A DNA stretch of 48,547 nucleotides, taken from NCBI GenBank assembly GCA_937899905.1, contig CALCCF010000021.1:1-48547 (forward strand), written 5' to 3'. Source of the DNA: an uncultured Phycisphaeraceae bacterium. GTDB lineage: Bacteria; Planctomycetota; Phycisphaerae; Phycisphaerales; UBA1924. Position numbers and translations under genes: made by a program. Positions 1 to 48,547 of the stretch are shown one piece after another (positions within the stretch are counted from its first letter, which is position 1; every line of letters begins with the position of its first letter). Below the pieces are notes generated by a model that saw only the letters and a list, made by a program, of their open reading frames with translations, had not been told where the DNA came from and did no database searches.

Positions 1-52
1 CGGCATACGAGATTGTTGACTGTGACTGGAGTTCAGACGTGTGCTCTTCCGA
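1..52. other. Illumina P7/index adapter contamination
   Basis: Bases 1-13 match the inner end of the Illumina P7 oligo. Bases 14-21 (TGTTGACT) sit where the index lies and are the reverse complement of AGTCAACA, which fits TruSeq index 13 with its two fixed bases. Bases 22-52 match the TruSeq read-2 primer site up to the final GA. Genomic sequence begins at about base 53. This is an untrimmed library artefact at a contig end, not biology, so no gene should be extended into it. Confidence 0.97.
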
Positions 53-107
53 CTCGCAGGGGCGACCCATGGAAGATGATGATCTTTACGTCGTGCCACT
101 GTCGGGC

Positions 108-992
108 TCAGTCCGCTGGGACCTTCCTCTGAACCCATAGCGCCTTCGCGTGGCGGCCGTAGTCGCGGGGCGATTGCGCGAAGAGCAACGGGCCGAGCTG
201 AAAGGCTTCGCGCCTCAGTTCCGCTCGTGTCGACCGGATGTGCTCGATCAACTCCGCGCTCGCCTCGGTCTCTCCCGCGTGCTCGCCGATCGCTTCCGCG
301 AGCACGGCCAGATCGTGATCGAACCCAAGCATGTCGCTGAGTTGCTTGGCCTGCTCTCGCATGGGTTCAAGGATTGCCGGCCACAAGCCCCGCAGCAACC
401 GCAGGTGGGCGCGGTTGTACTTGACCTGCTTGCGCCACTCGTGCAGCGCTTCGGCCGTCGGCGTATGCCGGGCTTCGGCCATCGAGTGGCGGCACTTGGC
501 GTAGGTCTCTTCCAGTCCACCTCGAAGCGTGACGAAGCCCGATCGTCGCAGCTTCCAAGACTTCGATCGTTCACCAAAGCGTTCCATCTCGTGCACGAAG
601 GCGGCCAGCGGCGATTCAGCCGATTGGCTCTCTATCGTGTTGCGTTCGACGAGCATCGCACGGATCGACTGATATCGATCCAGTTGCAGGTTTTTGGTCA
701 GAACCAACTGATCGAGCGCTTCGACGAGAGTTTGCGCATCGCGAAGCTCCGCCAGGCCTCGGGCGGCGTCTCGGACGGCCGCATTCTCGGTTCTGTAGCC
801 TCGAAAGCTCGGCTTCACCAGTCGCAGAAGGGCGCGGAGCTCCTTGCACCTGCGCCGGGCTTCGTGCACGCCCTCGGCGACGCTCGACGCTTCGGCCCTT
901 TGGATCGCGCGGACCGACTTCGCGGCTCGCTCGCCGGCGATGCGCCGAAACTCTCGTTGCACGGGTTCGCCGAGGCGAAACTCGAAGGCCAT
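108..992 (-). CDS. CHAD domain protein
   Basis: A 294-residue, Arg- and His-rich, all-helical protein of the CHAD family (conserved histidine alpha-helical domain), which binds polyphosphate. The two halves resemble each other: VHEARRRCKELRALLRL near residue 44 and LHEWRKQVKYNRAHLRLL about 150 residues later, each with the His-x3-Arg/Lys pattern of the polyphosphate-binding face. The ATG at 992 is chosen because the protein opens with a normal CHAD start (MAFEFRLGEPVQREFRRIA); the open frame upstream reads as Arg/Pro-rich shadow of ppa. There is no CYTH domain. It lies 23 nt after the pyrophosphatase gene on the same strand, so the two are probably co-transcribed and both touch phosphate polymers or pyrophosphate. 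The role in polyphosphate granules is inference. Confidence 0.88.
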   Translation of the reverse strand: MAFEFRLGEPVQREFRRIAGERAAKSVRAIQRAEASSVAEGVHEARRRCKELRALLRLVKPSFRGYRTENAAVRDAARGLAELRDAQTLVEALDQLVLTKNLQLDRYQSIRAMLVERNTIESQSAESPLAAFVHEMERFGERSKSWKLRRSGFVTLRGGLEETYAKCRHSMAEARHTPTAEALHEWRKQVKYNRAHLRLLRGLWPAILEPMREQAKQLSDMLGFDHDLAVLAEAIGEHAGETEASAELIEHIRSTRAELRREAFQLGPLLFAQSPRDYGRHAKALWVQRKVPAD

Positions 993-1015
993 GCGGGAGT
1001 GTATGAGAACTCGTT

Positions 1016-1588
1016 CTAGCTGTGCAAGCCGGCGATCTGGCCCTGCCGACGCTCGTCGCTGTAGCGGTTCAGGGCGTTCTCGATGATCGGATGGGCCGCC
1101 TCGGCCGGCATGATCTCGTCGACCTCGACGCCCTTGCCCTCGAGCACCTTGTAGTCCTCGAGGAATCGCCGCAGCATCTTGAACGTGTGGCTCGGGAAGT
1201 CGCTGGCACTCTTGTAATCGTCGTAGATCGGGTCGCTCTCGAGCACGGCGATGACCTTGTGGTCGGCCTGGCCGTCGTCGATCATGCTCATGAGGCCCAC
1301 GGCTCGAGCCTGCACGAGACACATCGGGACAACCTCTTCGGCGCTGAACACGAGCACGTCAAGCGGGTCGTCGTCCTCGGCGAGCGTCTGGGGGATAAAG
1401 CCATAGTTGGCGGGGTAGTACACCGCGCTTGAGAGCACGCGATCGAGCTTGATCATGCCACTCCGCTTATCCAGTTCGTACTTGTTGTGGCTGCCCTTGG
1501 GGATCTCGATGACCGCGCGGAAGTGCCCGGGGAGCGGGTGGCCGCAAGAGCCGGGAGTGACGTCGTGCCAGGGGTGGATCATGGGCAT
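1016..1588 (-). CDS. ppa: Inorganic pyrophosphatase (family I)
   Basis: Soluble Mg-dependent pyrophosphatase (PPi + H2O to 2 Pi), 190 residues, close to the usual bacterial size. The family I signature EDDDPLDVLV is at residues 71-80. Other active-site features are the N-terminal EIPKGSHNKYELD (28-40), YYPANYGFIPQT (57-68), and a C-terminal FLEDYKVLEGKGV stretch. Start is ATG 1588; a second in-frame ATG lies at 1582, and neither has a strong Shine-Dalgarno. The frame upstream of 1588 is antisense to tadA and not protein-like. It follows tadA by 107 nt and precedes the CHAD gene by 23 nt. It is a housekeeping enzyme that pulls biosynthetic reactions forward. Confidence 0.96.
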   Translation of the reverse strand: MPMIHPWHDVTPGSCGHPLPGHFRAVIEIPKGSHNKYELDKRSGMIKLDRVLSSAVYYPANYGFIPQTLAEDDDPLDVLVFSAEEVVPMCLVQARAVGLMSMIDDGQADHKVIAVLESDPIYDDYKSASDFPSHTFKMLRRFLEDYKVLEGKGVEVDEIMPAEAAHPIIENALNRYSDERRQGQIAGLHS

Positions 1589-1695
1589 GGAGCGTAGGGA
1601 GCCTGCGGTCCGATCGGGTTGGCCGCGGCATCGATCGCGGCCCGATTGGGCATCGGGCGTCGCCGCCGGCGACTTGAGAGCAGGGGTCGGTGGGG

Positions 1696-2235
1696 CTATC
1701 GGGGCTTGCGACGAAGGTCCCGAAAGAAATCGCGCAGGAGCCCGCCGCAAGTGTCGGCCTCCAGGCCCCCGATCAGCTCCGGGCGGTGGTTCAGCCGGGA
1801 GTCGGCCAGGAGGTTCATGAGGCTGCCGGCCGCCCCGGCCTTGGGGTCGAAGGCCCCGAAGACGACGCGTCCAACCCGGGCGTTGACAAGCATGCCCGCG
1901 CACATGCAGCACGGCTCGAGCGTGACGACCACGGTGCAGTGGTTCAGACGCCAATCGCCGGCGTTGAGAGCCGCCTGGCGCACGGCCAGCAGTTCAGCAT
2001 GGCCGCAGGGGTCGGCGTCCCCCTCACGCGTGTTCCTCGCTTCAGCCAGGATCGTGCCACTCGCAGTTTCGTAGACGACGGCCCCAATCGGTGCCTCACC
2101 CGCCATTGCCGCCTCACGAGCAAGCTCGATGGCCCGGGCCATCACCGCGGCATCGGTCGGGGTGGCGTGGTCGGGGCCCAACGGTTGGGCGGGTCGCGAG
2201 TCGGCCGGGCGATGATGCAGCCATCGAGCGAGCAT
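1696..2235 (-). CDS. tadA: tRNA-specific adenosine deaminase TadA
   Basis: Zinc-dependent cytidine-deaminase-fold enzyme, 179 residues, that converts the wobble adenosine 34 of tRNA-Arg(ACG) to inosine. The catalytic motif HAE is at residues 79-81 (His79 zinc ligand, Glu81 proton shuttle) and PCCMC at 108-112 supplies zinc ligands Cys109 and Cys112. The GAFDPKAGAAGS stretch after the zinc site is typical of TadA rather than of guanine deaminases. The N terminus has about 30 extra residues before the fold starts near VMARAIELA. The ATG at 2235 abuts the tatC stop (2236-2238), so the two are read as one message. Confidence 0.93.
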   Translation of the reverse strand: MLARWLHHRPADSRPAQPLGPDHATPTDAAVMARAIELAREAAMAGEAPIGAVVYETASGTILAEARNTREGDADPCGHAELLAVRQAALNAGDWRLNHCTVVVTLEPCCMCAGMLVNARVGRVVFGAFDPKAGAAGSLMNLLADSRLNHRPELIGGLEADTCGGLLRDFFRDLRRKPR

Positions 2236-3294
2236 CTACACCGCCTCGTCATCAACGTCGCCCTCGCCCGCCTTGCCGACCAAACGCTCGGCGGGCAGGA
2301 CGCGGGCGAGCAAGAGGCCGAGCTCGTAGAGCGTGAACAGCGGCACCGCCAACGCGATCATGGAGATCGGATCCGCTGGCGTCAGGAACGCGCCGAGCAG
2401 CACGGCGACAACCACGGCGTACTTGCGGTGCTTGCCCATTCGCCGTGGATCGATCAGCCCCGTCCAGCACAAGAGCAGCACCGCCACGGGGGTCTGGAAC
2501 GCCACGGCCATGGCCAGCGTCAGCTGGAAGAGCAGCTTGATGTACTCGCTCACCCGGAACTGCTGGCTGAGGCCCGCCGTCAAGGCAAGTGGGGCCCCAA
2601 GCACGCGGAACGTCGGTGGCGGTGTGCTCTGGGGATCCGACTCGCTGGCCTCGGGCACGGCGGTTTCCGCAGGCGCGACCGCGATGCGGAGCTCTTGCAG
2701 GCGCGTGTTGATCCACATCTGCCCGGGCTCAGGGTTTGGCGGGTCGCCGCGAAGCGATGGGATCTCTGGGAACACCATCGCGGGTGGCGTGTCGGCCGTC
2801 CCGGGACTCGGCCCGCCGAGCGCCTGGCCGAATCCGATGAAGAACGCCAGCACGATCGGCATCATCACGAAGTACAGGAACGCGACGGACGCCAGCGTGA
2901 GCCCGACGCTCATCGGCGCCAGCACGTACACAAAGCGACGCTCGGCCGCGTACAGCCCCGGGGCCGCAAACTTCCAGGCCTGGTACAGCAACCACGGAAG
3001 ACCGACGACGACGGCGACGGCGATCGACACCCGCAGGTACGCACCGAAGGTCTCCATGGGGCCGGTGACCTGAACCACCGGGGGCAGCCCGCGGGCTTGC
3101 AACGCGCCGCGCAGCGGCACGAGCATGATGTCGATAATCTGCCGGCCAAACACCAGCGACACGAGCAGGATCGGTACGAGGCCAAGCAACGCGATGATCA
3201 GCCGCCGACGGAGGTCCTCGATGTGATCGCCGAGGGGCATGGCCAGAACCGAGTCGTGGCCGTGGCGTTGGCGAATGGCGGGCGTATCGGGCAC
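2236..3294 (-). CDS. tatC: Sec-independent protein translocase TatC with enlarged loop
   Basis: Multi-span receptor of the twin-arginine pathway that binds RR signal peptides and recruits TatA. The hallmark DHIEDLRRRL is at residues 23-32 and APGLYAAERR at 111-120, matching the N-terminal and first cytoplasmic loop motifs of TatC. About six hydrophobic spans can be picked out. Between span 3 (ends near 158) and span 4 (starts near 250) is a Pro/Glu/Ser-rich loop of roughly 90 residues, much longer than the short loop of Escherichia coli TatC; 352 residues total against about 258. The start used is GTG 3294, preceded by AGGA ten bases upstream. ATG 3240, just before the core motif, is the alternative and would give 334 residues. 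No tatA or tatB is in the window. Confidence 0.92.
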   Translation of the reverse strand: MPDTPAIRQRHGHDSVLAMPLGDHIEDLRRRLIIALLGLVPILLVSLVFGRQIIDIMLVPLRGALQARGLPPVVQVTGPMETFGAYLRVSIAVAVVVGLPWLLYQAWKFAAPGLYAAERRFVYVLAPMSVGLTLASVAFLYFVMMPIVLAFFIGFGQALGGPSPGTADTPPAMVFPEIPSLRGDPPNPEPGQMWINTRLQELRIAVAPAETAVPEASESDPQSTPPPTFRVLGAPLALTAGLSQQFRVSEYIKLLFQLTLAMAVAFQTPVAVLLLCWTGLIDPRRMGKHRKYAVVVAVLLGAFLTPADPISMIALAVPLFTLYELGLLLARVLPAERLVGKAGEGDVDDEAV

Positions 3295-3347
3295 CGAGTT
3301 TGGATCCTGATAGGAGATGGCGTGAACCCGCTGGGCCGAGAATCCGA

Positions 3348-3353
3348 AGTATA
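3348..3353 (-). promoter_or_regulatory. Candidate -10 box for tatC operon
   Basis: The minus strand reads TATACT here, five of six matches to the sigma-70 -10 consensus, about 54 nt upstream of the chosen tatC start, in the 182-bp gap between tatC and the divergent sigma-factor gene. No good -35 hexamer is seen at 16-18 bp, so this is tentative. Confidence 0.35.
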
Positions 3354-3476
3354 ACGGCGCGGTGGGTGCCCGTTCGGATGCAAACTCGTGCGATCCGCGT
3401 CGGCGCCCTGCCGGGGATGCCCGATGGGCGCATCCCAGCCAACCAACGGGCGGACAACGCACACCCGGGAGCGCGC

Positions 3477-4136
3477 ATGCAGCAAGGTACACGGAAGACC
3501 GCTTCGGTCGATCGGCATCGAGTCGATCCCGCATTGGTGGTGCGTGCGACGTCGGGCGAGGCGGACGCCGTGCAGGAGCTCTGGCAGAGCCATCGGCGCT
3601 GGGTCGCAGCCATCGTTTTGTCGCACATGCCTCGAGAGGCGGACCTCGACGATCTGCTGCAGGACATCGCAGCGACGTTCGTACGCAGCGTCCAGGAACT
3701 GCGGACCCCCGGGGCTTTGAGGCCCTGGCTGCGGACGGTCGCGATCAACGCGGCCCGGGCCGAGGGACGTAAGAAGACCCGCCGCCGCAACGCGCTCGAG
3801 AGCCAGGCCGCGACCGACCCGGGCACGTTCCAGCGCGATGAGACCCCCGATAAGACGGCGGCCGTCCCGGAAGACGCCGACGAGGCGAAGTGGCTGCTCG
3901 ACCTGATCTCACAGCTGCCAGACAGCTATCGCGAGCCGCTGGTGCTCCGCTGCGTGCGCGGCATGAACTACAAGGCCATCAGCGAGCTGACCGGCCTGCC
4001 CGAAACCACGATCGAGACCCGCATCGCCCGCGGCCGTCGCATGCTCCGAGAGCGTGTGGCGATCGAGCGAGAGCGACAGATGGGCCGCTCGAGCGCATCC
4101 CAGCAGGGTGCTGGGGATGGAGGCTTGGACGCATGA
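3477..4136 (+). CDS. ECF-type RNA polymerase sigma factor
   Basis: A 219-residue sigma-70 family protein with only regions 2 and 4, as in ECF sigma factors. Region 2 covers roughly residues 22-100 (LWQSHRRWVAAIVLSHM, then LDDLLQDIAATFVRSVQEL and LRPWLRTVAINAAR). Region 4 covers roughly 140-200 (LDLISQLPDSYREPLVLRC, then a helix-turn-helix ending ETRIARGRRMLRERV). ATG 3477 is chosen because GGGAG lies 6 nt upstream; the frame open before it is not protein-like. Its stop overlaps the next start as ATGA, so it is translationally coupled to the membrane protein that probably holds it inactive. The target regulon is unknown; the downstream PDZ gene is a candidate. Confidence 0.93.
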   Translation: MQQGTRKTASVDRHRVDPALVVRATSGEADAVQELWQSHRRWVAAIVLSHMPREADLDDLLQDIAATFVRSVQELRTPGALRPWLRTVAINAARAEGRKKTRRRNALESQAATDPGTFQRDETPDKTAAVPEDADEAKWLLDLISQLPDSYREPLVLRCVRGMNYKAISELTGLPETTIETRIARGRRMLRERVAIERERQMGRSSASQQGAGDGGLDA

Positions 4137-4921
4137 GTCCGGATGATCACAACAACACCGACAAGAACCCAGAGTCGGGCGGCCGTCCGCCGGTCGATCG
4201 CGACTTGCTGATCAGCCGCGTGGTTGACGATGCGGCTGCGGCTGCCGACTGGGACCAGCTGCGCTCGCTGGCCGAGTACGACCCGAGCGTGTGGCGCGAG
4301 CTTTTTGAGGCCCAGCGGGCCCAAGCCGAGCTCGCCCAAGCCGTCGAGCAGGCCATCGCCATTGCCGACGAGATCGACGCGCCCCTCGAGCACCTGCCGC
4401 GCCACGGCATGCGTCTTCGGTTTCGCCAGGTTGCGTCCTGGGGTGGCTGGGCCGTCGCCGCGAGCGTGGCCATCTTCTTCGTGGCGCCGAACCTGACCGG
4501 GCCCGCGCCGGTGATCGATGGCGGAAACCAAGCGGGCATTGTGCCTCCGCTCGGCACGAACCAAGCGAATGGCTCAACGCAGGCATTGGGCCCTTACAAC
4601 CCGCCCGAGTTCATTGCCAGCCCCGCCCGCGAGCTGCAACTGGGCAATCCTCCGAGCCAGTCGCCGTATCTCACCGATCCGTACCGCTTGGCCTCGACCC
4701 GGCAAGAGCGTGCCGCCGAGCAGCTGGGCGAGATGCCCGATCGCGTGCTCCTCGAGGTTCGCCGCCTTCCCGACGGCAAGCTCGAACTGGTGTACGTCCG
4801 CCGCCTGATCGAGCGGGCCGTGGTCGATGAAGACAGTCTGTACAAGGTCAAGCCCGACGACGCCGGCATCGAACGCACCGTGCCGTACCGCCAGCGTCGG
4901 CCGTCATCGGGTCCGATTTGA
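4133..4921 (+). CDS. Probable anti-sigma factor, single-span membrane protein
   Basis: A 262-residue protein with a cytoplasmic N-terminal region (about 1-100), one membrane span at about 102-118 (WGGWAVAASVAIFFVAP), and an outer C-terminal region ending in a basic, Arg-rich stretch. The N-terminal part is acidic and helical (LRSLAEYDPSVWRELFEAQ) and lacks the His-x3-Cys-x2-Cys zinc motif of ZAS-type anti-sigma factors. The call rests on topology and on the 4-nt ATGA overlap with the sigma gene, the usual arrangement for a sigma/anti-sigma pair. No domain name is assigned. The following 169 bp contain no gene. Confidence 0.7.
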   Translation: MSPDDHNNTDKNPESGGRPPVDRDLLISRVVDDAAAAADWDQLRSLAEYDPSVWRELFEAQRAQAELAQAVEQAIAIADEIDAPLEHLPRHGMRLRFRQVASWGGWAVAASVAIFFVAPNLTGPAPVIDGGNQAGIVPPLGTNQANGSTQALGPYNPPEFIASPARELQLGNPPSQSPYLTDPYRLASTRQERAAEQLGEMPDRVLLEVRRLPDGKLELVYVRRLIERAVVDEDSLYKVKPDDAGIERTVPYRQRRPSSGPI

Positions 4922-5090
4922 TGCATATCCCATGTTGTGCCGAGCGCCCCTCGTGCGGGGAGGCTGTCAAAAGGCCGCTCGGGCATTCTCCAGCGACGGG
5001 CCTGCCCCCCGAGCGCGTCACAGGTTTGGACGGGGACTCATAGAGCCGCTCGGCCATGATCCCCAAGGGCACCGACAGGAGGCTTCAGTG

Positions 5091-5486
5091 ATGAGCAGCC
5101 GTAATACCTCTCCAGTTCTCGATCGCGTCCTCAAGGCCGGGCTGGTCACACCGGCGTTGGCGTTGACCATCCTCGCCGGCGCCGCCTTCGCGCAGCAGGG
5201 CGGCATTAGCGGACGTGTGTACGAAGTGATCGTCGAGCCTGTCGAAGACGAGGCCGGCCAGCAAGACCGGCGAGACCGTCGAGCGGAGTCGCCGGCCCGC
5301 ACGCGCGGCGGTACCCGCGTCGCAACGATCGCACGCTCCCAGGACTCTGAGAACGCTCGCGTGGTCGTGGAGATCAATCGCAACGTTGACGGACAGGAGA
5401 TCTCGGTCCGCCGCGTGAACGACGAGCCGATCGTCGTGAAGGTCGACGGCAAGGTCATCTCTACGGATCACTCCCGGGTGCAGTGA
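5091..5486 (+). CDS. N-terminal piece of a secreted PDZ protein, cut by in-frame TGA
   Basis: Start ATG 5091 has AGGAGG 8 nt upstream. The first 34 residues form a signal peptide ending AAFA-QQ, followed by a charged region and a beta-rich segment (NDEPIVVKVDGKVIS). It stops at TGA 5484-5486. Reading straight on in the same frame, the sequence continues as protein (SGLVVTHPKTGEVTEIR) into the PDZ-domain frame at 5538 with no stop until 6605. One protein of 504 residues (5091-6605) is therefore interrupted by a single TGA. CGA to TGA or TGG to TGA are one-base changes, so the cause may be a recent nonsense mutation, a sequencing error or stop-codon readthrough. Alone, this 131-residue piece matches no recognised domain. 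Confidence 0.7.
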   Translation: MSSRNTSPVLDRVLKAGLVTPALALTILAGAAFAQQGGISGRVYEVIVEPVEDEAGQQDRRDRRAESPARTRGGTRVATIARSQDSENARVVVEINRNVDGQEISVRRVNDEPIVVKVDGKVISTDHSRVQ

Positions 5487-5537
5487 TCGGGGCTGGTCGT
5501 CACGCATCCAAAGACCGGCGAGGTCACGGAGATCCGC

Positions 5538-6605
5538 ATGCCGCAGATGGTCGGCCAACTTGGGGGCGGCGTTCGCGCTGATGCCCCCGGTGGGATCGCC
5601 CGTCTTCGAGACCTCCGTGTGACCGATGCTTCCAGTCCCTTCATTGGCGTGGGGCAGGCCTCAAACGAGCCTCGCGTGATGCTGGGTGTCGTCATGGGCG
5701 AGCCCGACCCCGTGCTGCTCGAGCACCTCGCGCTCGATGCCAGCAAGGCCGTCGTGCTCGAACGGGTGATCGAAGGCCTGCCCGCTGACAAGGCCGGCCT
5801 GAAGGTCAAGGACATCATCATTGGGTTCGGCGATCATGCCGAGCCCAGGTCCGCCGACGACATCCGCAAGGTGCTGGCCAAGGCCGAACCCGGCAAGGTG
5901 GTCCAGCTCAAGGTCCTCCGCAAGGGTGAGCCGCTGAAGCTCGACCTCAAGCTCGAAGCCTTCAATGGCGCAGCGCTCGGTCGCGTCAGCGCACCCGAGC
6001 CCATGGCCGGCGCCGCTCACCCCGGCGCGGACGCGCCGCAGCCTTGGCGCGAGTTCGAGGGCCAGCACTGGGCCCAGTTCAATCGTGACCACGCCGAGCA
6101 TCGCTCCCACATGGAGCGTGCACACAAGGCGATGGAAGAAGCCGCCGAACTGATGGCCCGCATGGAGGTCGAGGTCGGCGAGCATGCCGAGCACGCGCAC
6201 CAGCAGGCTTCCGCGGCGATCCGCCAGGCCATCGAGGCCATGCAGCAGGGCGATCTCGCTGGCATGGAAATCGAAGAGATCAGGCGCTTCCAGCAGGAGG
6301 CCGTCGAGCGTCTGCGTCGCGATCTGGCGGACAACCAGAACGTCCAGCGCTTCTGGGCCGAGCGCGGCCCCGATGGCCAGGGGTTCGCGCTGACCTTCCC
6401 AGGCGAGCCTCGTGAGGCGGCCAATGAGTGGGCGGAGCGCATGGAGGTTCTCGAGTCTCGCCTGAGCGAACTCGAGCGCAACGTCGAGCGCGCGATGGAG
6501 CGCCTCGAGAGCCGCACCGAGGTGATGATGGAGCGTCTGATCGAGCGCCTCGAGCGCGTGATCGAGCGCCAGGAAGAGGAGGCCCACGGCCGTCGCGGCC
6601 GGTAA
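5538..6605 (+). CDS. PDZ domain protein with coiled-coil C terminus (main part of the split gene)
   Basis: A 355-residue frame holding a PDZ domain at about residues 35-140 ([17 protein letters not shown], then [21 protein letters not shown] and [14 protein letters not shown]), as in DegP/HtrA-type and other envelope proteins, but with no protease domain. The rest is long acidic helices; the last 75 residues repeat Glu-Arg-Leu/Met units ([20 protein letters not shown]), a likely coiled coil. ATG 5538 has GGAG 6 nt upstream, so separate initiation is possible, but the product would lack the signal peptide carried by the 5091-5486 piece, and coding character extends upstream of 5538 to the TGA. 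It lies in the sigma/anti-sigma operon and ends before a strong terminator. A role as an envelope-stress effector or sensor is inference. Confidence 0.8.
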
Positions 6606-6756
6606 TCGGGCAAGGTTTTTGTACCGTTATTGCCGCACGGGCTGCAACCGGCGCGCGGCGAAACGGAACAAACCAGGGAGCAACCTCACGCGATGTGGCC
6701 AGCCCCGGGGAAGCGACCCGAACCCGCAGGCAACGCCACTATCACGATCTCCCCTA

Positions 6757-6801
6757 CGCCGGGCCTTGGATCGGGCAGGATCCAGGCCCGGCGGTCCTTT
6801 T
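6757..6801 (+). terminator. Rho-independent terminator after the PDZ gene
   Basis: The arms 6757-6772 and 6779-6793 pair along 15 bp with one bulged base around a 6-nt loop, and TTTT follows at 6798-6801. It lies in the 293-bp gap between the PDZ gene and moxR. The rest of that gap holds no gene, so moxR probably has its own promoter. Confidence 0.85.
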
Positions 6802-6898
6802 GTACACGGAAGCCTCGATCTGGAGGCTTGCCCGCGCTCCAAGGGGGGTGCGGCGACCATGCCGGACCAACCGATATCATGGTTCACGGAGGACCTTG

Positions 6899-7966
<1,068 letters not shown>

Positions 7967-7984
7967 ACCAGTATCGGCAACGGA

Positions 7985-8884
7985 TTACTGCTCGCCGCGG
8001 GTGTACGCCATGAGCTTCTGGCGTTGCTCGGGCGTCAGCTCGGCGGCGACCCTCAGGAAAACGCCCAGGCGACCCATGTCGTCGTCTTTGGCTTCCTTGT
8101 TGATGATGGTCTTCTCACCATACTCACGGACGATAGCCCGTACCTTGCCCTCTTGTTCGGGCGAGAGATCGAGCATGCGGATGAGCGACTCGAGCCGCTC
8201 GGCGTCCTGCACGAGCGTCCGCTCGTAGGCCCGCTTCACCTCATCCCCGAGCGACACGAGGATCTCGATGGCTTGGGCACGCAGTCGCAAGCCGCGCTGG
8301 CGTGCGCCCGGGTTTTCGGCCTTTAGCAGCTCGACGCGATGCTCCGTTGCGGCTCTTGTGTACTCGCGCTGCAAGCGCTCGTGCTCCGCCGCGGCATCGG
8401 CTGGCAGATGCTGTCGGATGCGGTCGCCGAACGCGCCCTTCTGGGCGATCGGGGCCATGGCCTGCCGGAGCGCCCTGATCGCTTCGGCGCGGTCGCGTTC
8501 GTTGCCACCGTTGGAGAGCTTCACCAGCAGATCGAGGCGGTTGACAACCAGGTCATCGAGCACACGCTGGCGTTCCAAGAGGATGGCTTGGATATCGGCT
8601 TGCGCCATATCTTCCACGGCGTAGTGATCGAGAACCAGTTCGAGCGCAGCTTCTGCCGGATGGCGGTCGAGGCGCTGGAACTCGCCCGAGAAGTCTCGCT
8701 GCACGAGTGTCAGCTTCGCCGCACTTGCGCCAACGCTCGGGCCGGCGAGCAGCGGGTCTGCTGGCGTCGGTTCTTCGATGTCGTCATCTTGGGCCTGAGC
8801 CGCGATCGCGACGGCCGGGCACACGCTAATCAGCACGGCGGCAATCGCGAGTGAAGAGGGTGTCCGGGTGCGGTTACGCGGCAT
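7985..8884 (-). CDS. Exported helical protein of unknown function, paralogue of 18532-19488
   Basis: A 299-residue protein with a signal peptide (about 1-31, ending AIAAQAQ), then an almost all-helical, Arg/Glu/Leu-rich body. No domain is recognised. The layout matches the protein at 18532-19488: a conserved SGP/AGPSV motif just after the signal peptide, a leucine-rich 'RLDRHPAEAALELV' block, a helical pair, and a C-terminal ERLESLIRMLDLSPEQEGKVR segment ending with TPEQR. The start ATG 8884 has GGGGA 6 nt upstream. It is convergent with moxR with only 18 bp between the stops, and no terminator is seen there. The LSPEQ and TPEQR helices vaguely recall periplasmic Spy/CpxP-like helical proteins, but the link is not established. 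Confidence 0.75.
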   Translation of the reverse strand: MPRNRTRTPSSLAIAAVLISVCPAVAIAAQAQDDDIEEPTPADPLLAGPSVGASAAKLTLVQRDFSGEFQRLDRHPAEAALELVLDHYAVEDMAQADIQAILLERQRVLDDLVVNRLDLLVKLSNGGNERDRAEAIRALRQAMAPIAQKGAFGDRIRQHLPADAAAEHERLQREYTRAATEHRVELLKAENPGARQRGLRLRAQAIEILVSLGDEVKRAYERTLVQDAERLESLIRMLDLSPEQEGKVRAIVREYGEKTIINKEAKDDDMGRLGVFLRVAAELTPEQRQKLMAYTRGEQ

Positions 8885-9016
8885 GTTGGTTCCCCATCGA
8901 TGGGAGCGGGCACGCCGCTCTGTTGCATTACTGGGACGCGCCGAGCCGAGATTTCTGTCGGCTCATCGATTGGCGTAACGGCACCGCGAGCGTGGCATTG
9001 CACCCCAGGAGAGCGG

Positions 9017-9043
9017 TTGGGAGCCCGTGGTGCGCTCTATACT
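9017..9043 (+). promoter_or_regulatory. Candidate promoter for the DUF1569 gene
   Basis: TTGGGA (9017-9022) and TATACT (9038-9043) are separated by 15 bp, a little short for sigma-70. The -10 box matches five of six. It lies in the 187-bp divergent gap, about 30 nt before the chosen start. Confidence 0.35.
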
Positions 9044-9071
9044 GGTTATCAGGGGAGCGAAAGGAGGCCAC

Positions 9072-9605
9072 GTGCCGCAGTCTGTCGCAGAAACCCCGCC
9101 GATTGACACCAAGTCCGCCCACCGGCGTTCCCTCAGATTCGCGTCCCTCGATGAGGTCGTCGCCGATCTCGACGCCATCGAGGACTCGTTGGACGCTGGC
9201 ACGCTCAAGACGTCGGGGAATTGGTCCGTTGGAGAGGCGTGCGACCATCTGCGCAAGTTCTTTGAGTTTGCGATCGATGGGTTCCCGAGCAAGGCTCCGG
9301 CCCCGGTTCGCCTGATCGCCCGAATGATGCTCAAGCGTCGTGCTACGGCGAGCGACGAGCCGTTTCCCGCGGGCTTCAAGCTGCCCAAGGCGGCGTCGGC
9401 ACTCTTGCCAACGCCCGGCATTGGAGACAGAGAGAGCATGGCCGCGCTGCGCGTGCAGATCGATCGCGTGCAGAAGGGTGAGCGGTTCAGCCATCCGAGC
9501 CCGCTCATCGGTTCGCTAACACACGACGAGTGGATGGTGATGCAACTCAAACACTTCTCGTTGCATCTTTCTTTCTTGCATCCCAGCGCTCAGCCGACGA
9601 CCTGA
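9072..9605 (+). CDS. DUF1569 (DinB-like) protein
   Basis: A 177-residue protein of the DUF1569 family, a four-helix DinB-like fold with metal-binding histidines. The C-terminal pattern HPSPLIGSLTHDEWMVMQLKH followed by FSLHLSFL matches the family's HP-x-G-x-LT-x2-EW-x6-H-x3-HL layout, and WSVGEACDHLRKFFE supplies the earlier helix with a His. Start GTG 9072 follows AGGAGG by 4-5 nt; GTG 9027 in the same frame is possible but has no ribosome site. Its stop overlaps the next ATG (TGATG), so the downstream membrane protein is coupled. Substrate unknown; relatives include thiol-dependent transferases, which is not evidence for this one. Confidence 0.82.
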   Translation: MPQSVAETPPIDTKSAHRRSLRFASLDEVVADLDAIEDSLDAGTLKTSGNWSVGEACDHLRKFFEFAIDGFPSKAPAPVRLIARMMLKRRATASDEPFPAGFKLPKAASALLPTPGIGDRESMAALRVQIDRVQKGERFSHPSPLIGSLTHDEWMVMQLKHFSLHLSFLHPSAQPTT

Positions 9606-10105
9606 TGGCCCTGAAGCAGATCCAACTGGTTTGCGCCGCACTTGCTGCCGGCATGCTTGCCGCCGCAGCCATCTGTGGCGGGGTTGCCTTCGCGGGCATG
9701 TTGCAGCCTTCTCGGGCGTTGATCCCGCCGCTGGCCGGTATCGTCGCGCTGTCGTTCCCGGCTTGCGTGCTGCTGAGCATCGCCGTTGGCTCCAGCCAGG
9801 CCCAAGCCGTTCGCATGCGGTGGCTGAGGCAGGAGGACGCGGACGCCGGCGAGGCGGCCGACGAGTTCGAGGCGTCCTTCGCCAGGTCGGCTCTGCTGCG
9901 CATCGCCACGCTCGAGGGCTTCGGCATGCTCGGGGCCGTCTCGGCCTTACTGACGGGCGAACTGCTGTTCCTGGTGGCGCCCGCCATCGCGGTGGTGGGC
10001 ATGGGCGTGGTCTTCCCGACCGAGTCAAAGTACCGAGCATACGTCGATCGGCTGACGCAGCCGGTGACCGATCGCGAGCAACGACTCATCGACGCCACGC
10101 GCTAG
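9605..10105 (+). CDS. Small multi-span membrane protein, unknown function
   Basis: A 166-residue protein with about four hydrophobic segments: near residues 8-33 (CAALAAGMLAAAAICGGVAF), 38-60, 97-118 (TLEGFGMLGAVSALLTGELL) and 121-137. The pairs are joined by an acidic cytoplasmic loop (RQEDADAGEAADEFEASFA). No family recognised. The ATG overlaps the stop of the DUF1569 gene by one base, so the two are translated together. Confidence 0.7.
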   Translation: MALKQIQLVCAALAAGMLAAAAICGGVAFAGMLQPSRALIPPLAGIVALSFPACVLLSIAVGSSQAQAVRMRWLRQEDADAGEAADEFEASFARSALLRIATLEGFGMLGAVSALLTGELLFLVAPAIAVVGMGVVFPTESKYRAYVDRLTQPVTDREQRLIDATR

Positions 10106-10143
10106 CCTCTACGGCACGGTCGTGCGAGGAAGGGGAGCGGTTC

Positions 10144-11352
10144 GTGGATGATGGCCTTGAGTATGGGGTAGTCGAAGAACTCGATGCCGGTGCGGCCGCG
10201 CGCGTGCTGTACCAGGCGTTTGGGAACACGCCGGAGATCGCCGAGCGCTGGCTCCGCGAGCAGGTGACGATGTCCGAGGTGCGGGTGTTGCGCGAGGGCC
10301 ACGACGTTGTGGCCGTCGCGGTGCGCATCCCGATGGGTACCTTCCTCGGCGGTGTAAGCGTGCCCCAGATCGGCATTGCTGGCGTTGGCGTAACGCCCGA
10401 CGCGCGCGGGCGGGGCCTCGCGCGGCGCATCATGCGAGAGATGCTCCTGGAGATGCGTGAGCGCGGCGAGCACGTCAGCACGCTCTACTCGGCCATGCAC
10501 CCGCTCTATCGGTCCGTGGGATACGAGACCGCCGGTCACGTCTTTCGCGTCCGTGTGCCGGCGGGCATGATCCAGAGTGGCGATCGCGGGCGGGGCTGGC
10601 GTGCATCCACCCCGGAAGACGAATCCGTAATCAAGGCGTGCGCGGCGGAGCGGGCCAGGCTGGTCACCGGTGCGCTCGATCGTGGGCCGGACATGTGGCG
10701 GCGCATCTTCAAGCCCAGGCAGGGTTCGCCTGAGTCATTCGTCGCCGACGCCGAGGGTGGTGGTATCGAGGCCTACTGCATCTATCGAATCGATCAGAAC
10801 GCCGCAACGCAAGGGCTGGGCACCGCAGCGGGATGGCAGATGCACGTCATCGATTTCGGCTACATCGGCGAGCGTGGTCTCGACCGGCTGCTCGGATTCC
10901 TACAGGGCTTCTCCTCGGTGGTCGGCGAGATCGTGTTCGACGAGAGCCCAAACGCCCCCTTGCTCGATCGCCTGGGTGATCGACGGTTCGCGCTCGCGGT
11001 GCGCGAGACCTGGATGCTGCGCGTCGTGAGCCTGCAGTCGCTTGCCGCGCGTGGGTATCCAGCCGGCTTGCGAGCCTCGATCGGATTCCGGATCGCCGAT
11101 AGCTTGCTCGAGACGAACGAGAAGCCCGTCGTTCTGGAGATCTCGGATCGCAAGGGCAAGCTCCGCGACGCCAAGCCGGACGAGCCGGTACTCGAGCTCA
11201 CCGAACGCGATCTCGCGACGCTCTACACCGGCATGCACAGCGCCTCGCAGCTCGCCAATTCTGGGGGCCTGCGTGGCCCAGCCGCCCTCATCGAGCTTGC
11301 CGACTCGGCTTTCGCGGCGACGGGCGGTCCGTGCATGTTCGACTCGTTCTAG
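10144..11352 (+). CDS. Eis-like GNAT acetyltransferase
   Basis: A 402-residue protein with the Eis-type layout: an N-terminal GNAT domain with the acetyl-CoA motif VGVTPDARGRGLARRIM (about residues 82-98), a second degenerate GNAT-like domain in the middle, and a C-terminal sterol-carrier-like domain (VVLEISDRKGKL near 325). The protein ends in a Phe carboxyl terminus, as Eis proteins usually do. Start GTG 10144 has GGAG about 8 nt upstream. Eis relatives acetylate amines on aminoglycosides or proteins; the substrate here cannot be read from sequence. It follows the membrane protein by 38 nt and may share its message. Confidence 0.85.
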   Translation: MDDGLEYGVVEELDAGAAARVLYQAFGNTPEIAERWLREQVTMSEVRVLREGHDVVAVAVRIPMGTFLGGVSVPQIGIAGVGVTPDARGRGLARRIMREMLLEMRERGEHVSTLYSAMHPLYRSVGYETAGHVFRVRVPAGMIQSGDRGRGWRASTPEDESVIKACAAERARLVTGALDRGPDMWRRIFKPRQGSPESFVADAEGGGIEAYCIYRIDQNAATQGLGTAAGWQMHVIDFGYIGERGLDRLLGFLQGFSSVVGEIVFDESPNAPLLDRLGDRRFALAVRETWMLRVVSLQSLAARGYPAGLRASIGFRIADSLLETNEKPVVLEISDRKGKLRDAKPDEPVLELTERDLATLYTGMHSASQLANSGGLRGPAALIELADSAFAATGGPCMFDSF

Positions 11353-11355
11353 ACC

Positions 11356-11433
11356 GGGCCCAATGCAACGACGCCACGAGATGCCATCTCGCGGCGTCGG
11401 AAGGTGCAGCAGCGTTCTTCTGACCTTGGGCCC
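11356..11433. terminator. Large inverted repeat between convergent genes
   Basis: A strong inner hairpin (11369-11383 with 11385-11399, one mismatch) is nested inside an outer inverted repeat, GGGCCCAA at 11356-11363 and TTGGGCCC at 11426-11433, which touches the stop codon of the minus-strand gene. There is no T-run on either strand, so intrinsic termination is uncertain. It may block read-through between converging genes. Confidence 0.45.
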
Positions 11434-12533
11434 TAGCAGCCAGCGTCGAACTCGTTCTGGAAGGCGAGGAGATCGAACAGTGTCAGGCGGGTGTCGCCGT
11501 CGAAGTCGGCGCAGAAACTGCCGTCATCAAACGCGTTTTGGAAGGCAAGGAAGTCGAAGATGGTCAACTCACCGTCGCCGTCGAAGTCGGCGCGGCAGTC
11601 GCCGTAGCTGCACGGCCGCTGGCCCAGCTTCAACGCGGCCCCGCCCGATCCGAAGGGCGAGTCCAGAACGGTGATCTGCACACGGTAGAGTCCGGGGTCT
11701 AAGACCGTGGCGCCGCTCGAGAAGCTTCGGCTGGCGAACGCGTCGTCGTAGTCGGTGGTAAATTCGCCGTCACGAGGTGGGCTCGTGTTGAAGGAGGCCA
11801 CCTGCGAGGCGCCGCGGAAGACTCGGACATTGAAGCGGTCTCCCGAGGCGAAGGCGTCCGTCACCTGCAGCAGGCCGCAATTGGTGCCAACGTTGATCGT
11901 GTCGAAGTAGATGTCGCCCTCGTCGCCGAAGCTGAACGGTCGCCAGGGCAGGCACTCGGTCGCTACCGGAGCCGAGGAGAACTCGCCGACGGCGAATCCG
12001 CTCGCGTTTCCGTCGGTGTTGACCACGCGGATCTCGGTGATGTGCCCGCCGGCGGGGGCGCTGAAGCCGAAGCCCTGGGCGCCTTCGAAGCCCTCGACAT
12101 CGGTCACGAAATTCGAGGACCGTCCCGTGGAGTCGAAGCCGCTCACCTCAAAGCGGAACTCCCCGAAGAAGGAGGGCTCGACATAGAGGATGAACGCTCC
12201 GACCTCGCCGTCATCGAAGTGCAGGCGAACGCTGTCCGTATCAGTGCCGTACACCGGACCGGCGTAGCCGTGGCTCCATGTTAACCAGCCATCTCCGATG
12301 CGGTGCAGGGTCATAGTGCGTGAGAAGTCGACGGTGCGAAAGCTGCCGACGAACGCGGAACGGACATCGGTGCCCGAAGCACGCACGTCCCATCCGTCCT
12401 GCATGGTGTAGTCGTGCAGGGTTGTGGGTGGGGCATCGGTGCCCAGCCAGCTGCTCATGACCTGGGCATGAGCGGCGGTGGAAGCGAGAACGGCAACAGA
12501 GGCTGCGATACAAGTACGAAAACTACGATTCAC
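11433..12533 (-). CDS. Secreted protein with GC-type dockerin tail (tandem copy 1)
   Basis: A 366-residue exported protein. A signal peptide (about 1-26, ending AAHA-QV) is followed by a beta-rich domain to about residue 190 (RIGDGWLTWSHGYAGPVYG, EVGAFILYVEP, GFGFSAPAGGHITEIRVVN). A second beta domain, about 195-305, contains LQVTDAFASGDRFNVRVF. The final 52 residues (315-366) hold two Ca-loop repeats, DFDGDGELTIFD and DFDGDTRLTLFD, each followed by a leucine/phenylalanine helix, and end FDAGC. This matches the tail NCBI calls GC-type dockerin. Start GTG 12533 has AGGAG 7 nt upstream. It is colinear over its whole length with the next gene, so the pair arose by tandem duplication. Ligand or substrate unknown. 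Confidence 0.88.
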   Translation of the reverse strand: MNRSFRTCIAASVAVLASTAAHAQVMSSWLGTDAPPTTLHDYTMQDGWDVRASGTDVRSAFVGSFRTVDFSRTMTLHRIGDGWLTWSHGYAGPVYGTDTDSVRLHFDDGEVGAFILYVEPSFFGEFRFEVSGFDSTGRSSNFVTDVEGFEGAQGFGFSAPAGGHITEIRVVNTDGNASGFAVGEFSSAPVATECLPWRPFSFGDEGDIYFDTINVGTNCGLLQVTDAFASGDRFNVRVFRGASQVASFNTSPPRDGEFTTDYDDAFASRSFSSGATVLDPGLYRVQITVLDSPFGSGGAALKLGQRPCSYGDCRADFDGDGELTIFDFLAFQNAFDDGSFCADFDGDTRLTLFDLLAFQNEFDAGC

Positions 12534-12774
12534 GGCGAGTCTCCTAACGAAATGGGGTGCATTCCTCCCGGATGTCAGTCGCGGCCCTTGGCGCGAATGG
12601 CCCATCCGGCGGTGTTGTGATACATCCAAAGCGACATGCCGCTTGGGCACTCACGCACATCTTGCTCGCTGAAAGAAAAAAGCGGGACTTCCTTCGCCCA
12701 CGACTCGCCGGTTGCGTGGTCCGGGATCTCCGAACTGGCTGGCAGATGCACTCGCGATTGACCGTGTACAACGT

Positions 12775-12813
12775 AAAACGCCCGCCGCGATCCGTACACG
12801 ATCGCGGCGGGCG
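12775..12813 (-). terminator. Rho-independent terminator after tandem copy 2
   Basis: A perfect 14-bp inverted repeat (12779-12792 with 12800-12813, 7-nt loop), followed on the minus strand by TTTT. It lies 28 bp past the stop of the 12841-13950 gene, so the two tandem copies are separate transcription units. The rest of the 307-bp gap (12534-12840) holds no gene. It should carry the promoter for copy 1, but no clear -35/-10 pair could be picked. Confidence 0.9.
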
Positions 12814-12840
12814 GCATTGGGAAGGAAAGACTGGTTTCGA

Positions 12841-13950
12841 TCAGCAGCCGGCGTCGAACTCGTTCTGGAAGAACAGGAAGTCGAACAGGGTCAGGTTGCC
12901 GTCACCGTCGAAGTCGGCACACAGATTGCCCTGACCAAAGGCGTTCTGGAAGGCAAGGAAGTCGAAGATGGTTAGCGAGCCGTCGCCGTCGAAGTCGGCC
13001 CGGCAGGCGCCGAAGCTGCACCGTGTGCGATCCAGGCGGAACGCCGCGCCGCCGGTGCCGAATGGCGACTCGATCACCGTGATCTCCAGGCGGTAGCGAC
13101 CCGGATGGAGTTGCGTAGCGCCGCTAGAGAAGACGCGACTGGCGAACGCAGCATCGTAATCGGCGCCGAGGGAGCCGCCATCCCGCGGGACGCTGGTGTT
13201 GAATGCGGCGACGACCTCGGTGCCACGGAGAACCCGGACGCGGAAGCGATCGCCCGACAAGAACGCGTCGGTGACCTTCAGCGTGCCGCAGTTGACGCCG
13301 ACAGTGATGGACTCGGTGATCACGTCACCAACATCACCGAACGTGAATCGCTGCCAGGGCAGGCAACCGTTATCGACGCTGGCGCTCAGGAACTCACCGA
13401 CGGCGAAGCCACCTGCGCTGCCATCGGTGTTCACGACGCGCACCGAGGTGATGTGGCCGCCCTCGGGGGCGCTGAAGCCGAAGCCGATGGCACCCGAGTC
13501 GCCCGTGATGTTGGTGTTGATCGACACCGACGAGCCGCCCGCATCGCGACCGGTCACCTCAAAGTTGAAATCAGAGAAGGTATTGGGCTCAACGTAGAGG
13601 ATGAAAGCACCAACCTCGCCTGGGTCGAAGCTCAGCGTCACATCGTCCTCGCCCTGGGTGGAGTACACCGGGCCGGTGTAGCCGTGGCTCCACGTGGCCC
13701 AGCCGTCGCCGATGCGACGGAGGCTCATCGGGATACTGAAATCTACGTCGCGGGCGCCACCGATATCGGCCGAGGTCACCTCGGTGAACGTGGGGCGATC
13801 ATCGCTGCCGGCGACCATCGTGTAGCCATCGAGCTCCGACGGCGGGGCGGCGGTGCCCAGGTTCGTGCCGGTCACCTGGGCGTGGCTCGCGGCCGTGACG
13901 GCGAGCAGGCCGGCGGCACCAAGAGCGAGCGTGTTCATCGATCGAAGCAT
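12841..13950 (-). CDS. Secreted protein with GC-type dockerin tail (tandem copy 2)
   Basis: A 369-residue exported protein with the same order of parts as its neighbour: signal peptide (about 1-25, ending ASHA-QV), a beta domain (RIGDGWATWSHGYTGPVYS, EVGAFILYVEP, GFGFSAPEGGHITSVRVVN), a second beta domain (LKVTDAFLSGDRFRVRVLRG), and a 52-residue tail (318-369) with loops DFDGDGSLTIFD and DFDGDGNLTLFD, ending FDAGC. Most differences from copy 1 lie just after the signal peptide (residues 28-65), the likely variable face. Start ATG 13950 has AGGAG 7 nt upstream. A terminator follows at 12775-12813. The 209 bp upstream contain an AT-rich patch near 14070-14098 that may hold its promoter. Confidence 0.88.
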   Translation of the reverse strand: MLRSMNTLALGAAGLLAVTAASHAQVTGTNLGTAAPPSELDGYTMVAGSDDRPTFTEVTSADIGGARDVDFSIPMSLRRIGDGWATWSHGYTGPVYSTQGEDDVTLSFDPGEVGAFILYVEPNTFSDFNFEVTGRDAGGSSVSINTNITGDSGAIGFGFSAPEGGHITSVRVVNTDGSAGGFAVGEFLSASVDNGCLPWQRFTFGDVGDVITESITVGVNCGTLKVTDAFLSGDRFRVRVLRGTEVVAAFNTSVPRDGGSLGADYDAAFASRVFSSGATQLHPGRYRLEITVIESPFGTGGAAFRLDRTRCSFGACRADFDGDGSLTIFDFLAFQNAFGQGNLCADFDGDGNLTLFDFLFFQNEFDAGC

Positions 13951-14159
13951 GTTCTATCTCCTTCGCTTGGGGGTTGGTTGCGTTTGTCGCGATGCGGCTG
14001 ACGCATCGGGCTGTGCGAGTGCCGTTGTGGCTCCCGACAGGACCGGAGCGAAGGTGATGACGATCGATCACGCGCATTCTCGTAAAAATGACAAAACTCT
14101 TCGGATGCCGTAAACGCGACACCGAGTTCCAGCGGTCGGACGGGGTGGTGGGAGCTTGT

Positions 14160-15173
14160 CTAGCTCAGCACGCCGTGGCGGCGGAGCGACCCCGTGAGAA
14201 TCTCGCGGGCCGACATGTCGCTGGGTACCAGCATGTGGCCGATGCCCCGGGCGCTGGCTAGGCGGGCCAAACGCTCGTTGTGCGCTCCGAGCCGCTTTCG
14301 ATACTGCGCGATGAGCGTGGGCGTGATGGTGACCTCGGCCGTCCGCCCGCTCTCGACATCGGTCAGCATGACATCGCCTAGCAGCCCGGCGTCGACTTCG
14401 GTCGAGGGATCGAGTTCGCCGGGCGCGAGCACCTGGACCAGGATCGAGTCAAAGCCGCCGCCTTGAGCGAAGGCCATGGCGTTGAGCGCGGGCGTCAGGT
14501 CTTCTTCGGTCAGGAAGTCGCTCAGCACCACGAGCACGCCCTTGCCGACGCGGGCCCGAGAGAGGCGTAGCAACGCGGGCACAAGCTCGGGCCGGTTCGT
14601 CGAGACCTCGCCGGGCATCGGTAACGCTTGCTGATACACGAACTCAAGCAAGCGATTGACGCCCGACCGGCCGCGCACCGGTGGCATCCGCAGCAGCGGT
14701 GGGCGCCCCGGCACGCCAAAGGCCCAGAGGCTGACGCGGTCCTGATTGCTCAGGCCGACGTAGGCCACGGCGATGGCCAGCCGGCGGGCGAGGTCGAGCT
14801 TCGGCGGGCGGCCCGCCTCCATCGAACGCGAGCAATCGATCGCCACATGGAGCGCAAGATCTTCCTCCTCAAGAAACAGCTTGAGGAAGAGCTTCTCGAG
14901 TCGGGCGTAAACGTTCCAGTCGATGTGGCGCAGGTCATCGCCGCGGACGTACTCGCGGAAGTCGTCGAACTCGACGCTCTGGCCACGCTTCTTGGACCGA
15001 CGCTCGCCGGGCAGCTTGCCGGCGAAGATCTTCCGGGAGCGGAGCCGCATCCTCCCGAGTACCTCGACAAGGTCGGTACCCAGAGCTTCCTCTAGAGACT
15101 GCGGCGTGGTCTGTCGGCCGGGCGCGTGGAGCACACCGCGATGATACGGCCGAGCGTTGCAACAATCGGCCAT
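14160..15173 (-). CDS. DUF58 / VWA-like protein
   Basis: A 337-residue cytoplasmic protein of the DUF58 family, the usual partner of MoxR ATPases. The family motif YVRGDDLRHIDWNVYAR is at residues 75-91. A von Willebrand A-like fold follows, with MIDAS residues AIDCSRSM (111-118). LVVLSDFLTEEDL is a later strand-loop of the same fold. ATG 15173 has AGGAAG about 9 nt upstream on the minus strand. A GTG at 15134 (324 residues) is the alternative and would avoid overlapping the divergent cls start at 15172. It has no neighbouring moxR; the only one in the window is at 6899. Confidence 0.88.
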   Translation of the reverse strand: MADCCNARPYHRGVLHAPGRQTTPQSLEEALGTDLVEVLGRMRLRSRKIFAGKLPGERRSKKRGQSVEFDDFREYVRGDDLRHIDWNVYARLEKLFLKLFLEEEDLALHVAIDCSRSMEAGRPPKLDLARRLAIAVAYVGLSNQDRVSLWAFGVPGRPPLLRMPPVRGRSGVNRLLEFVYQQALPMPGEVSTNRPELVPALLRLSRARVGKGVLVVLSDFLTEEDLTPALNAMAFAQGGGFDSILVQVLAPGELDPSTEVDAGLLGDVMLTDVESGRTAEVTITPTLIAQYRKRLGAHNERLARLASARGIGHMLVPSDMSAREILTGSLRRHGVLS

Positions 15174-16683
15174 GGATGCGGTCTTCCTGATGTTGTCGCA
15201 GGTGGAGCCCTCGGTCGACCCCCAGGAACAGCACGAGTCGTTCTGGGCCGTCTGGCTTCCGGTGGGATACCTCTTATTGGAGTGGGCGATCCGTCTCACG
15301 CTCGCGCCCATCATCATCCGCAAGCACAGCGCGGGCGAAGCGGCCGCGTGGCTCGCACTGACGCTGTTCCAGCCGATCCCTGGGCTGCTCCTCTACGGCT
15401 GCTTCGGCCGCCAATTGCTTGGTCGGCGGCGGGTTCGTGCCAACATGCGCGCCGCTGAGCTCGTCGAGACTCCCGAACGGCTGGCAGCGCTCGAGAAGCA
15501 CGCCCCTGAGGAAAACGAGATCGACGCTGTACACCTCGACCTCTTCCGCCTCGCCGGGACGGTCGAGGGCACACGCACGCTTAGCGGGAATCTCTGCGAC
15601 ATCGTCGACAGCGACGGCTTCATCGATCGACTGATCGATGACATTGATCGGGCCGAGCGGCACGTCCACCTGCTTACGTACATCTACCGGGATGATGCAA
15701 CAGGCCAACGCGTGGCCGAGGCGCTTGGTCGAGCGGTCGAGCGGGGCGTCGCGTGCCGAGTGCTCGCCGACGGGTCGGGCTCGGCTGGGTTCTTCTCAAC
15801 GCTCGCGCCGAAGATGCGTAGGTCGGGCGTCGAGGTGCGCGATGCGCTGCCCAGTCGCTTCTTCCGCCGCACGCTCGCGCGCATCGATGTTCGCAATCAC
15901 CGCAAGCTGGCGGTGATCGACGGCGCGCTCGCGTACGCGGGCAGCCAGAACATCTGCGACACCGACTATGGCCAGCATCGGTACGGATCGTGGATCGACC
16001 TAACCGCGAGGCTGACCGGCCCGATGGCCATGCAGATGCAGATGCTCTTCTTTGAGGATTGGGTTGCCGAGGCCGGCCAGCTGCCCGAGAGCCCGAGCGA
16101 TCAAGACCTCTTCCCACACCCGGCCGACGCCGGCAGCATGATCGCGCACGCGATCCCCAGCGGGCCGGGCCGCCGACTCGAAGCGTTCCGCGACATCATC
16201 CTCAGCGCGATCACCGAGGCCAACGAGCGCATCGTGATGGTTACGCCGTACTTCATCCCCGATCAGACGACGCAGCTTGCGCTCGTGCTGCGGGCGCGAG
16301 CCGGCGTGCGTGTGGACCTGATCGTGCCGGAGAAGACGAACTCGTTCCTCGTCAACGCCGCCGCAAAGAGCGCCTTTGCCGAACTGCTCGATGCCGGAGC
16401 GACAGTCCACCTCCACACAGGCGGCCTCCTCCATGTCAAGGCGATGACAATCGACGATTCGATCTCGGTGTTCGGCTCGGGCAACTTCGACCGCAGGAGC
16501 TTCAGGCTCAACTACGAGATCAACTTGCTCACGCACGGGACAGACTCGACGATCGCGCTCCGGGATCGTCTCGAGGCGTACCTGGGCGACTGCCGGCCCC
16601 TGGGCAAGTCTGAACTCGATGGCCGTCCCTGGATCCAGAAGCTGGCCGACGATGCCGCAAAACTCATTTCGCCGCTGCTCTAG
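15172..16683 (+). CDS. cls: Cardiolipin synthase (phospholipase D family)
   Basis: A 503-residue membrane-bound enzyme that joins two phosphatidylglycerols to cardiolipin and glycerol. Two N-terminal spans (about 24-45 and 58-82) precede a linker and two phospholipase D catalytic motifs: HRKLAVID starting at residue 243 and HVKAMTID at 421, each followed by the expected GSQN or GSGNFDRRS. Length and order match bacterial ClsA. No clear ribosome site precedes ATG 15172; ATG 15190 is a possible alternative. The start overlaps that of the divergent DUF58 gene. Confidence 0.93.
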   Translation: MDAVFLMLSQVEPSVDPQEQHESFWAVWLPVGYLLLEWAIRLTLAPIIIRKHSAGEAAAWLALTLFQPIPGLLLYGCFGRQLLGRRRVRANMRAAELVETPERLAALEKHAPEENEIDAVHLDLFRLAGTVEGTRTLSGNLCDIVDSDGFIDRLIDDIDRAERHVHLLTYIYRDDATGQRVAEALGRAVERGVACRVLADGSGSAGFFSTLAPKMRRSGVEVRDALPSRFFRRTLARIDVRNHRKLAVIDGALAYAGSQNICDTDYGQHRYGSWIDLTARLTGPMAMQMQMLFFEDWVAEAGQLPESPSDQDLFPHPADAGSMIAHAIPSGPGRRLEAFRDIILSAITEANERIVMVTPYFIPDQTTQLALVLRARAGVRVDLIVPEKTNSFLVNAAAKSAFAELLDAGATVHLHTGGLLHVKAMTIDDSISVFGSGNFDRRSFRLNYEINLLTHGTDSTIALRDRLEAYLGDCRPLGKSELDGRPWIQKLADDAAKLISPLL

Positions 16684-16728
16684 TGGGCCAACGAATACAC
16701 TGTGGGCATGTCCGTGAAGGAGAATGCC

Positions 16729-18504
16729 GTGAAGCGAACCCTCGTTTGGCCCTGGATTCTCGTGCTGGCCATGATGCCAGTGTTGTCAGCGACGAGCGCG
16801 ATGGCCCAGGATGCCGTGGACTTGTCGTACCGGGTCGCCGAGGGCCACGCCTATCGGTTCGAGGACCTTTCCTCGAGCAGCCTGAATATGCAGATCAATG
16901 GGGGCGGCCAGCCGATCGAGGCCCAGCAGTCGACGACGGGCACGATGCGTGGAACCGCCCGTGTCCTCGAAGTCCGCGACGGCGTGCCCAGCGTCGTGCT
17001 GCTCACCTTCGATGAGGACCTCGGCCAAGAGTCGACCTCGTTCGGCCAGGCGCAGCCGAAGACGCTGTTCATGCTTTCTGGCCGCACGGTGCGAGTGACC
17101 GTCGATGAGGCTGGTGAAGTCCAGATCGAGCCAGCCGACAGGTTTGGTCCTTTGCCCGAGATTCCCGACTCCGATCGCGGCACGGTCGAGAAGCTCGTCG
17201 TGCCCGACCCAAACTTCCCGCCTGCCGAGCCTGTGCAGGTCGGCGCTCGCTGGACGGCCAAGCTCGATCAGGGCGACGAGGGCAGCGAACTGGAGATGGA
17301 CTTCGAAGTGCTGCGCTTTACCGACATCGATGGTGTGCGCGTCGCCGAGCTGAGCGCCACCGGTTCGCTCAGCCAGAACGACGGCGGCAATCGATTCTCC
17401 GCCAACGTGTCGGGCACCATCCTCGTCGATGTCACCACCGGCTTGCCGATCCGCTCCGAGCTTCGCGGTCCATCAACGATGAATGCCACGATCACGCAGG
17501 GCGGACAGACGTACTCCATCACGGGCAGCGGCACCATCTCGCAAGTATCAACGCAGACGCCGCTCACCGAAGAAGACGCGCCGGCTGGAGATACAGCGAC
17601 GCCAGACGAGCCCCAGCCCGGCAGTGGCGCCGACGCGCCGCCGGCAATCGAGGGCTGGTCGACCTACACCGAGCCGCTCAGCGGAGCCCGCTTCCAGCAT
17701 CCCGGGCAATGGCGTGTCCAGTCTGCGCCACAGGGTCTGATACTGATCCCCGACGGCCATGCCCCCGGGTCCGAGTTGATCATGGCCAGCGGCATGGAAG
17801 CTGGCGGTGTGACCGATGCCACCGATCCTCGGGTCGCAGAGCAACTGGACGCCACCGTCCGGGCGATGGCGCCATTGATGACCCGGGCGGGGCAGCCCGA
17901 GACGCTCGGGGTCTTTGATGGCAGCGGCGCGGTGTACCGCTATACCGGCACGATGCCCGACGGCCGATCCGCGCAGTGCGTCTCGCTCGTTCGCATCGGC
18001 GATGGGCTGGCGATGGGCTTTTCGATCCTCGCCTCACCCGACCTCGTAAGCCGCCGTGTTCCAACGCTCGAGCGCATGCTCGCCACGCTCTATATCCCCA
18101 AGCCAACAACTGTCGAGCCCGGTGCGGGCGCACAAACCGACGACCGCAGGCTCATCGGCATGTTCGGCGGCGAGGCCATCGCCTCCGGCGGAGACGCGGG
18201 CGTGTACGTCAACACCCAGCTCGTCTACGCGCTCGGCTCCGATGGCGTCGTGCTCTACGGTGCCCGCTCGGCGATGAGCGCATCACAACGGGACTACACC
18301 GGTGCGCTGGAGTGGACCGCGACCGGCGAGACGGCCGGCAGCGTGCAGCGCGGGCGCTGGAGCGCTGCCAGCGGCATGCTCAGCGTCGTCTGGGATGCGG
18401 GCGGGCGATCCGTGTTCGCGTACGGCTTTGAGCCCGATGGGAGCCTCGTGCTGCGCGACCCACGCACACGCGAGCTGATCAACTTCTTCCAGCGCATCCG
18501 CTAA
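16729..18504 (+). CDS. Exported protein of unknown function (DUF6263-like N-terminal part)
   Basis: A 591-residue exported protein. GTG 16729 is chosen because AGGAG lies 6 nt upstream and the protein then begins with a standard signal peptide (MKRTLVWPWILVLAMMPV, cleavage near AMA-QD). The N-terminal half (to about 280) is a beta-rich region, YRFEDLSSSSLNMQ then ARVLEVRDGVPSVVL, with the feel of planctomycete DUF6263 proteins; that name is tentative. A Pro/Glu-rich linker (about 280-305) leads to a region like lipoprotein-type 'WSTYTEPLSGARFQHPGQWR' domains (about 310-460). A C-terminal beta domain ends at DPRTRELINFFQRIR. It is followed after 27 nt by the 18532 gene. Confidence 0.72.
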   Translation: MKRTLVWPWILVLAMMPVLSATSAMAQDAVDLSYRVAEGHAYRFEDLSSSSLNMQINGGGQPIEAQQSTTGTMRGTARVLEVRDGVPSVVLLTFDEDLGQESTSFGQAQPKTLFMLSGRTVRVTVDEAGEVQIEPADRFGPLPEIPDSDRGTVEKLVVPDPNFPPAEPVQVGARWTAKLDQGDEGSELEMDFEVLRFTDIDGVRVAELSATGSLSQNDGGNRFSANVSGTILVDVTTGLPIRSELRGPSTMNATITQGGQTYSITGSGTISQVSTQTPLTEEDAPAGDTATPDEPQPGSGADAPPAIEGWSTYTEPLSGARFQHPGQWRVQSAPQGLILIPDGHAPGSELIMASGMEAGGVTDATDPRVAEQLDATVRAMAPLMTRAGQPETLGVFDGSGAVYRYTGTMPDGRSAQCVSLVRIGDGLAMGFSILASPDLVSRRVPTLERMLATLYIPKPTTVEPGAGAQTDDRRLIGMFGGEAIASGGDAGVYVNTQLVYALGSDGVVLYGARSAMSASQRDYTGALEWTATGETAGSVQRGRWSAASGMLSVVWDAGGRSVFAYGFEPDGSLVLRDPRTRELINFFQRIR

Positions 18505-18531
18505 GCCAACCTCTTCGAGGAGTACGAAGGC

Positions 18532-19488
18532 ATGGCATTACCACGAATCTTGATCGCCGCTGCACTGAGTGTCGGGCTCGCGATGGCGCAGAATGCGACA
18601 GCCCAGGACGGTCTCCTCTCTGGCCCAACTGTTGAGCAGGTGCCGACCCTGCTGAATTACGGTCTCGATGGCCGACTCGAGCCGGTTGAGGGCCGGCCGG
18701 AGCTCGCCGCGGCTGAACTGCTGGCAGCGCAGGGCGGCATCGACTCCGAAGTGTCCGAACGCGTACGCGCGGTAGCTACGGCCCGGCGAGAGGCGATGCG
18801 CATGCTCATGGTCGACGAGCTCGACGCCGTCCGCGTGATCAGCGATCTCGTTGTGGCTGGTGAAGCCGACGCCGCGCGCGACGAGATGCGGGCAATGTGG
18901 CAGCGCTTCGAGCCCGGCCAGCCGCATGCGCCCCTGCTCGACGACCTCGCCGAAGCGCTCGGGCCCGAGCACGCCGATGGACTGCGCGCCATGGTCGACG
19001 AGTACTGGGCCGCGTTGCTCGCACAGCGCATGGGCGAACGCCTCGAACGCCGCCTCGGCGAAGCAATGGCCGGCCAGATGGACGGCCAGGCAAATGATCG
19101 GATGGGCAACGAGGTGATCGACCAGATGGGTGGCATGCCCGGCGACCGCGTCGATCCGCAATTGGTGATGTCCAGCGACGATCCAGTGATATCCGCGGCG
19201 CGGCAGCGCCTGGCGTTCCAGCTCTTCCAGCAAGAAGTCCGCGAGGCGTACGACCAGTCGTTGTCACGCTATCGCGAGCTGCTCGAGAGCATCAACACCG
19301 CGATCGAGACGAGCGATGCCCAGCGAGCGTCGATCCGCGAGGTCGTGCTCGAGCACATCAAGGACACGAGGCTCGAAGCCACGCCCGAGCAGCGGCGGGC
19401 CACGATGGTCCGCATCTACCGCGAGCTCGACGAGGCCCAGCGTGAGCAGCTGTATGCGCTGCTGCTTCGCCAAGTTGTCCCGGATTAG
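18532..19488 (+). CDS. Exported helical protein of unknown function, paralogue of 7985-8884
   Basis: A 318-residue exported protein: signal peptide (about 1-24, ending ATA-QD), then SGPTV, a leucine/alanine-rich segment (GRPELAAAELLAAQ) and long charged helices. The middle carries a Met/Gly/Gln-rich stretch (about 180-210, MAGQMDGQANDRMGNEV) that may be a flexible linker. The C-terminal segment (EVREAYDQSLSRYRELLES, then EATPEQRRATMVRIY) lines up with the end of the 7985-8884 protein. No known domain. Start ATG 18532 has GAGGAG about 9 nt upstream. Probably co-transcribed with the preceding gene. Confidence 0.75.
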   Translation: MALPRILIAAALSVGLAMAQNATAQDGLLSGPTVEQVPTLLNYGLDGRLEPVEGRPELAAAELLAAQGGIDSEVSERVRAVATARREAMRMLMVDELDAVRVISDLVVAGEADAARDEMRAMWQRFEPGQPHAPLLDDLAEALGPEHADGLRAMVDEYWAALLAQRMGERLERRLGEAMAGQMDGQANDRMGNEVIDQMGGMPGDRVDPQLVMSSDDPVISAARQRLAFQLFQQEVREAYDQSLSRYRELLESINTAIETSDAQRASIREVVLEHIKDTRLEATPEQRRATMVRIYRELDEAQREQLYALLLRQVVPD

Positions 19489-19522
19489 CCAGAGCCTTGG
19501 ACGTAGTGAGCGAGCGGTTGCC

Positions 19523-20032
19523 CTAGTTGCCCATCTTCTTGTCGGCGATCTTCTGAGCCTGCTTGTCCAGCTTCTTCTGCTCGGCGGCCTTCTTCTTGGC
19601 TTCGCGATGCTGGGTATACAAGACGATCGGTGCGAGCAAGAGCACCGCGCCGACAAGCGCCGCGAGCAGGCTCGAGTAGGTCACATCGAAGGATCCCAGA
19701 TCGAAGTCCAGGCCGAGCTGTGCAAACAGCACGCCGCCGATGGCAGCACCGATCAGGCCGATGAGCATGTTGAGCCCGGCCCCGTACCCCTTCATCTTGC
19801 CCGAGAAGATCCGCCCAACGATCGCGCCAGCAAGCGCCCCAACGACCACGAAAGCCAGCACGTCGCCAACGGTCAACTCGCTGGCGGCCTGCGCGATCGT
19901 GCGGGCCGCCTCGCCCGCAGCCTCAACGGTCTGCTGTGTGGTTGACGCGGTCTCGCTGTCGGATTCCTGTCGGCCTATGACAACGGAACTAGCGGATAGG
20001 ACGCCAACGCCTGCTGCAATCCTGATGATCAT
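19523..20032 (-). CDS. GlsB/YeaQ/YmgE-type membrane protein
   Basis: A 169-residue inner-membrane protein. After an N-terminal hydrophobic segment and a Gln/Ala/Thr-rich stretch (22-52) comes the transglycosylase-associated (GlsB/YeaQ) fold at about 55-135: DVLAFVVVGALAGAIVGRIF, then a glycine-rich GYGAGLNMLIGLIGAAIGGVLF helix pair. A third span follows near 120-142. The tail is very basic (HREAKKKAAEQKKLDKQAQK). Members are small stress-induced membrane proteins of unknown biochemistry; this one is longer because of the added ends. ATG 20032 has GGGGG 7 nt upstream. Confidence 0.8.
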   Translation of the reverse strand: MIIRIAAGVGVLSASSVVIGRQESDSETASTTQQTVEAAGEAARTIAQAASELTVGDVLAFVVVGALAGAIVGRIFSGKMKGYGAGLNMLIGLIGAAIGGVLFAQLGLDFDLGSFDVTYSSLLAALVGAVLLLAPIVLYTQHREAKKKAAEQKKLDKQAQKIADKKMGN

Positions 20033-20146
20033 GGATGTACCCCCGTGAATGGGCGTTCCCGGCAGCGCCGGCAACGCAAGTTCATGATACGTCCTCGTCC
20101 TGCCCCGCACATAACCCGTGCTCCGACAGAGGCGTACAAATACGGC

Positions 20147-20884
20147 ATGGCCAAGGACACCATTCGCGACTGGGATGCCGACGCGGCCGAACGGGATGGC
20201 ATCCCGCCCGAGCGACACTTGGGTCGCTACGCGGTAGGCGGACTCGCCGGCGCGTCGATCGCGTTGATCATCGTCGCGCTGCACGTGTGGTTCTTCCACA
20301 GAACGCTCCTCGCGACCGGAGCAAACCACGTCGTCATGAGTGGACTCGAGGTCGTGGTCACCCCGGAAGACCTGCAGATCATCGACGAGGAGTTTGATCG
20401 AGCCGCCGCGTGGTACGTTGACGGCCAACTGGAACTGCCTTCACTCGTCCGGGCGATGCAAGTTGTGATGGCCGCCGATATTGTGGCCTACGCCGCGACC
20501 CAGACCCTGCGCGACTCGATGTCTGCGTGGCCCGGGGTCGACGCCGCGGAGGTTGACCTCCTCTCGCGATGGGTGGGGGGCGGAATCGTGGCCAGGAGTG
20601 TCGCGCCTAAGCAACTTGCCGAAGCACTTGGGTCAGCTTGCCGTCGGAGCGGGCCTGGCGAGCCACTCGACGCCGATGAGTCTTGGAGCCAGAGCTTCCT
20701 GCTATACGGCGATAGGCTGCAACTGACGAAGAACCTCAGCAACTCCGAAGCCCGCGAAGCGATGGACGACTTGCGAGCGTTCCTCGAAGCCCAGGCTTTT
20801 GATGCGTCGCCGCTCCGTGGAGACCTGCGCTCACACCTTCGCGAGAGACTCGACGGCGAGGTTGGTTGGCGGCTAGATCCGTAG
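20147..20884 (+). CDS. Single-span membrane protein, unknown function
   Basis: A 245-residue protein with one membrane span at about residues 25-48 (YAVGGLAGASIALIIVALHV) and a C-terminal outer or cytoplasmic domain of about 190 residues with no recognised motif. The start ATG 20147 is chosen from MAKDTIRDWDADAAERDG; the open frame before it is basic and not protein-like, but no strong ribosome site is visible, so the start is uncertain. Divergent from the GlsB-type gene. Confidence 0.6.
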   Translation: MAKDTIRDWDADAAERDGIPPERHLGRYAVGGLAGASIALIIVALHVWFFHRTLLATGANHVVMSGLEVVVTPEDLQIIDEEFDRAAAWYVDGQLELPSLVRAMQVVMAADIVAYAATQTLRDSMSAWPGVDAAEVDLLSRWVGGGIVARSVAPKQLAEALGSACRRSGPGEPLDADESWSQSFLLYGDRLQLTKNLSNSEAREAMDDLRAFLEAQAFDASPLRGDLRSHLRERLDGEVGWRLDP

Positions 20885-20946
20885 CGGCGTACCCCCGCGT
20901 TCAGACACAGCGTTCGCCCCGGTGTGTGCCCGCGTTCTCGAATGAA

Positions 20947-20978
20947 CAAGAAAAGAGGGGCGGCACGTAGCCACCCCC
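20947..20978 (-). terminator. Rho-independent terminator after the spondin-domain gene
   Basis: On the minus strand, GGGGTGGC (20978-20971) and GCCGCCCC (20965-20958) pair around a 5-nt loop, with one G-U pair, followed by TCTTTTCTT. It lies 53 bp past the stop at 21031. Confidence 0.8.
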
Positions 20979-21030
20979 CGCTGGTCAGCAAGCTGAAGTG
21001 TGTTCTCGCTGCGGATCGACGTCCTGTGGA

Positions 21031-21849
21031 CTAGCAACCCGTGTCGAACGCGTTCTGGAACGCGAGGAAGTCGAATAGCGTGAGGCTGCCATCACCGTCG
21101 AGATCGGCCAGCGGGCTACCCGCGTCGAACGCGTTCTGGTAGGCCAGGAAGTCGAAGATGCTCAGATCGCCATCGCCATCGAAGTCGGCCGTGCACTCAA
21201 CGTCGATCAATTCAATGGTGTAGGTGCCCAGCGCCGGCGTGCCGGTGAAGGGGAACTCGCTGGCGATCCGCGCGATCGGCTCCTGCGGCTGCGTGTCGAA
21301 GTTGGGCGAGCGATAGCTCGAGCCCGAGTCGGTGCCGGCGTCGTACGGCCATAGCTCGTGGTCGATGCGCTGGATCCACCCATTGCCATCGCGCAGCGAC
21401 AGGCTCTGCGTGCCAACGAACCAGTCCGGGCTCGGCGCGATCATGGTGACCATCGTGAGCAGCGGGTGGTCGCTCCCGGTCTCAAACTCGATCGTCACGC
21501 GACCCGGCGACACGCGCATCGGATCGCCGCGAAGGCTCTGGCCGATCACGCCGGTGGCGGCCAACGCCGCGATCTCGTTCAGCAGCGGCGTCGGCGATCC
21601 GATCTCGGCCATGACCTCGATGCCGTTGCTGGCCAGCCCGCCGACCTCCCAGAGCGTCGCATCGGCGTTGTGCGTCGCGCCAACGAGCGGCGAGTAGTGG
21701 GGATCAGGCGGGAAGGACGCCGGGTGCGTCGCGGCCGACCACACCGAGTCGAACGTCACGCGATAGGTCGCGGTGGACTGGGCCAGCGCGGGCCCGGCAA
21801 CAGCCAGGGCGAGGGGCACGAGGCAGCGGTGAAGGGATGGGGTCGGCAT
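21031..21849 (-). CDS. Secreted spondin-domain protein with GC-type dockerin tail
   Basis: A 272-residue exported protein. A signal peptide (about 1-24, ending ALA-QS) leads to a spondin_N domain (about 25-215), recognisable from YRVTFDSVWSAATHP, FPPDPHYSPLVGATHN, LWEVGGLASNGIEVMAE and FVGTQSLSLRDGNGWI. Such domains are known from F-spondin and many bacterial surface proteins, where they are thought to aid adhesion. The last 52 residues (221-272) are the same paired Ca-loop tail as in the 11433 and 12841 genes, loops DFDGDGDLSIFD and DLDGDGSLTLFD, ending FDTGC. It lacks the cysteine at tail position 27 seen in the other two. ATG 21849 is preferred because the signal peptide begins there; a TTG lies upstream at 21882. 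Confidence 0.9.
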   Translation of the reverse strand: MPTPSLHRCLVPLALAVAGPALAQSTATYRVTFDSVWSAATHPASFPPDPHYSPLVGATHNADATLWEVGGLASNGIEVMAEIGSPTPLLNEIAALAATGVIGQSLRGDPMRVSPGRVTIEFETGSDHPLLTMVTMIAPSPDWFVGTQSLSLRDGNGWIQRIDHELWPYDAGTDSGSSYRSPNFDTQPQEPIARIASEFPFTGTPALGTYTIELIDVECTADFDGDGDLSIFDFLAYQNAFDAGSPLADLDGDGSLTLFDFLAFQNAFDTGC

Positions 21850-22026
21850 GGTCTTTCTGGCTCCTGTTGGGTCGGGCTCCAAAGGCGTGGCCCGAGGCGG
21901 ATACGGCGGCTCGGCGTCCGGCGTGACGCTCTCACGGCTCGCAGACAGCGGAAACCGCTCCCATGGGTCGCGGATGTCCCGCTTTCCTTGCAGCCGAGCC
22001 CAGAAAAATCCGCGTCGAATCCCGGC

Positions 22027-22953
22027 TCACACAACCTCTGGTCCAACAGGCGTTTGCAGCAGCCCCGCGTCGTGGGCTCGGGCGTAGAGCACGCCCAGGG
22101 CCTCGCGGCCGACATCCCCCATGCTCGCCGTCAGCTCGCTGACGTACATCGAGAGGTAGCGATCGAGCAGCGTGGCGTCCTTCCACTCGGGCCGGCTATC
22201 GCTGTGCAGCAGCAGATACTCGCGGGTGTCCTCCGCGTTCGCCCGTGCGTGGGCCACCGAGGCGCTCAGCAGGCGGCTCACCTCGGCGGTCGTGCCCGCC
22301 CCATGCTCGTTGTCCAGACCCCGCCGGATGACGTTGAGCCCCAGCGGCAGCGGCTTGTGGGTCTGCTCGTGCCACCACGCCCCAAGGTCGAGCACCTGCT
22401 TCAGGCCCATGTCCGCAAACGTCAGCTGGGCTTCATGGATGAGCACGCCAGCGCCGACGCTGCCCTCGAGCACCGACGGCGCAACTCGCTGGAACGGCAT
22501 CTCCACCAGCGTGATATCGTCGGCCGCGTCCGCCAAGACCATCTTCAGCACCATCGCCGCCGTCGTGTTCAAGCCAGGGATCGCGATGTCGGGCTTTTGC
22601 GCCCGCAGGCAGCCGTCGCAGTGCAGCGGAGCGTCGGCCTTAGCCACGATCTTCGGTCCATACCCCTCACCGAACGACGCGCCGCAGTCCGTGATGAGGT
22701 ACAGGTCCGACAGCGCCGGCCACGCCGCCGCCGAGATCGCGGTGATGTCCAGGGGATTGTCACGCGCCGTTTTGTTGAGCGCCTCTACGTCCTCCGGCTG
22801 CGGCGTAAACGCAAAACGCCCAGTGTCGATCGCCGGAGGACGCAGCAACTCACCATCCGGGGCGATGAACCCCGTGAGCGGCCACCACATGGCCATGTCG
22901 TCGGCGTCGGGCGAATGGGCCAGGGTTAAGTCGACCAGTCCGGCGTGGGGCAT
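22027..22953 (-). CDS. mqnD: 1,4-dihydroxy-6-naphthoate synthase MqnD
   Basis: A 308-residue enzyme of the futalosine menaquinone pathway, which turns cyclic dehypoxanthine futalosine into 1,4-dihydroxy-6-naphthoate. It has a periplasmic-binding-protein fold. The family start LTLAHSPDADDMAMWWPLT is at residues 8-26. DITAISAAAWPALSDLY and IAIPGLNTTAAMVLKM are the later ligand-binding segments. It is near the usual length. No other mqn gene is in the window, so the pathway genes are scattered. ATG 22953 has no good ribosome site but starts the recognised fold. The presence of mqnD implies menaquinone-based respiration by the futalosine route. Confidence 0.92.
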   Translation of the reverse strand: MPHAGLVDLTLAHSPDADDMAMWWPLTGFIAPDGELLRPPAIDTGRFAFTPQPEDVEALNKTARDNPLDITAISAAAWPALSDLYLITDCGASFGEGYGPKIVAKADAPLHCDGCLRAQKPDIAIPGLNTTAAMVLKMVLADAADDITLVEMPFQRVAPSVLEGSVGAGVLIHEAQLTFADMGLKQVLDLGAWWHEQTHKPLPLGLNVIRRGLDNEHGAGTTAEVSRLLSASVAHARANAEDTREYLLLHSDSRPEWKDATLLDRYLSMYVSELTASMGDVGREALGVLYARAHDAGLLQTPVGPEVV

Positions 22954-23078
22954 ACAAGACGATAGGGGACGCCATCGACTTCCCAGCCCCCGCATACGGG
23001 CGAATCACGCGCCAGCCCCGCCAAACGGCCCGGGATAGTCCCAGACAATTTCGAGTCCACTGCGAATACCATGCTGGC

Positions 23079-24332
23079 ATGCGGCACTGGTACGGCCCCG
23101 CACCCCGGCGGAAGCACGGCATTTCACGCCGAACACCGAAGTGGTGGCGTCGCCCGGCAGCGGCGATCAGGTCCAACGTCCGTAATCGGAAGCGGCTTTC
23201 GACCGACACACGCCGAGCACACGATCGACAGAGCCCTGCGTCTGGGGGCCGGCTCCAGGCGAGGTGGTTCGGACGGCTCGCAGGAAACCACGGCTCTCGA
23301 GTCGTTCTTGCGATCTTCGCCTCGGTCGTGCTCCACGCCGTGCTTCTCATGACCCTCGCTCTGCTGCTCCGCGGGGTCGCCACGTCCGGGCGCGGCACGG
23401 TGGCGAGCCTCGATCTGGGCGCGCCCATCATGCCGGCAGAGGCCCTCGACACCTTCGACGAGCCAACGGTGGCGGACGACGAGACCGCCGATGCCGATCC
23501 GATCGATGATGCCGAATCCAGCGAGGCGGTCGCTCGGGCAACCCTGGATTCTGCTTTAGAGCGCCTTGCCTCGGCCCAGATCGAGGCTCCAGACCCGGTC
23601 GAAGTCGGACGCGGCGTCCCGGACGCCGCTGCGCCCCTGCTCGACCGTGCGAGCGATGCGGGCGCCGGCGCGTTCTCGGGACTCACCGACCTCGATGCCA
23701 CCGCCTCACTCGACGGCGCGAGCTTCGCCGGTGTCAGCGCCCAGCGCGCCCGCAGCGTGGTGTACGCCGTTGATGCCAGCGGAGCGATGGTCACCAGCCT
23801 GCCGTTCGTGCTCGAAGAGCTCCGCAGATCCGTGTCGGCCCTCGCACCGGATCAGTCGTTTGCCATCGTCCTCTTTGGGCGTCGCCCAGGCGGCGCGGCT
23901 GACGAGCCAGGCGTGCGTGTCTTTCCGAGCGCCGGGATCGTGCCAGCCTCACCCGCGCGCAAGGCCGAAGCGCTGGTCTGGCTCGAATCGGCGCAGGCAC
24001 GCGGCGCAAGCAACCCACTCGATGGGCTGCTGGAAGCACTCGATCGCAAGCCCGAGGTGGTCTTCCTGCTTTCGCGCAGCATCCGTCGCACCGATGGGCG
24101 CGACGCCGCCGGTGATTGGGGGCCCGGCCGAGCAGCGATCCTCGCCGAACTCGATCGGGCCAACCCGGTGCTCAAGAGCATCTTCGGGCCGCCCGCGCGC
24201 GCGGTGCAGGTCAAGTGCGTTCAGTTCCTTGAAGAAGACCCGACCGGCGTGATGCGTGCGATCGCCGAGGTGCACGGCGGCGGCGAGGGCTCGTACCGCC
24301 TGCTGCCCGAATCGGAGCTGCGACGTCGATGA
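23079..24332 (+). CDS. Membrane-anchored VWA-like protein
   Basis: A 417-residue protein with an Arg-rich N-terminal region (1-72), one membrane span (about 74-97, VVLAIFASVVLHAVLLMTLA), an acidic Asp/Glu/Ala-rich linker (about 110-150) and a C-terminal von Willebrand A-like domain from about 225. The MIDAS loop reads VVYAVDASGAM, with the first aspartate kept but the DxSxS pattern altered to DASGA. RSIRRTDGRDAAGDWGPGR sits later in the domain. The basic N-terminal extension may be overlong: no ribosome site supports 23079. Its stop overlaps the ATG of the next gene (ATGA), so the pair is coupled. VWA plus a large helical exported protein is a typical part of a MoxR-type locus. Confidence 0.75.
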   Translation: MRHWYGPAPRRKHGISRRTPKWWRRPAAAIRSNVRNRKRLSTDTRRAHDRQSPASGGRLQARWFGRLAGNHGSRVVLAIFASVVLHAVLLMTLALLLRGVATSGRGTVASLDLGAPIMPAEALDTFDEPTVADDETADADPIDDAESSEAVARATLDSALERLASAQIEAPDPVEVGRGVPDAAAPLLDRASDAGAGAFSGLTDLDATASLDGASFAGVSAQRARSVVYAVDASGAMVTSLPFVLEELRRSVSALAPDQSFAIVLFGRRPGGAADEPGVRVFPSAGIVPASPARKAEALVWLESAQARGASNPLDGLLEALDRKPEVVFLLSRSIRRTDGRDAAGDWGPGRAAILAELDRANPVLKSIFGPPARAVQVKCVQFLEEDPTGVMRAIAEVHGGGEGSYRLLPESELRRR

Positions 24333-26479
24333 ACAAACCGCTCGCAGCGTCCATCGTCGCCTGTGCCATCGCGTTCGGCTCGCCATCCGCGACCGGGCAG
24401 GATCGAGCAGAGCTGCTGGAGCGAGTCGAAACGCTGCGCGAAGAAGCCCTGAGCGGTGGCATTCAGGGCTCGGCCCGCGATGACGCGATCGGACGCGCAC
24501 TCGCCGCTCGCGAGGCGCTCATGGCGGCACACCCGGACGACCCCCAGCGCCCGATCTGGTTGCTCGATCAGGCCGCCGACACGCTGTTGCGCCTCAGTGT
24601 GTCGCTGGACGATGCTCGACTCGTCGTCGGGTTGCACGACGGCCCCGGTCGGAGCCGTGCTCTGGCTCGAGCCGAGGAGGCGTACGCCCTCGCGGACACC
24701 GCGGGTGGACTGATCGACGATCGATTCCGCGCCCAGCGGGCATTGCTCGACGCTGGCGAGGAAATCTCGGAATCCGACCGAGAGCTGAACCGCCGGCTGG
24801 CCGAGCAGGAGTTGGTGGTCCGCCGGCCGTTGCTGATAGGCCGCGCGATGGCGCTCCAGGTTGCCGCATCGGGACCCGAAGCCGACGCGGACAAGGCGAT
24901 CCAAGTCCTGGCGTCTGTGCGCGTGCCTGAGGGCGCGGCCTCGCGGCTGCGCGATGTCTCGATGGCCATCGCGTTGCGCGCGCAAGGCGGACAAGATGGC
25001 AAGACCAGAGCACGCGATCTGCTTGAGGGGGTCACGGAACAGAACGGTGGTGGGGATCCCATCATCGCCGAGGCGGTCCTGCTCAACGCACTCCTTGCGG
25101 GCGATCTGCCAGCGCGACTGGATGCCCTCGGTGAGGCTTCCGTTGCCCCGCCATTTGTCAGCGGAGAAGGCGTTGCCGTTCCGTCGCTCGGGGTTCTCGC
25201 CGTCGAGGCCCGTGCCCGAGTGCACGCCGAGGCCCGAGAGATCGAGCGAGCGGCGCGGGAGGTGCTCGCCCTCGAACACCGCCGCGACCTGGGCGGCTCA
25301 CGTGCAGAGCGGGCCGCGCTCGCGGACTCCAGGCTGGCGGCAATCGCCCAGCGATATCAGGGCTGGACCGAAGCGTCCTCCGAGGTGGTTCTGCGTGCGG
25401 CGCGGGCTCTGGTAAGCCGCGACGAGCCCCTATCCGACGCCCGGGCAAGGCGTTTGCTCGAGGGCATGCTGTCACGGATCCGCATCGCGTCCGAAGAGGC
25501 AGTCGAGGCCGGACTCCCGTTTGCGGTGCCGGTCGAACGCGATCCGGCTCGCGTCCTCCTTGCCAGGCTCTACCTCGTCGGAGCGCAGGCCGCCCGAGAT
25601 CCCGAGCAAGCCGCGGCGTGGCAGTCCCGTGCGATGGACCTTGTGGTGCACCTTCTCGGCGCCGAGTCGCGCAACCTCGACGGCCTGCTTGCGCCCGCAG
25701 CGACGCTCGCGCTCCTGCCCCCGGCCGCCCACCTCGATGCCGACCAACGGCTCTCGATCTTGACTGCGGCGCTCGATCGATTCCCGGCGCACGCATCGGC
25801 GGACCGCTGGAGGCTCGGCCGCGCCGCCCTGCTCTTGCGAGATGACCCCAGCAGCCGTGCAGCGCTCGACGATGCCCAAGCGGCCATGGCGAGCGACGAT
25901 CCGGGGACCCGAGCGGACGCGATCGCCTTGGCCGGGGCCGTGCACACGTCGCTGGTGTCCGGGCTCGCACCAGATGCCAGTGACCGCGATTCCGCGGAAA
26001 CTCTCCGGCGCGCGCTCGCGTTCCTCGATGCGCACGCTGCCGCAGCCGAACTGGACGCCGAGAGACTTCGGCTTCGCCTCGCGGCAATCCTCATGGGGCG
26101 CGCGAGCGCCGCCAATGCGCGCGAGACGCTCTCCCTGCTTCGCGGCTTGGACTCCACGCCCGCCCTAAGCCTGATCGCGCGCGCACACGACGTATTGGGT
26201 GCCCGTGATCGCGCAACCCGCTCGTACCGCGATCTTGCCGCGCGGGTATCGATCGCGGATGGTGACGAATACTGGGACGTCTGGGTGCGTCTACTCGAGC
26301 TGATCGATCAAGAGCGGCAGGATCGCATGCGGGCGGGGAGCGCCGCGAGCGGGGCCCCGCTTGCGCGCACGCTTCGCAGCCATTTGCTCCGTCTGAGGGC
26401 CGAGGACGCCAACCTGGGCGGTGGGGCGTACCGGCGTCGGCTCGATGCGATCGCGTCGAGGCTCGACGGCGCGGGTTAG
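24329..26479 (+). CDS. Large exported helical-repeat protein
   Basis: A 716-residue protein: a signal peptide (about 1-24, AIAFGSPSATG-QD) then almost entirely alanine- and arginine-rich helices arranged like TPR or similar repeats. Examples are LLERVETLREEALSGG and RARRLLEGMLSRIRIASEEA. No strict TPR consensus can be written down. No catalytic motif seen. It is translated with the VWA-like protein through a 4-nt overlap and may scaffold it outside the membrane. Its stop region overlaps the convergent thioredoxin gene by 4 bp. Confidence 0.72.
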   Translation: MNKPLAASIVACAIAFGSPSATGQDRAELLERVETLREEALSGGIQGSARDDAIGRALAAREALMAAHPDDPQRPIWLLDQAADTLLRLSVSLDDARLVVGLHDGPGRSRALARAEEAYALADTAGGLIDDRFRAQRALLDAGEEISESDRELNRRLAEQELVVRRPLLIGRAMALQVAASGPEADADKAIQVLASVRVPEGAASRLRDVSMAIALRAQGGQDGKTRARDLLEGVTEQNGGGDPIIAEAVLLNALLAGDLPARLDALGEASVAPPFVSGEGVAVPSLGVLAVEARARVHAEAREIERAAREVLALEHRRDLGGSRAERAALADSRLAAIAQRYQGWTEASSEVVLRAARALVSRDEPLSDARARRLLEGMLSRIRIASEEAVEAGLPFAVPVERDPARVLLARLYLVGAQAARDPEQAAAWQSRAMDLVVHLLGAESRNLDGLLAPAATLALLPPAAHLDADQRLSILTAALDRFPAHASADRWRLGRAALLLRDDPSSRAALDDAQAAMASDDPGTRADAIALAGAVHTSLVSGLAPDASDRDSAETLRRALAFLDAHAAAAELDAERLRLRLAAILMGRASAANARETLSLLRGLDSTPALSLIARAHDVLGARDRATRSYRDLAARVSIADGDEYWDVWVRLLELIDQERQDRMRAGSAASGAPLARTLRSHLLRLRAEDANLGGGAYRRRLDAIASRLDGAG

Positions 26480-26958
26480 AGCTGGCCCTCGAGCCATGCG
26501 AGGTAGCGGTCGGCGCTCATGTTGCCTTCGAGTGTCGCGACCGGCTTGCCGTTGCGCACGACGACGGTGCTCGGAAAGACACGGACGCCGAGTTGCTGCA
26601 GCGTCTCGCTCGCGGCGCCCGTATCGGTGCCGTCGATCATCACCGCTTGGGCTTCGCTCGCGAGGAACTCCACGACGCGCTCGTCGGTCAGCGCGTTCTT
26701 CTTGAGTGCCTGGCAAGGCGGGCACCAGTCGGCCGTCACGATCGCCACGACGGGCTTGTCGTCTGAGAACTGCATCGATGCGAGGTTCGTCGTTGTCGGC
26801 ATGAACTCGGGTGTCGGCGCAACACTGCCACCGCCGAGGACCATGCGGAAGAGCAAGGCGGCTGCGAGCGCGAAGATCACGACCGTACCGACGATGCCGG
26901 CAATCGGTCGCTTGGTCGGCTGGGCGGTCTCGTAGCTGGGGGCTTGCTCGGGTGGCAT
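26476..26958 (-). CDS. Membrane-anchored thioredoxin-like protein
   Basis: A 160-residue protein with one N-terminal span (about 19-43, IAGIVGTVVIFALAAALLF) and a thioredoxin fold from about residue 62. The redox motif is WCPPC near residue 78, and the cis-proline region reads VRVFPSTVVV. The intervening helix (LTDERVVEFLASEAQAV) is normal for the family. It is likely anchored with the thioredoxin domain outside, to reduce or oxidise extracytoplasmic thiols. It converges on, and overlaps by 4 bp, the large exported helical-repeat gene. Confidence 0.9.
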   Translation of the reverse strand: MPPEQAPSYETAQPTKRPIAGIVGTVVIFALAAALLFRMVLGGGSVAPTPEFMPTTTNLASMQFSDDKPVVAIVTADWCPPCQALKKNALTDERVVEFLASEAQAVMIDGTDTGAASETLQQLGVRVFPSTVVVRNGKPVATLEGNMSADRYLAWLEGQL

Positions 26959-27054
26959 GGGTGGTCTCCGTGGTGCTGGCTCCGGCGTGCCAACACGCCA
27001 GAGTTTCGCACTATTTCGCTCGCTGGGGCGGTTTGTCCGGGCGCGGCTTGGCCG

Positions 27055-28023
27055 TCACGAGTCCAGTAACGGCTCGGTCAGGTCTTGGAGTCCAACGACG
27101 CCGATGGGCTTGCCGTTCTGCGTGACGATCGCCAGGTCGGTTTTCCCGGCCAGCATCCTGCGGATGGCGACCACCGACGGCGTCTCTGGCGCGACCTCGA
27201 TGCCCGCTTCGAGCGCATCCAAGTCGATGGGCCGACGTGCCAATAGGGAGACCGCCCAGGCAACGCCGAGCACGTGCCCCTTGCCATCGGTGACCGGCAC
27301 CGTCGTGGCGGGCGTCGTTCCAAGCGATCGGACGATCCGGTCCGGTGACCAATCCGCCTGGACCTTCTGGGCGATCGACCACGGCACCATCTCCTCGCTG
27401 ACGCGGCCGCGTCCGAGCGCCATGGCGCGGTCCAGCAGCGAGGAGTGTGCGTCGGTCATGCCGGTCGGCCCACCGGCTTCCTTCAGCACGTTGGCCATGC
27501 GTTGGCGGGCGTCCGACGAACCGCCGAGGCCGCCGCCGCCAATCAGTCGCGAGAGCCAGCGGCTGGCCATGATGACCAGGGGGACCGATCCGGTGAGCAC
27601 GTAGAACGTGCGCAGGCCCTTCAGGATCGGCGCGAACGCGTAGGTCAGTCGGTCGGCGCCGCTGCGGAAGAGTTCCTTCGGCAAAGACTCGCCAAATATG
27701 AGGACGATGGGCGTCACGAGAACCGACTGCACGACCAAGAGCAGGATCGGGCCCATGCCCGTCGCGGCGAGCAGGGCCGAGACGCCGAGCACACCGATGT
27801 AGTTGCACACGTTGTTATGCACGAGCAGAGTCGACAGCAGCCGATCGGTCCGGGCGATGTCGGCGCGGAGCATGACGGCGTTGGCCTCGCCGCGGAGCGC
27901 TCGGGTTTCCAGGCCGAGCCTACCGAGCGAGTACACGCCCATCTCCAGGCCGCTCGCCAGGGCGGAGCCGGCGAGGCCGAAGAGCGCGATGAACGTCCAC
28001 ATGACGATCTCGGCCGTGCTCAT
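27055..28023 (-). CDS. CNNM/CorC-type membrane protein (DUF21 plus CBS)
   Basis: A 322-residue member of the HlyC/CorC (CNNM) family, predicted divalent-cation exporters or sensors. A DUF21 membrane domain with about four spans (1-150) carries the family signature SGLEMGVYSLGRLGLETRA near residue 24 and IFGESLPKEL near 108. A CBS pair follows at about 220-320 (TTVPVTDGKGHVLGVAW, TDLAIVTQNGKPIGVVGLQD). The C-terminal CorC_HlyC domain is missing, so this is the short form. Its ATG overlaps the stop of the upstream full-length paralogue (ATGA). Confidence 0.87.
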   Translation of the reverse strand: MSTAEIVMWTFIALFGLAGSALASGLEMGVYSLGRLGLETRALRGEANAVMLRADIARTDRLLSTLLVHNNVCNYIGVLGVSALLAATGMGPILLLVVQSVLVTPIVLIFGESLPKELFRSGADRLTYAFAPILKGLRTFYVLTGSVPLVIMASRWLSRLIGGGGLGGSSDARQRMANVLKEAGGPTGMTDAHSSLLDRAMALGRGRVSEEMVPWSIAQKVQADWSPDRIVRSLGTTPATTVPVTDGKGHVLGVAWAVSLLARRPIDLDALEAGIEVAPETPSVVAIRRMLAGKTDLAIVTQNGKPIGVVGLQDLTEPLLDS

Positions 28024-29363
28024 GGCGAGGGCTCCTCGCTCTCGGCACCATGATCATCAGCCGTGGACTCTCCCAGCCGAACCAGCACGCGCTCGATGGT
28101 GCGTCCCGACACCGACTCCACCTCGGCGTGGATGGGTCCAAAATCCACCGCGTCGCCGGGTTCCGCAATCCGACCGAGGGTGGTCACGACCGCGCCGGCG
28201 ATGGTCGCGGCCTCGGGCGGGAACGCGAAGTCCGCGAACGATCGCTCGGTAAACAGGCGAGCGACCTCGGCGATTGGCACGCGCCCGGGAACGCTCCAGC
28301 AGCCGAGGCTCACCATGATGATGCCGTCGCCGTCCGATCGTCCGTACTCGACCGACAACCCGACGATGCCGCGCATGAGCGCGGCCGGCTCGAGCAGGCC
28401 CGTGCTGTCGCCGTGCTCATCGACGCACACCGCCGTGCGAGCCTTGCTCTCACGGAGCTGGTCGAGCACGCGATCGACGCGCGCGTTCTCGGGCACGTAG
28501 ATCGGCTTCTCGAGCACCGGATGCCCCGTTGCCAAGGTTGCCTTCACATCGAGGATTCGCGCGATCGTCGTTCCTCGATCGTCGAGCACGGGCAGTCGAT
28601 GCGAGTTCGATGTGTGGGCCAGCTCGATCAACTCGTCCAGCGGCATCGTCTCCGACGCGATGGGTAGATCCATGCGGGGCGTCATCGCCGCCCGAGCGCG
28701 CACGGTGCTGAGGCCTACCACGCCTTCGAGCAGGTCCTGTTCGTGGTCGTCGATCGCGCCGTGCTCGGCCCCCGCACGGATCAGGCCGCGCACGTCTGTG
28801 TGATCCTGCGTCTGGTGCTTTGTATCGTGCAGAAAAAGCCGAGCGAGCGGCGCGACGATCAGCGAGTCGAGCGCCATGAGCAGATTGCCCAGGGCAATGC
28901 TGACCGAAAGCAGTACCGGCGCGGCGATGCGTGCCCAGCGCGTACGGAACGTGTCTGCGAGCAACTTGGCGAGCACCTCGCCGAACATGATGATCAGCAC
29001 CAGCGGCACGACCGCCGCGAGCACGCCCCACAGCGGCGAGCGTGTGGTCTGCAGAAGCAATGCGGCCGCCGCGAAGTACAGAACATTGACCACCATGTTC
29101 AGCAGCAGCACGCAGATGAGCAGGCGGCGTGGCTTGTCGAGCAACTCGTCGATGATGCGGGCGGCCTTGGGCGCTTGGCGACGCAGTGCGACGCGCTCGC
29201 CGTGGGTGAGCCCAAACATCGCGGTCTCGCTGCCCGAGGCGGCGGCGGAGCAGACGAGCAACCCCGACATCAGCAGGACAAGCCCCAGCGCGAGGCCGTT
29301 GCCCGTCTCGGGAAGGGCCGCGGCAACCTCGGTTGGTGGGGGGGGCGTGGTGGCGGGGGTCAT
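28020..29363 (-). CDS. CNNM/CorC-type membrane protein (DUF21, CBS pair, CorC_HlyC)
   Basis: A 447-residue member of the same family as its downstream neighbour, with all three parts. The DUF21 domain has about four spans (16-170, with SGSETAMFGLTHGERVALRR near 45 and IIMFGEVLAKLLADTFR). A CBS pair covers about 215-330 (AMTPRMDLPIASETMPLDEL, NSHRLPVLDDRGTTIARIL). A CorC_HlyC domain, about 355-435, ends the protein. ATG 29363 is chosen as the first Met ahead of a short Pro/Thr stretch; no ribosome site is obvious. Such pairs are linked to Mg or Co homeostasis; the ion here is not predictable. Confidence 0.88.
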   Translation of the reverse strand: MTPATTPPPPTEVAAALPETGNGLALGLVLLMSGLLVCSAAASGSETAMFGLTHGERVALRRQAPKAARIIDELLDKPRRLLICVLLLNMVVNVLYFAAAALLLQTTRSPLWGVLAAVVPLVLIIMFGEVLAKLLADTFRTRWARIAAPVLLSVSIALGNLLMALDSLIVAPLARLFLHDTKHQTQDHTDVRGLIRAGAEHGAIDDHEQDLLEGVVGLSTVRARAAMTPRMDLPIASETMPLDELIELAHTSNSHRLPVLDDRGTTIARILDVKATLATGHPVLEKPIYVPENARVDRVLDQLRESKARTAVCVDEHGDSTGLLEPAALMRGIVGLSVEYGRSDGDGIIMVSLGCWSVPGRVPIAEVARLFTERSFADFAFPPEAATIAGAVVTTLGRIAEPGDAVDFGPIHAEVESVSGRTIERVLVRLGESTADDHGAESEEPSP

Positions 29364-29383
29364 GTGTCGGCTGTCGCTCGCGG

Positions 29384-29893
29384 TCAGGCGTCCGGGGCGT
29401 GGGCGGGCACGCCGACCTGTTCGAGCATGCGCTCGAAGTACCGCCACTGCTGGAGCACGCCAACCGCGATGCTCGCCTTGCTCTCATCGACCGAATCCGT
29501 GTCGCCGCCGAGGGTGGATTCCAGTTCCGAGATGATTGCGGCGCGACGCTCGGCGGCCCAGGCGCGCCACCGCTCCACGGCCTCTTGATCGCCTGACGCG
29601 GTGGCCTCCTCCGCTTCCTGGCGGACTTCGAGGATTTCCGCCAGAAACTCGGGCGAGAGTGGTGGAGCTTCGGCGTGCGGCGCGCGGATCGCCAGCACCG
29701 CTCGAGCGCGGGACTCGGGATCGGCCAGTTGGCGTTTGGCGTCATTCAGGGCGGCCGCGTCGGCTTCTGCGGAGTCGCCCGCCAGATCGGGATGGGCCTG
29801 GGCCATGCGGACCATGAAGGCCTGTTCGATCTGTGTATGGGTCAGATCGAATCGCACCGGTAAGCCGAGCGTGTCGAACGGGTTTGGGGCCAT
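29384..29893 (-). CDS. hscB: HscB-like J-domain co-chaperone
   Basis: A 169-residue protein with an N-terminal J domain and a C-terminal helical domain. The J-domain HPD triplet is AHPDLAG (HPD at residues 34-36), preceded by NPFDTLGLPVRFDLTHTQIE as in HscB. LLS/PEFLAEILEVRQEAEEA begins the C-terminal helical domain that in HscB contacts IscU. Iron-sulphur cluster delivery with HscA is the known job of the family; no isc or hscA gene is near. ATG 29893 begins the J domain. The N-terminal four-cysteine zinc motif of some eukaryotic forms is absent. Confidence 0.83.
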   Translation of the reverse strand: MAPNPFDTLGLPVRFDLTHTQIEQAFMVRMAQAHPDLAGDSAEADAAALNDAKRQLADPESRARAVLAIRAPHAEAPPLSPEFLAEILEVRQEAEEATASGDQEAVERWRAWAAERRAAIISELESTLGGDTDSVDESKASIAVGVLQQWRYFERMLEQVGVPAHAPDA

Positions 29894-30012
29894 CCTGGAC
29901 GGACGGTAGGCCCGCAGGCCTTGGGGGTTGACCGGTGAGGGACGGTCTGCGAGGATGCACCGCGAGGATGGCGCGCTGGTCGGAGGCGATCGGCTCAGAA
30001 CGGAGGCCCGCG

Positions 30013-30735
30013 GTGCCATCTCAGGCAGAGCCAGCACAACACGTCGGCATCGTCGCGGTCAGCCCCGAGGGCGCCGCCGTGACGTACCGCCAGTTCCACC
30101 GATTGGCCACCCAGCTCACCATGCCTGGGAATCGGCCCGCGGTGACGATGCACGGCGAGCCCTTCGAGCAGTACCTCACCGCGATCGCCGAGCAGGACTG
30201 GGAAACCGTTGGCAACCTGCTCCGACAGTCGGCCGAGTGCCTGGCGTCTGCTGGTGCGGATTTCTGCCTCACGCCCGACCATGTGGTACAGCACGCCGTC
30301 CAGATGGCCGAGACCGGGTGTTCGATCCCATGGCTGACCATGGCCCAATTACTGGCCAACAAGGTGGGCGAGGATGGGCGGGAGCGCGTCGGCATCTTGG
30401 GTACCCGCCTGGTCACCAATGGTTCGGCCTACCAAACGCACCTGGGCCTCAAGGGCGTGAAGGTCATGACGCCGAGCCCCGAAGAGGTCGACGAGGTCGA
30501 TGCGATCATCTTCCAGGAGCTCGTGCTTGGTGAGGCGCGGGAAGCGTCTCGGAAGCGGCTAGCGGGGGTGATCGAGCGCCTGGCCGACCGGGGTGCCGAG
30601 GCGATTATCCTGGGCTCGAGCGAGGTGCCGCTGCTGATCTCCCAGGCGACCTGCCCTCTGCCGCTGTATGACCCGGGCGAGATCCAGGTCCAGACCGCGG
30701 TCCGGATGGCGGCCGAGCCGAAGAACGCGGACTAG
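30013..30735 (+). CDS. Asp/Glu racemase-family protein lacking both usual catalytic cysteines
   Basis: A 240-residue protein of the cofactor-independent aspartate/glutamate racemase superfamily. GTG 30013 has GGAGG 6 nt upstream. The two halves of the fold are visible: GADFCLTPDHVVQHA (about 74-88) and AEAIILGSSEVPLLISQATC (about 196-215). Active racemases have a cysteine in each (PCNTAH and GCTE types). Here the first place reads TPDH and the second GSSE, so both are replaced, by Asp and Ser on the simplest alignment. The remaining Cys before TPDH is out of register. It may be a different lyase or isomerase, or a binding protein. Confidence 0.82.
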   Translation: MPSQAEPAQHVGIVAVSPEGAAVTYRQFHRLATQLTMPGNRPAVTMHGEPFEQYLTAIAEQDWETVGNLLRQSAECLASAGADFCLTPDHVVQHAVQMAETGCSIPWLTMAQLLANKVGEDGRERVGILGTRLVTNGSAYQTHLGLKGVKVMTPSPEEVDEVDAIIFQELVLGEAREASRKRLAGVIERLADRGAEAIILGSSEVPLLISQATCPLPLYDPGEIQVQTAVRMAAEPKNAD

Positions 30736-31133
30736 ATCAAAACCAGAACATGGTTTCCCCCGTTGAGCAAGAATCGGGTCGCTTCCGTGCCCTGCTCCCT
30801 GCAACCCCGACCGCTCAGGAGGCGAAGAGGATTGTGCGGAGTTGCGCGGGTCTGGCAAATGGGCTGGACAAGTGGGGGTGCCGCTTGGTATCCTGACCCG
30901 TGCGGACTGCGTGGCAGGCGGGAGCCGCCGACAGGCGGTATCCTTCGCCGACCGAATGCGTTCACGGTCGAGCGGAGGCCCTGCATCCCGCTCCACGCCC
31001 AGCGTGTTGGTGACACCGTCATCGACCTAAGACAGGGCTCCGGCCCCACGACCCCGTGAGGGAGCCCCCAAGATCCCCAGAGGATCACACCCCAGTAGCC
31101 GGCATGACGCCGATCGATACTTGGAGCAAGAGC
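30736..31133 (+). other. 398-bp leader region of the giant surface-protein gene
   Basis: No gene is seen. The segment contains the candidate promoter at 30865-30894, a small 6-bp inverted repeat near 30741-30757, and a stem (GGGCTCC 31035-31041 with GGAGCCC 31061-31067) within the probable untranslated leader. An in-frame ATG at 31104 lacks a ribosome site and is not preferred. Confidence 0.5.
30865..30894 (+). promoter_or_regulatory. Candidate sigma-70-type promoter for the giant gene
   Basis: TGGACA (30865-30870) and TATCCT (30889-30894), 18 bp apart, match five and four of six consensus bases. Transcription starting near 30901 would give a leader of about 230 nt before ATG 31134. Confidence 0.5.
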
Positions 31134-34100
31134 ATGAGTGGCCTACGTCCCGGTTCGTCTCGCCACGCCAAGGCCGTCCGCGGTCTGGGCCGACTCCTTT
31201 CGCTGTACCGCTCGGCGGGCCGCGCCGAGCACCGCGAGGACGGTGTCCACTCGACGGGCCAGTCGATGGAGCAGCTCGAGGCTCGCATCCTGCTGGGTGG
31301 TGATCATCCAAGCTTCGATCTGCCGCTCGATGCGATGTCCGGTACGGAGATCGTGATCGATGGCGTGACCGGCGAGGGCGATGAGGACGGCATCATCGAA
31401 GATGTCACGCCGGATCTTTCCGACGACCTCTTCCGCTTCGTCGCGCCTCAGGACGACTTTGTGACCGTTTGGGCCGACACCATCAATGGCGGCGGCTCCA
31501 CCCTCGACTCACGCGTCGAGGTGTACGGCATCGACGGGACGCTGATCTCGGCCGGCTCGAGCCAGGGCCAGCTCACCGAGGGGTTCTTCGACGACGGCTG
31601 GACGAGCTTCATCGCCGAGGCGGGCGAGACCTACTTCGTTGTCGTTCGCAGCGATGTGGACAACGCGGGCCAGCTGAGCACCGGCTCGTACACCATCCGT
31701 GTCGACGCCATCACCAACACCGACCTGGTGATCGAGACGGACCCGATGGCCGTGCCTCCGGCTCGCTTCGGTGCGGGTGAGGCGGCTGGCAACATCACGC
31801 TGCCCGGCGACGACATCGTGTACCGTGTCGAGACCGGCAGCGACGCCGCGTTCGACTCGCTGGCGAGCTTCTACGCCGCGCTCCCAAGCTTCCCGCCCTC
31901 GGACTTCGACCCGAGGCTTGATGTCTACGACGAGCAGGGCCAGTTCATCACCGGCGACAGCCTCACCGGCCGCCTGCAGACCGCCTTCTCCGTGGTCGAA
32001 AGCTCGGCCGATGCCACGTTCTTCGTGCGTGTGCGCGGCGACGAGTTCACTCCCGGTGGTGCTCAGACGACGGGCCAGTTCATCCTCCGCGCCGAGGCGG
32101 CGGCGACGCAGATCGACATCGATCCGGTCAGCCGGCGCGGCGAGATCTTCGATGGCATCGCCGACGGGTTCGACACGCGCCTCTATCGATTTACGACGCA
32201 GGGTGGCGGCCTGACCTTTGCCGGCGCGTTCCCCGCGGGCCTGATCCCGCTGCTAGATCCCGCGGTGCGGATGTACGACCAGAATACCGATCTCATCGGC
32301 TTCAGCGATCTTCCGATCGGGGCGGATCTGCAGATCCAGCTCGAGACCGACACCGAGTACTTCATCGTCATCGAGAACTTCGACACGTTCAACGGCGGCA
32401 CGTACAACGTGTTCATCGAGAGCAACGCGACGTTCATCCCAACGCAGGACGTTGACGACCACGTCTCCCGCCCCGAAGGCGATGATCCCGACGGGAACGA
32501 GCTGGACTTCGACCCCGCCGCCGGCTTCGGCGACCCGACCCAATTCGACTTCATCCGTGGTACGTTCGAGGAGGCCACGCCGCTGCGCTGGAGCGACCCG
32601 TTCCTGTACACGCGCACGTTCGTCGATCCGAATGGCATCTTCGATGATGTCGTGAACCCGGTCTCCGATCGCAGTTACGTGCAGGAAGCCGTCGGCACCG
32701 GTCGCATCCACAGCTTCGGCGACACGGATCTCTTCCAGTTCACGGTGCCGGTCGACATGCTCGGCGGCTACGAGGGCGACAACGACGATGTCGGCGACGC
32801 CCTGTTTGCCGGCGGCCAGGGCCAGTTCATCATCAAGGGCACGGATAACGACACCGGCGCCCCGATCACCCGCGACTTCCTGGGCATCTGGGATGCGCAG
32901 GACTGGTGGCCTGTCCGAGCGGGCGTTGACATGACCATCTTGGCGATGGAGTCGTGGACGTACGACCCCAATCGCGAAGTTGGTGGCACCGCCCTGATCA
33001 TCGGCGGTGAGTTCCAGTTTGCCGACTTCCAGACGGCTCCGTTCATCGCGGCGTACTGGTACGACGATGATCCGACGGTGCAGGAGTACGTCCTGACGCC
33101 GCTGCCGTTCAACCCGGGCGGCGACGTGCGGTCGTTGCACGTCTGGGATGCGAGCGACGCCGACGACGAGGAGGCCCAGCTCTTTATTGGCGGCGACTTT
33201 GGGCTCGGCGTGTATGGCAGCATCGCGGAGGGAGATCCGATCTTCGCCGGGAGCTACGTGCAGCTGCTTGACGGCACCGGCGGCTCCGTGCGGGCGCTGG
33301 ACAACATCGACTTCGTCGACCCGGAGATGGGCGACGAGACGCCCGACACGCTCTACGTGGGCAGCGACGGCGGCACGCTCCGCTCGATCTTCTACGACGA
33401 GATGGCCGAGGCCCTGGTCCTCGGCGGCACGTTCATTGTGGGCGGTGTCGGAGATGTCAACGCCCTGCAGACGCACCTCATCGCAGATCCCTACTCCATG
33501 GAGGACGAGCTCGTCCCCGCGCTGGCGGTCGGCGGCGAGTTCAACGCCCTCGGCGGCGTGGGCTCGAGCAACATCGCCCTGCTCCAGTTCAACCCAGGGG
33601 GCATGGGCGGTCTCGGCGCCTTCGAGGTCAACAACATGGGCGGCGGCACGGATGGGCCCGTGCTCGCGCTGGACGTCTGGGATCGGGATGCCGACGGCGA
33701 CGCGGCCATCGAAGAACTGGTCGTCGGCGGCGACTTCTCGACTGGTGGCGGTGGTGCGCTCAACAACATCGGCAGCTTCACCACCGGCTTTGGCTGGGCC
33801 GCCCTTGGTACGGCCCTCGGCGCTGGCGGCGGCCCTCCCGGCACCAACGGCCCCGTGCACACGATCAACGTCTTCGTCGATGGCGAGTTTGGCGTTGGCG
33901 TTGCCCCGTTCGACACGAACCCGGTGGTGTACATCGGCGGCGACTTCACGATCGCCGATGGCCTCCCGGCCGCCCGCCTCGCGCAGCTTACGTACGACCC
34001 GTTCATCCTCGATTGGACTTGGACGCCGATGGGCTTGGGCTCCACGGACACCGTGTTTGCGCTCGAAAATTTCAATGACGAGATCCCGACACAGTGGGAC

Positions 34101-37100
34101 CGCGACGATCGGCGCGCGGCGAGCTTGCGCCTGACAGTCAGTGGCGACTTCCTGCCTGGCGTGGATACAGAGATCCGGATTTACGATTCGAGCTTCCGAA
34201 TCGTCTACACGAACGACATCCTCTTCCCGCCTGGACCACCAACCGATCCGTCGGGCTCGCTGGATCCGTCGCTGCTAGATCCCAATGCGATCGATGAGAG
34301 CCGTGTCATCGAGATCGGTGACGATCAAGATGTTCAGTTCTTTGCTGGCGAGGTCTATTACCTTGAGATCAGTTCCGTTGGCGGCAACGGCCGTTATACG
34401 TTCTCGATGATCTCCGACGCGCTCCCGCCGGACACCGACGGCGACCAGGTCTTCGACGATGTCATCGGCAGCTATGCGGAGCCGATCGGCATGGATCTGG
34501 ACCGGGCGGAGTTCGACGATCCGCGGATCTCCCGTATTGGTCTCAGCTCGACGACGTTCGGCGACGGTCGCAACTTCACGGCCTTGCCCCAGTCGGCGTA
34601 CCAGGTGCGCAACTTCGATGTCACCCCGAGCGGCTGGGCGGTTTCTCAGGCCCAGGAACTCGGCCTCATCGAGGACATCACCGACTTCGATATCTACACC
34701 TTCCGCGCTTCGGACACCGGCACGACCGAGATCCGCATCGCGACGTTGCAACTCTTGGACCAGTTTGTTGAGTTCCGCGACGACCTCAACACGCCGGCGT
34801 CGCCGGATGAGACGACGACGATCAGCAAGATCTATGACAGCCCCTTGGACGCCAAGATCCGCGTCTTTAACAACGACCTGCAGCTCATCGCCTCGAACGA
34901 TGACAACCCGGGCTTCTCCGGCACACGCTCCGAGCAGCCCTTCGGCTCGTTGGACCTCGTGGGCGACACGCTGTACGGCCAGGGTGACACCGAGATCGAC
35001 GGCCGCATCTTCAGCGATCGCGACCCACGAGTGGTGTTCCCGACGGTCAACACCGAACAGTACTTCATCGTGGTCGAGAGTGGCCAGCTGGACACCTTCC
35101 TGGCCGATCCCGATCTGGTCGACTGGCGGCGTGCTACGGGTTCGTACGAGCTCATGATCAACAGCTCGCCGAACCTGCTTGGTGTTGACGATCACGACGA
35201 CTTCAGCCAGCTGTTCGCTGAGTTCTACACGTTCGACACACCGATGACGATCGATGAGAACGGCGACGGCGAGATCCGCGGCGAGATCCGGACCCGTGCG
35301 GGCGGTGTCGAGGATAACGATGCGTTCTTCACCTATTCCGTCGGGACCGGCCTGATCAACATCACCGTTGCGGCGGACAACCCCTCGGAGTTCCGCCCGC
35401 GCGTGACCATCTTTGATACGGATGGCACCCTGCGTGTGAACCCCGTGTCGGCCTCGAGCACCTCGCCGGCCGAGATCCAGTTCTTCGCCACCAAGGGCGA
35501 GCAGTACGTCATCCGTGTCGATGCCAACGTCGGCGAGCAGGGTGCGTACACCGTGACGATCGATGGCGCGCCGTCGATCGATGACGTCGCCGACCGCCAC
35601 CAACTCGCCGCTGCCCAGAACATCGAGATCCTCGACTTCCTGGGCCAGGGTGAATTCTCCGGCGTGATCGACTCGCCGGGCGATACCGACATCTTCAGGT
35701 TCACCACGCCGGGCTACGGCGACGTGACCATCGACGTCGAGTCCACCAGCTTCGGCTTCGACCCGGTCGTTCGGGTGTTCGAGGTCAGCGAGGATCCGGC
35801 CGGCAACCCGATCTTGCTGACGATCGGCTTCAACGACAACTCCGGTCCCGGCACGGTCAACGCGCAGACACAGTTCCCGGTCACCGGGGCCGATCGCACG
35901 TCCGGCCTGACCTCCAACACGTACAACGAGTACTACGTGGTGGTCTTCGGTGCGGACAGCGAAGCGAGTTCGGGCTCGTACGACCTGACGATCACCGCCG
36001 ACCCGACCGACGACCATCCCGACGCCGGCGAGTTCGCGTTCGCCTCGCCGTTGGTCATCGAGCCGCTCACTGGCCTCGGCGAGCGTCTGGGCCTGATCGA
36101 AGTGACTGGCGACACCGACCTGTTCACCTTTAATGCGCCGGCGGGCGGCGTTGCGGTGCTGTCGGCGGTCAGCAATGAGCTGAGCACGCTCCGGCCGACC
36201 ATCCAGGTCTTCGACCAGGACTTCAACCCGGTCATCAACCTCAGCACGAGCACCGACGACCCGGTGACGGGCCCCGATGGCGCGTTCTCGGCGGCGTCGT
36301 ACCGATTCAGTGTAGTCCGCGGCCAGCAGTACTTTGTGCTGGTGGGCGGTGCAACGGGTACGGTGACGACCGACTCTGGCGCGTACAGCCTGTCGGCGAC
36401 CGCTCCGGCGGCCGACCCCGTGGCCAATGAGACCGAGTTTACCATCGCCCAGCAGATCATCCTGTCCACCGAAACGGGCGCTGGCCAGTTCAACGATGCG
36501 ATCGATGTCCCCGGCGATACCGATCTGTACTTCTTCGACACCATCGCCGACGCATCGACGATCCCGCAGCAGCACACGGTCCGTGTGGACTCCACGGGCC
36601 AGATGATCACGCCGATCCTTACCGTGTTCGATGCCGGCACCAGTGTGCTCGACACGATCACGGACAATGGCGTGGGCGATCTGGATCCGACCGCGGGCGT
36701 GATCGAGTACGACATCGTCGCCAGCGGCCTGCCGGGCGAGCGCTTCTTCCTGCAGGTTGAGCTCGATGGTGGCAGCATGTTCCCGACTGGGGCCTACGTC
36801 ATCAGCGTTGAGGGCCCGATCCCCGACACCATCCCGACGCCGGGCGATGATCACGCCAACCGAGGCCAGTTCAGCCTCGCGACCGTGATCGGCCTGGACG
36901 GCCGGACCGGCGATGCCGAGATCACCGGTCGCATCGAGCCTTCGGCCGATAGCGATCTGTTCCGGATCGACCCGGCCGCGACGGGTCAGACGTTCGTCCA
37001 GGTGGTGACGCCCTCTGGCGCGCTCCTCGATGTCGACGTCACGATCTTCGAGCAGCTGACCCCGGGTTCCGAGCCGGTCCAGATCGGTCGAGATACCACC

Positions 37101-38582
37101 GGCTTCCAGGGCGTCAACGCCGCCATCGAGTTCAATGTTGCTTCGGACTCGGCTGCCTACTTCATCCTGGTGAGTGGGCTGAACTCCGCGCAAGGCGAGT
37201 ACACCGTCCGCATCGCCGCACGCCCAGCGACCTTCTTCCTGTCCTACCCCGAGGGCTTCGTCAACGACAACGTCAGCGAGTTCATCTCGCTGAGCAACCC
37301 CAGCCAGAGCCAGTCGGTCGATTACACGATCCGGATCTTCTACGAGGATTCATCCCTCGGTTCGCTCACGCTCGTCGAGAACGAGACGATCGATCCGGGT
37401 AGCCGCGGCGGCCTGACTGTGGCCGAGCGTGGTGGGTTCGTCTTCCCGGGCATCGTCGAGAACCAGCCGTACTCGATCGTGATCGAGTCGACCGCGCCGC
37501 TCGGTGCGACCTTCTCGCACTACGACTTCGAGGGCGCGATCGGCGAGGCCTTCACCCCTGTCACCAGCGAAGAGTGGGCGTTCGCCCGCCTCGAGCGCAG
37601 CCCCGGCCGCGTCGAGTCGTTCCTCGTGTTCTTCAACCCCAACGACCACGAGGTCGTCGTCACGCTTACCGCCAACGTCGGCGGGACCGATGTGCAGATC
37701 CAGCAGACCGTGGGCGCCTCCAGCCGTGGCGGCTGGGAACTCAGCGGCCTGACCCAGCTGCCGCTGGGTGTGTTCGGCGGCATGGTGACCAGTGCACCGA
37801 CCGATGCGACCATCACGGACAGCATCGGTATCGTTGCGGCCCTGAGCCACTACGACCTGGTCGACGGCGAGGCGTTCGGCGTGCTGGGCGACCCCAGCGG
37901 CGGTTCGACCTTCAACGTCGTGCCGAACTTCTCCTCGGGTTCGGAGGTCACGGGCGAGCTCGTCCTCTATAACCCGGGCGATGCGCCGGCAACGGTCACC
38001 ATCACCAGCGATTACGTCACGGCGCCGCTCCCGAGCGTGTCGGTCAACCGCAGCATCGAGGCCGGCCAGACGCTGGTGCTCCGGGCTTCGGATCTCTCGC
38101 TGGCTGCAGACGTGACCGCTGGCATCACGATCTCCTCGAACGAGGCGATCGCGGGTGTCGCGCTCGAACGTCAGAACGGTGATGCCAACGCCATCGCCAC
38201 GCAGAACAGCGCGGCTTCGACCTGGTTCTTCGGCGACGCCTTCCTCAACAGCGAGCAGGCCGGCCTGACCTACTTCGAGACGCTGAGCTTCTACAACCCG
38301 ACGAGCGAAGCCATCGCGGTCGAGATCACGCTGTTCTTCAACGACGGCACGACGGCCAATGCCGTCCGCCAGGTCGGCGCGGGCAGCTTCAACAACCTGG
38401 TGCTCGACGCGTTCGGCCCGATCCTCGATCGCCAGATGCTCAACTTCTTCTCGATCCAGCTCACCTCGAACCTGCCGCTGATCGCGTCGCTGACGCACTA
38501 CGACCTGGTGCTCGATGGCGGCTGGACCAACGCTGGCGCCCCGCTGGGCCTGACCAACCCGCTCGATCGCATCGTCATCTGA
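31134..38582 (+). CDS. Giant secreted LEPR-XLL protein with PPC-like, propeller-like and C-terminal repeats
   Basis: A 2,482-residue surface or secreted protein. ATG 31134 has GGAG 7 nt upstream. There is no ordinary signal peptide; the N terminus holds the planctomycete LEPR-XLL type motif, MEQLEARILLGGD (residues 45-57). From about 90 to 560 come beta-sandwich repeats like bacterial pre-peptidase C-terminal (PPC) domains: SDDLFRFVAPQDDFVTVW, FDTRLYRFTTQGGG and TDLFQFTVPV. From about 610 to 960 is a propeller-like region with recurring GGEF/GGDF strands (six seen, e.g. VVGGDFSTGGGGALNN). More PPC-like repeats run from about 980 to 2020, several opening with DDH and containing GDTDLF. The last 435 residues are four roughly 108-residue repeats, three with a SHYD/THYD motif. 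There is no transmembrane anchor or dockerin tail. The long open frames antisense to it are codon-bias shadows. Confidence 0.9.
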   Translation: MSGLRPGSSRHAKAVRGLGRLLSLYRSAGRAEHREDGVHSTGQSMEQLEARILLGGDHPSFDLPLDAMSGTEIVIDGVTGEGDEDGIIEDVTPDLSDDLFRFVAPQDDFVTVWADTINGGGSTLDSRVEVYGIDGTLISAGSSQGQLTEGFFDDGWTSFIAEAGETYFVVVRSDVDNAGQLSTGSYTIRVDAITNTDLVIETDPMAVPPARFGAGEAAGNITLPGDDIVYRVETGSDAAFDSLASFYAALPSFPPSDFDPRLDVYDEQGQFITGDSLTGRLQTAFSVVESSADATFFVRVRGDEFTPGGAQTTGQFILRAEAAATQIDIDPVSRRGEIFDGIADGFDTRLYRFTTQGGGLTFAGAFPAGLIPLLDPAVRMYDQNTDLIGFSDLPIGADLQIQLETDTEYFIVIENFDTFNGGTYNVFIESNATFIPTQDVDDHVSRPEGDDPDGNELDFDPAAGFGDPTQFDFIRGTFEEATPLRWSDPFLYTRTFVDPNGIFDDVVNPVSDRSYVQEAVGTGRIHSFGDTDLFQFTVPVDMLGGYEGDNDDVGDALFAGGQGQFIIKGTDNDTGAPITRDFLGIWDAQDWWPVRAGVDMTILAMESWTYDPNREVGGTALIIGGEFQFADFQTAPFIAAYWYDDDPTVQEYVLTPLPFNPGGDVRSLHVWDASDADDEEAQLFIGGDFGLGVYGSIAEGDPIFAGSYVQLLDGTGGSVRALDNIDFVDPEMGDETPDTLYVGSDGGTLRSIFYDEMAEALVLGGTFIVGGVGDVNALQTHLIADPYSMEDELVPALAVGGEFNALGGVGSSNIALLQFNPGGMGGLGAFEVNNMGGGTDGPVLALDVWDRDADGDAAIEELVVGGDFSTGGGGALNNIGSFTTGFGWAALGTALGAGGGPPGTNGPVHTINVFVDGEFGVGVAPFDTNPVVYIGGDFTIADGLPAARLAQLTYDPFILDWTWTPMGLGSTDTVFALENFNDEIPTQWDRDDRRAASLRLTVSGDFLPGVDTEIRIYDSSFRIVYTNDILFPPGPPTDPSGSLDPSLLDPNAIDESRVIEIGDDQDVQFFAGEVYYLEISSVGGNGRYTFSMISDALPPDTDGDQVFDDVIGSYAEPIGMDLDRAEFDDPRISRIGLSSTTFGDGRNFTALPQSAYQVRNFDVTPSGWAVSQAQELGLIEDITDFDIYTFRASDTGTTEIRIATLQLLDQFVEFRDDLNTPASPDETTTISKIYDSPLDAKIRVFNNDLQLIASNDDNPGFSGTRSEQPFGSLDLVGDTLYGQGDTEIDGRIFSDRDPRVVFPTVNTEQYFIVVESGQLDTFLADPDLVDWRRATGSYELMINSSPNLLGVDDHDDFSQLFAEFYTFDTPMTIDENGDGEIRGEIRTRAGGVEDNDAFFTYSVGTGLINITVAADNPSEFRPRVTIFDTDGTLRVNPVSASSTSPAEIQFFATKGEQYVIRVDANVGEQGAYTVTIDGAPSIDDVADRHQLAAAQNIEILDFLGQGEFSGVIDSPGDTDIFRFTTPGYGDVTIDVESTSFGFDPVVRVFEVSEDPAGNPILLTIGFNDNSGPGTVNAQTQFPVTGADRTSGLTSNTYNEYYVVVFGADSEASSGSYDLTITADPTDDHPDAGEFAFASPLVIEPLTGLGERLGLIEVTGDTDLFTFNAPAGGVAVLSAVSNELSTLRPTIQVFDQDFNPVINLSTSTDDPVTGPDGAFSAASYRFSVVRGQQYFVLVGGATGTVTTDSGAYSLSATAPAADPVANETEFTIAQQIILSTETGAGQFNDAIDVPGDTDLYFFDTIADASTIPQQHTVRVDSTGQMITPILTVFDAGTSVLDTITDNGVGDLDPTAGVIEYDIVASGLPGERFFLQVELDGGSMFPTGAYVISVEGPIPDTIPTPGDDHANRGQFSLATVIGLDGRTGDAEITGRIEPSADSDLFRIDPAATGQTFVQVVTPSGALLDVDVTIFEQLTPGSEPVQIGRDTTGFQGVNAAIEFNVASDSAAYFILVSGLNSAQGEYTVRIAARPATFFLSYPEGFVNDNVSEFISLSNPSQSQSVDYTIRIFYEDSSLGSLTLVENETIDPGSRGGLTVAERGGFVFPGIVENQPYSIVIESTAPLGATFSHYDFEGAIGEAFTPVTSEEWAFARLERSPGRVESFLVFFNPNDHEVVVTLTANVGGTDVQIQQTVGASSRGGWELSGLTQLPLGVFGGMVTSAPTDATITDSIGIVAALSHYDLVDGEAFGVLGDPSGGSTFNVVPNFSSGSEVTGELVLYNPGDAPATVTITSDYVTAPLPSVSVNRSIEAGQTLVLRASDLSLAADVTAGITISSNEAIAGVALERQNGDANAIATQNSAASTWFFGDAFLNSEQAGLTYFETLSFYNPTSEAIAVEITLFFNDGTTANAVRQVGAGSFNNLVLDAFGPILDRQMLNFFSIQLTSNLPLIASLTHYDLVLDGGWTNAGAPLGLTNPLDRIVI
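37275..38550 (+). repeat. Four tandem protein repeats at the C terminus of the giant protein
   Basis: Protein-level repeats from about residue 2048 to 2472. Each opens with a hydrophobic strand and N-P turn (EFISLSNPSQ, FLVFFNPNDH, LVLYNPGDAP, LSFYNPTSEA). Repeats 1, 2 and 4 close with HYD (His at 2129, 2239 and 2455). Spacing is 110 residues, then 216, which is two units. Repeat 3 has lost HYD and reads GVALERQNGD at that place. Confidence 0.8.
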
Positions 38583-38622
38583 TCGGGCAGGCCGACCGAG
38601 CCAGGCGATTCCACACGCTTCC

Positions 38623-38656
38623 AGCCCCCGGCTTCAAACCGGGGGCTGTTTCTTTT
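38623..38656 (+). terminator. Rho-independent terminator after the giant gene
   Basis: A perfect 9-bp stem, AGCCCCCGG (38623-38631) with CCGGGGGCT (38639-38647), and a T-rich tail GTTTCTTTT (38648-38656). It lies 41 bp past the stop. Confidence 0.95.
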
Positions 38657-38691
38657 GGTATGTGTCGGAGTACGTGTCGGATTCGGTTGGC

Positions 38692-39210
38692 TTACGGGAC
38701 GGGCCGACGCACATCGCGGGCGGGCTGCGCGACGGGGTCGAATTCGGGCTCACCGCTCTCGATCGGGAATCCCGCGTCGGACCACTCGACGAGCCCGCCT
38801 CCGAACAGCTTGGTCTGCCCGTAGCCCAGCACCAGCAGCCGCTTGGTCATCGCTCGGCCTGAGAGGGCCCCTGGCCCCTCGGCGTACACCACGATGTTGT
38901 CGTAGCTATCAAGCGTGGGGTCCACGCCGCTCTGGAGGGCGACGTCCGGGAGCGTGATGTGGACCGCCCCGGGCAGCCGAGCGCTCTCAAACGCGTCGCG
39001 ACGGCGGGGGTCGATCAGCAGGACCAGCCGCCCTTCCGGCTCGGCCTGTTGGTCGAGCCACAGCAGTCGTACGTCGGTCAGCGACATGTTGTCGATGTCC
39101 GCGTCGGTGATGCCAGTGTTGCAGCCCAAGAGCGTGAGAGAGGCAAGGCTCGCCACCGTCGTGATGGCCAGCCGATGACGGATCTGGCCTCTTGGTTGCA
39201 TCCTGGTCAT
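38692..39210 (-). CDS. Rhodanese-like lipoprotein lacking the active-site cysteine
   Basis: A 172-residue protein with an N-terminal lipobox (ASLASLTLLGC, Cys about residue 33), so it is likely lipid-anchored. A rhodanese fold follows: RLVLLIDPRRRDAFESARLPG and VHITLPD, then the segment where catalytic Cys-x4-R should lie, which reads VVYAEGPGALSGRA. The strand and the downstream GRAMTKRLLVLGY helix are kept but the cysteine is gone, so sulphurtransferase activity is unlikely. The C terminus is FDAG-free: FPIESGEPEFDPVAQ. ATG 39210 has AGGA 7 nt upstream. Confidence 0.82.
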   Translation of the reverse strand: MTRMQPRGQIRHRLAITTVASLASLTLLGCNTGITDADIDNMSLTDVRLLWLDQQAEPEGRLVLLIDPRRRDAFESARLPGAVHITLPDVALQSGVDPTLDSYDNIVVYAEGPGALSGRAMTKRLLVLGYGQTKLFGGGLVEWSDAGFPIESGEPEFDPVAQPARDVRRPVP

Positions 39211-39382
39211 GGTGTGATCCTGGCAGCTGTGGGGGATACCACGTAATTGTTCTGGGCCGACGCGGATTCCCGGAATACGGTCGTGAAGCATCACGTTATG
39301 CTCCCATCGCCGCTTCGAGGACACCCGCGCGCCGGGGGCGGACAACGCCCGCTCCCCCGGTGACGCGACGCGGAGGAACGCG

Positions 39383-40276
39383 GTGCTCCCACGACCATTG
39401 ACGACCACCCTCGCCGCCGCTCTCGTCTGGACAGCCGCCGCGCCGTCCGTTGCGCAGGAGGCCGATGAGGTGTCCAGCGTCTCGCTGATCGCCGAGCAAG
39501 ACACCGTGCGGCCCGGGCAGACGCTCCTGCTGGGTCTCCATTTCGAGCTGGAAGACGGCTGGCACATCTACTGGGACGGCTTCAATGACACCGGATTCCC
39601 GCCGATGGTCGAGTGGTCGCTGCCCGAAGGTGTGAGCGTCGGCCCGATGCTCTGGCCCGCCCCGGAGCGGTACATCTCGCCGGGCAACATCCTCGACCAC
39701 GTGTACGAGGGGCGGCCGACGATCCTCGTGCCCATCACCGTCGATCCGTCGGTACCCGCGGGCGAGACGCTCGAGATCCGAGGAGAGGTCGAGTGGCTGG
39801 TGTGCAACGACATCTGCCTGCCGGGCTTCGGCCCGATCTCGATTGACCTGCAAGTGGCAGCCGGGCAAGCCGGGACTCCCGCCCAGCTCGCTCCTGATTC
39901 GCGTATCGGCCGAGCGGCGGCGAGCTTGCCGCAGCCCGTGCGTTCGTTGGAGCAGGTTGAGGGCCTTTCGCTTCGATGGTCAGACGATGTGATCGCCGTG
40001 CAAGTCGACGGTGCCGAGAGCCTGGCGTTCTTCCCGGCGCAGGACTCGGTCTCACTGGTCTCGGTGATCGGTGATGCCTCGAGCGAGGGCGAGACGATGA
40101 CGCTGCGTATCGGCGATGGTGATTCCGGAGGCAACCTCCGAGGTGTGCTCCAGGTCGAGCGCGCCGCCGGTATGCGTTGGTACCTCATCGATTATGCCGT
40201 CGATGGGCTGCAGCCCCCAAAACAGACCGAGGCGATCTCGCGTGTGCGCGATCGCGTGGAACGCTCGCCGTCATAG
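39383..40276 (+). CDS. DsbD N-terminal-like exported protein
   Basis: A 297-residue exported protein with a signal peptide (about 1-25, APSVA-QEA) and a domain resembling the N-terminal domain of DsbD (PF11412-type): LHFELEDGWHIYWDGFNDTG at about 51-70, LWPAPERYISPGNILDHVYEG, and WLVCNDICLPGFGPI (about 138-152), which has a C-x3-C pair as expected of the active site. The membrane and thioredoxin domains of full DsbD are absent. GTG 39383 has GGAGG about 6 nt upstream. It is followed 70 nt later by a redoxin, suggesting a role in extracytoplasmic thiol reduction. Confidence 0.85.
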   Translation: MLPRPLTTTLAAALVWTAAAPSVAQEADEVSSVSLIAEQDTVRPGQTLLLGLHFELEDGWHIYWDGFNDTGFPPMVEWSLPEGVSVGPMLWPAPERYISPGNILDHVYEGRPTILVPITVDPSVPAGETLEIRGEVEWLVCNDICLPGFGPISIDLQVAAGQAGTPAQLAPDSRIGRAAASLPQPVRSLEQVEGLSLRWSDDVIAVQVDGAESLAFFPAQDSVSLVSVIGDASSEGETMTLRIGDGDSGGNLRGVLQVERAAGMRWYLIDYAVDGLQPPKQTEAISRVRDRVERSPS

Positions 40277-40346
40277 TCGGTGAGCACGCGTGGAACGAGA
40301 ACCAGTGCCGGGGCGCTTCGGCCCCGGACATAGGAAGGAGCCAAGC

Positions 40347-41009
40347 ATGACCTGGCTGAAGCGTAAAGGCGTAGCGATCCTGAGCACGGTGGCGGCGGTT
40401 TCCGCGGCGACGACCCTATCGGTCGCGGTGGCCAGCCAGAACGGCATGGGCCAGTCGCAGCAGGGTGTGACCACCGGCGAGATGGCTCCGATGTTCACCC
40501 TCAAGGACACCGAAGGCAAGGAGCACAGCCTCGAGGCCGTGCTCGCCAAGGACTCGACCAAGGCCGTCGTGATCGAGTGGTTCAACCCGGACTGCCCGTT
40601 CGTCGTGAAGCATCACAAGAACCACACGACGATGAAGGACCTGGCCAAGAAGTATGCGGATCAGGGCATCGTCTGGATGGCCATCAACTCGGGGGCCGAA
40701 GGCCTCCAGGGCGCCGGCGTCGAGCGCAACAAGCGCGCCGTCAAGGACTACGGCATCGCCAACCCCGTGCTCATGGACATGGATGGCAAGGTCGGCCGCC
40801 AGTACGGCGCGAAGCGCACCCCCGAGATGTTCGTGATCGCCAAGGACGGCCGCATTGCCTATCACGGCGCGATTGATAGCGATCGCAGCGCCCGCAACCT
40901 GGGCGACACCAACTACGTTGACGAGGCCCTGACGGCCCACCTCGCCGGCGAGTCCATCGAGACCTCGCGCACCCAGGCCTACGGCTGCTCGGTCAAGTAC
41001 CGCAACTGA
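40347..41009 (+). CDS. Exported AhpC/TSA-type redoxin
   Basis: A 220-residue protein: ATG 40347 with AGGAG about 7 nt upstream, an N-terminal signal or anchor (about 1-33, VAILSTVAAVSAATTLSVAV), then a peroxiredoxin/TlpA-like thioredoxin fold. The start of the fold is GEMAPMFTLKDTEGKEHSL. The redox site is WFNPDCPFVVKHH with a single Cys (no CxxC), and the cis-proline region is GAKRTPEMFVI. The C-terminal YGCSVKYRN carries a second Cys. Single-Cys redoxins of this kind are common in planctomycetes; partner unknown. A terminator follows. Confidence 0.85.
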   Translation: MTWLKRKGVAILSTVAAVSAATTLSVAVASQNGMGQSQQGVTTGEMAPMFTLKDTEGKEHSLEAVLAKDSTKAVVIEWFNPDCPFVVKHHKNHTTMKDLAKKYADQGIVWMAINSGAEGLQGAGVERNKRAVKDYGIANPVLMDMDGKVGRQYGAKRTPEMFVIAKDGRIAYHGAIDSDRSARNLGDTNYVDEALTAHLAGESIETSRTQAYGCSVKYRN

Positions 41010-41040
41010 TCCGGCTCCAAATCGACCAACTCCAAGGCTC

Positions 41041-41074
41041 GCTGGCCCGCGGTAACACGCGGGTTGGCGCTTTC
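41041..41074 (+). terminator. Rho-independent terminator after the redoxin gene
   Basis: GCTGGCCCGCG (41041-41051) can pair along all 11 bases, three of them G-U, with CGCGGGTTGGC around a short loop, followed by the T-rich GCTTTCTCTCC. It lies 31 bp past the redoxin stop and ahead of rseP. Confidence 0.75.
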
Positions 41075-41130
41075 TCTCCATCAAGGGCTTCTTCCAGTCG
41101 GGCACCACGCTGGCCGATCTAGAATCTGGC

Positions 41131-43230
41131 ATGTCGCAGATCCTCCCATTCGCCGCCACCGCCTTCGACCTGGCCCTGGTGGTCGTGGGCTTCGGGCTCA
41201 TCATCGTCATCCACGAATTGGGCCACTTCGTCGCCGCGCGATGGGCGGGCATCCGCGTGTTCGCGTTCGCCGTCGGCTTCGGGCCGGCGGTCCTGAGCTT
41301 CCGCAAGGGCATGGGCTGGCGGCGGGGCAGCAGCGAAGCTGACTATCGGGCCCAGCTGTCCGATCGTGGGCTCACCGTCCACGATGAGGCGCCAAGCGAC
41401 ATCAGCCCGACCGAGTACCGCCTCAACTGGTTGCCATTCGGCGGCTACGTGAAGATGCTGGGCCAGGAAGACGCAAATCCGAACGCCACCAGCCACGCTG
41501 CCGACAGCTATCAGAACTGCCACCCTGCCAAGAGGCTCGTGGTCATCTCCGCGGGCGTTGTGGCCAACGTTGTTCTTGCGGCGTTTATCTTCATGTTCGT
41601 GTTCATGGTTGGGCTCAAGACCGAGCCCCCGCGCCTGGGCATGGTTGCCATCGATGGCCCTGCCGCTGGCGCTCTGCCGGTCGATCCCACGGTCATCGAG
41701 GCCGGCTTGCGTCCTGGCGATACCGTGCTGGAGATCGGCGGTCGAGAAGCGCGCAGCTTCAACGACATCATGCTGGCGTCGGCCATGGCGCAGCCCGGCC
41801 GGTCGATCGACGTGCTCGTTGAGCGTCGGGGATACGAGCAGCCGCTGGCTTTCGAGGTCATGCCGCGCACGTCGCCCGCCACCGGCTTGCAAGAGATCGG
41901 TATCGCGCCCGCGCAGTCGAACGAAGTGTTCGGCGACGGCGGTGACCGCGCCGGGTTCGATCGTGTCATGGAAATGCTGGGACTCAAGGGCGTACCGCCC
42001 GACGCAATGCTGATTTCGGCTCGTGTGGGCGATGGCGCATCCCAGGCCATCGAGGACGCTGGCCTGCTCGCCGAGGTCTTCGCGAACTCCGATGGCCAGA
42101 CCGTATCGCTCGAGTTTGGAACTGATGGCACCACCGTCGAGGCTCCTCTCGAGCCCAGGCCCGAGTTCCAGGAGACTCTGGTACAGATGGCGTCGGGCGC
42201 ACAGTCCCCGCAGACTCACCTCCTGGGCATGGTTCCAGTCATGGCAGTCGGTCCGCTCGACGAAACGGCCCGTGGGTACGAGCAGGGCCTGCGTGAGGGC
42301 GACGTCTTCCTTCGGCTTGGCTCACTGGAGTACCCGAGCGTCACCGACGGCATAGGCGAGATCCGCCGCCACTCCGGCAAGAACATCCCGATTGTCGTGC
42401 TCCGCGGCGAGGATGCCGTGGAGCTGGTTGCGAGCGTCTCAAGAGCCGGCCAGATCGGCTTCATCCCCGAGCAGAGGCTCGACCGGGCGCTCCTCGCTCG
42501 CCCATCGGCGGACGAAGCCCTGGCACAGCCCGCGATCGATCGCGCCGGCCTGACCGTGGTCGCCGTCGCCGGCGTACCGGTCTCGAGCTTCACCGACATC
42601 CGCAGCGCCCTGATCGACGCCACAGCCGAGGCGGCAGCCAGCGAGTCGGCCGCAACGGTCCAGCTTTTGGTGCGGCTGCCCTCGGCCGCTGGTTCCGAGG
42701 GTGCCGAGCAGCAGCGCACGCTCGAACTCTCGGTGTCACGGGTCGAGGCCCTCCATCATCTCGGCTACGCGCCACCCATCGGGCTCATGTCCGCCTTCAA
42801 GCCCGCCGAGTTCACGCTGCGGGCCGAGGGGCCGATCGACTCGGTGCGTGTCGGCCTGGCCGAAACCCACCGCGTGATGCTCATGACCTATCTCACGTTC
42901 GCGCGCCTGTTCCAGGGCACGGTGAAGATCGAGCACCTCAAGGGGCCGGTTGGCATCGCCCACCTCGGCACGAGGGTCGCAGACCGCGGGCTGATCTGGC
43001 TGTTGTTCTTCATGGCACTCATCAGCGTGAATCTCGCCGTCGTGAACTTCCTGCCCATCCCCATCGTCGACGGCGGGCAGTTCCTTTTTATCCTGTTTGA
43101 GTGGGTCCGCGGAAAGCCCGTGCCCGAAGCCGTTCAGAGCATCGCGACGGTTGCCGGCCTGTTGCTCATCGGGGCGGCGTTCCTTGTGGTGACGTTCAAC
43201 GACATCCGCAACGTCTTCACCGGGCTCTAG
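41131..43230 (+). CDS. rseP: Site-2 protease RseP (M50), extended
   Basis: A 699-residue intramembrane zinc metalloprotease. The active-site HELGH is at residues 28-32 in the first span, and the third catalytic residue region reads NFLPIPIVDGGQF near the C-terminal spans. Between them lie the expected membrane loop (LNWLPFGGYVKMLGQED, VVISAGVVANVVLAAFI) and at least two PDZ-like domains (about 185-245 and 395-450; a third degenerate one near 465-510). It is larger than the roughly 450 residues of Escherichia coli RseP because of the extra periplasmic domains. It cleaves anti-sigma factors after a first cut, and so could act on the membrane protein coupled to the ECF sigma factor in this window; that pairing is inference. 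No ribosome site is obvious at ATG 41131. Confidence 0.93.
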   Translation: MSQILPFAATAFDLALVVVGFGLIIVIHELGHFVAARWAGIRVFAFAVGFGPAVLSFRKGMGWRRGSSEADYRAQLSDRGLTVHDEAPSDISPTEYRLNWLPFGGYVKMLGQEDANPNATSHAADSYQNCHPAKRLVVISAGVVANVVLAAFIFMFVFMVGLKTEPPRLGMVAIDGPAAGALPVDPTVIEAGLRPGDTVLEIGGREARSFNDIMLASAMAQPGRSIDVLVERRGYEQPLAFEVMPRTSPATGLQEIGIAPAQSNEVFGDGGDRAGFDRVMEMLGLKGVPPDAMLISARVGDGASQAIEDAGLLAEVFANSDGQTVSLEFGTDGTTVEAPLEPRPEFQETLVQMASGAQSPQTHLLGMVPVMAVGPLDETARGYEQGLREGDVFLRLGSLEYPSVTDGIGEIRRHSGKNIPIVVLRGEDAVELVASVSRAGQIGFIPEQRLDRALLARPSADEALAQPAIDRAGLTVVAVAGVPVSSFTDIRSALIDATAEAAASESAATVQLLVRLPSAAGSEGAEQQRTLELSVSRVEALHHLGYAPPIGLMSAFKPAEFTLRAEGPIDSVRVGLAETHRVMLMTYLTFARLFQGTVKIEHLKGPVGIAHLGTRVADRGLIWLLFFMALISVNLAVVNFLPIPIVDGGQFLFILFEWVRGKPVPEAVQSIATVAGLLLIGAAFLVVTFNDIRNVFTGL

Positions 43231-43233
43231 GTC

Positions 43234-44151
43234 TTGATCGGCCTGCTCGCACTGCTCGCCGTCGGTGGCGGGCTCTATTGGCTCGTGCTCGTTGGGTGGA
43301 CCGTCCACGCGCTGCGCAAGCCGCCGCGGCAGACCTATGCCGCGGCAGTTTCGCGGAGCCGCGCCGGTGAGCCGTCCGAGCTCGACGACTCACGCGAATT
43401 CACGACGTGGAACCTGCAGAGCCAAGGCCGAGGCCTCGTCGCCTGGGACATCCCAGGAGACGTACGCGACGGGCCGGTCGCGATCGTCACGCACGGCTGG
43501 GGCAGCGGCAAGGTAAACACGCTCGTGCGCGTGCCAACACTCGTTCGGCTGTGCTCGCGCGTCGTCCTCTGGGACCAGCCCGGCCACGGAGAGAGTGGGG
43601 GGGCGTGTTCGCTGGGCGTGCTCGAGCGTCAAGACCTGTTGGCGATTGTCGAACGTATTGGCAACGACCGGCCGATCGTGCTCATCGGTTCGTCCATGGG
43701 TGCCGGCGTCTCGATCGCCGCGGCCAGCGAGTCGGAAGACGTCGCGCTGGTGATTGCCGAAGCGCCGTATCGAGTGCCGCCAACACCCGCTCGCAACGTC
43801 ATGCGCCGACGGCACGCGCCGATCACCCTGAACCTGCTGCCCGCGCTCTCCTGGATCGGGCTCGTCTCGACCAGGCGTTGGACCGGGCCCTCACTCACGA
43901 TTTCGCCCGACCAGCCGTTCGATCGCGCGGCGATTGCGGCGGGGCTCAAGTGCCCATTGGTCGTCATCCACGGCGATCTCGACGAGACCTGCCCTCTCGA
44001 AGACGGCCGCGAGATCGCCGAGGCGTGCCCGCAGGGCCGATTCGTCGAGATTCCTGGCGGCACACACCAGAACCTGTGGAAGGAAGAGGCCCTGCGTGCG
44101 ACGATGGAGCGTGAATACCACGACGCCATCACCGCCCTCCGCGACGCCTGA
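43234..44151 (+). CDS. Alpha/beta hydrolase, membrane anchored
   Basis: A 305-residue protein that starts with TTG 43234, three bases after the rseP stop. One N-terminal span (about 1-24, LLALLAVGGGLYWLVLVGW) precedes an alpha/beta-hydrolase fold: oxyanion region THGWGSGK, nucleophile elbow GSSMGAG (Ser near residue 151), acid site HGDLDETCP, and histidine GGTHQN near the end. All three catalytic residues are in place. Substrate unknown. It overlaps the deoC start by 41 nt, so the three genes rseP, hydrolase and deoC are probably one message. Confidence 0.85.
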   Translation: MIGLLALLAVGGGLYWLVLVGWTVHALRKPPRQTYAAAVSRSRAGEPSELDDSREFTTWNLQSQGRGLVAWDIPGDVRDGPVAIVTHGWGSGKVNTLVRVPTLVRLCSRVVLWDQPGHGESGGACSLGVLERQDLLAIVERIGNDRPIVLIGSSMGAGVSIAAASESEDVALVIAEAPYRVPPTPARNVMRRRHAPITLNLLPALSWIGLVSTRRWTGPSLTISPDQPFDRAAIAAGLKCPLVVIHGDLDETCPLEDGREIAEACPQGRFVEIPGGTHQNLWKEEALRATMEREYHDAITALRDA

Positions 44152-44911
44152 GCTCTTGCGACAGCTCGTGGGCGTGCTCGACCTGACCACGCTCGAGGCG
44201 ACCGACACCGCCGAGCGTGTGACTGACCTTTGCGTGCGCGGACGTGCCCCCCTCGGCGACGAAGCAACAACGGTGGGGGCCATCTGCGTCTACCCGACCA
44301 TGGTGCCCGCCGCCGCAGAGGCTTTGGAAGGCTCGAGCGTGCGCCTCGCTTCCGTCGCCGGCGCATTCCCAAACGGCATGTCCCCGTTGCACGTCCGCGT
44401 TGCCGAGGCGGCGTGGTGTGTCGAGCAGGGCGCCAACGAGATCGACATGGTCATTAGCCGCGGCGAGTTCCTCTCGGGCAGACGAGATGCCGTGAATCAA
44501 GAGGTCCGCGAGATCCGCGCGGCCATCGGCTACGCGTCGCTCAAGGTCATCTTCGAGACCGGCGAGCTTGAGACCGAAGCGAACATCCGCGCCGCGAGCG
44601 AGCTCGTCGTGCCGCTGCTACGCGACGGCGACTTCATCAAGACGAGCACCGGAAAGACCCAGCCCGCGGCGACGCTCGAAGCGACCGGCATCATGCTTGG
44701 CGTGCTTGCCGAGGCGTGGCGCACCGGCGGCCCCAAGGTCGGCCTCAAGCCCGCCGGCGGCGTGCGGACGGCCGCCGACGCGGTCGCGTACTGGGATCAG
44801 GCCCGGACGATCATGGCCGGCCACGACGGCTGGCAAACGCCCGACCCGCGTTACTTCCGCATCGGAGCGTCGAGCCTACTGGATTCGCTCGCGGCCGAGA
44901 TCCATGGCTGA
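44111..44911 (+). CDS. deoC: Deoxyribose-phosphate aldolase
   Basis: A 266-residue enzyme that splits 2-deoxyribose 5-phosphate into glyceraldehyde 3-phosphate and acetaldehyde, forming a Schiff base on lysine. The DeoC signature IKTSTGKTQ is present (Lys near 177, second Lys in the motif), and the second conserved site VGLKPAGGVRTA has Lys213. The start is uncertain: GTG 44111 overlaps the hydrolase end; TTG 44156 (LLRQLVGVLDLTT) is an alternative. Nucleoside salvage; no other deo gene is seen. Confidence 0.9.
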   Translation: MNTTTPSPPSATPELLRQLVGVLDLTTLEATDTAERVTDLCVRGRAPLGDEATTVGAICVYPTMVPAAAEALEGSSVRLASVAGAFPNGMSPLHVRVAEAAWCVEQGANEIDMVISRGEFLSGRRDAVNQEVREIRAAIGYASLKVIFETGELETEANIRAASELVVPLLRDGDFIKTSTGKTQPAATLEATGIMLGVLAEAWRTGGPKVGLKPAGGVRTAADAVAYWDQARTIMAGHDGWQTPDPRYFRIGASSLLDSLAAEIHG

Positions 44912-45062
44912 AACTCAGGGAGACTGCCGCGCATCGAGTGCGTATCGGCTGATCAGAATCCGCAATTTCTGTGGCAATCAATCGCCATCGGACGAGGACT
45001 GATCCACAATCCCGCAAGAGCCACGGCCGGGCGATGCCCGGAGACTCGCAAGGAGGGCCATC

Positions 45063-45311
45063 ATGCGAAAATCAATACGCCTCGTACTCGGGGGACTCGG
45101 CGTGCTCGCCCTCGGCCTGCTCGCCGGCTGCAAGCCCGACATCCCGCTGGTGCCGTTTATCAAGAGTGATGTCATGCCCTATGGCGACATGCAAGAGGTC
45201 GGGCCGATCTCGCCCGAGTCTTCGGATCGGGTCAGACTCCCCGATCGCTCGCCCCAAGCGACTCCAGCTCCGAGCCATACCGCTCCCGCAGCGGCTCCAC
45301 GACTTCCTTGA
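45063..45311 (+). CDS. Small lipoprotein, unknown function
   Basis: An 82-residue protein with a strong start (ATG 45063, AGGAGG about 6 nt upstream) and a lipobox signal (VLALGLLAGCKPD, Cys near residue 23). The rest has no domain; the last 25 residues are Pro/Ala/Thr-rich and overlap the 3' end of purB on the opposite strand by 80 bp. Because of that overlap the true C terminus could differ. Confidence 0.7.
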   Translation: MRKSIRLVLGGLGVLALGLLAGCKPDIPLVPFIKSDVMPYGDMQEVGPISPESSDRVRLPDRSPQATPAPSHTAPAAAPRLP

Positions 45312-46767
45312 GGAAACGCTCGGTCTGCTCGACCGAGCGGCCGACGTACTTCATCGGGTCGAGCAACTGGTCCTCGGTAAGCAGGTGGTGAACCGGTGCG
45401 AACGCCTCGTCGCCGCGGAGGCGTTCGATGAGGTCGTTGTCCTCGCCGTCTTGCTTCACCTTCATCCCCGCCGCCTGGGCGTGTACGCGGATCTTCTCGT
45501 GCAGTTCCTGGCGATCGCCGCCAGCCTTGACGGCCTCCATCAGGATGTTCTCCGTCGCCAGGAACGGCAGCTCGGCCATCAGGTTCTTGCGCACCATGGC
45601 CTCGTGTACGACGAGCCCCGACGCGACCTGGTGCATGAGGTCGAGCGCGCCGTCGAGCGCGAGGAACGCCTCGGGCAGGCTCAGGCGTCGATTGCTCGAA
45701 TCATCGAGCGTGCGCTCCAGCCACTGCGTGGCGGCCGTGTCGTAGGCGTTGCCCACCAGGTTCATCACGAATCGCGTCAGCCCACAGATGCGCTCACACT
45801 TCATCGGGTTGCGCTTGTAGGGCATGGCCGACGAGCCGATCTGCTTTGAGCCGAAGGGCTCGTCGATCTCCTTGCGGTTGGAGAGCAGGCGGATGTCGGT
45901 GGCGATCTTGTGGAGGACGGAGGCGATGGAGGCGAGATCGGCGAGGATGAAACTGTCGTAGGCCCGAGGATAGGTCTGGCCTGTCAAGTCGAACGCAGCC
46001 AACTCTACGTATTGGTGGTTGCTTCCGAACCACAATTCACTCATGAGGCCGTCTTGCCCAAGGAGTCGCTCCAGAAATGCACGCTCAAGACCGTCAACCG
46101 CTTCTGGGTCGTCGGCGAGAAGCTTCAGGAACGACGCTTGCGTTCCGGTAGCGCCTCTCAACCCTCGCAGACGAGGTTGTGGGAACCCATCCAAAGTGCG
46201 CTTGCAGGCCATTCCCAACTCTGCAGCCCACCCGGCGCACCGACGACCGACAGTGACGGGTTGCGCCGACTGATAGTGCGTGAAGCCGAGAGTTGGGGTC
46301 CGTGCGTGCTCGATGGCCTGGGCGGAAAGCGTCTCGATCGCGCGCCCCAGCTTGGTCGTAATGGCTCGCAATGACTGGTGGGTGACCAGCAAATCCGCAT
46401 TACACACCACATCCTGGCTCGTACACCCCAGATGGATGATCGCCTTTGCCTTGGGGCACTGCTCGCCAAGGCAGTGCACGTGCGCCATCACGTCGTGCCG
46501 CAGGTCGCGTTCGATCTCGCTCGCGCGGGCGAGTTCCTCGTCGGTGATGCCGCGCTCGACGACTGCTCGCAGCTCGTCGACCTGCTCCCGGGACACGAGT
46601 GGCGTTTCCCAGTCTTTCGTCACCTCGTGCTGGGCTTCGGCCACCGCCAGCCAGATGCGACGCCAGGTGTTGAACTTGTGCCGTGGGCTCCAGATGCGGA
46701 GCATCTCGGGCGAGGCATTGCGCGATGCGAGCGGTGAGGTGTACGTGTCGTTGGGGTTGGTGGGCAT
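45232..46767 (-). CDS. purB: Adenylosuccinate lyase
   Basis: A 511-residue fumarase/aspartase superfamily enzyme acting twice in purine synthesis (SAICAR and adenylosuccinate cleavage). Conserved parts include HDVMAHVHCLGEQCPKAK, IHLGCTSQDVVCNADLL, the serine loop with the superfamily signature GSSAMPYKRNP (near residue 311), and DLIERLRGDEAFAPV late in the protein. It is slightly longer than many bacterial forms, resembling the longer animal-type ADSL. ATG 46767 is the natural start. Its 3' end overlaps the convergent lipoprotein gene. Confidence 0.95.
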   Translation of the reverse strand: MPTNPNDTYTSPLASRNASPEMLRIWSPRHKFNTWRRIWLAVAEAQHEVTKDWETPLVSREQVDELRAVVERGITDEELARASEIERDLRHDVMAHVHCLGEQCPKAKAIIHLGCTSQDVVCNADLLVTHQSLRAITTKLGRAIETLSAQAIEHARTPTLGFTHYQSAQPVTVGRRCAGWAAELGMACKRTLDGFPQPRLRGLRGATGTQASFLKLLADDPEAVDGLERAFLERLLGQDGLMSELWFGSNHQYVELAAFDLTGQTYPRAYDSFILADLASIASVLHKIATDIRLLSNRKEIDEPFGSKQIGSSAMPYKRNPMKCERICGLTRFVMNLVGNAYDTAATQWLERTLDDSSNRRLSLPEAFLALDGALDLMHQVASGLVVHEAMVRKNLMAELPFLATENILMEAVKAGGDRQELHEKIRVHAQAAGMKVKQDGEDNDLIERLRGDEAFAPVHHLLTEDQLLDPMKYVGRSVEQTERFLKEVVEPLRERYGSELESLGASDRGV

Positions 46768-46806
46768 GTACGCGATGATATTCGCGCCATGCGTCTCACC
46801 CTGTTG

Positions 46807-47163
46807 TCACGCGCTCCGGATCGCCGCCGCATCCAGTTTGCGTTGCTCGGCCTTGTCGTACTGGGCGCGGATGATCGGCGTGAGCATGCCGAAGAGCAGC
46901 GTGCCGGTGATGCCCGGCAGCAGGAACACGAACCACACGTACCAGGGCTGGCCGAGAACAAGAGCGACGAGCCCCGTCGCCGCCAGGCCCAGCCCGAACA
47001 GGAAGCCGGCCGCGAAGATGCCCACGACCAGCCCACGGGCCTTGCCCAGCGATGCCAAGGGCCCGCCAACACCACCGCCGATGCCGCCGAAGCCCGCGCC
47101 GTAGATGACACCCACGGCCGCGCCCACAAATCCCGCCGCCTGCTCGGTAAACCACGGATCCAT
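46807..47163 (-). CDS. Small membrane protein paired with DUF2089 gene
   Basis: A 118-residue protein with about three spans: a glycine-rich one (about 8-32, GAAVGVIYGAGFGGIGGG), then about 42-64 and 70-94. A short basic tail (YDKAEQRKLDAAAIR) ends it. The ATG overlaps the stop of the DUF2089 gene (TAATG), so the pair is co-translated. No family name recognised. Such pairs of a small HTH protein and a membrane protein often form regulator/target units. Confidence 0.75.
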   Translation of the reverse strand: MDPWFTEQAAGFVGAAVGVIYGAGFGGIGGGVGGPLASLGKARGLVVGIFAAGFLFGLGLAATGLVALVLGQPWYVWFVFLLPGITGTLLFGMLTPIIRAQYDKAEQRKLDAAAIRSA

Positions 47164-47516
47164 TACGAGCCTCCCTTTTCGATGTTGTCCTTAGCCTCGG
47201 CGGCGGCCAGCACGCGGCGGGCCCCCGAAGCCGTCAATTCTCCACGCTGGACCAGCTCGGCCAACGCCTCGGCCAGCGGGTCCGCCGGCCGGTTCTCGAC
47301 CGCCGCCCGCAACCGCTCGATCACCCCGTCCAGCCGCGTGCGGATGGTCGGATAGCTCACCCCGTAGTGCTTGGCGAGGTCCTTGAGCGAGCCCGAGCGC
47401 AAGACGAACTCGATGATCAGGGCCCGATCCTCTTCGGGCACGCGATCGAGCGGCGACTTGGCTTGCTGGACTTCCACGGCTGGACTGGTGGTCGAGTTGA
47501 ACGATGTCAAAGCCAT
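47163..47516 (-). CDS. DUF2089 family protein with HTH
   Basis: A 117-residue protein of the DUF2089 family. The core, about residues 27-80, is a helix-turn-helix of the sigma-70 region-4 type: LIIEFVLRSGSLKDLAKHY then GVSYPTIRTRLDGVIERLR. The N-terminal zinc-ribbon cysteines found in some DUF2089 proteins are absent. Tail ends AKDNIEKGGS. ATG 47516 is preferred over TTG 47525 because a promoter -10 box occupies 47525-47530, giving a start about at the transcript 5' end. Probably a transcriptional regulator of the co-translated membrane protein or itself. Confidence 0.82.
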   Translation of the reverse strand: MALTSFNSTTSPAVEVQQAKSPLDRVPEEDRALIIEFVLRSGSLKDLAKHYGVSYPTIRTRLDGVIERLRAAVENRPADPLAEALAELVQRGELTASGARRVLAAAEAKDNIEKGGS

Positions 47517-47524
47517 ACTCGACA

Positions 47525-47553
47525 AATATAAACCACAATGTGAATAAAATCAA
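47525..47553 (-). promoter_or_regulatory. Sigma-70-type promoter giving a near-leaderless DUF2089 mRNA
   Basis: On the minus strand TTGATT (47553-47548) and TATATT (47530-47525) are 17 bp apart, matching four and five of six consensus bases. Transcription would begin near 47518, one or two bases before ATG 47516. The block sits in a 60-bp AT-rich patch. Confidence 0.7.
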
Positions 47554-47665
47554 GATTATATTGAAAATAATGCAATACTTGGCTGCTGGCCGGCTCGTGA
47601 AGGCCACCAGGGCCGTTCTGCGGCCTTCGACCTACCATCACCTTTGACCCAGGAGGAGCCCTGCC

Positions 47666-48547
47666 GTGACCACGATGACCGCCGCCCCGTCGTCCAGCCA
47701 AGACATCGCCGCCATCCTGGGATCGGAGGCCGAGAGCCTTCTCGGTTACACGGCCACCGGCTTCGACAAGGCCTCGCTCTCGCTGCCCGGGCCGGACTTC
47801 ATCGACCGCGTGGTCGCCCTCACCGATCGGCCGGTGCCGGTGCTGCGGAATTTCCAGACGCTCATGAACCACGGCCGCCTGGGCGGCACGGGCTATGTCA
47901 GCATCCTGCCCGTCGATCAGGGCGTGGAACACTCGGCCGGCGCGAGCTTCGCGCCCAATCCCGAGTACTTCGACCCCGAGAACATCGTCAAGCTGGCGAT
48001 CGACGGCGGCTGCAACGCGGTGGCTTCGACCTTCGGCGTGCTGGGCGCCGTGTCGCGCAAGTACGCCCACAAGATCCCGTTCCTCGTGAAGTTCAACCAT
48101 AATGAGCTGCTGACCTATCCCAACGTGCACAGCCAGACGCTCTACGGCACCATACAGCAGTGCTACGAGATGGGCGCGATCGCCGTTGGTGCGACGATCT
48201 ACTTCGGCAGCGAGAACTCGCGCGAGCAGATCCAGTACGTCAGCGAGATGTTCGCCCACGCCCACGCGCTGGGCATGGTCACCGTGCTGTGGTGCTACAC
48301 GCGCAACGACGCCTTCAAAGCCACCGGCCCTGACGGAAAGAAGACCGACTACCACGACAGCGCCGACCTGACCGGTCAGGCCAACCACCTGGGCGCGACC
48401 ATCCAGGCTGACATCGTCAAGCAGAAGCTGGCCACCAAGAACGGCGGCTATGTTGCGCTAAACACAGGCGACAGCAGCTACGGCAAGTTCCGCAACGCGA
48501 TCTACACCAAGCTCGCCAGCGGCGACGCGCACAGCCAAAACCACCAC
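47666..48547 (+). CDS. fbaB: Class I fructose-bisphosphate aldolase, 3' end cut by window edge
   Basis: The frame is open to the last base of the window (294 codons), so the stop and roughly the last 70-80 residues are missing. GTG 47666 follows AGGAGG by 9 nt; ATG 47675 is in frame. The sequence follows Escherichia coli FbaB (DhnA-type class I aldolase) closely: [68 protein letters not shown] (Schiff-base-fold lysine region), [30 protein letters not shown] and [15 protein letters not shown]. It cleaves fructose 1,6-bisphosphate in glycolysis or builds it in gluconeogenesis. The gap before it is shared with the divergent DUF2089 gene. Confidence 0.93.

Follow-up and report, generated by a model that had tools for sequence, protein, structure and literature searches.

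An uncultured Phycisphaeraceae bacterium and its relatives carry, on many exported proteins, a short dockerin-like tail. At the sequence level this module is marked by its high copy number, its paired end cysteines, a genome-specific dialect, alternation with PEP-CTERM-like ends among related bodies and the lack of a recognisable cohesin. Taken as a whole, the best explanation, and a reasonably likely one, is a disulfide-closed calcium dockerin that would serve as an exchangeable surface anchor with one receptor per lineage. The dockerin_GC family is already known; searches of open-licence literature turned up no description of the disulfide, the dialects or the anchor swap, and no mention of a "GC-type dockerin", or of dockerins or choice-of-anchor linked with PEP-CTERM.

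Tail-bearing proteins of the window and the genome

The window is a stretch of 48,547 bp and has three tailed reading frames, all on the minus strand. The first (positions 11433–12533) encodes a secreted protein of 366 aa with a signal peptide, a body that matched no known Pfam family in a Pfam scan and was read by eye as beta-rich, and a GC-type dockerin tail of 54 residues running from Cys to Cys (residues 313–366; positions 11436–11597, minus strand). The second (12841–13950) is a paralog of 369 aa with like architecture and a like tail of 54 residues (12844–13005, minus strand). The two proteins are 65% identical over 351 residues, and therefore the three unrelated bodies of the first-pass annotation reduce to two. 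A shorter relative of the 12841 protein, L090, is without the second body region and has a tail of like kind. The third protein (21031–21849; 272 aa) is secreted and had been assigned a spondin_N body, which Pfam Spond_N (E 3.9e-47) and NF038123 confirm; its 54-residue module is at 21034–21195, minus strand.

The three tails score 33.1, 41.8 and 41.9 bits, respectively, against the NCBIfam model NF041540 dockerin_GC ("GC-type dockerin domain-anchored protein"; cut-off 29), which they match at positions 1 to 67. That name carries no mechanism; the paired Cys, the dialects, the N-terminal copies and the anchor swap are added by the present analysis. The translations of all three tails show the two D-x-D-G-D loops, the Asp at position 12 and the Gly-Cys end that had been described. 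The reported tail length of 52 residues holds if the count begins at the Ala that precedes the first loop, but the module is of 54 residues and starts two residues earlier, at a Cys.

A profile search had been proposed for the tail, and it now covers the genome and its relatives. In the genome the module is found at at least 150 places, all above the cut-off, with the best 150 of 237 candidates scored. These include two window tails (12844–13005 and 21034–21195, both recovered in this search). The true copy number exceeds 150, because only 150 of the 237 candidates were scored and the window's weakest tail (11436–11597) is outside this set. The candidates were ranked by a model ending on two Cys, and the set is therefore biased toward tails with both Cys. 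Cohesin-search loci, partial profile matches, 11 tails below 40 bits and one tail cut by the locus end were dropped before the counts. NF041540 is matched by all 56 representative tailed proteins of the genome.

The 153 own-genome tails studied are carried by about 65 body families, which may be an overcount because short or cut bodies were counted as singletons. A heuristic finds a signal-peptide-like start in 132 of 139 complete reading frames. Families of tailed proteins include peroxidase, subtilase, PETase-like, Spond_N and FG-GAP, and no glycoside hydrolase catalytic family, the client type of cellulosomes, is among the 25 Pfam families shown of 28 (56 representatives of the 153 tails). 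Five of the 153 tails lie at the N-terminus, and in these both Cys are retained.

Among 61 relatives, 46 have a dockerin_GC match, 42 of them above the cut-off; of 246 genomes sampled from the whole phylum, 15 carry a match and seven are above the cut-off, five of these seven belonging to the same genus.

Probable dockerin fold and the search for a cohesin partner

The GC tail shares with type I dockerins (PF00404) a pair of calcium loops, 12 residues long and with a helix after each, and two similar halves. Window translations and column counts show that acidic residues at loop positions 1, 3, 5 and 12 are conserved, and the two halves of own-genome tails are alike (0.70 identity). An AF2 model of the 21034–21195 module with six preceding residues predicts two helices (mean pLDDT 90.6). 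Dockerins make up the seven top Foldseek hits, with E values above 0.001; all 18 rows shown by VIA-align are dockerin, cohesin-dockerin or cellulosome entries, with Z at most 5.3; and a profile search against PDB sequences finds the dockerin chain 5lxv_B (E 6.5e-6). A phmmer search with a single tail returned mostly calmodulin-like EF-hands, and the profile search did better. Against PF00404 itself the window tails score 12.7, 18.3 and 15.4 bits, below the gathering cut-off of 22.9, and elsewhere in the genome 21 of the 22 listed PF00404 matches pass. Type I dockerins of cellulosomes differ in having a Tyr-Pro clasp where the GC tail has a Cys at both ends, and no cohesin was found for the GC tail.

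The probable dockerin fold, by profile and model, speaks for ordinary cohesin-dockerin pairing, in which a scaffoldin with cohesins would be present but too diverged for the profiles used. There is a precedent in the cohesin/dockerin "planctosome" proposed for freshwater Nemodlikiaceae (Andrei et al., 2019; PMC6461901), where non-cellulosomal dockerins of freshwater Planctomycetes are suggested to keep exported proteins attached to the surface. However, the planctosome model, as outlined in that source, relies on recognisable cohesins. Pfam Cohesin (PF00963) matches nothing in the seven genus genomes at E ≤ 0.1, and it is above cut-off in only four of the 61 genomes; these four carry at least 81 (G014), 3, 0 and 1 tails. 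Sub-threshold matches occur in a few further genomes, one of which has 27 tails (G050, E 0.028), and these weak matches speak for the pairing.

A second profile (A3), built from eight cohesins of relatives, three of them from G014 itself, likewise finds none in the seven genus genomes (E ≤ 0.05); among 34 genomes with at least 20 tails it matches only G014. The G014 match has Pro/Thr linkers and comes from a short contig in a fragmented MAG; it may represent contamination. The studied assembly is 95% complete, and a highly diverged cohesin could escape both profiles. Ordinary pairing appears unlikely, although it is the alternative that survives best. In the seven genus genomes, the putative receptor is not a cohesin recognisable by either profile.

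The first-pass annotation had recognised no cohesin-like partner in the window, in agreement with the Pfam scan of 10 window reading frames, which finds no cohesin domain. Its suggestion of a conserved cohesin-like partner that co-occurs with the tail is not supported, in that cohesins are absent from the genus by both profiles and are not co-distributed with tails; the cohesin was rejected as partner on these grounds. An exosortase was also considered as partner and rejected: it is in all 61 genomes, and therefore its presence does not follow the tails. Proteins with PEP-CTERM matches in the same genome were considered as receptor candidates and set aside as well; the 12 ends read, of 15 matches, are ordinary PEP-CTERM-like ends.

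Genome-specific helices and a probable anchor slot

Tails on unrelated proteins of one genome resemble each other, and this is most evident in the helices. Among 15 genomes, mean helix identity is 0.45–0.83 within a genome (non-homologous bodies) vs 0.25–0.39 between genomes, and mean loop identity is 0.43–0.79 vs 0.45–0.58, for tails of at least 45 bits and with between-genome pairs that were unfiltered for homologous bodies and include public relatives sharing the dialect of the studied genome. The dialect is mostly, but not purely, in the two helices, as in most genomes the loops, too, are more alike inside the genome than across genomes. Helix sequence follows the genome and not the body. 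For example, the tail of P0003 is 0.71 identical to 152 other own-genome tails but 0.43 identical to that of its homolog in G020, although the two bodies are 0.51 identical.

The dialects could stem from a founder tail that expanded long ago in each lineage instead of from co-evolution with a receptor. Recent copying or gene conversion of the tail segment among genes is highly doubtful: single pairs reach 95% nucleotide identity and synonymous agreement is slightly above expectation, but the mean same-codon fraction among own-genome tails of 54 residues is 0.665 vs 0.643 expected from codon usage, and median nucleotide identity is 0.75.

The position of the module on related bodies suggests a slot for an anchor. 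Like the GC tail, the PEP-CTERM/exosortase type of end is a terminal tag on many unrelated exported proteins, and it occurs on related body families. PEP-CTERM ends are processed. A hydrophobic stretch and a run of Arg mark the PEP-CTERM-like ends, whereas the GC tail, a folded domain, has no such stretch and can be N-terminal. Of 17 Spond_N matches, seven have a GC dockerin end and eight a PEP-CTERM-like end, while two (L378, L380) have no readable C-terminus in the right frame. Both end types are found within each of three genomes (G000, G004, G005), with the reservation that the PEP-tailed group is distant (21.5–32.2 bits vs a cut-off of 24; the G000 member, 23.4). NxxGxxAF proteins have PEP-CTERM-like ends in PEP-rich genomes and GC dockerins in G000, G004 and G023, where the GC-tailed matches score below the NxxGxxAF cut-off.

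The numbers of the two tags were also considered as a sign of clean replacement. None of the 61 genomes has 20 or more of both, a pattern that follows families; the rank correlation (Spearman −0.22, p 0.09) falls short of significance, and within family f1 it is +0.32. The counts are suggestive only, with exclusion limited to the high end.

Since the helices are genome-specific, synonymous sites are near expectation and related bodies have PEP-CTERM-like ends, the GC tail probably takes the place of the anchor, with a single receptor to bind in each lineage. The earlier proposal of a shared docking or anchoring step is supported in this respect. Perhaps the tail merely folds and shields the C-terminus as a stability cap, with no partner; the lack of a known partner, the conserved residues of the calcium loops and the compact model would fit this. 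Such a cap is improbable, however, as the helices, far more than the loops, are alike within a genome and different between genomes, and the module replaces an anchor tag on related bodies.

Paired end cysteines and a proposed display mechanism

Cys is found at both positions 1 and 54, and Gly at 53, in all 152 own-genome tails of 54 residues. Cysteine is otherwise infrequent, with 0.25% within tails vs 0.88% in bodies. Over 331 tails, both end Cys are present in 309, neither in 14, only the N-terminal one in five and only the C-terminal one in three (Fisher p 4.6e-18, an indicative value because the sequences are related by descent). Thus, in most cases the two end Cys are retained or missing as a pair, and final-Cys loss in most members, named beforehand as evidence against a role in anchoring, is not what the tails show. 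The corresponding counts for families f1 and f2 outside the genus are 129, 13, 4 and 3. A laxer window for the N-terminal Cys gives 311/10/10/5 (p 1e-10), and f2 alone is not significant (p 0.14); these values are likewise indicative. One of the eight tails with a single end Cys is in the studied genome (L135, which ends TGRP). Four f2 tails have a further pair of Cys, placed at the pseudo-symmetric junction. Outside the order, most tails read by eye, apart from the 331, have neither Cys.

The paired keeping and loss of the end Cys, together with the N-terminal copies that keep both, argue for an intramolecular disulfide rather than an enzyme acting on the terminal Cys. A Cys 1–Cys 54 bond probably closes the module. 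In a cellulosomal dockerin, head and tail are joined by a Tyr-5/Pro-66 clasp (PMC4728124).

The enzyme on the final Cys that the first-pass annotation had envisaged would make the tail a C-terminal sorting signal, with the terminal Gly-Cys read and the Cys coupled covalently to the surface. Tail length is constant, Gly-Cys is at the end or one residue before it in 147 of 148 complete C-terminal own-genome tails, and exosortases, which process other C-terminal tags, are present throughout the 61 genomes. But a residue follows the Cys in 113 of the 148 (34 end on Cys and one is without it), N-terminal copies keep the Cys, and Cys 54 mostly goes with Cys 1. In addition, no hydrophobic, transmembrane or basic stretch follows the module, unlike PEP-CTERM-like ends and signals of the PEP-CTERM/LPXTG type. 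Covalent sorting is thus very improbable.

The preferred reading is that of a non-covalent, exchangeable anchor of exported proteins in one Phycisphaerales lineage. Proteins with unrelated bodies would leave the cell via the signal peptide, and their tails would fold in calcium under oxidising conditions as two-loop dockerins. The ends would probably be locked by the Cys 1–Cys 54 disulfide, in place of the weaker cellulosomal head-to-tail clasp. The tails would then plug non-covalently into one shared putative surface receptor. Because that receptor is proposed to differ between lineages, the tails of each genome would have a dialect in common, located mainly in the two helices. The two similar halves suggest that the plug might bind in two orientations. 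A stronger form of the proposal is tentative: well over 100 clients per genome would be displayed by disulfide-closed dockerins on a single non-cohesin receptor, receptor and clients would have changed together between genera, and the role of exosortase/PEP-CTERM tags in sister families would, in this lineage, have been largely taken over.

Disulfide-closed dockerins could make sturdier affinity tags, and the dialects provide ready matched and mismatched pairs for finding the receptor. If the proposal is true, uncultured planctomycetes would sort much of their exported protein by a calcium-dependent plug and a new socket, and dockerins would have a second large realm beyond cellulosomes, with a new receptor to be found.

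The GC-type dockerin module and its paired cysteines

Three minus-strand genes of the window (11433–12533, 12841–13950 and 21031–21849) encode exported proteins with the same C-terminal module, and in a profile search all three tails score above the threshold set for NCBIfam NF041540 (dockerin_GC), a family already named by NCBI. The first-pass annotation was right about the tails, but had called the three proteins unrelated: the 11433 and 12841 products are paralogs (65% identical), and the third has a Spondin_N body. The tail is common to named records of Phycisphaerales, Phycisphaeraceae, Phycisphaerae and other Planctomycetota MAGs; four further named records match the Spond_N body alone. 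The window also has a 2508-aa open frame (31056–38582) with no Pfam match above cut-off.

A model of the tail, built on 24 aligned tails, shows two helices and a mean pLDDT of 90.6. The top Foldseek matches are dockerins, with E-values > 0.001, and the 18 VIA-align rows are all dockerin, cohesin-dockerin or cellulosome entries, although their Z (up to 5.3) would be weak as sole support. The tail profile matches dockerin chain 5lxv_B at E 6.5e-6. Taken together, these make a dockerin fold likely.

The module is 54 residues long with a Cys at each end; the earlier count of 52 residues began at the Ala before loop 1, two residues after the true start at Cys. In the own genome (G000, the uncultured Phycisphaeraceae bacterium), every one of the 152 tails whose length is exactly 54 residues has a Cys at both positions 1 and 54, and Cys is scarce otherwise (0.25% inside tails, 0.88% in bodies). 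However, the NF041540 alignment covers model positions 1–67 in the three window tails, so own-genome tails picked with it are skewed towards having both Cys. The better test of pairing is a wider sample of 331 tails, to which 35 genomes contribute 309 (including the 153 own tails) and public loci the other 22. Here 309 tails have both end Cys, 14 neither, five only the N-terminal and three only the C-terminal one (Fisher p 4.6e-18). Outside the genus, in f1 and f2 (families among the 61 relative genomes), the corresponding counts are 129, 13, 4 and 3, and in f2 alone 14, 8, 4 and 0. If the N-terminal Cys is defined less strictly, the counts for all 331 tails become 311, 10, 10 and 5 (p 1e-10), but in f2 alone pairing is then not significant (p 0.14). 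Score-based choice should leave "neither" rarer than "one"; the stricter definition shows the opposite.

In a cellulosomal dockerin, Tyr-5 stacked on Pro-66 holds head to tail (PMC4728124), whereas in the GC module a disulfide would hold head and tail in the same role. Four f2 tails have an extra Cys pair at the junction of their two halves, which by dockerin pseudo-symmetry would map onto the Cys 1–Cys 54 pair. Tails of two loci (L102 of B31T1B8 and L090 of TGS_PLA1) have extra Cys in calcium loops and helices (ADCD and FLCFQN, for example), as if further disulfides had been added.

Number, clients and position of the tails

The own genome contains at least 150 GC modules, the best 150 of 237 candidates having been scored. 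By single linkage, 153 own tails fall on 65 body families (the largest of 36), a number that may be too high because short or cut bodies enter as singletons. A simple heuristic rule finds a signal-peptide-like start in 132 of 139 complete ORFs. Pfam matches of 56 representatives include animal-type peroxidase, subtilase, FG-GAP, Laminin_G_3, Spond_N, and PETase-like and chlorophyllase-like hydrolases; no glycoside hydrolase catalytic family is among the 25 Pfam families listed out of 28. The NCBIfam "choice-of-anchor" model TIGR05002 matches two of the 56, and NF041518 matches one. The module is seldom met beyond f1 and f2: it passes the cut-off in seven of 246 genomes across the phylum, five of these from the own genus.

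The last Cys is unlikely to serve as a processing site. Among 148 complete C-terminal own tails, 34 stop at it, 113 are one residue longer and one lacks it; Pro is the commonest residue to follow (61 of 152 own ends). Five of the 153 own tails lie directly after the signal peptide, with both Cys kept. Four of these, fully read, belong to related alpha/beta hydrolases that are PETase- or chlorophyllase-like by Pfam (L203, L204, L205 and L206, on contigs C96, C62, C56 and C78), and L146 (C56) is probably another such hydrolase. Other genomes have two near-N-terminal tails (L080, L067).

Exchange with PEP-CTERM-like ends

NxxGxxAF repeat proteins (TIGR05002) were sought in 16 genomes. In six PEP-rich genomes (G040, G041, G044, G049, G053, G057), 10 of the 11 ends read are PEP-CTERM-like; the remaining one (L321) is truncated at the locus edge. 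The proteins of G000, G004 and G023 end in a GC dockerin, but score 31.9, 21.5 and 26 bits, under the family cut-off of 50, and their kinship is therefore weaker evidence. That of G020 has a terminal dockerin without the Cys.

Spond_N has 17 matches in the 61 genomes: seven GC-tailed (G000, G002 three times, G004, G005 and G020; 144–166 bits), eight PEP-CTERM-like (21.5–32.2 bits against a cut-off of 24) and two unreadable; G000, G004 and G005 have both end types. Homologs in other named records (L084–L087) are without the GC tail, and L087 begins with what looks like a lipobox.

At a threshold of 20 copies, none of the 61 genomes has both tags, 34 have GC dockerins only, 10 PEP-CTERM only and 17 neither. 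The rank correlation over all genomes is weak (-0.22, p 0.09), and inside f1 its sign is positive (+0.32), so the distribution follows families.

A dockerin-like loop-helix stretch without the end Cys adjoins a PEP-CTERM-like end in L311 and L329 (G053), L315 (G049) and L330 (G057), as if both anchors were stacked. The seven genus genomes (G000–G006) have three exosortases each and most others one or two; the third is clearly lower scoring (93–110 bits; C82:18117–18866 in G000).

Cohesins and genome dialects

Planctomycete dockerins outside cellulosomes have been proposed before, as a "planctosome" (PMC6461901). The paired end Cys, dialects, N-terminal copies, PEP-CTERM exchange and missing cohesin were not found in the open-licence literature searched.

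None of the seven genus genomes gives a Pfam Cohesin match at E 0.1; matches above the cut-off occur in four of the 61 genomes, of which just one is tail-rich, and a profile from eight relatives' cohesins gave the same outcome. The putative receptor would thus be either a cohesin outside profile reach or something else. In G048, a genome without GC-tail matches, adjacent genes on contig C63 (L068, L077) both carry a cohesin, one in a short protein with a C-terminal transmembrane-like stretch, the other with a C-terminal dockerin-like end; they are apparently a small non-cellulosomal cohesin-dockerin pair. G060 has 25 cohesin-like matches, many in very long open frames (the longest 6882 aa), and one GC-type tail match.

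Tails of 15 genomes with at least four each were compared, within-genome pairs being limited to non-homologous bodies. Mean helix identity is 0.45–0.83 within and 0.25–0.39 between genomes, and mean calcium-loop identity 0.43–0.79 and 0.45–0.58, so the dialect is mostly, not only, in the helices. The helix consensus is LTIFDFLAFQN in the own genome, VNTLDVLAFLNAY in G012, LNFFDVAAYLDLF in G023 and VDLADLNLVLANFG in G032; the halves of each own tail match at 0.70 of positions. The dialects may alternatively go back to a founder tail that multiplied long ago in each lineage. Synonymous codon agreement in own tails (0.665) is little above the 0.643 predicted from codon usage, so the likeness of the tails does not stem mainly from recent copying.

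The window Spond_N tail shares 0.71 identity with the 152 other own tails, against 0.43 with the tail of the homolog in G020 (body identity 0.51), and thus the tail goes with the genome, not the body. Co-evolution with one putative receptor would be the best account of these dialects.
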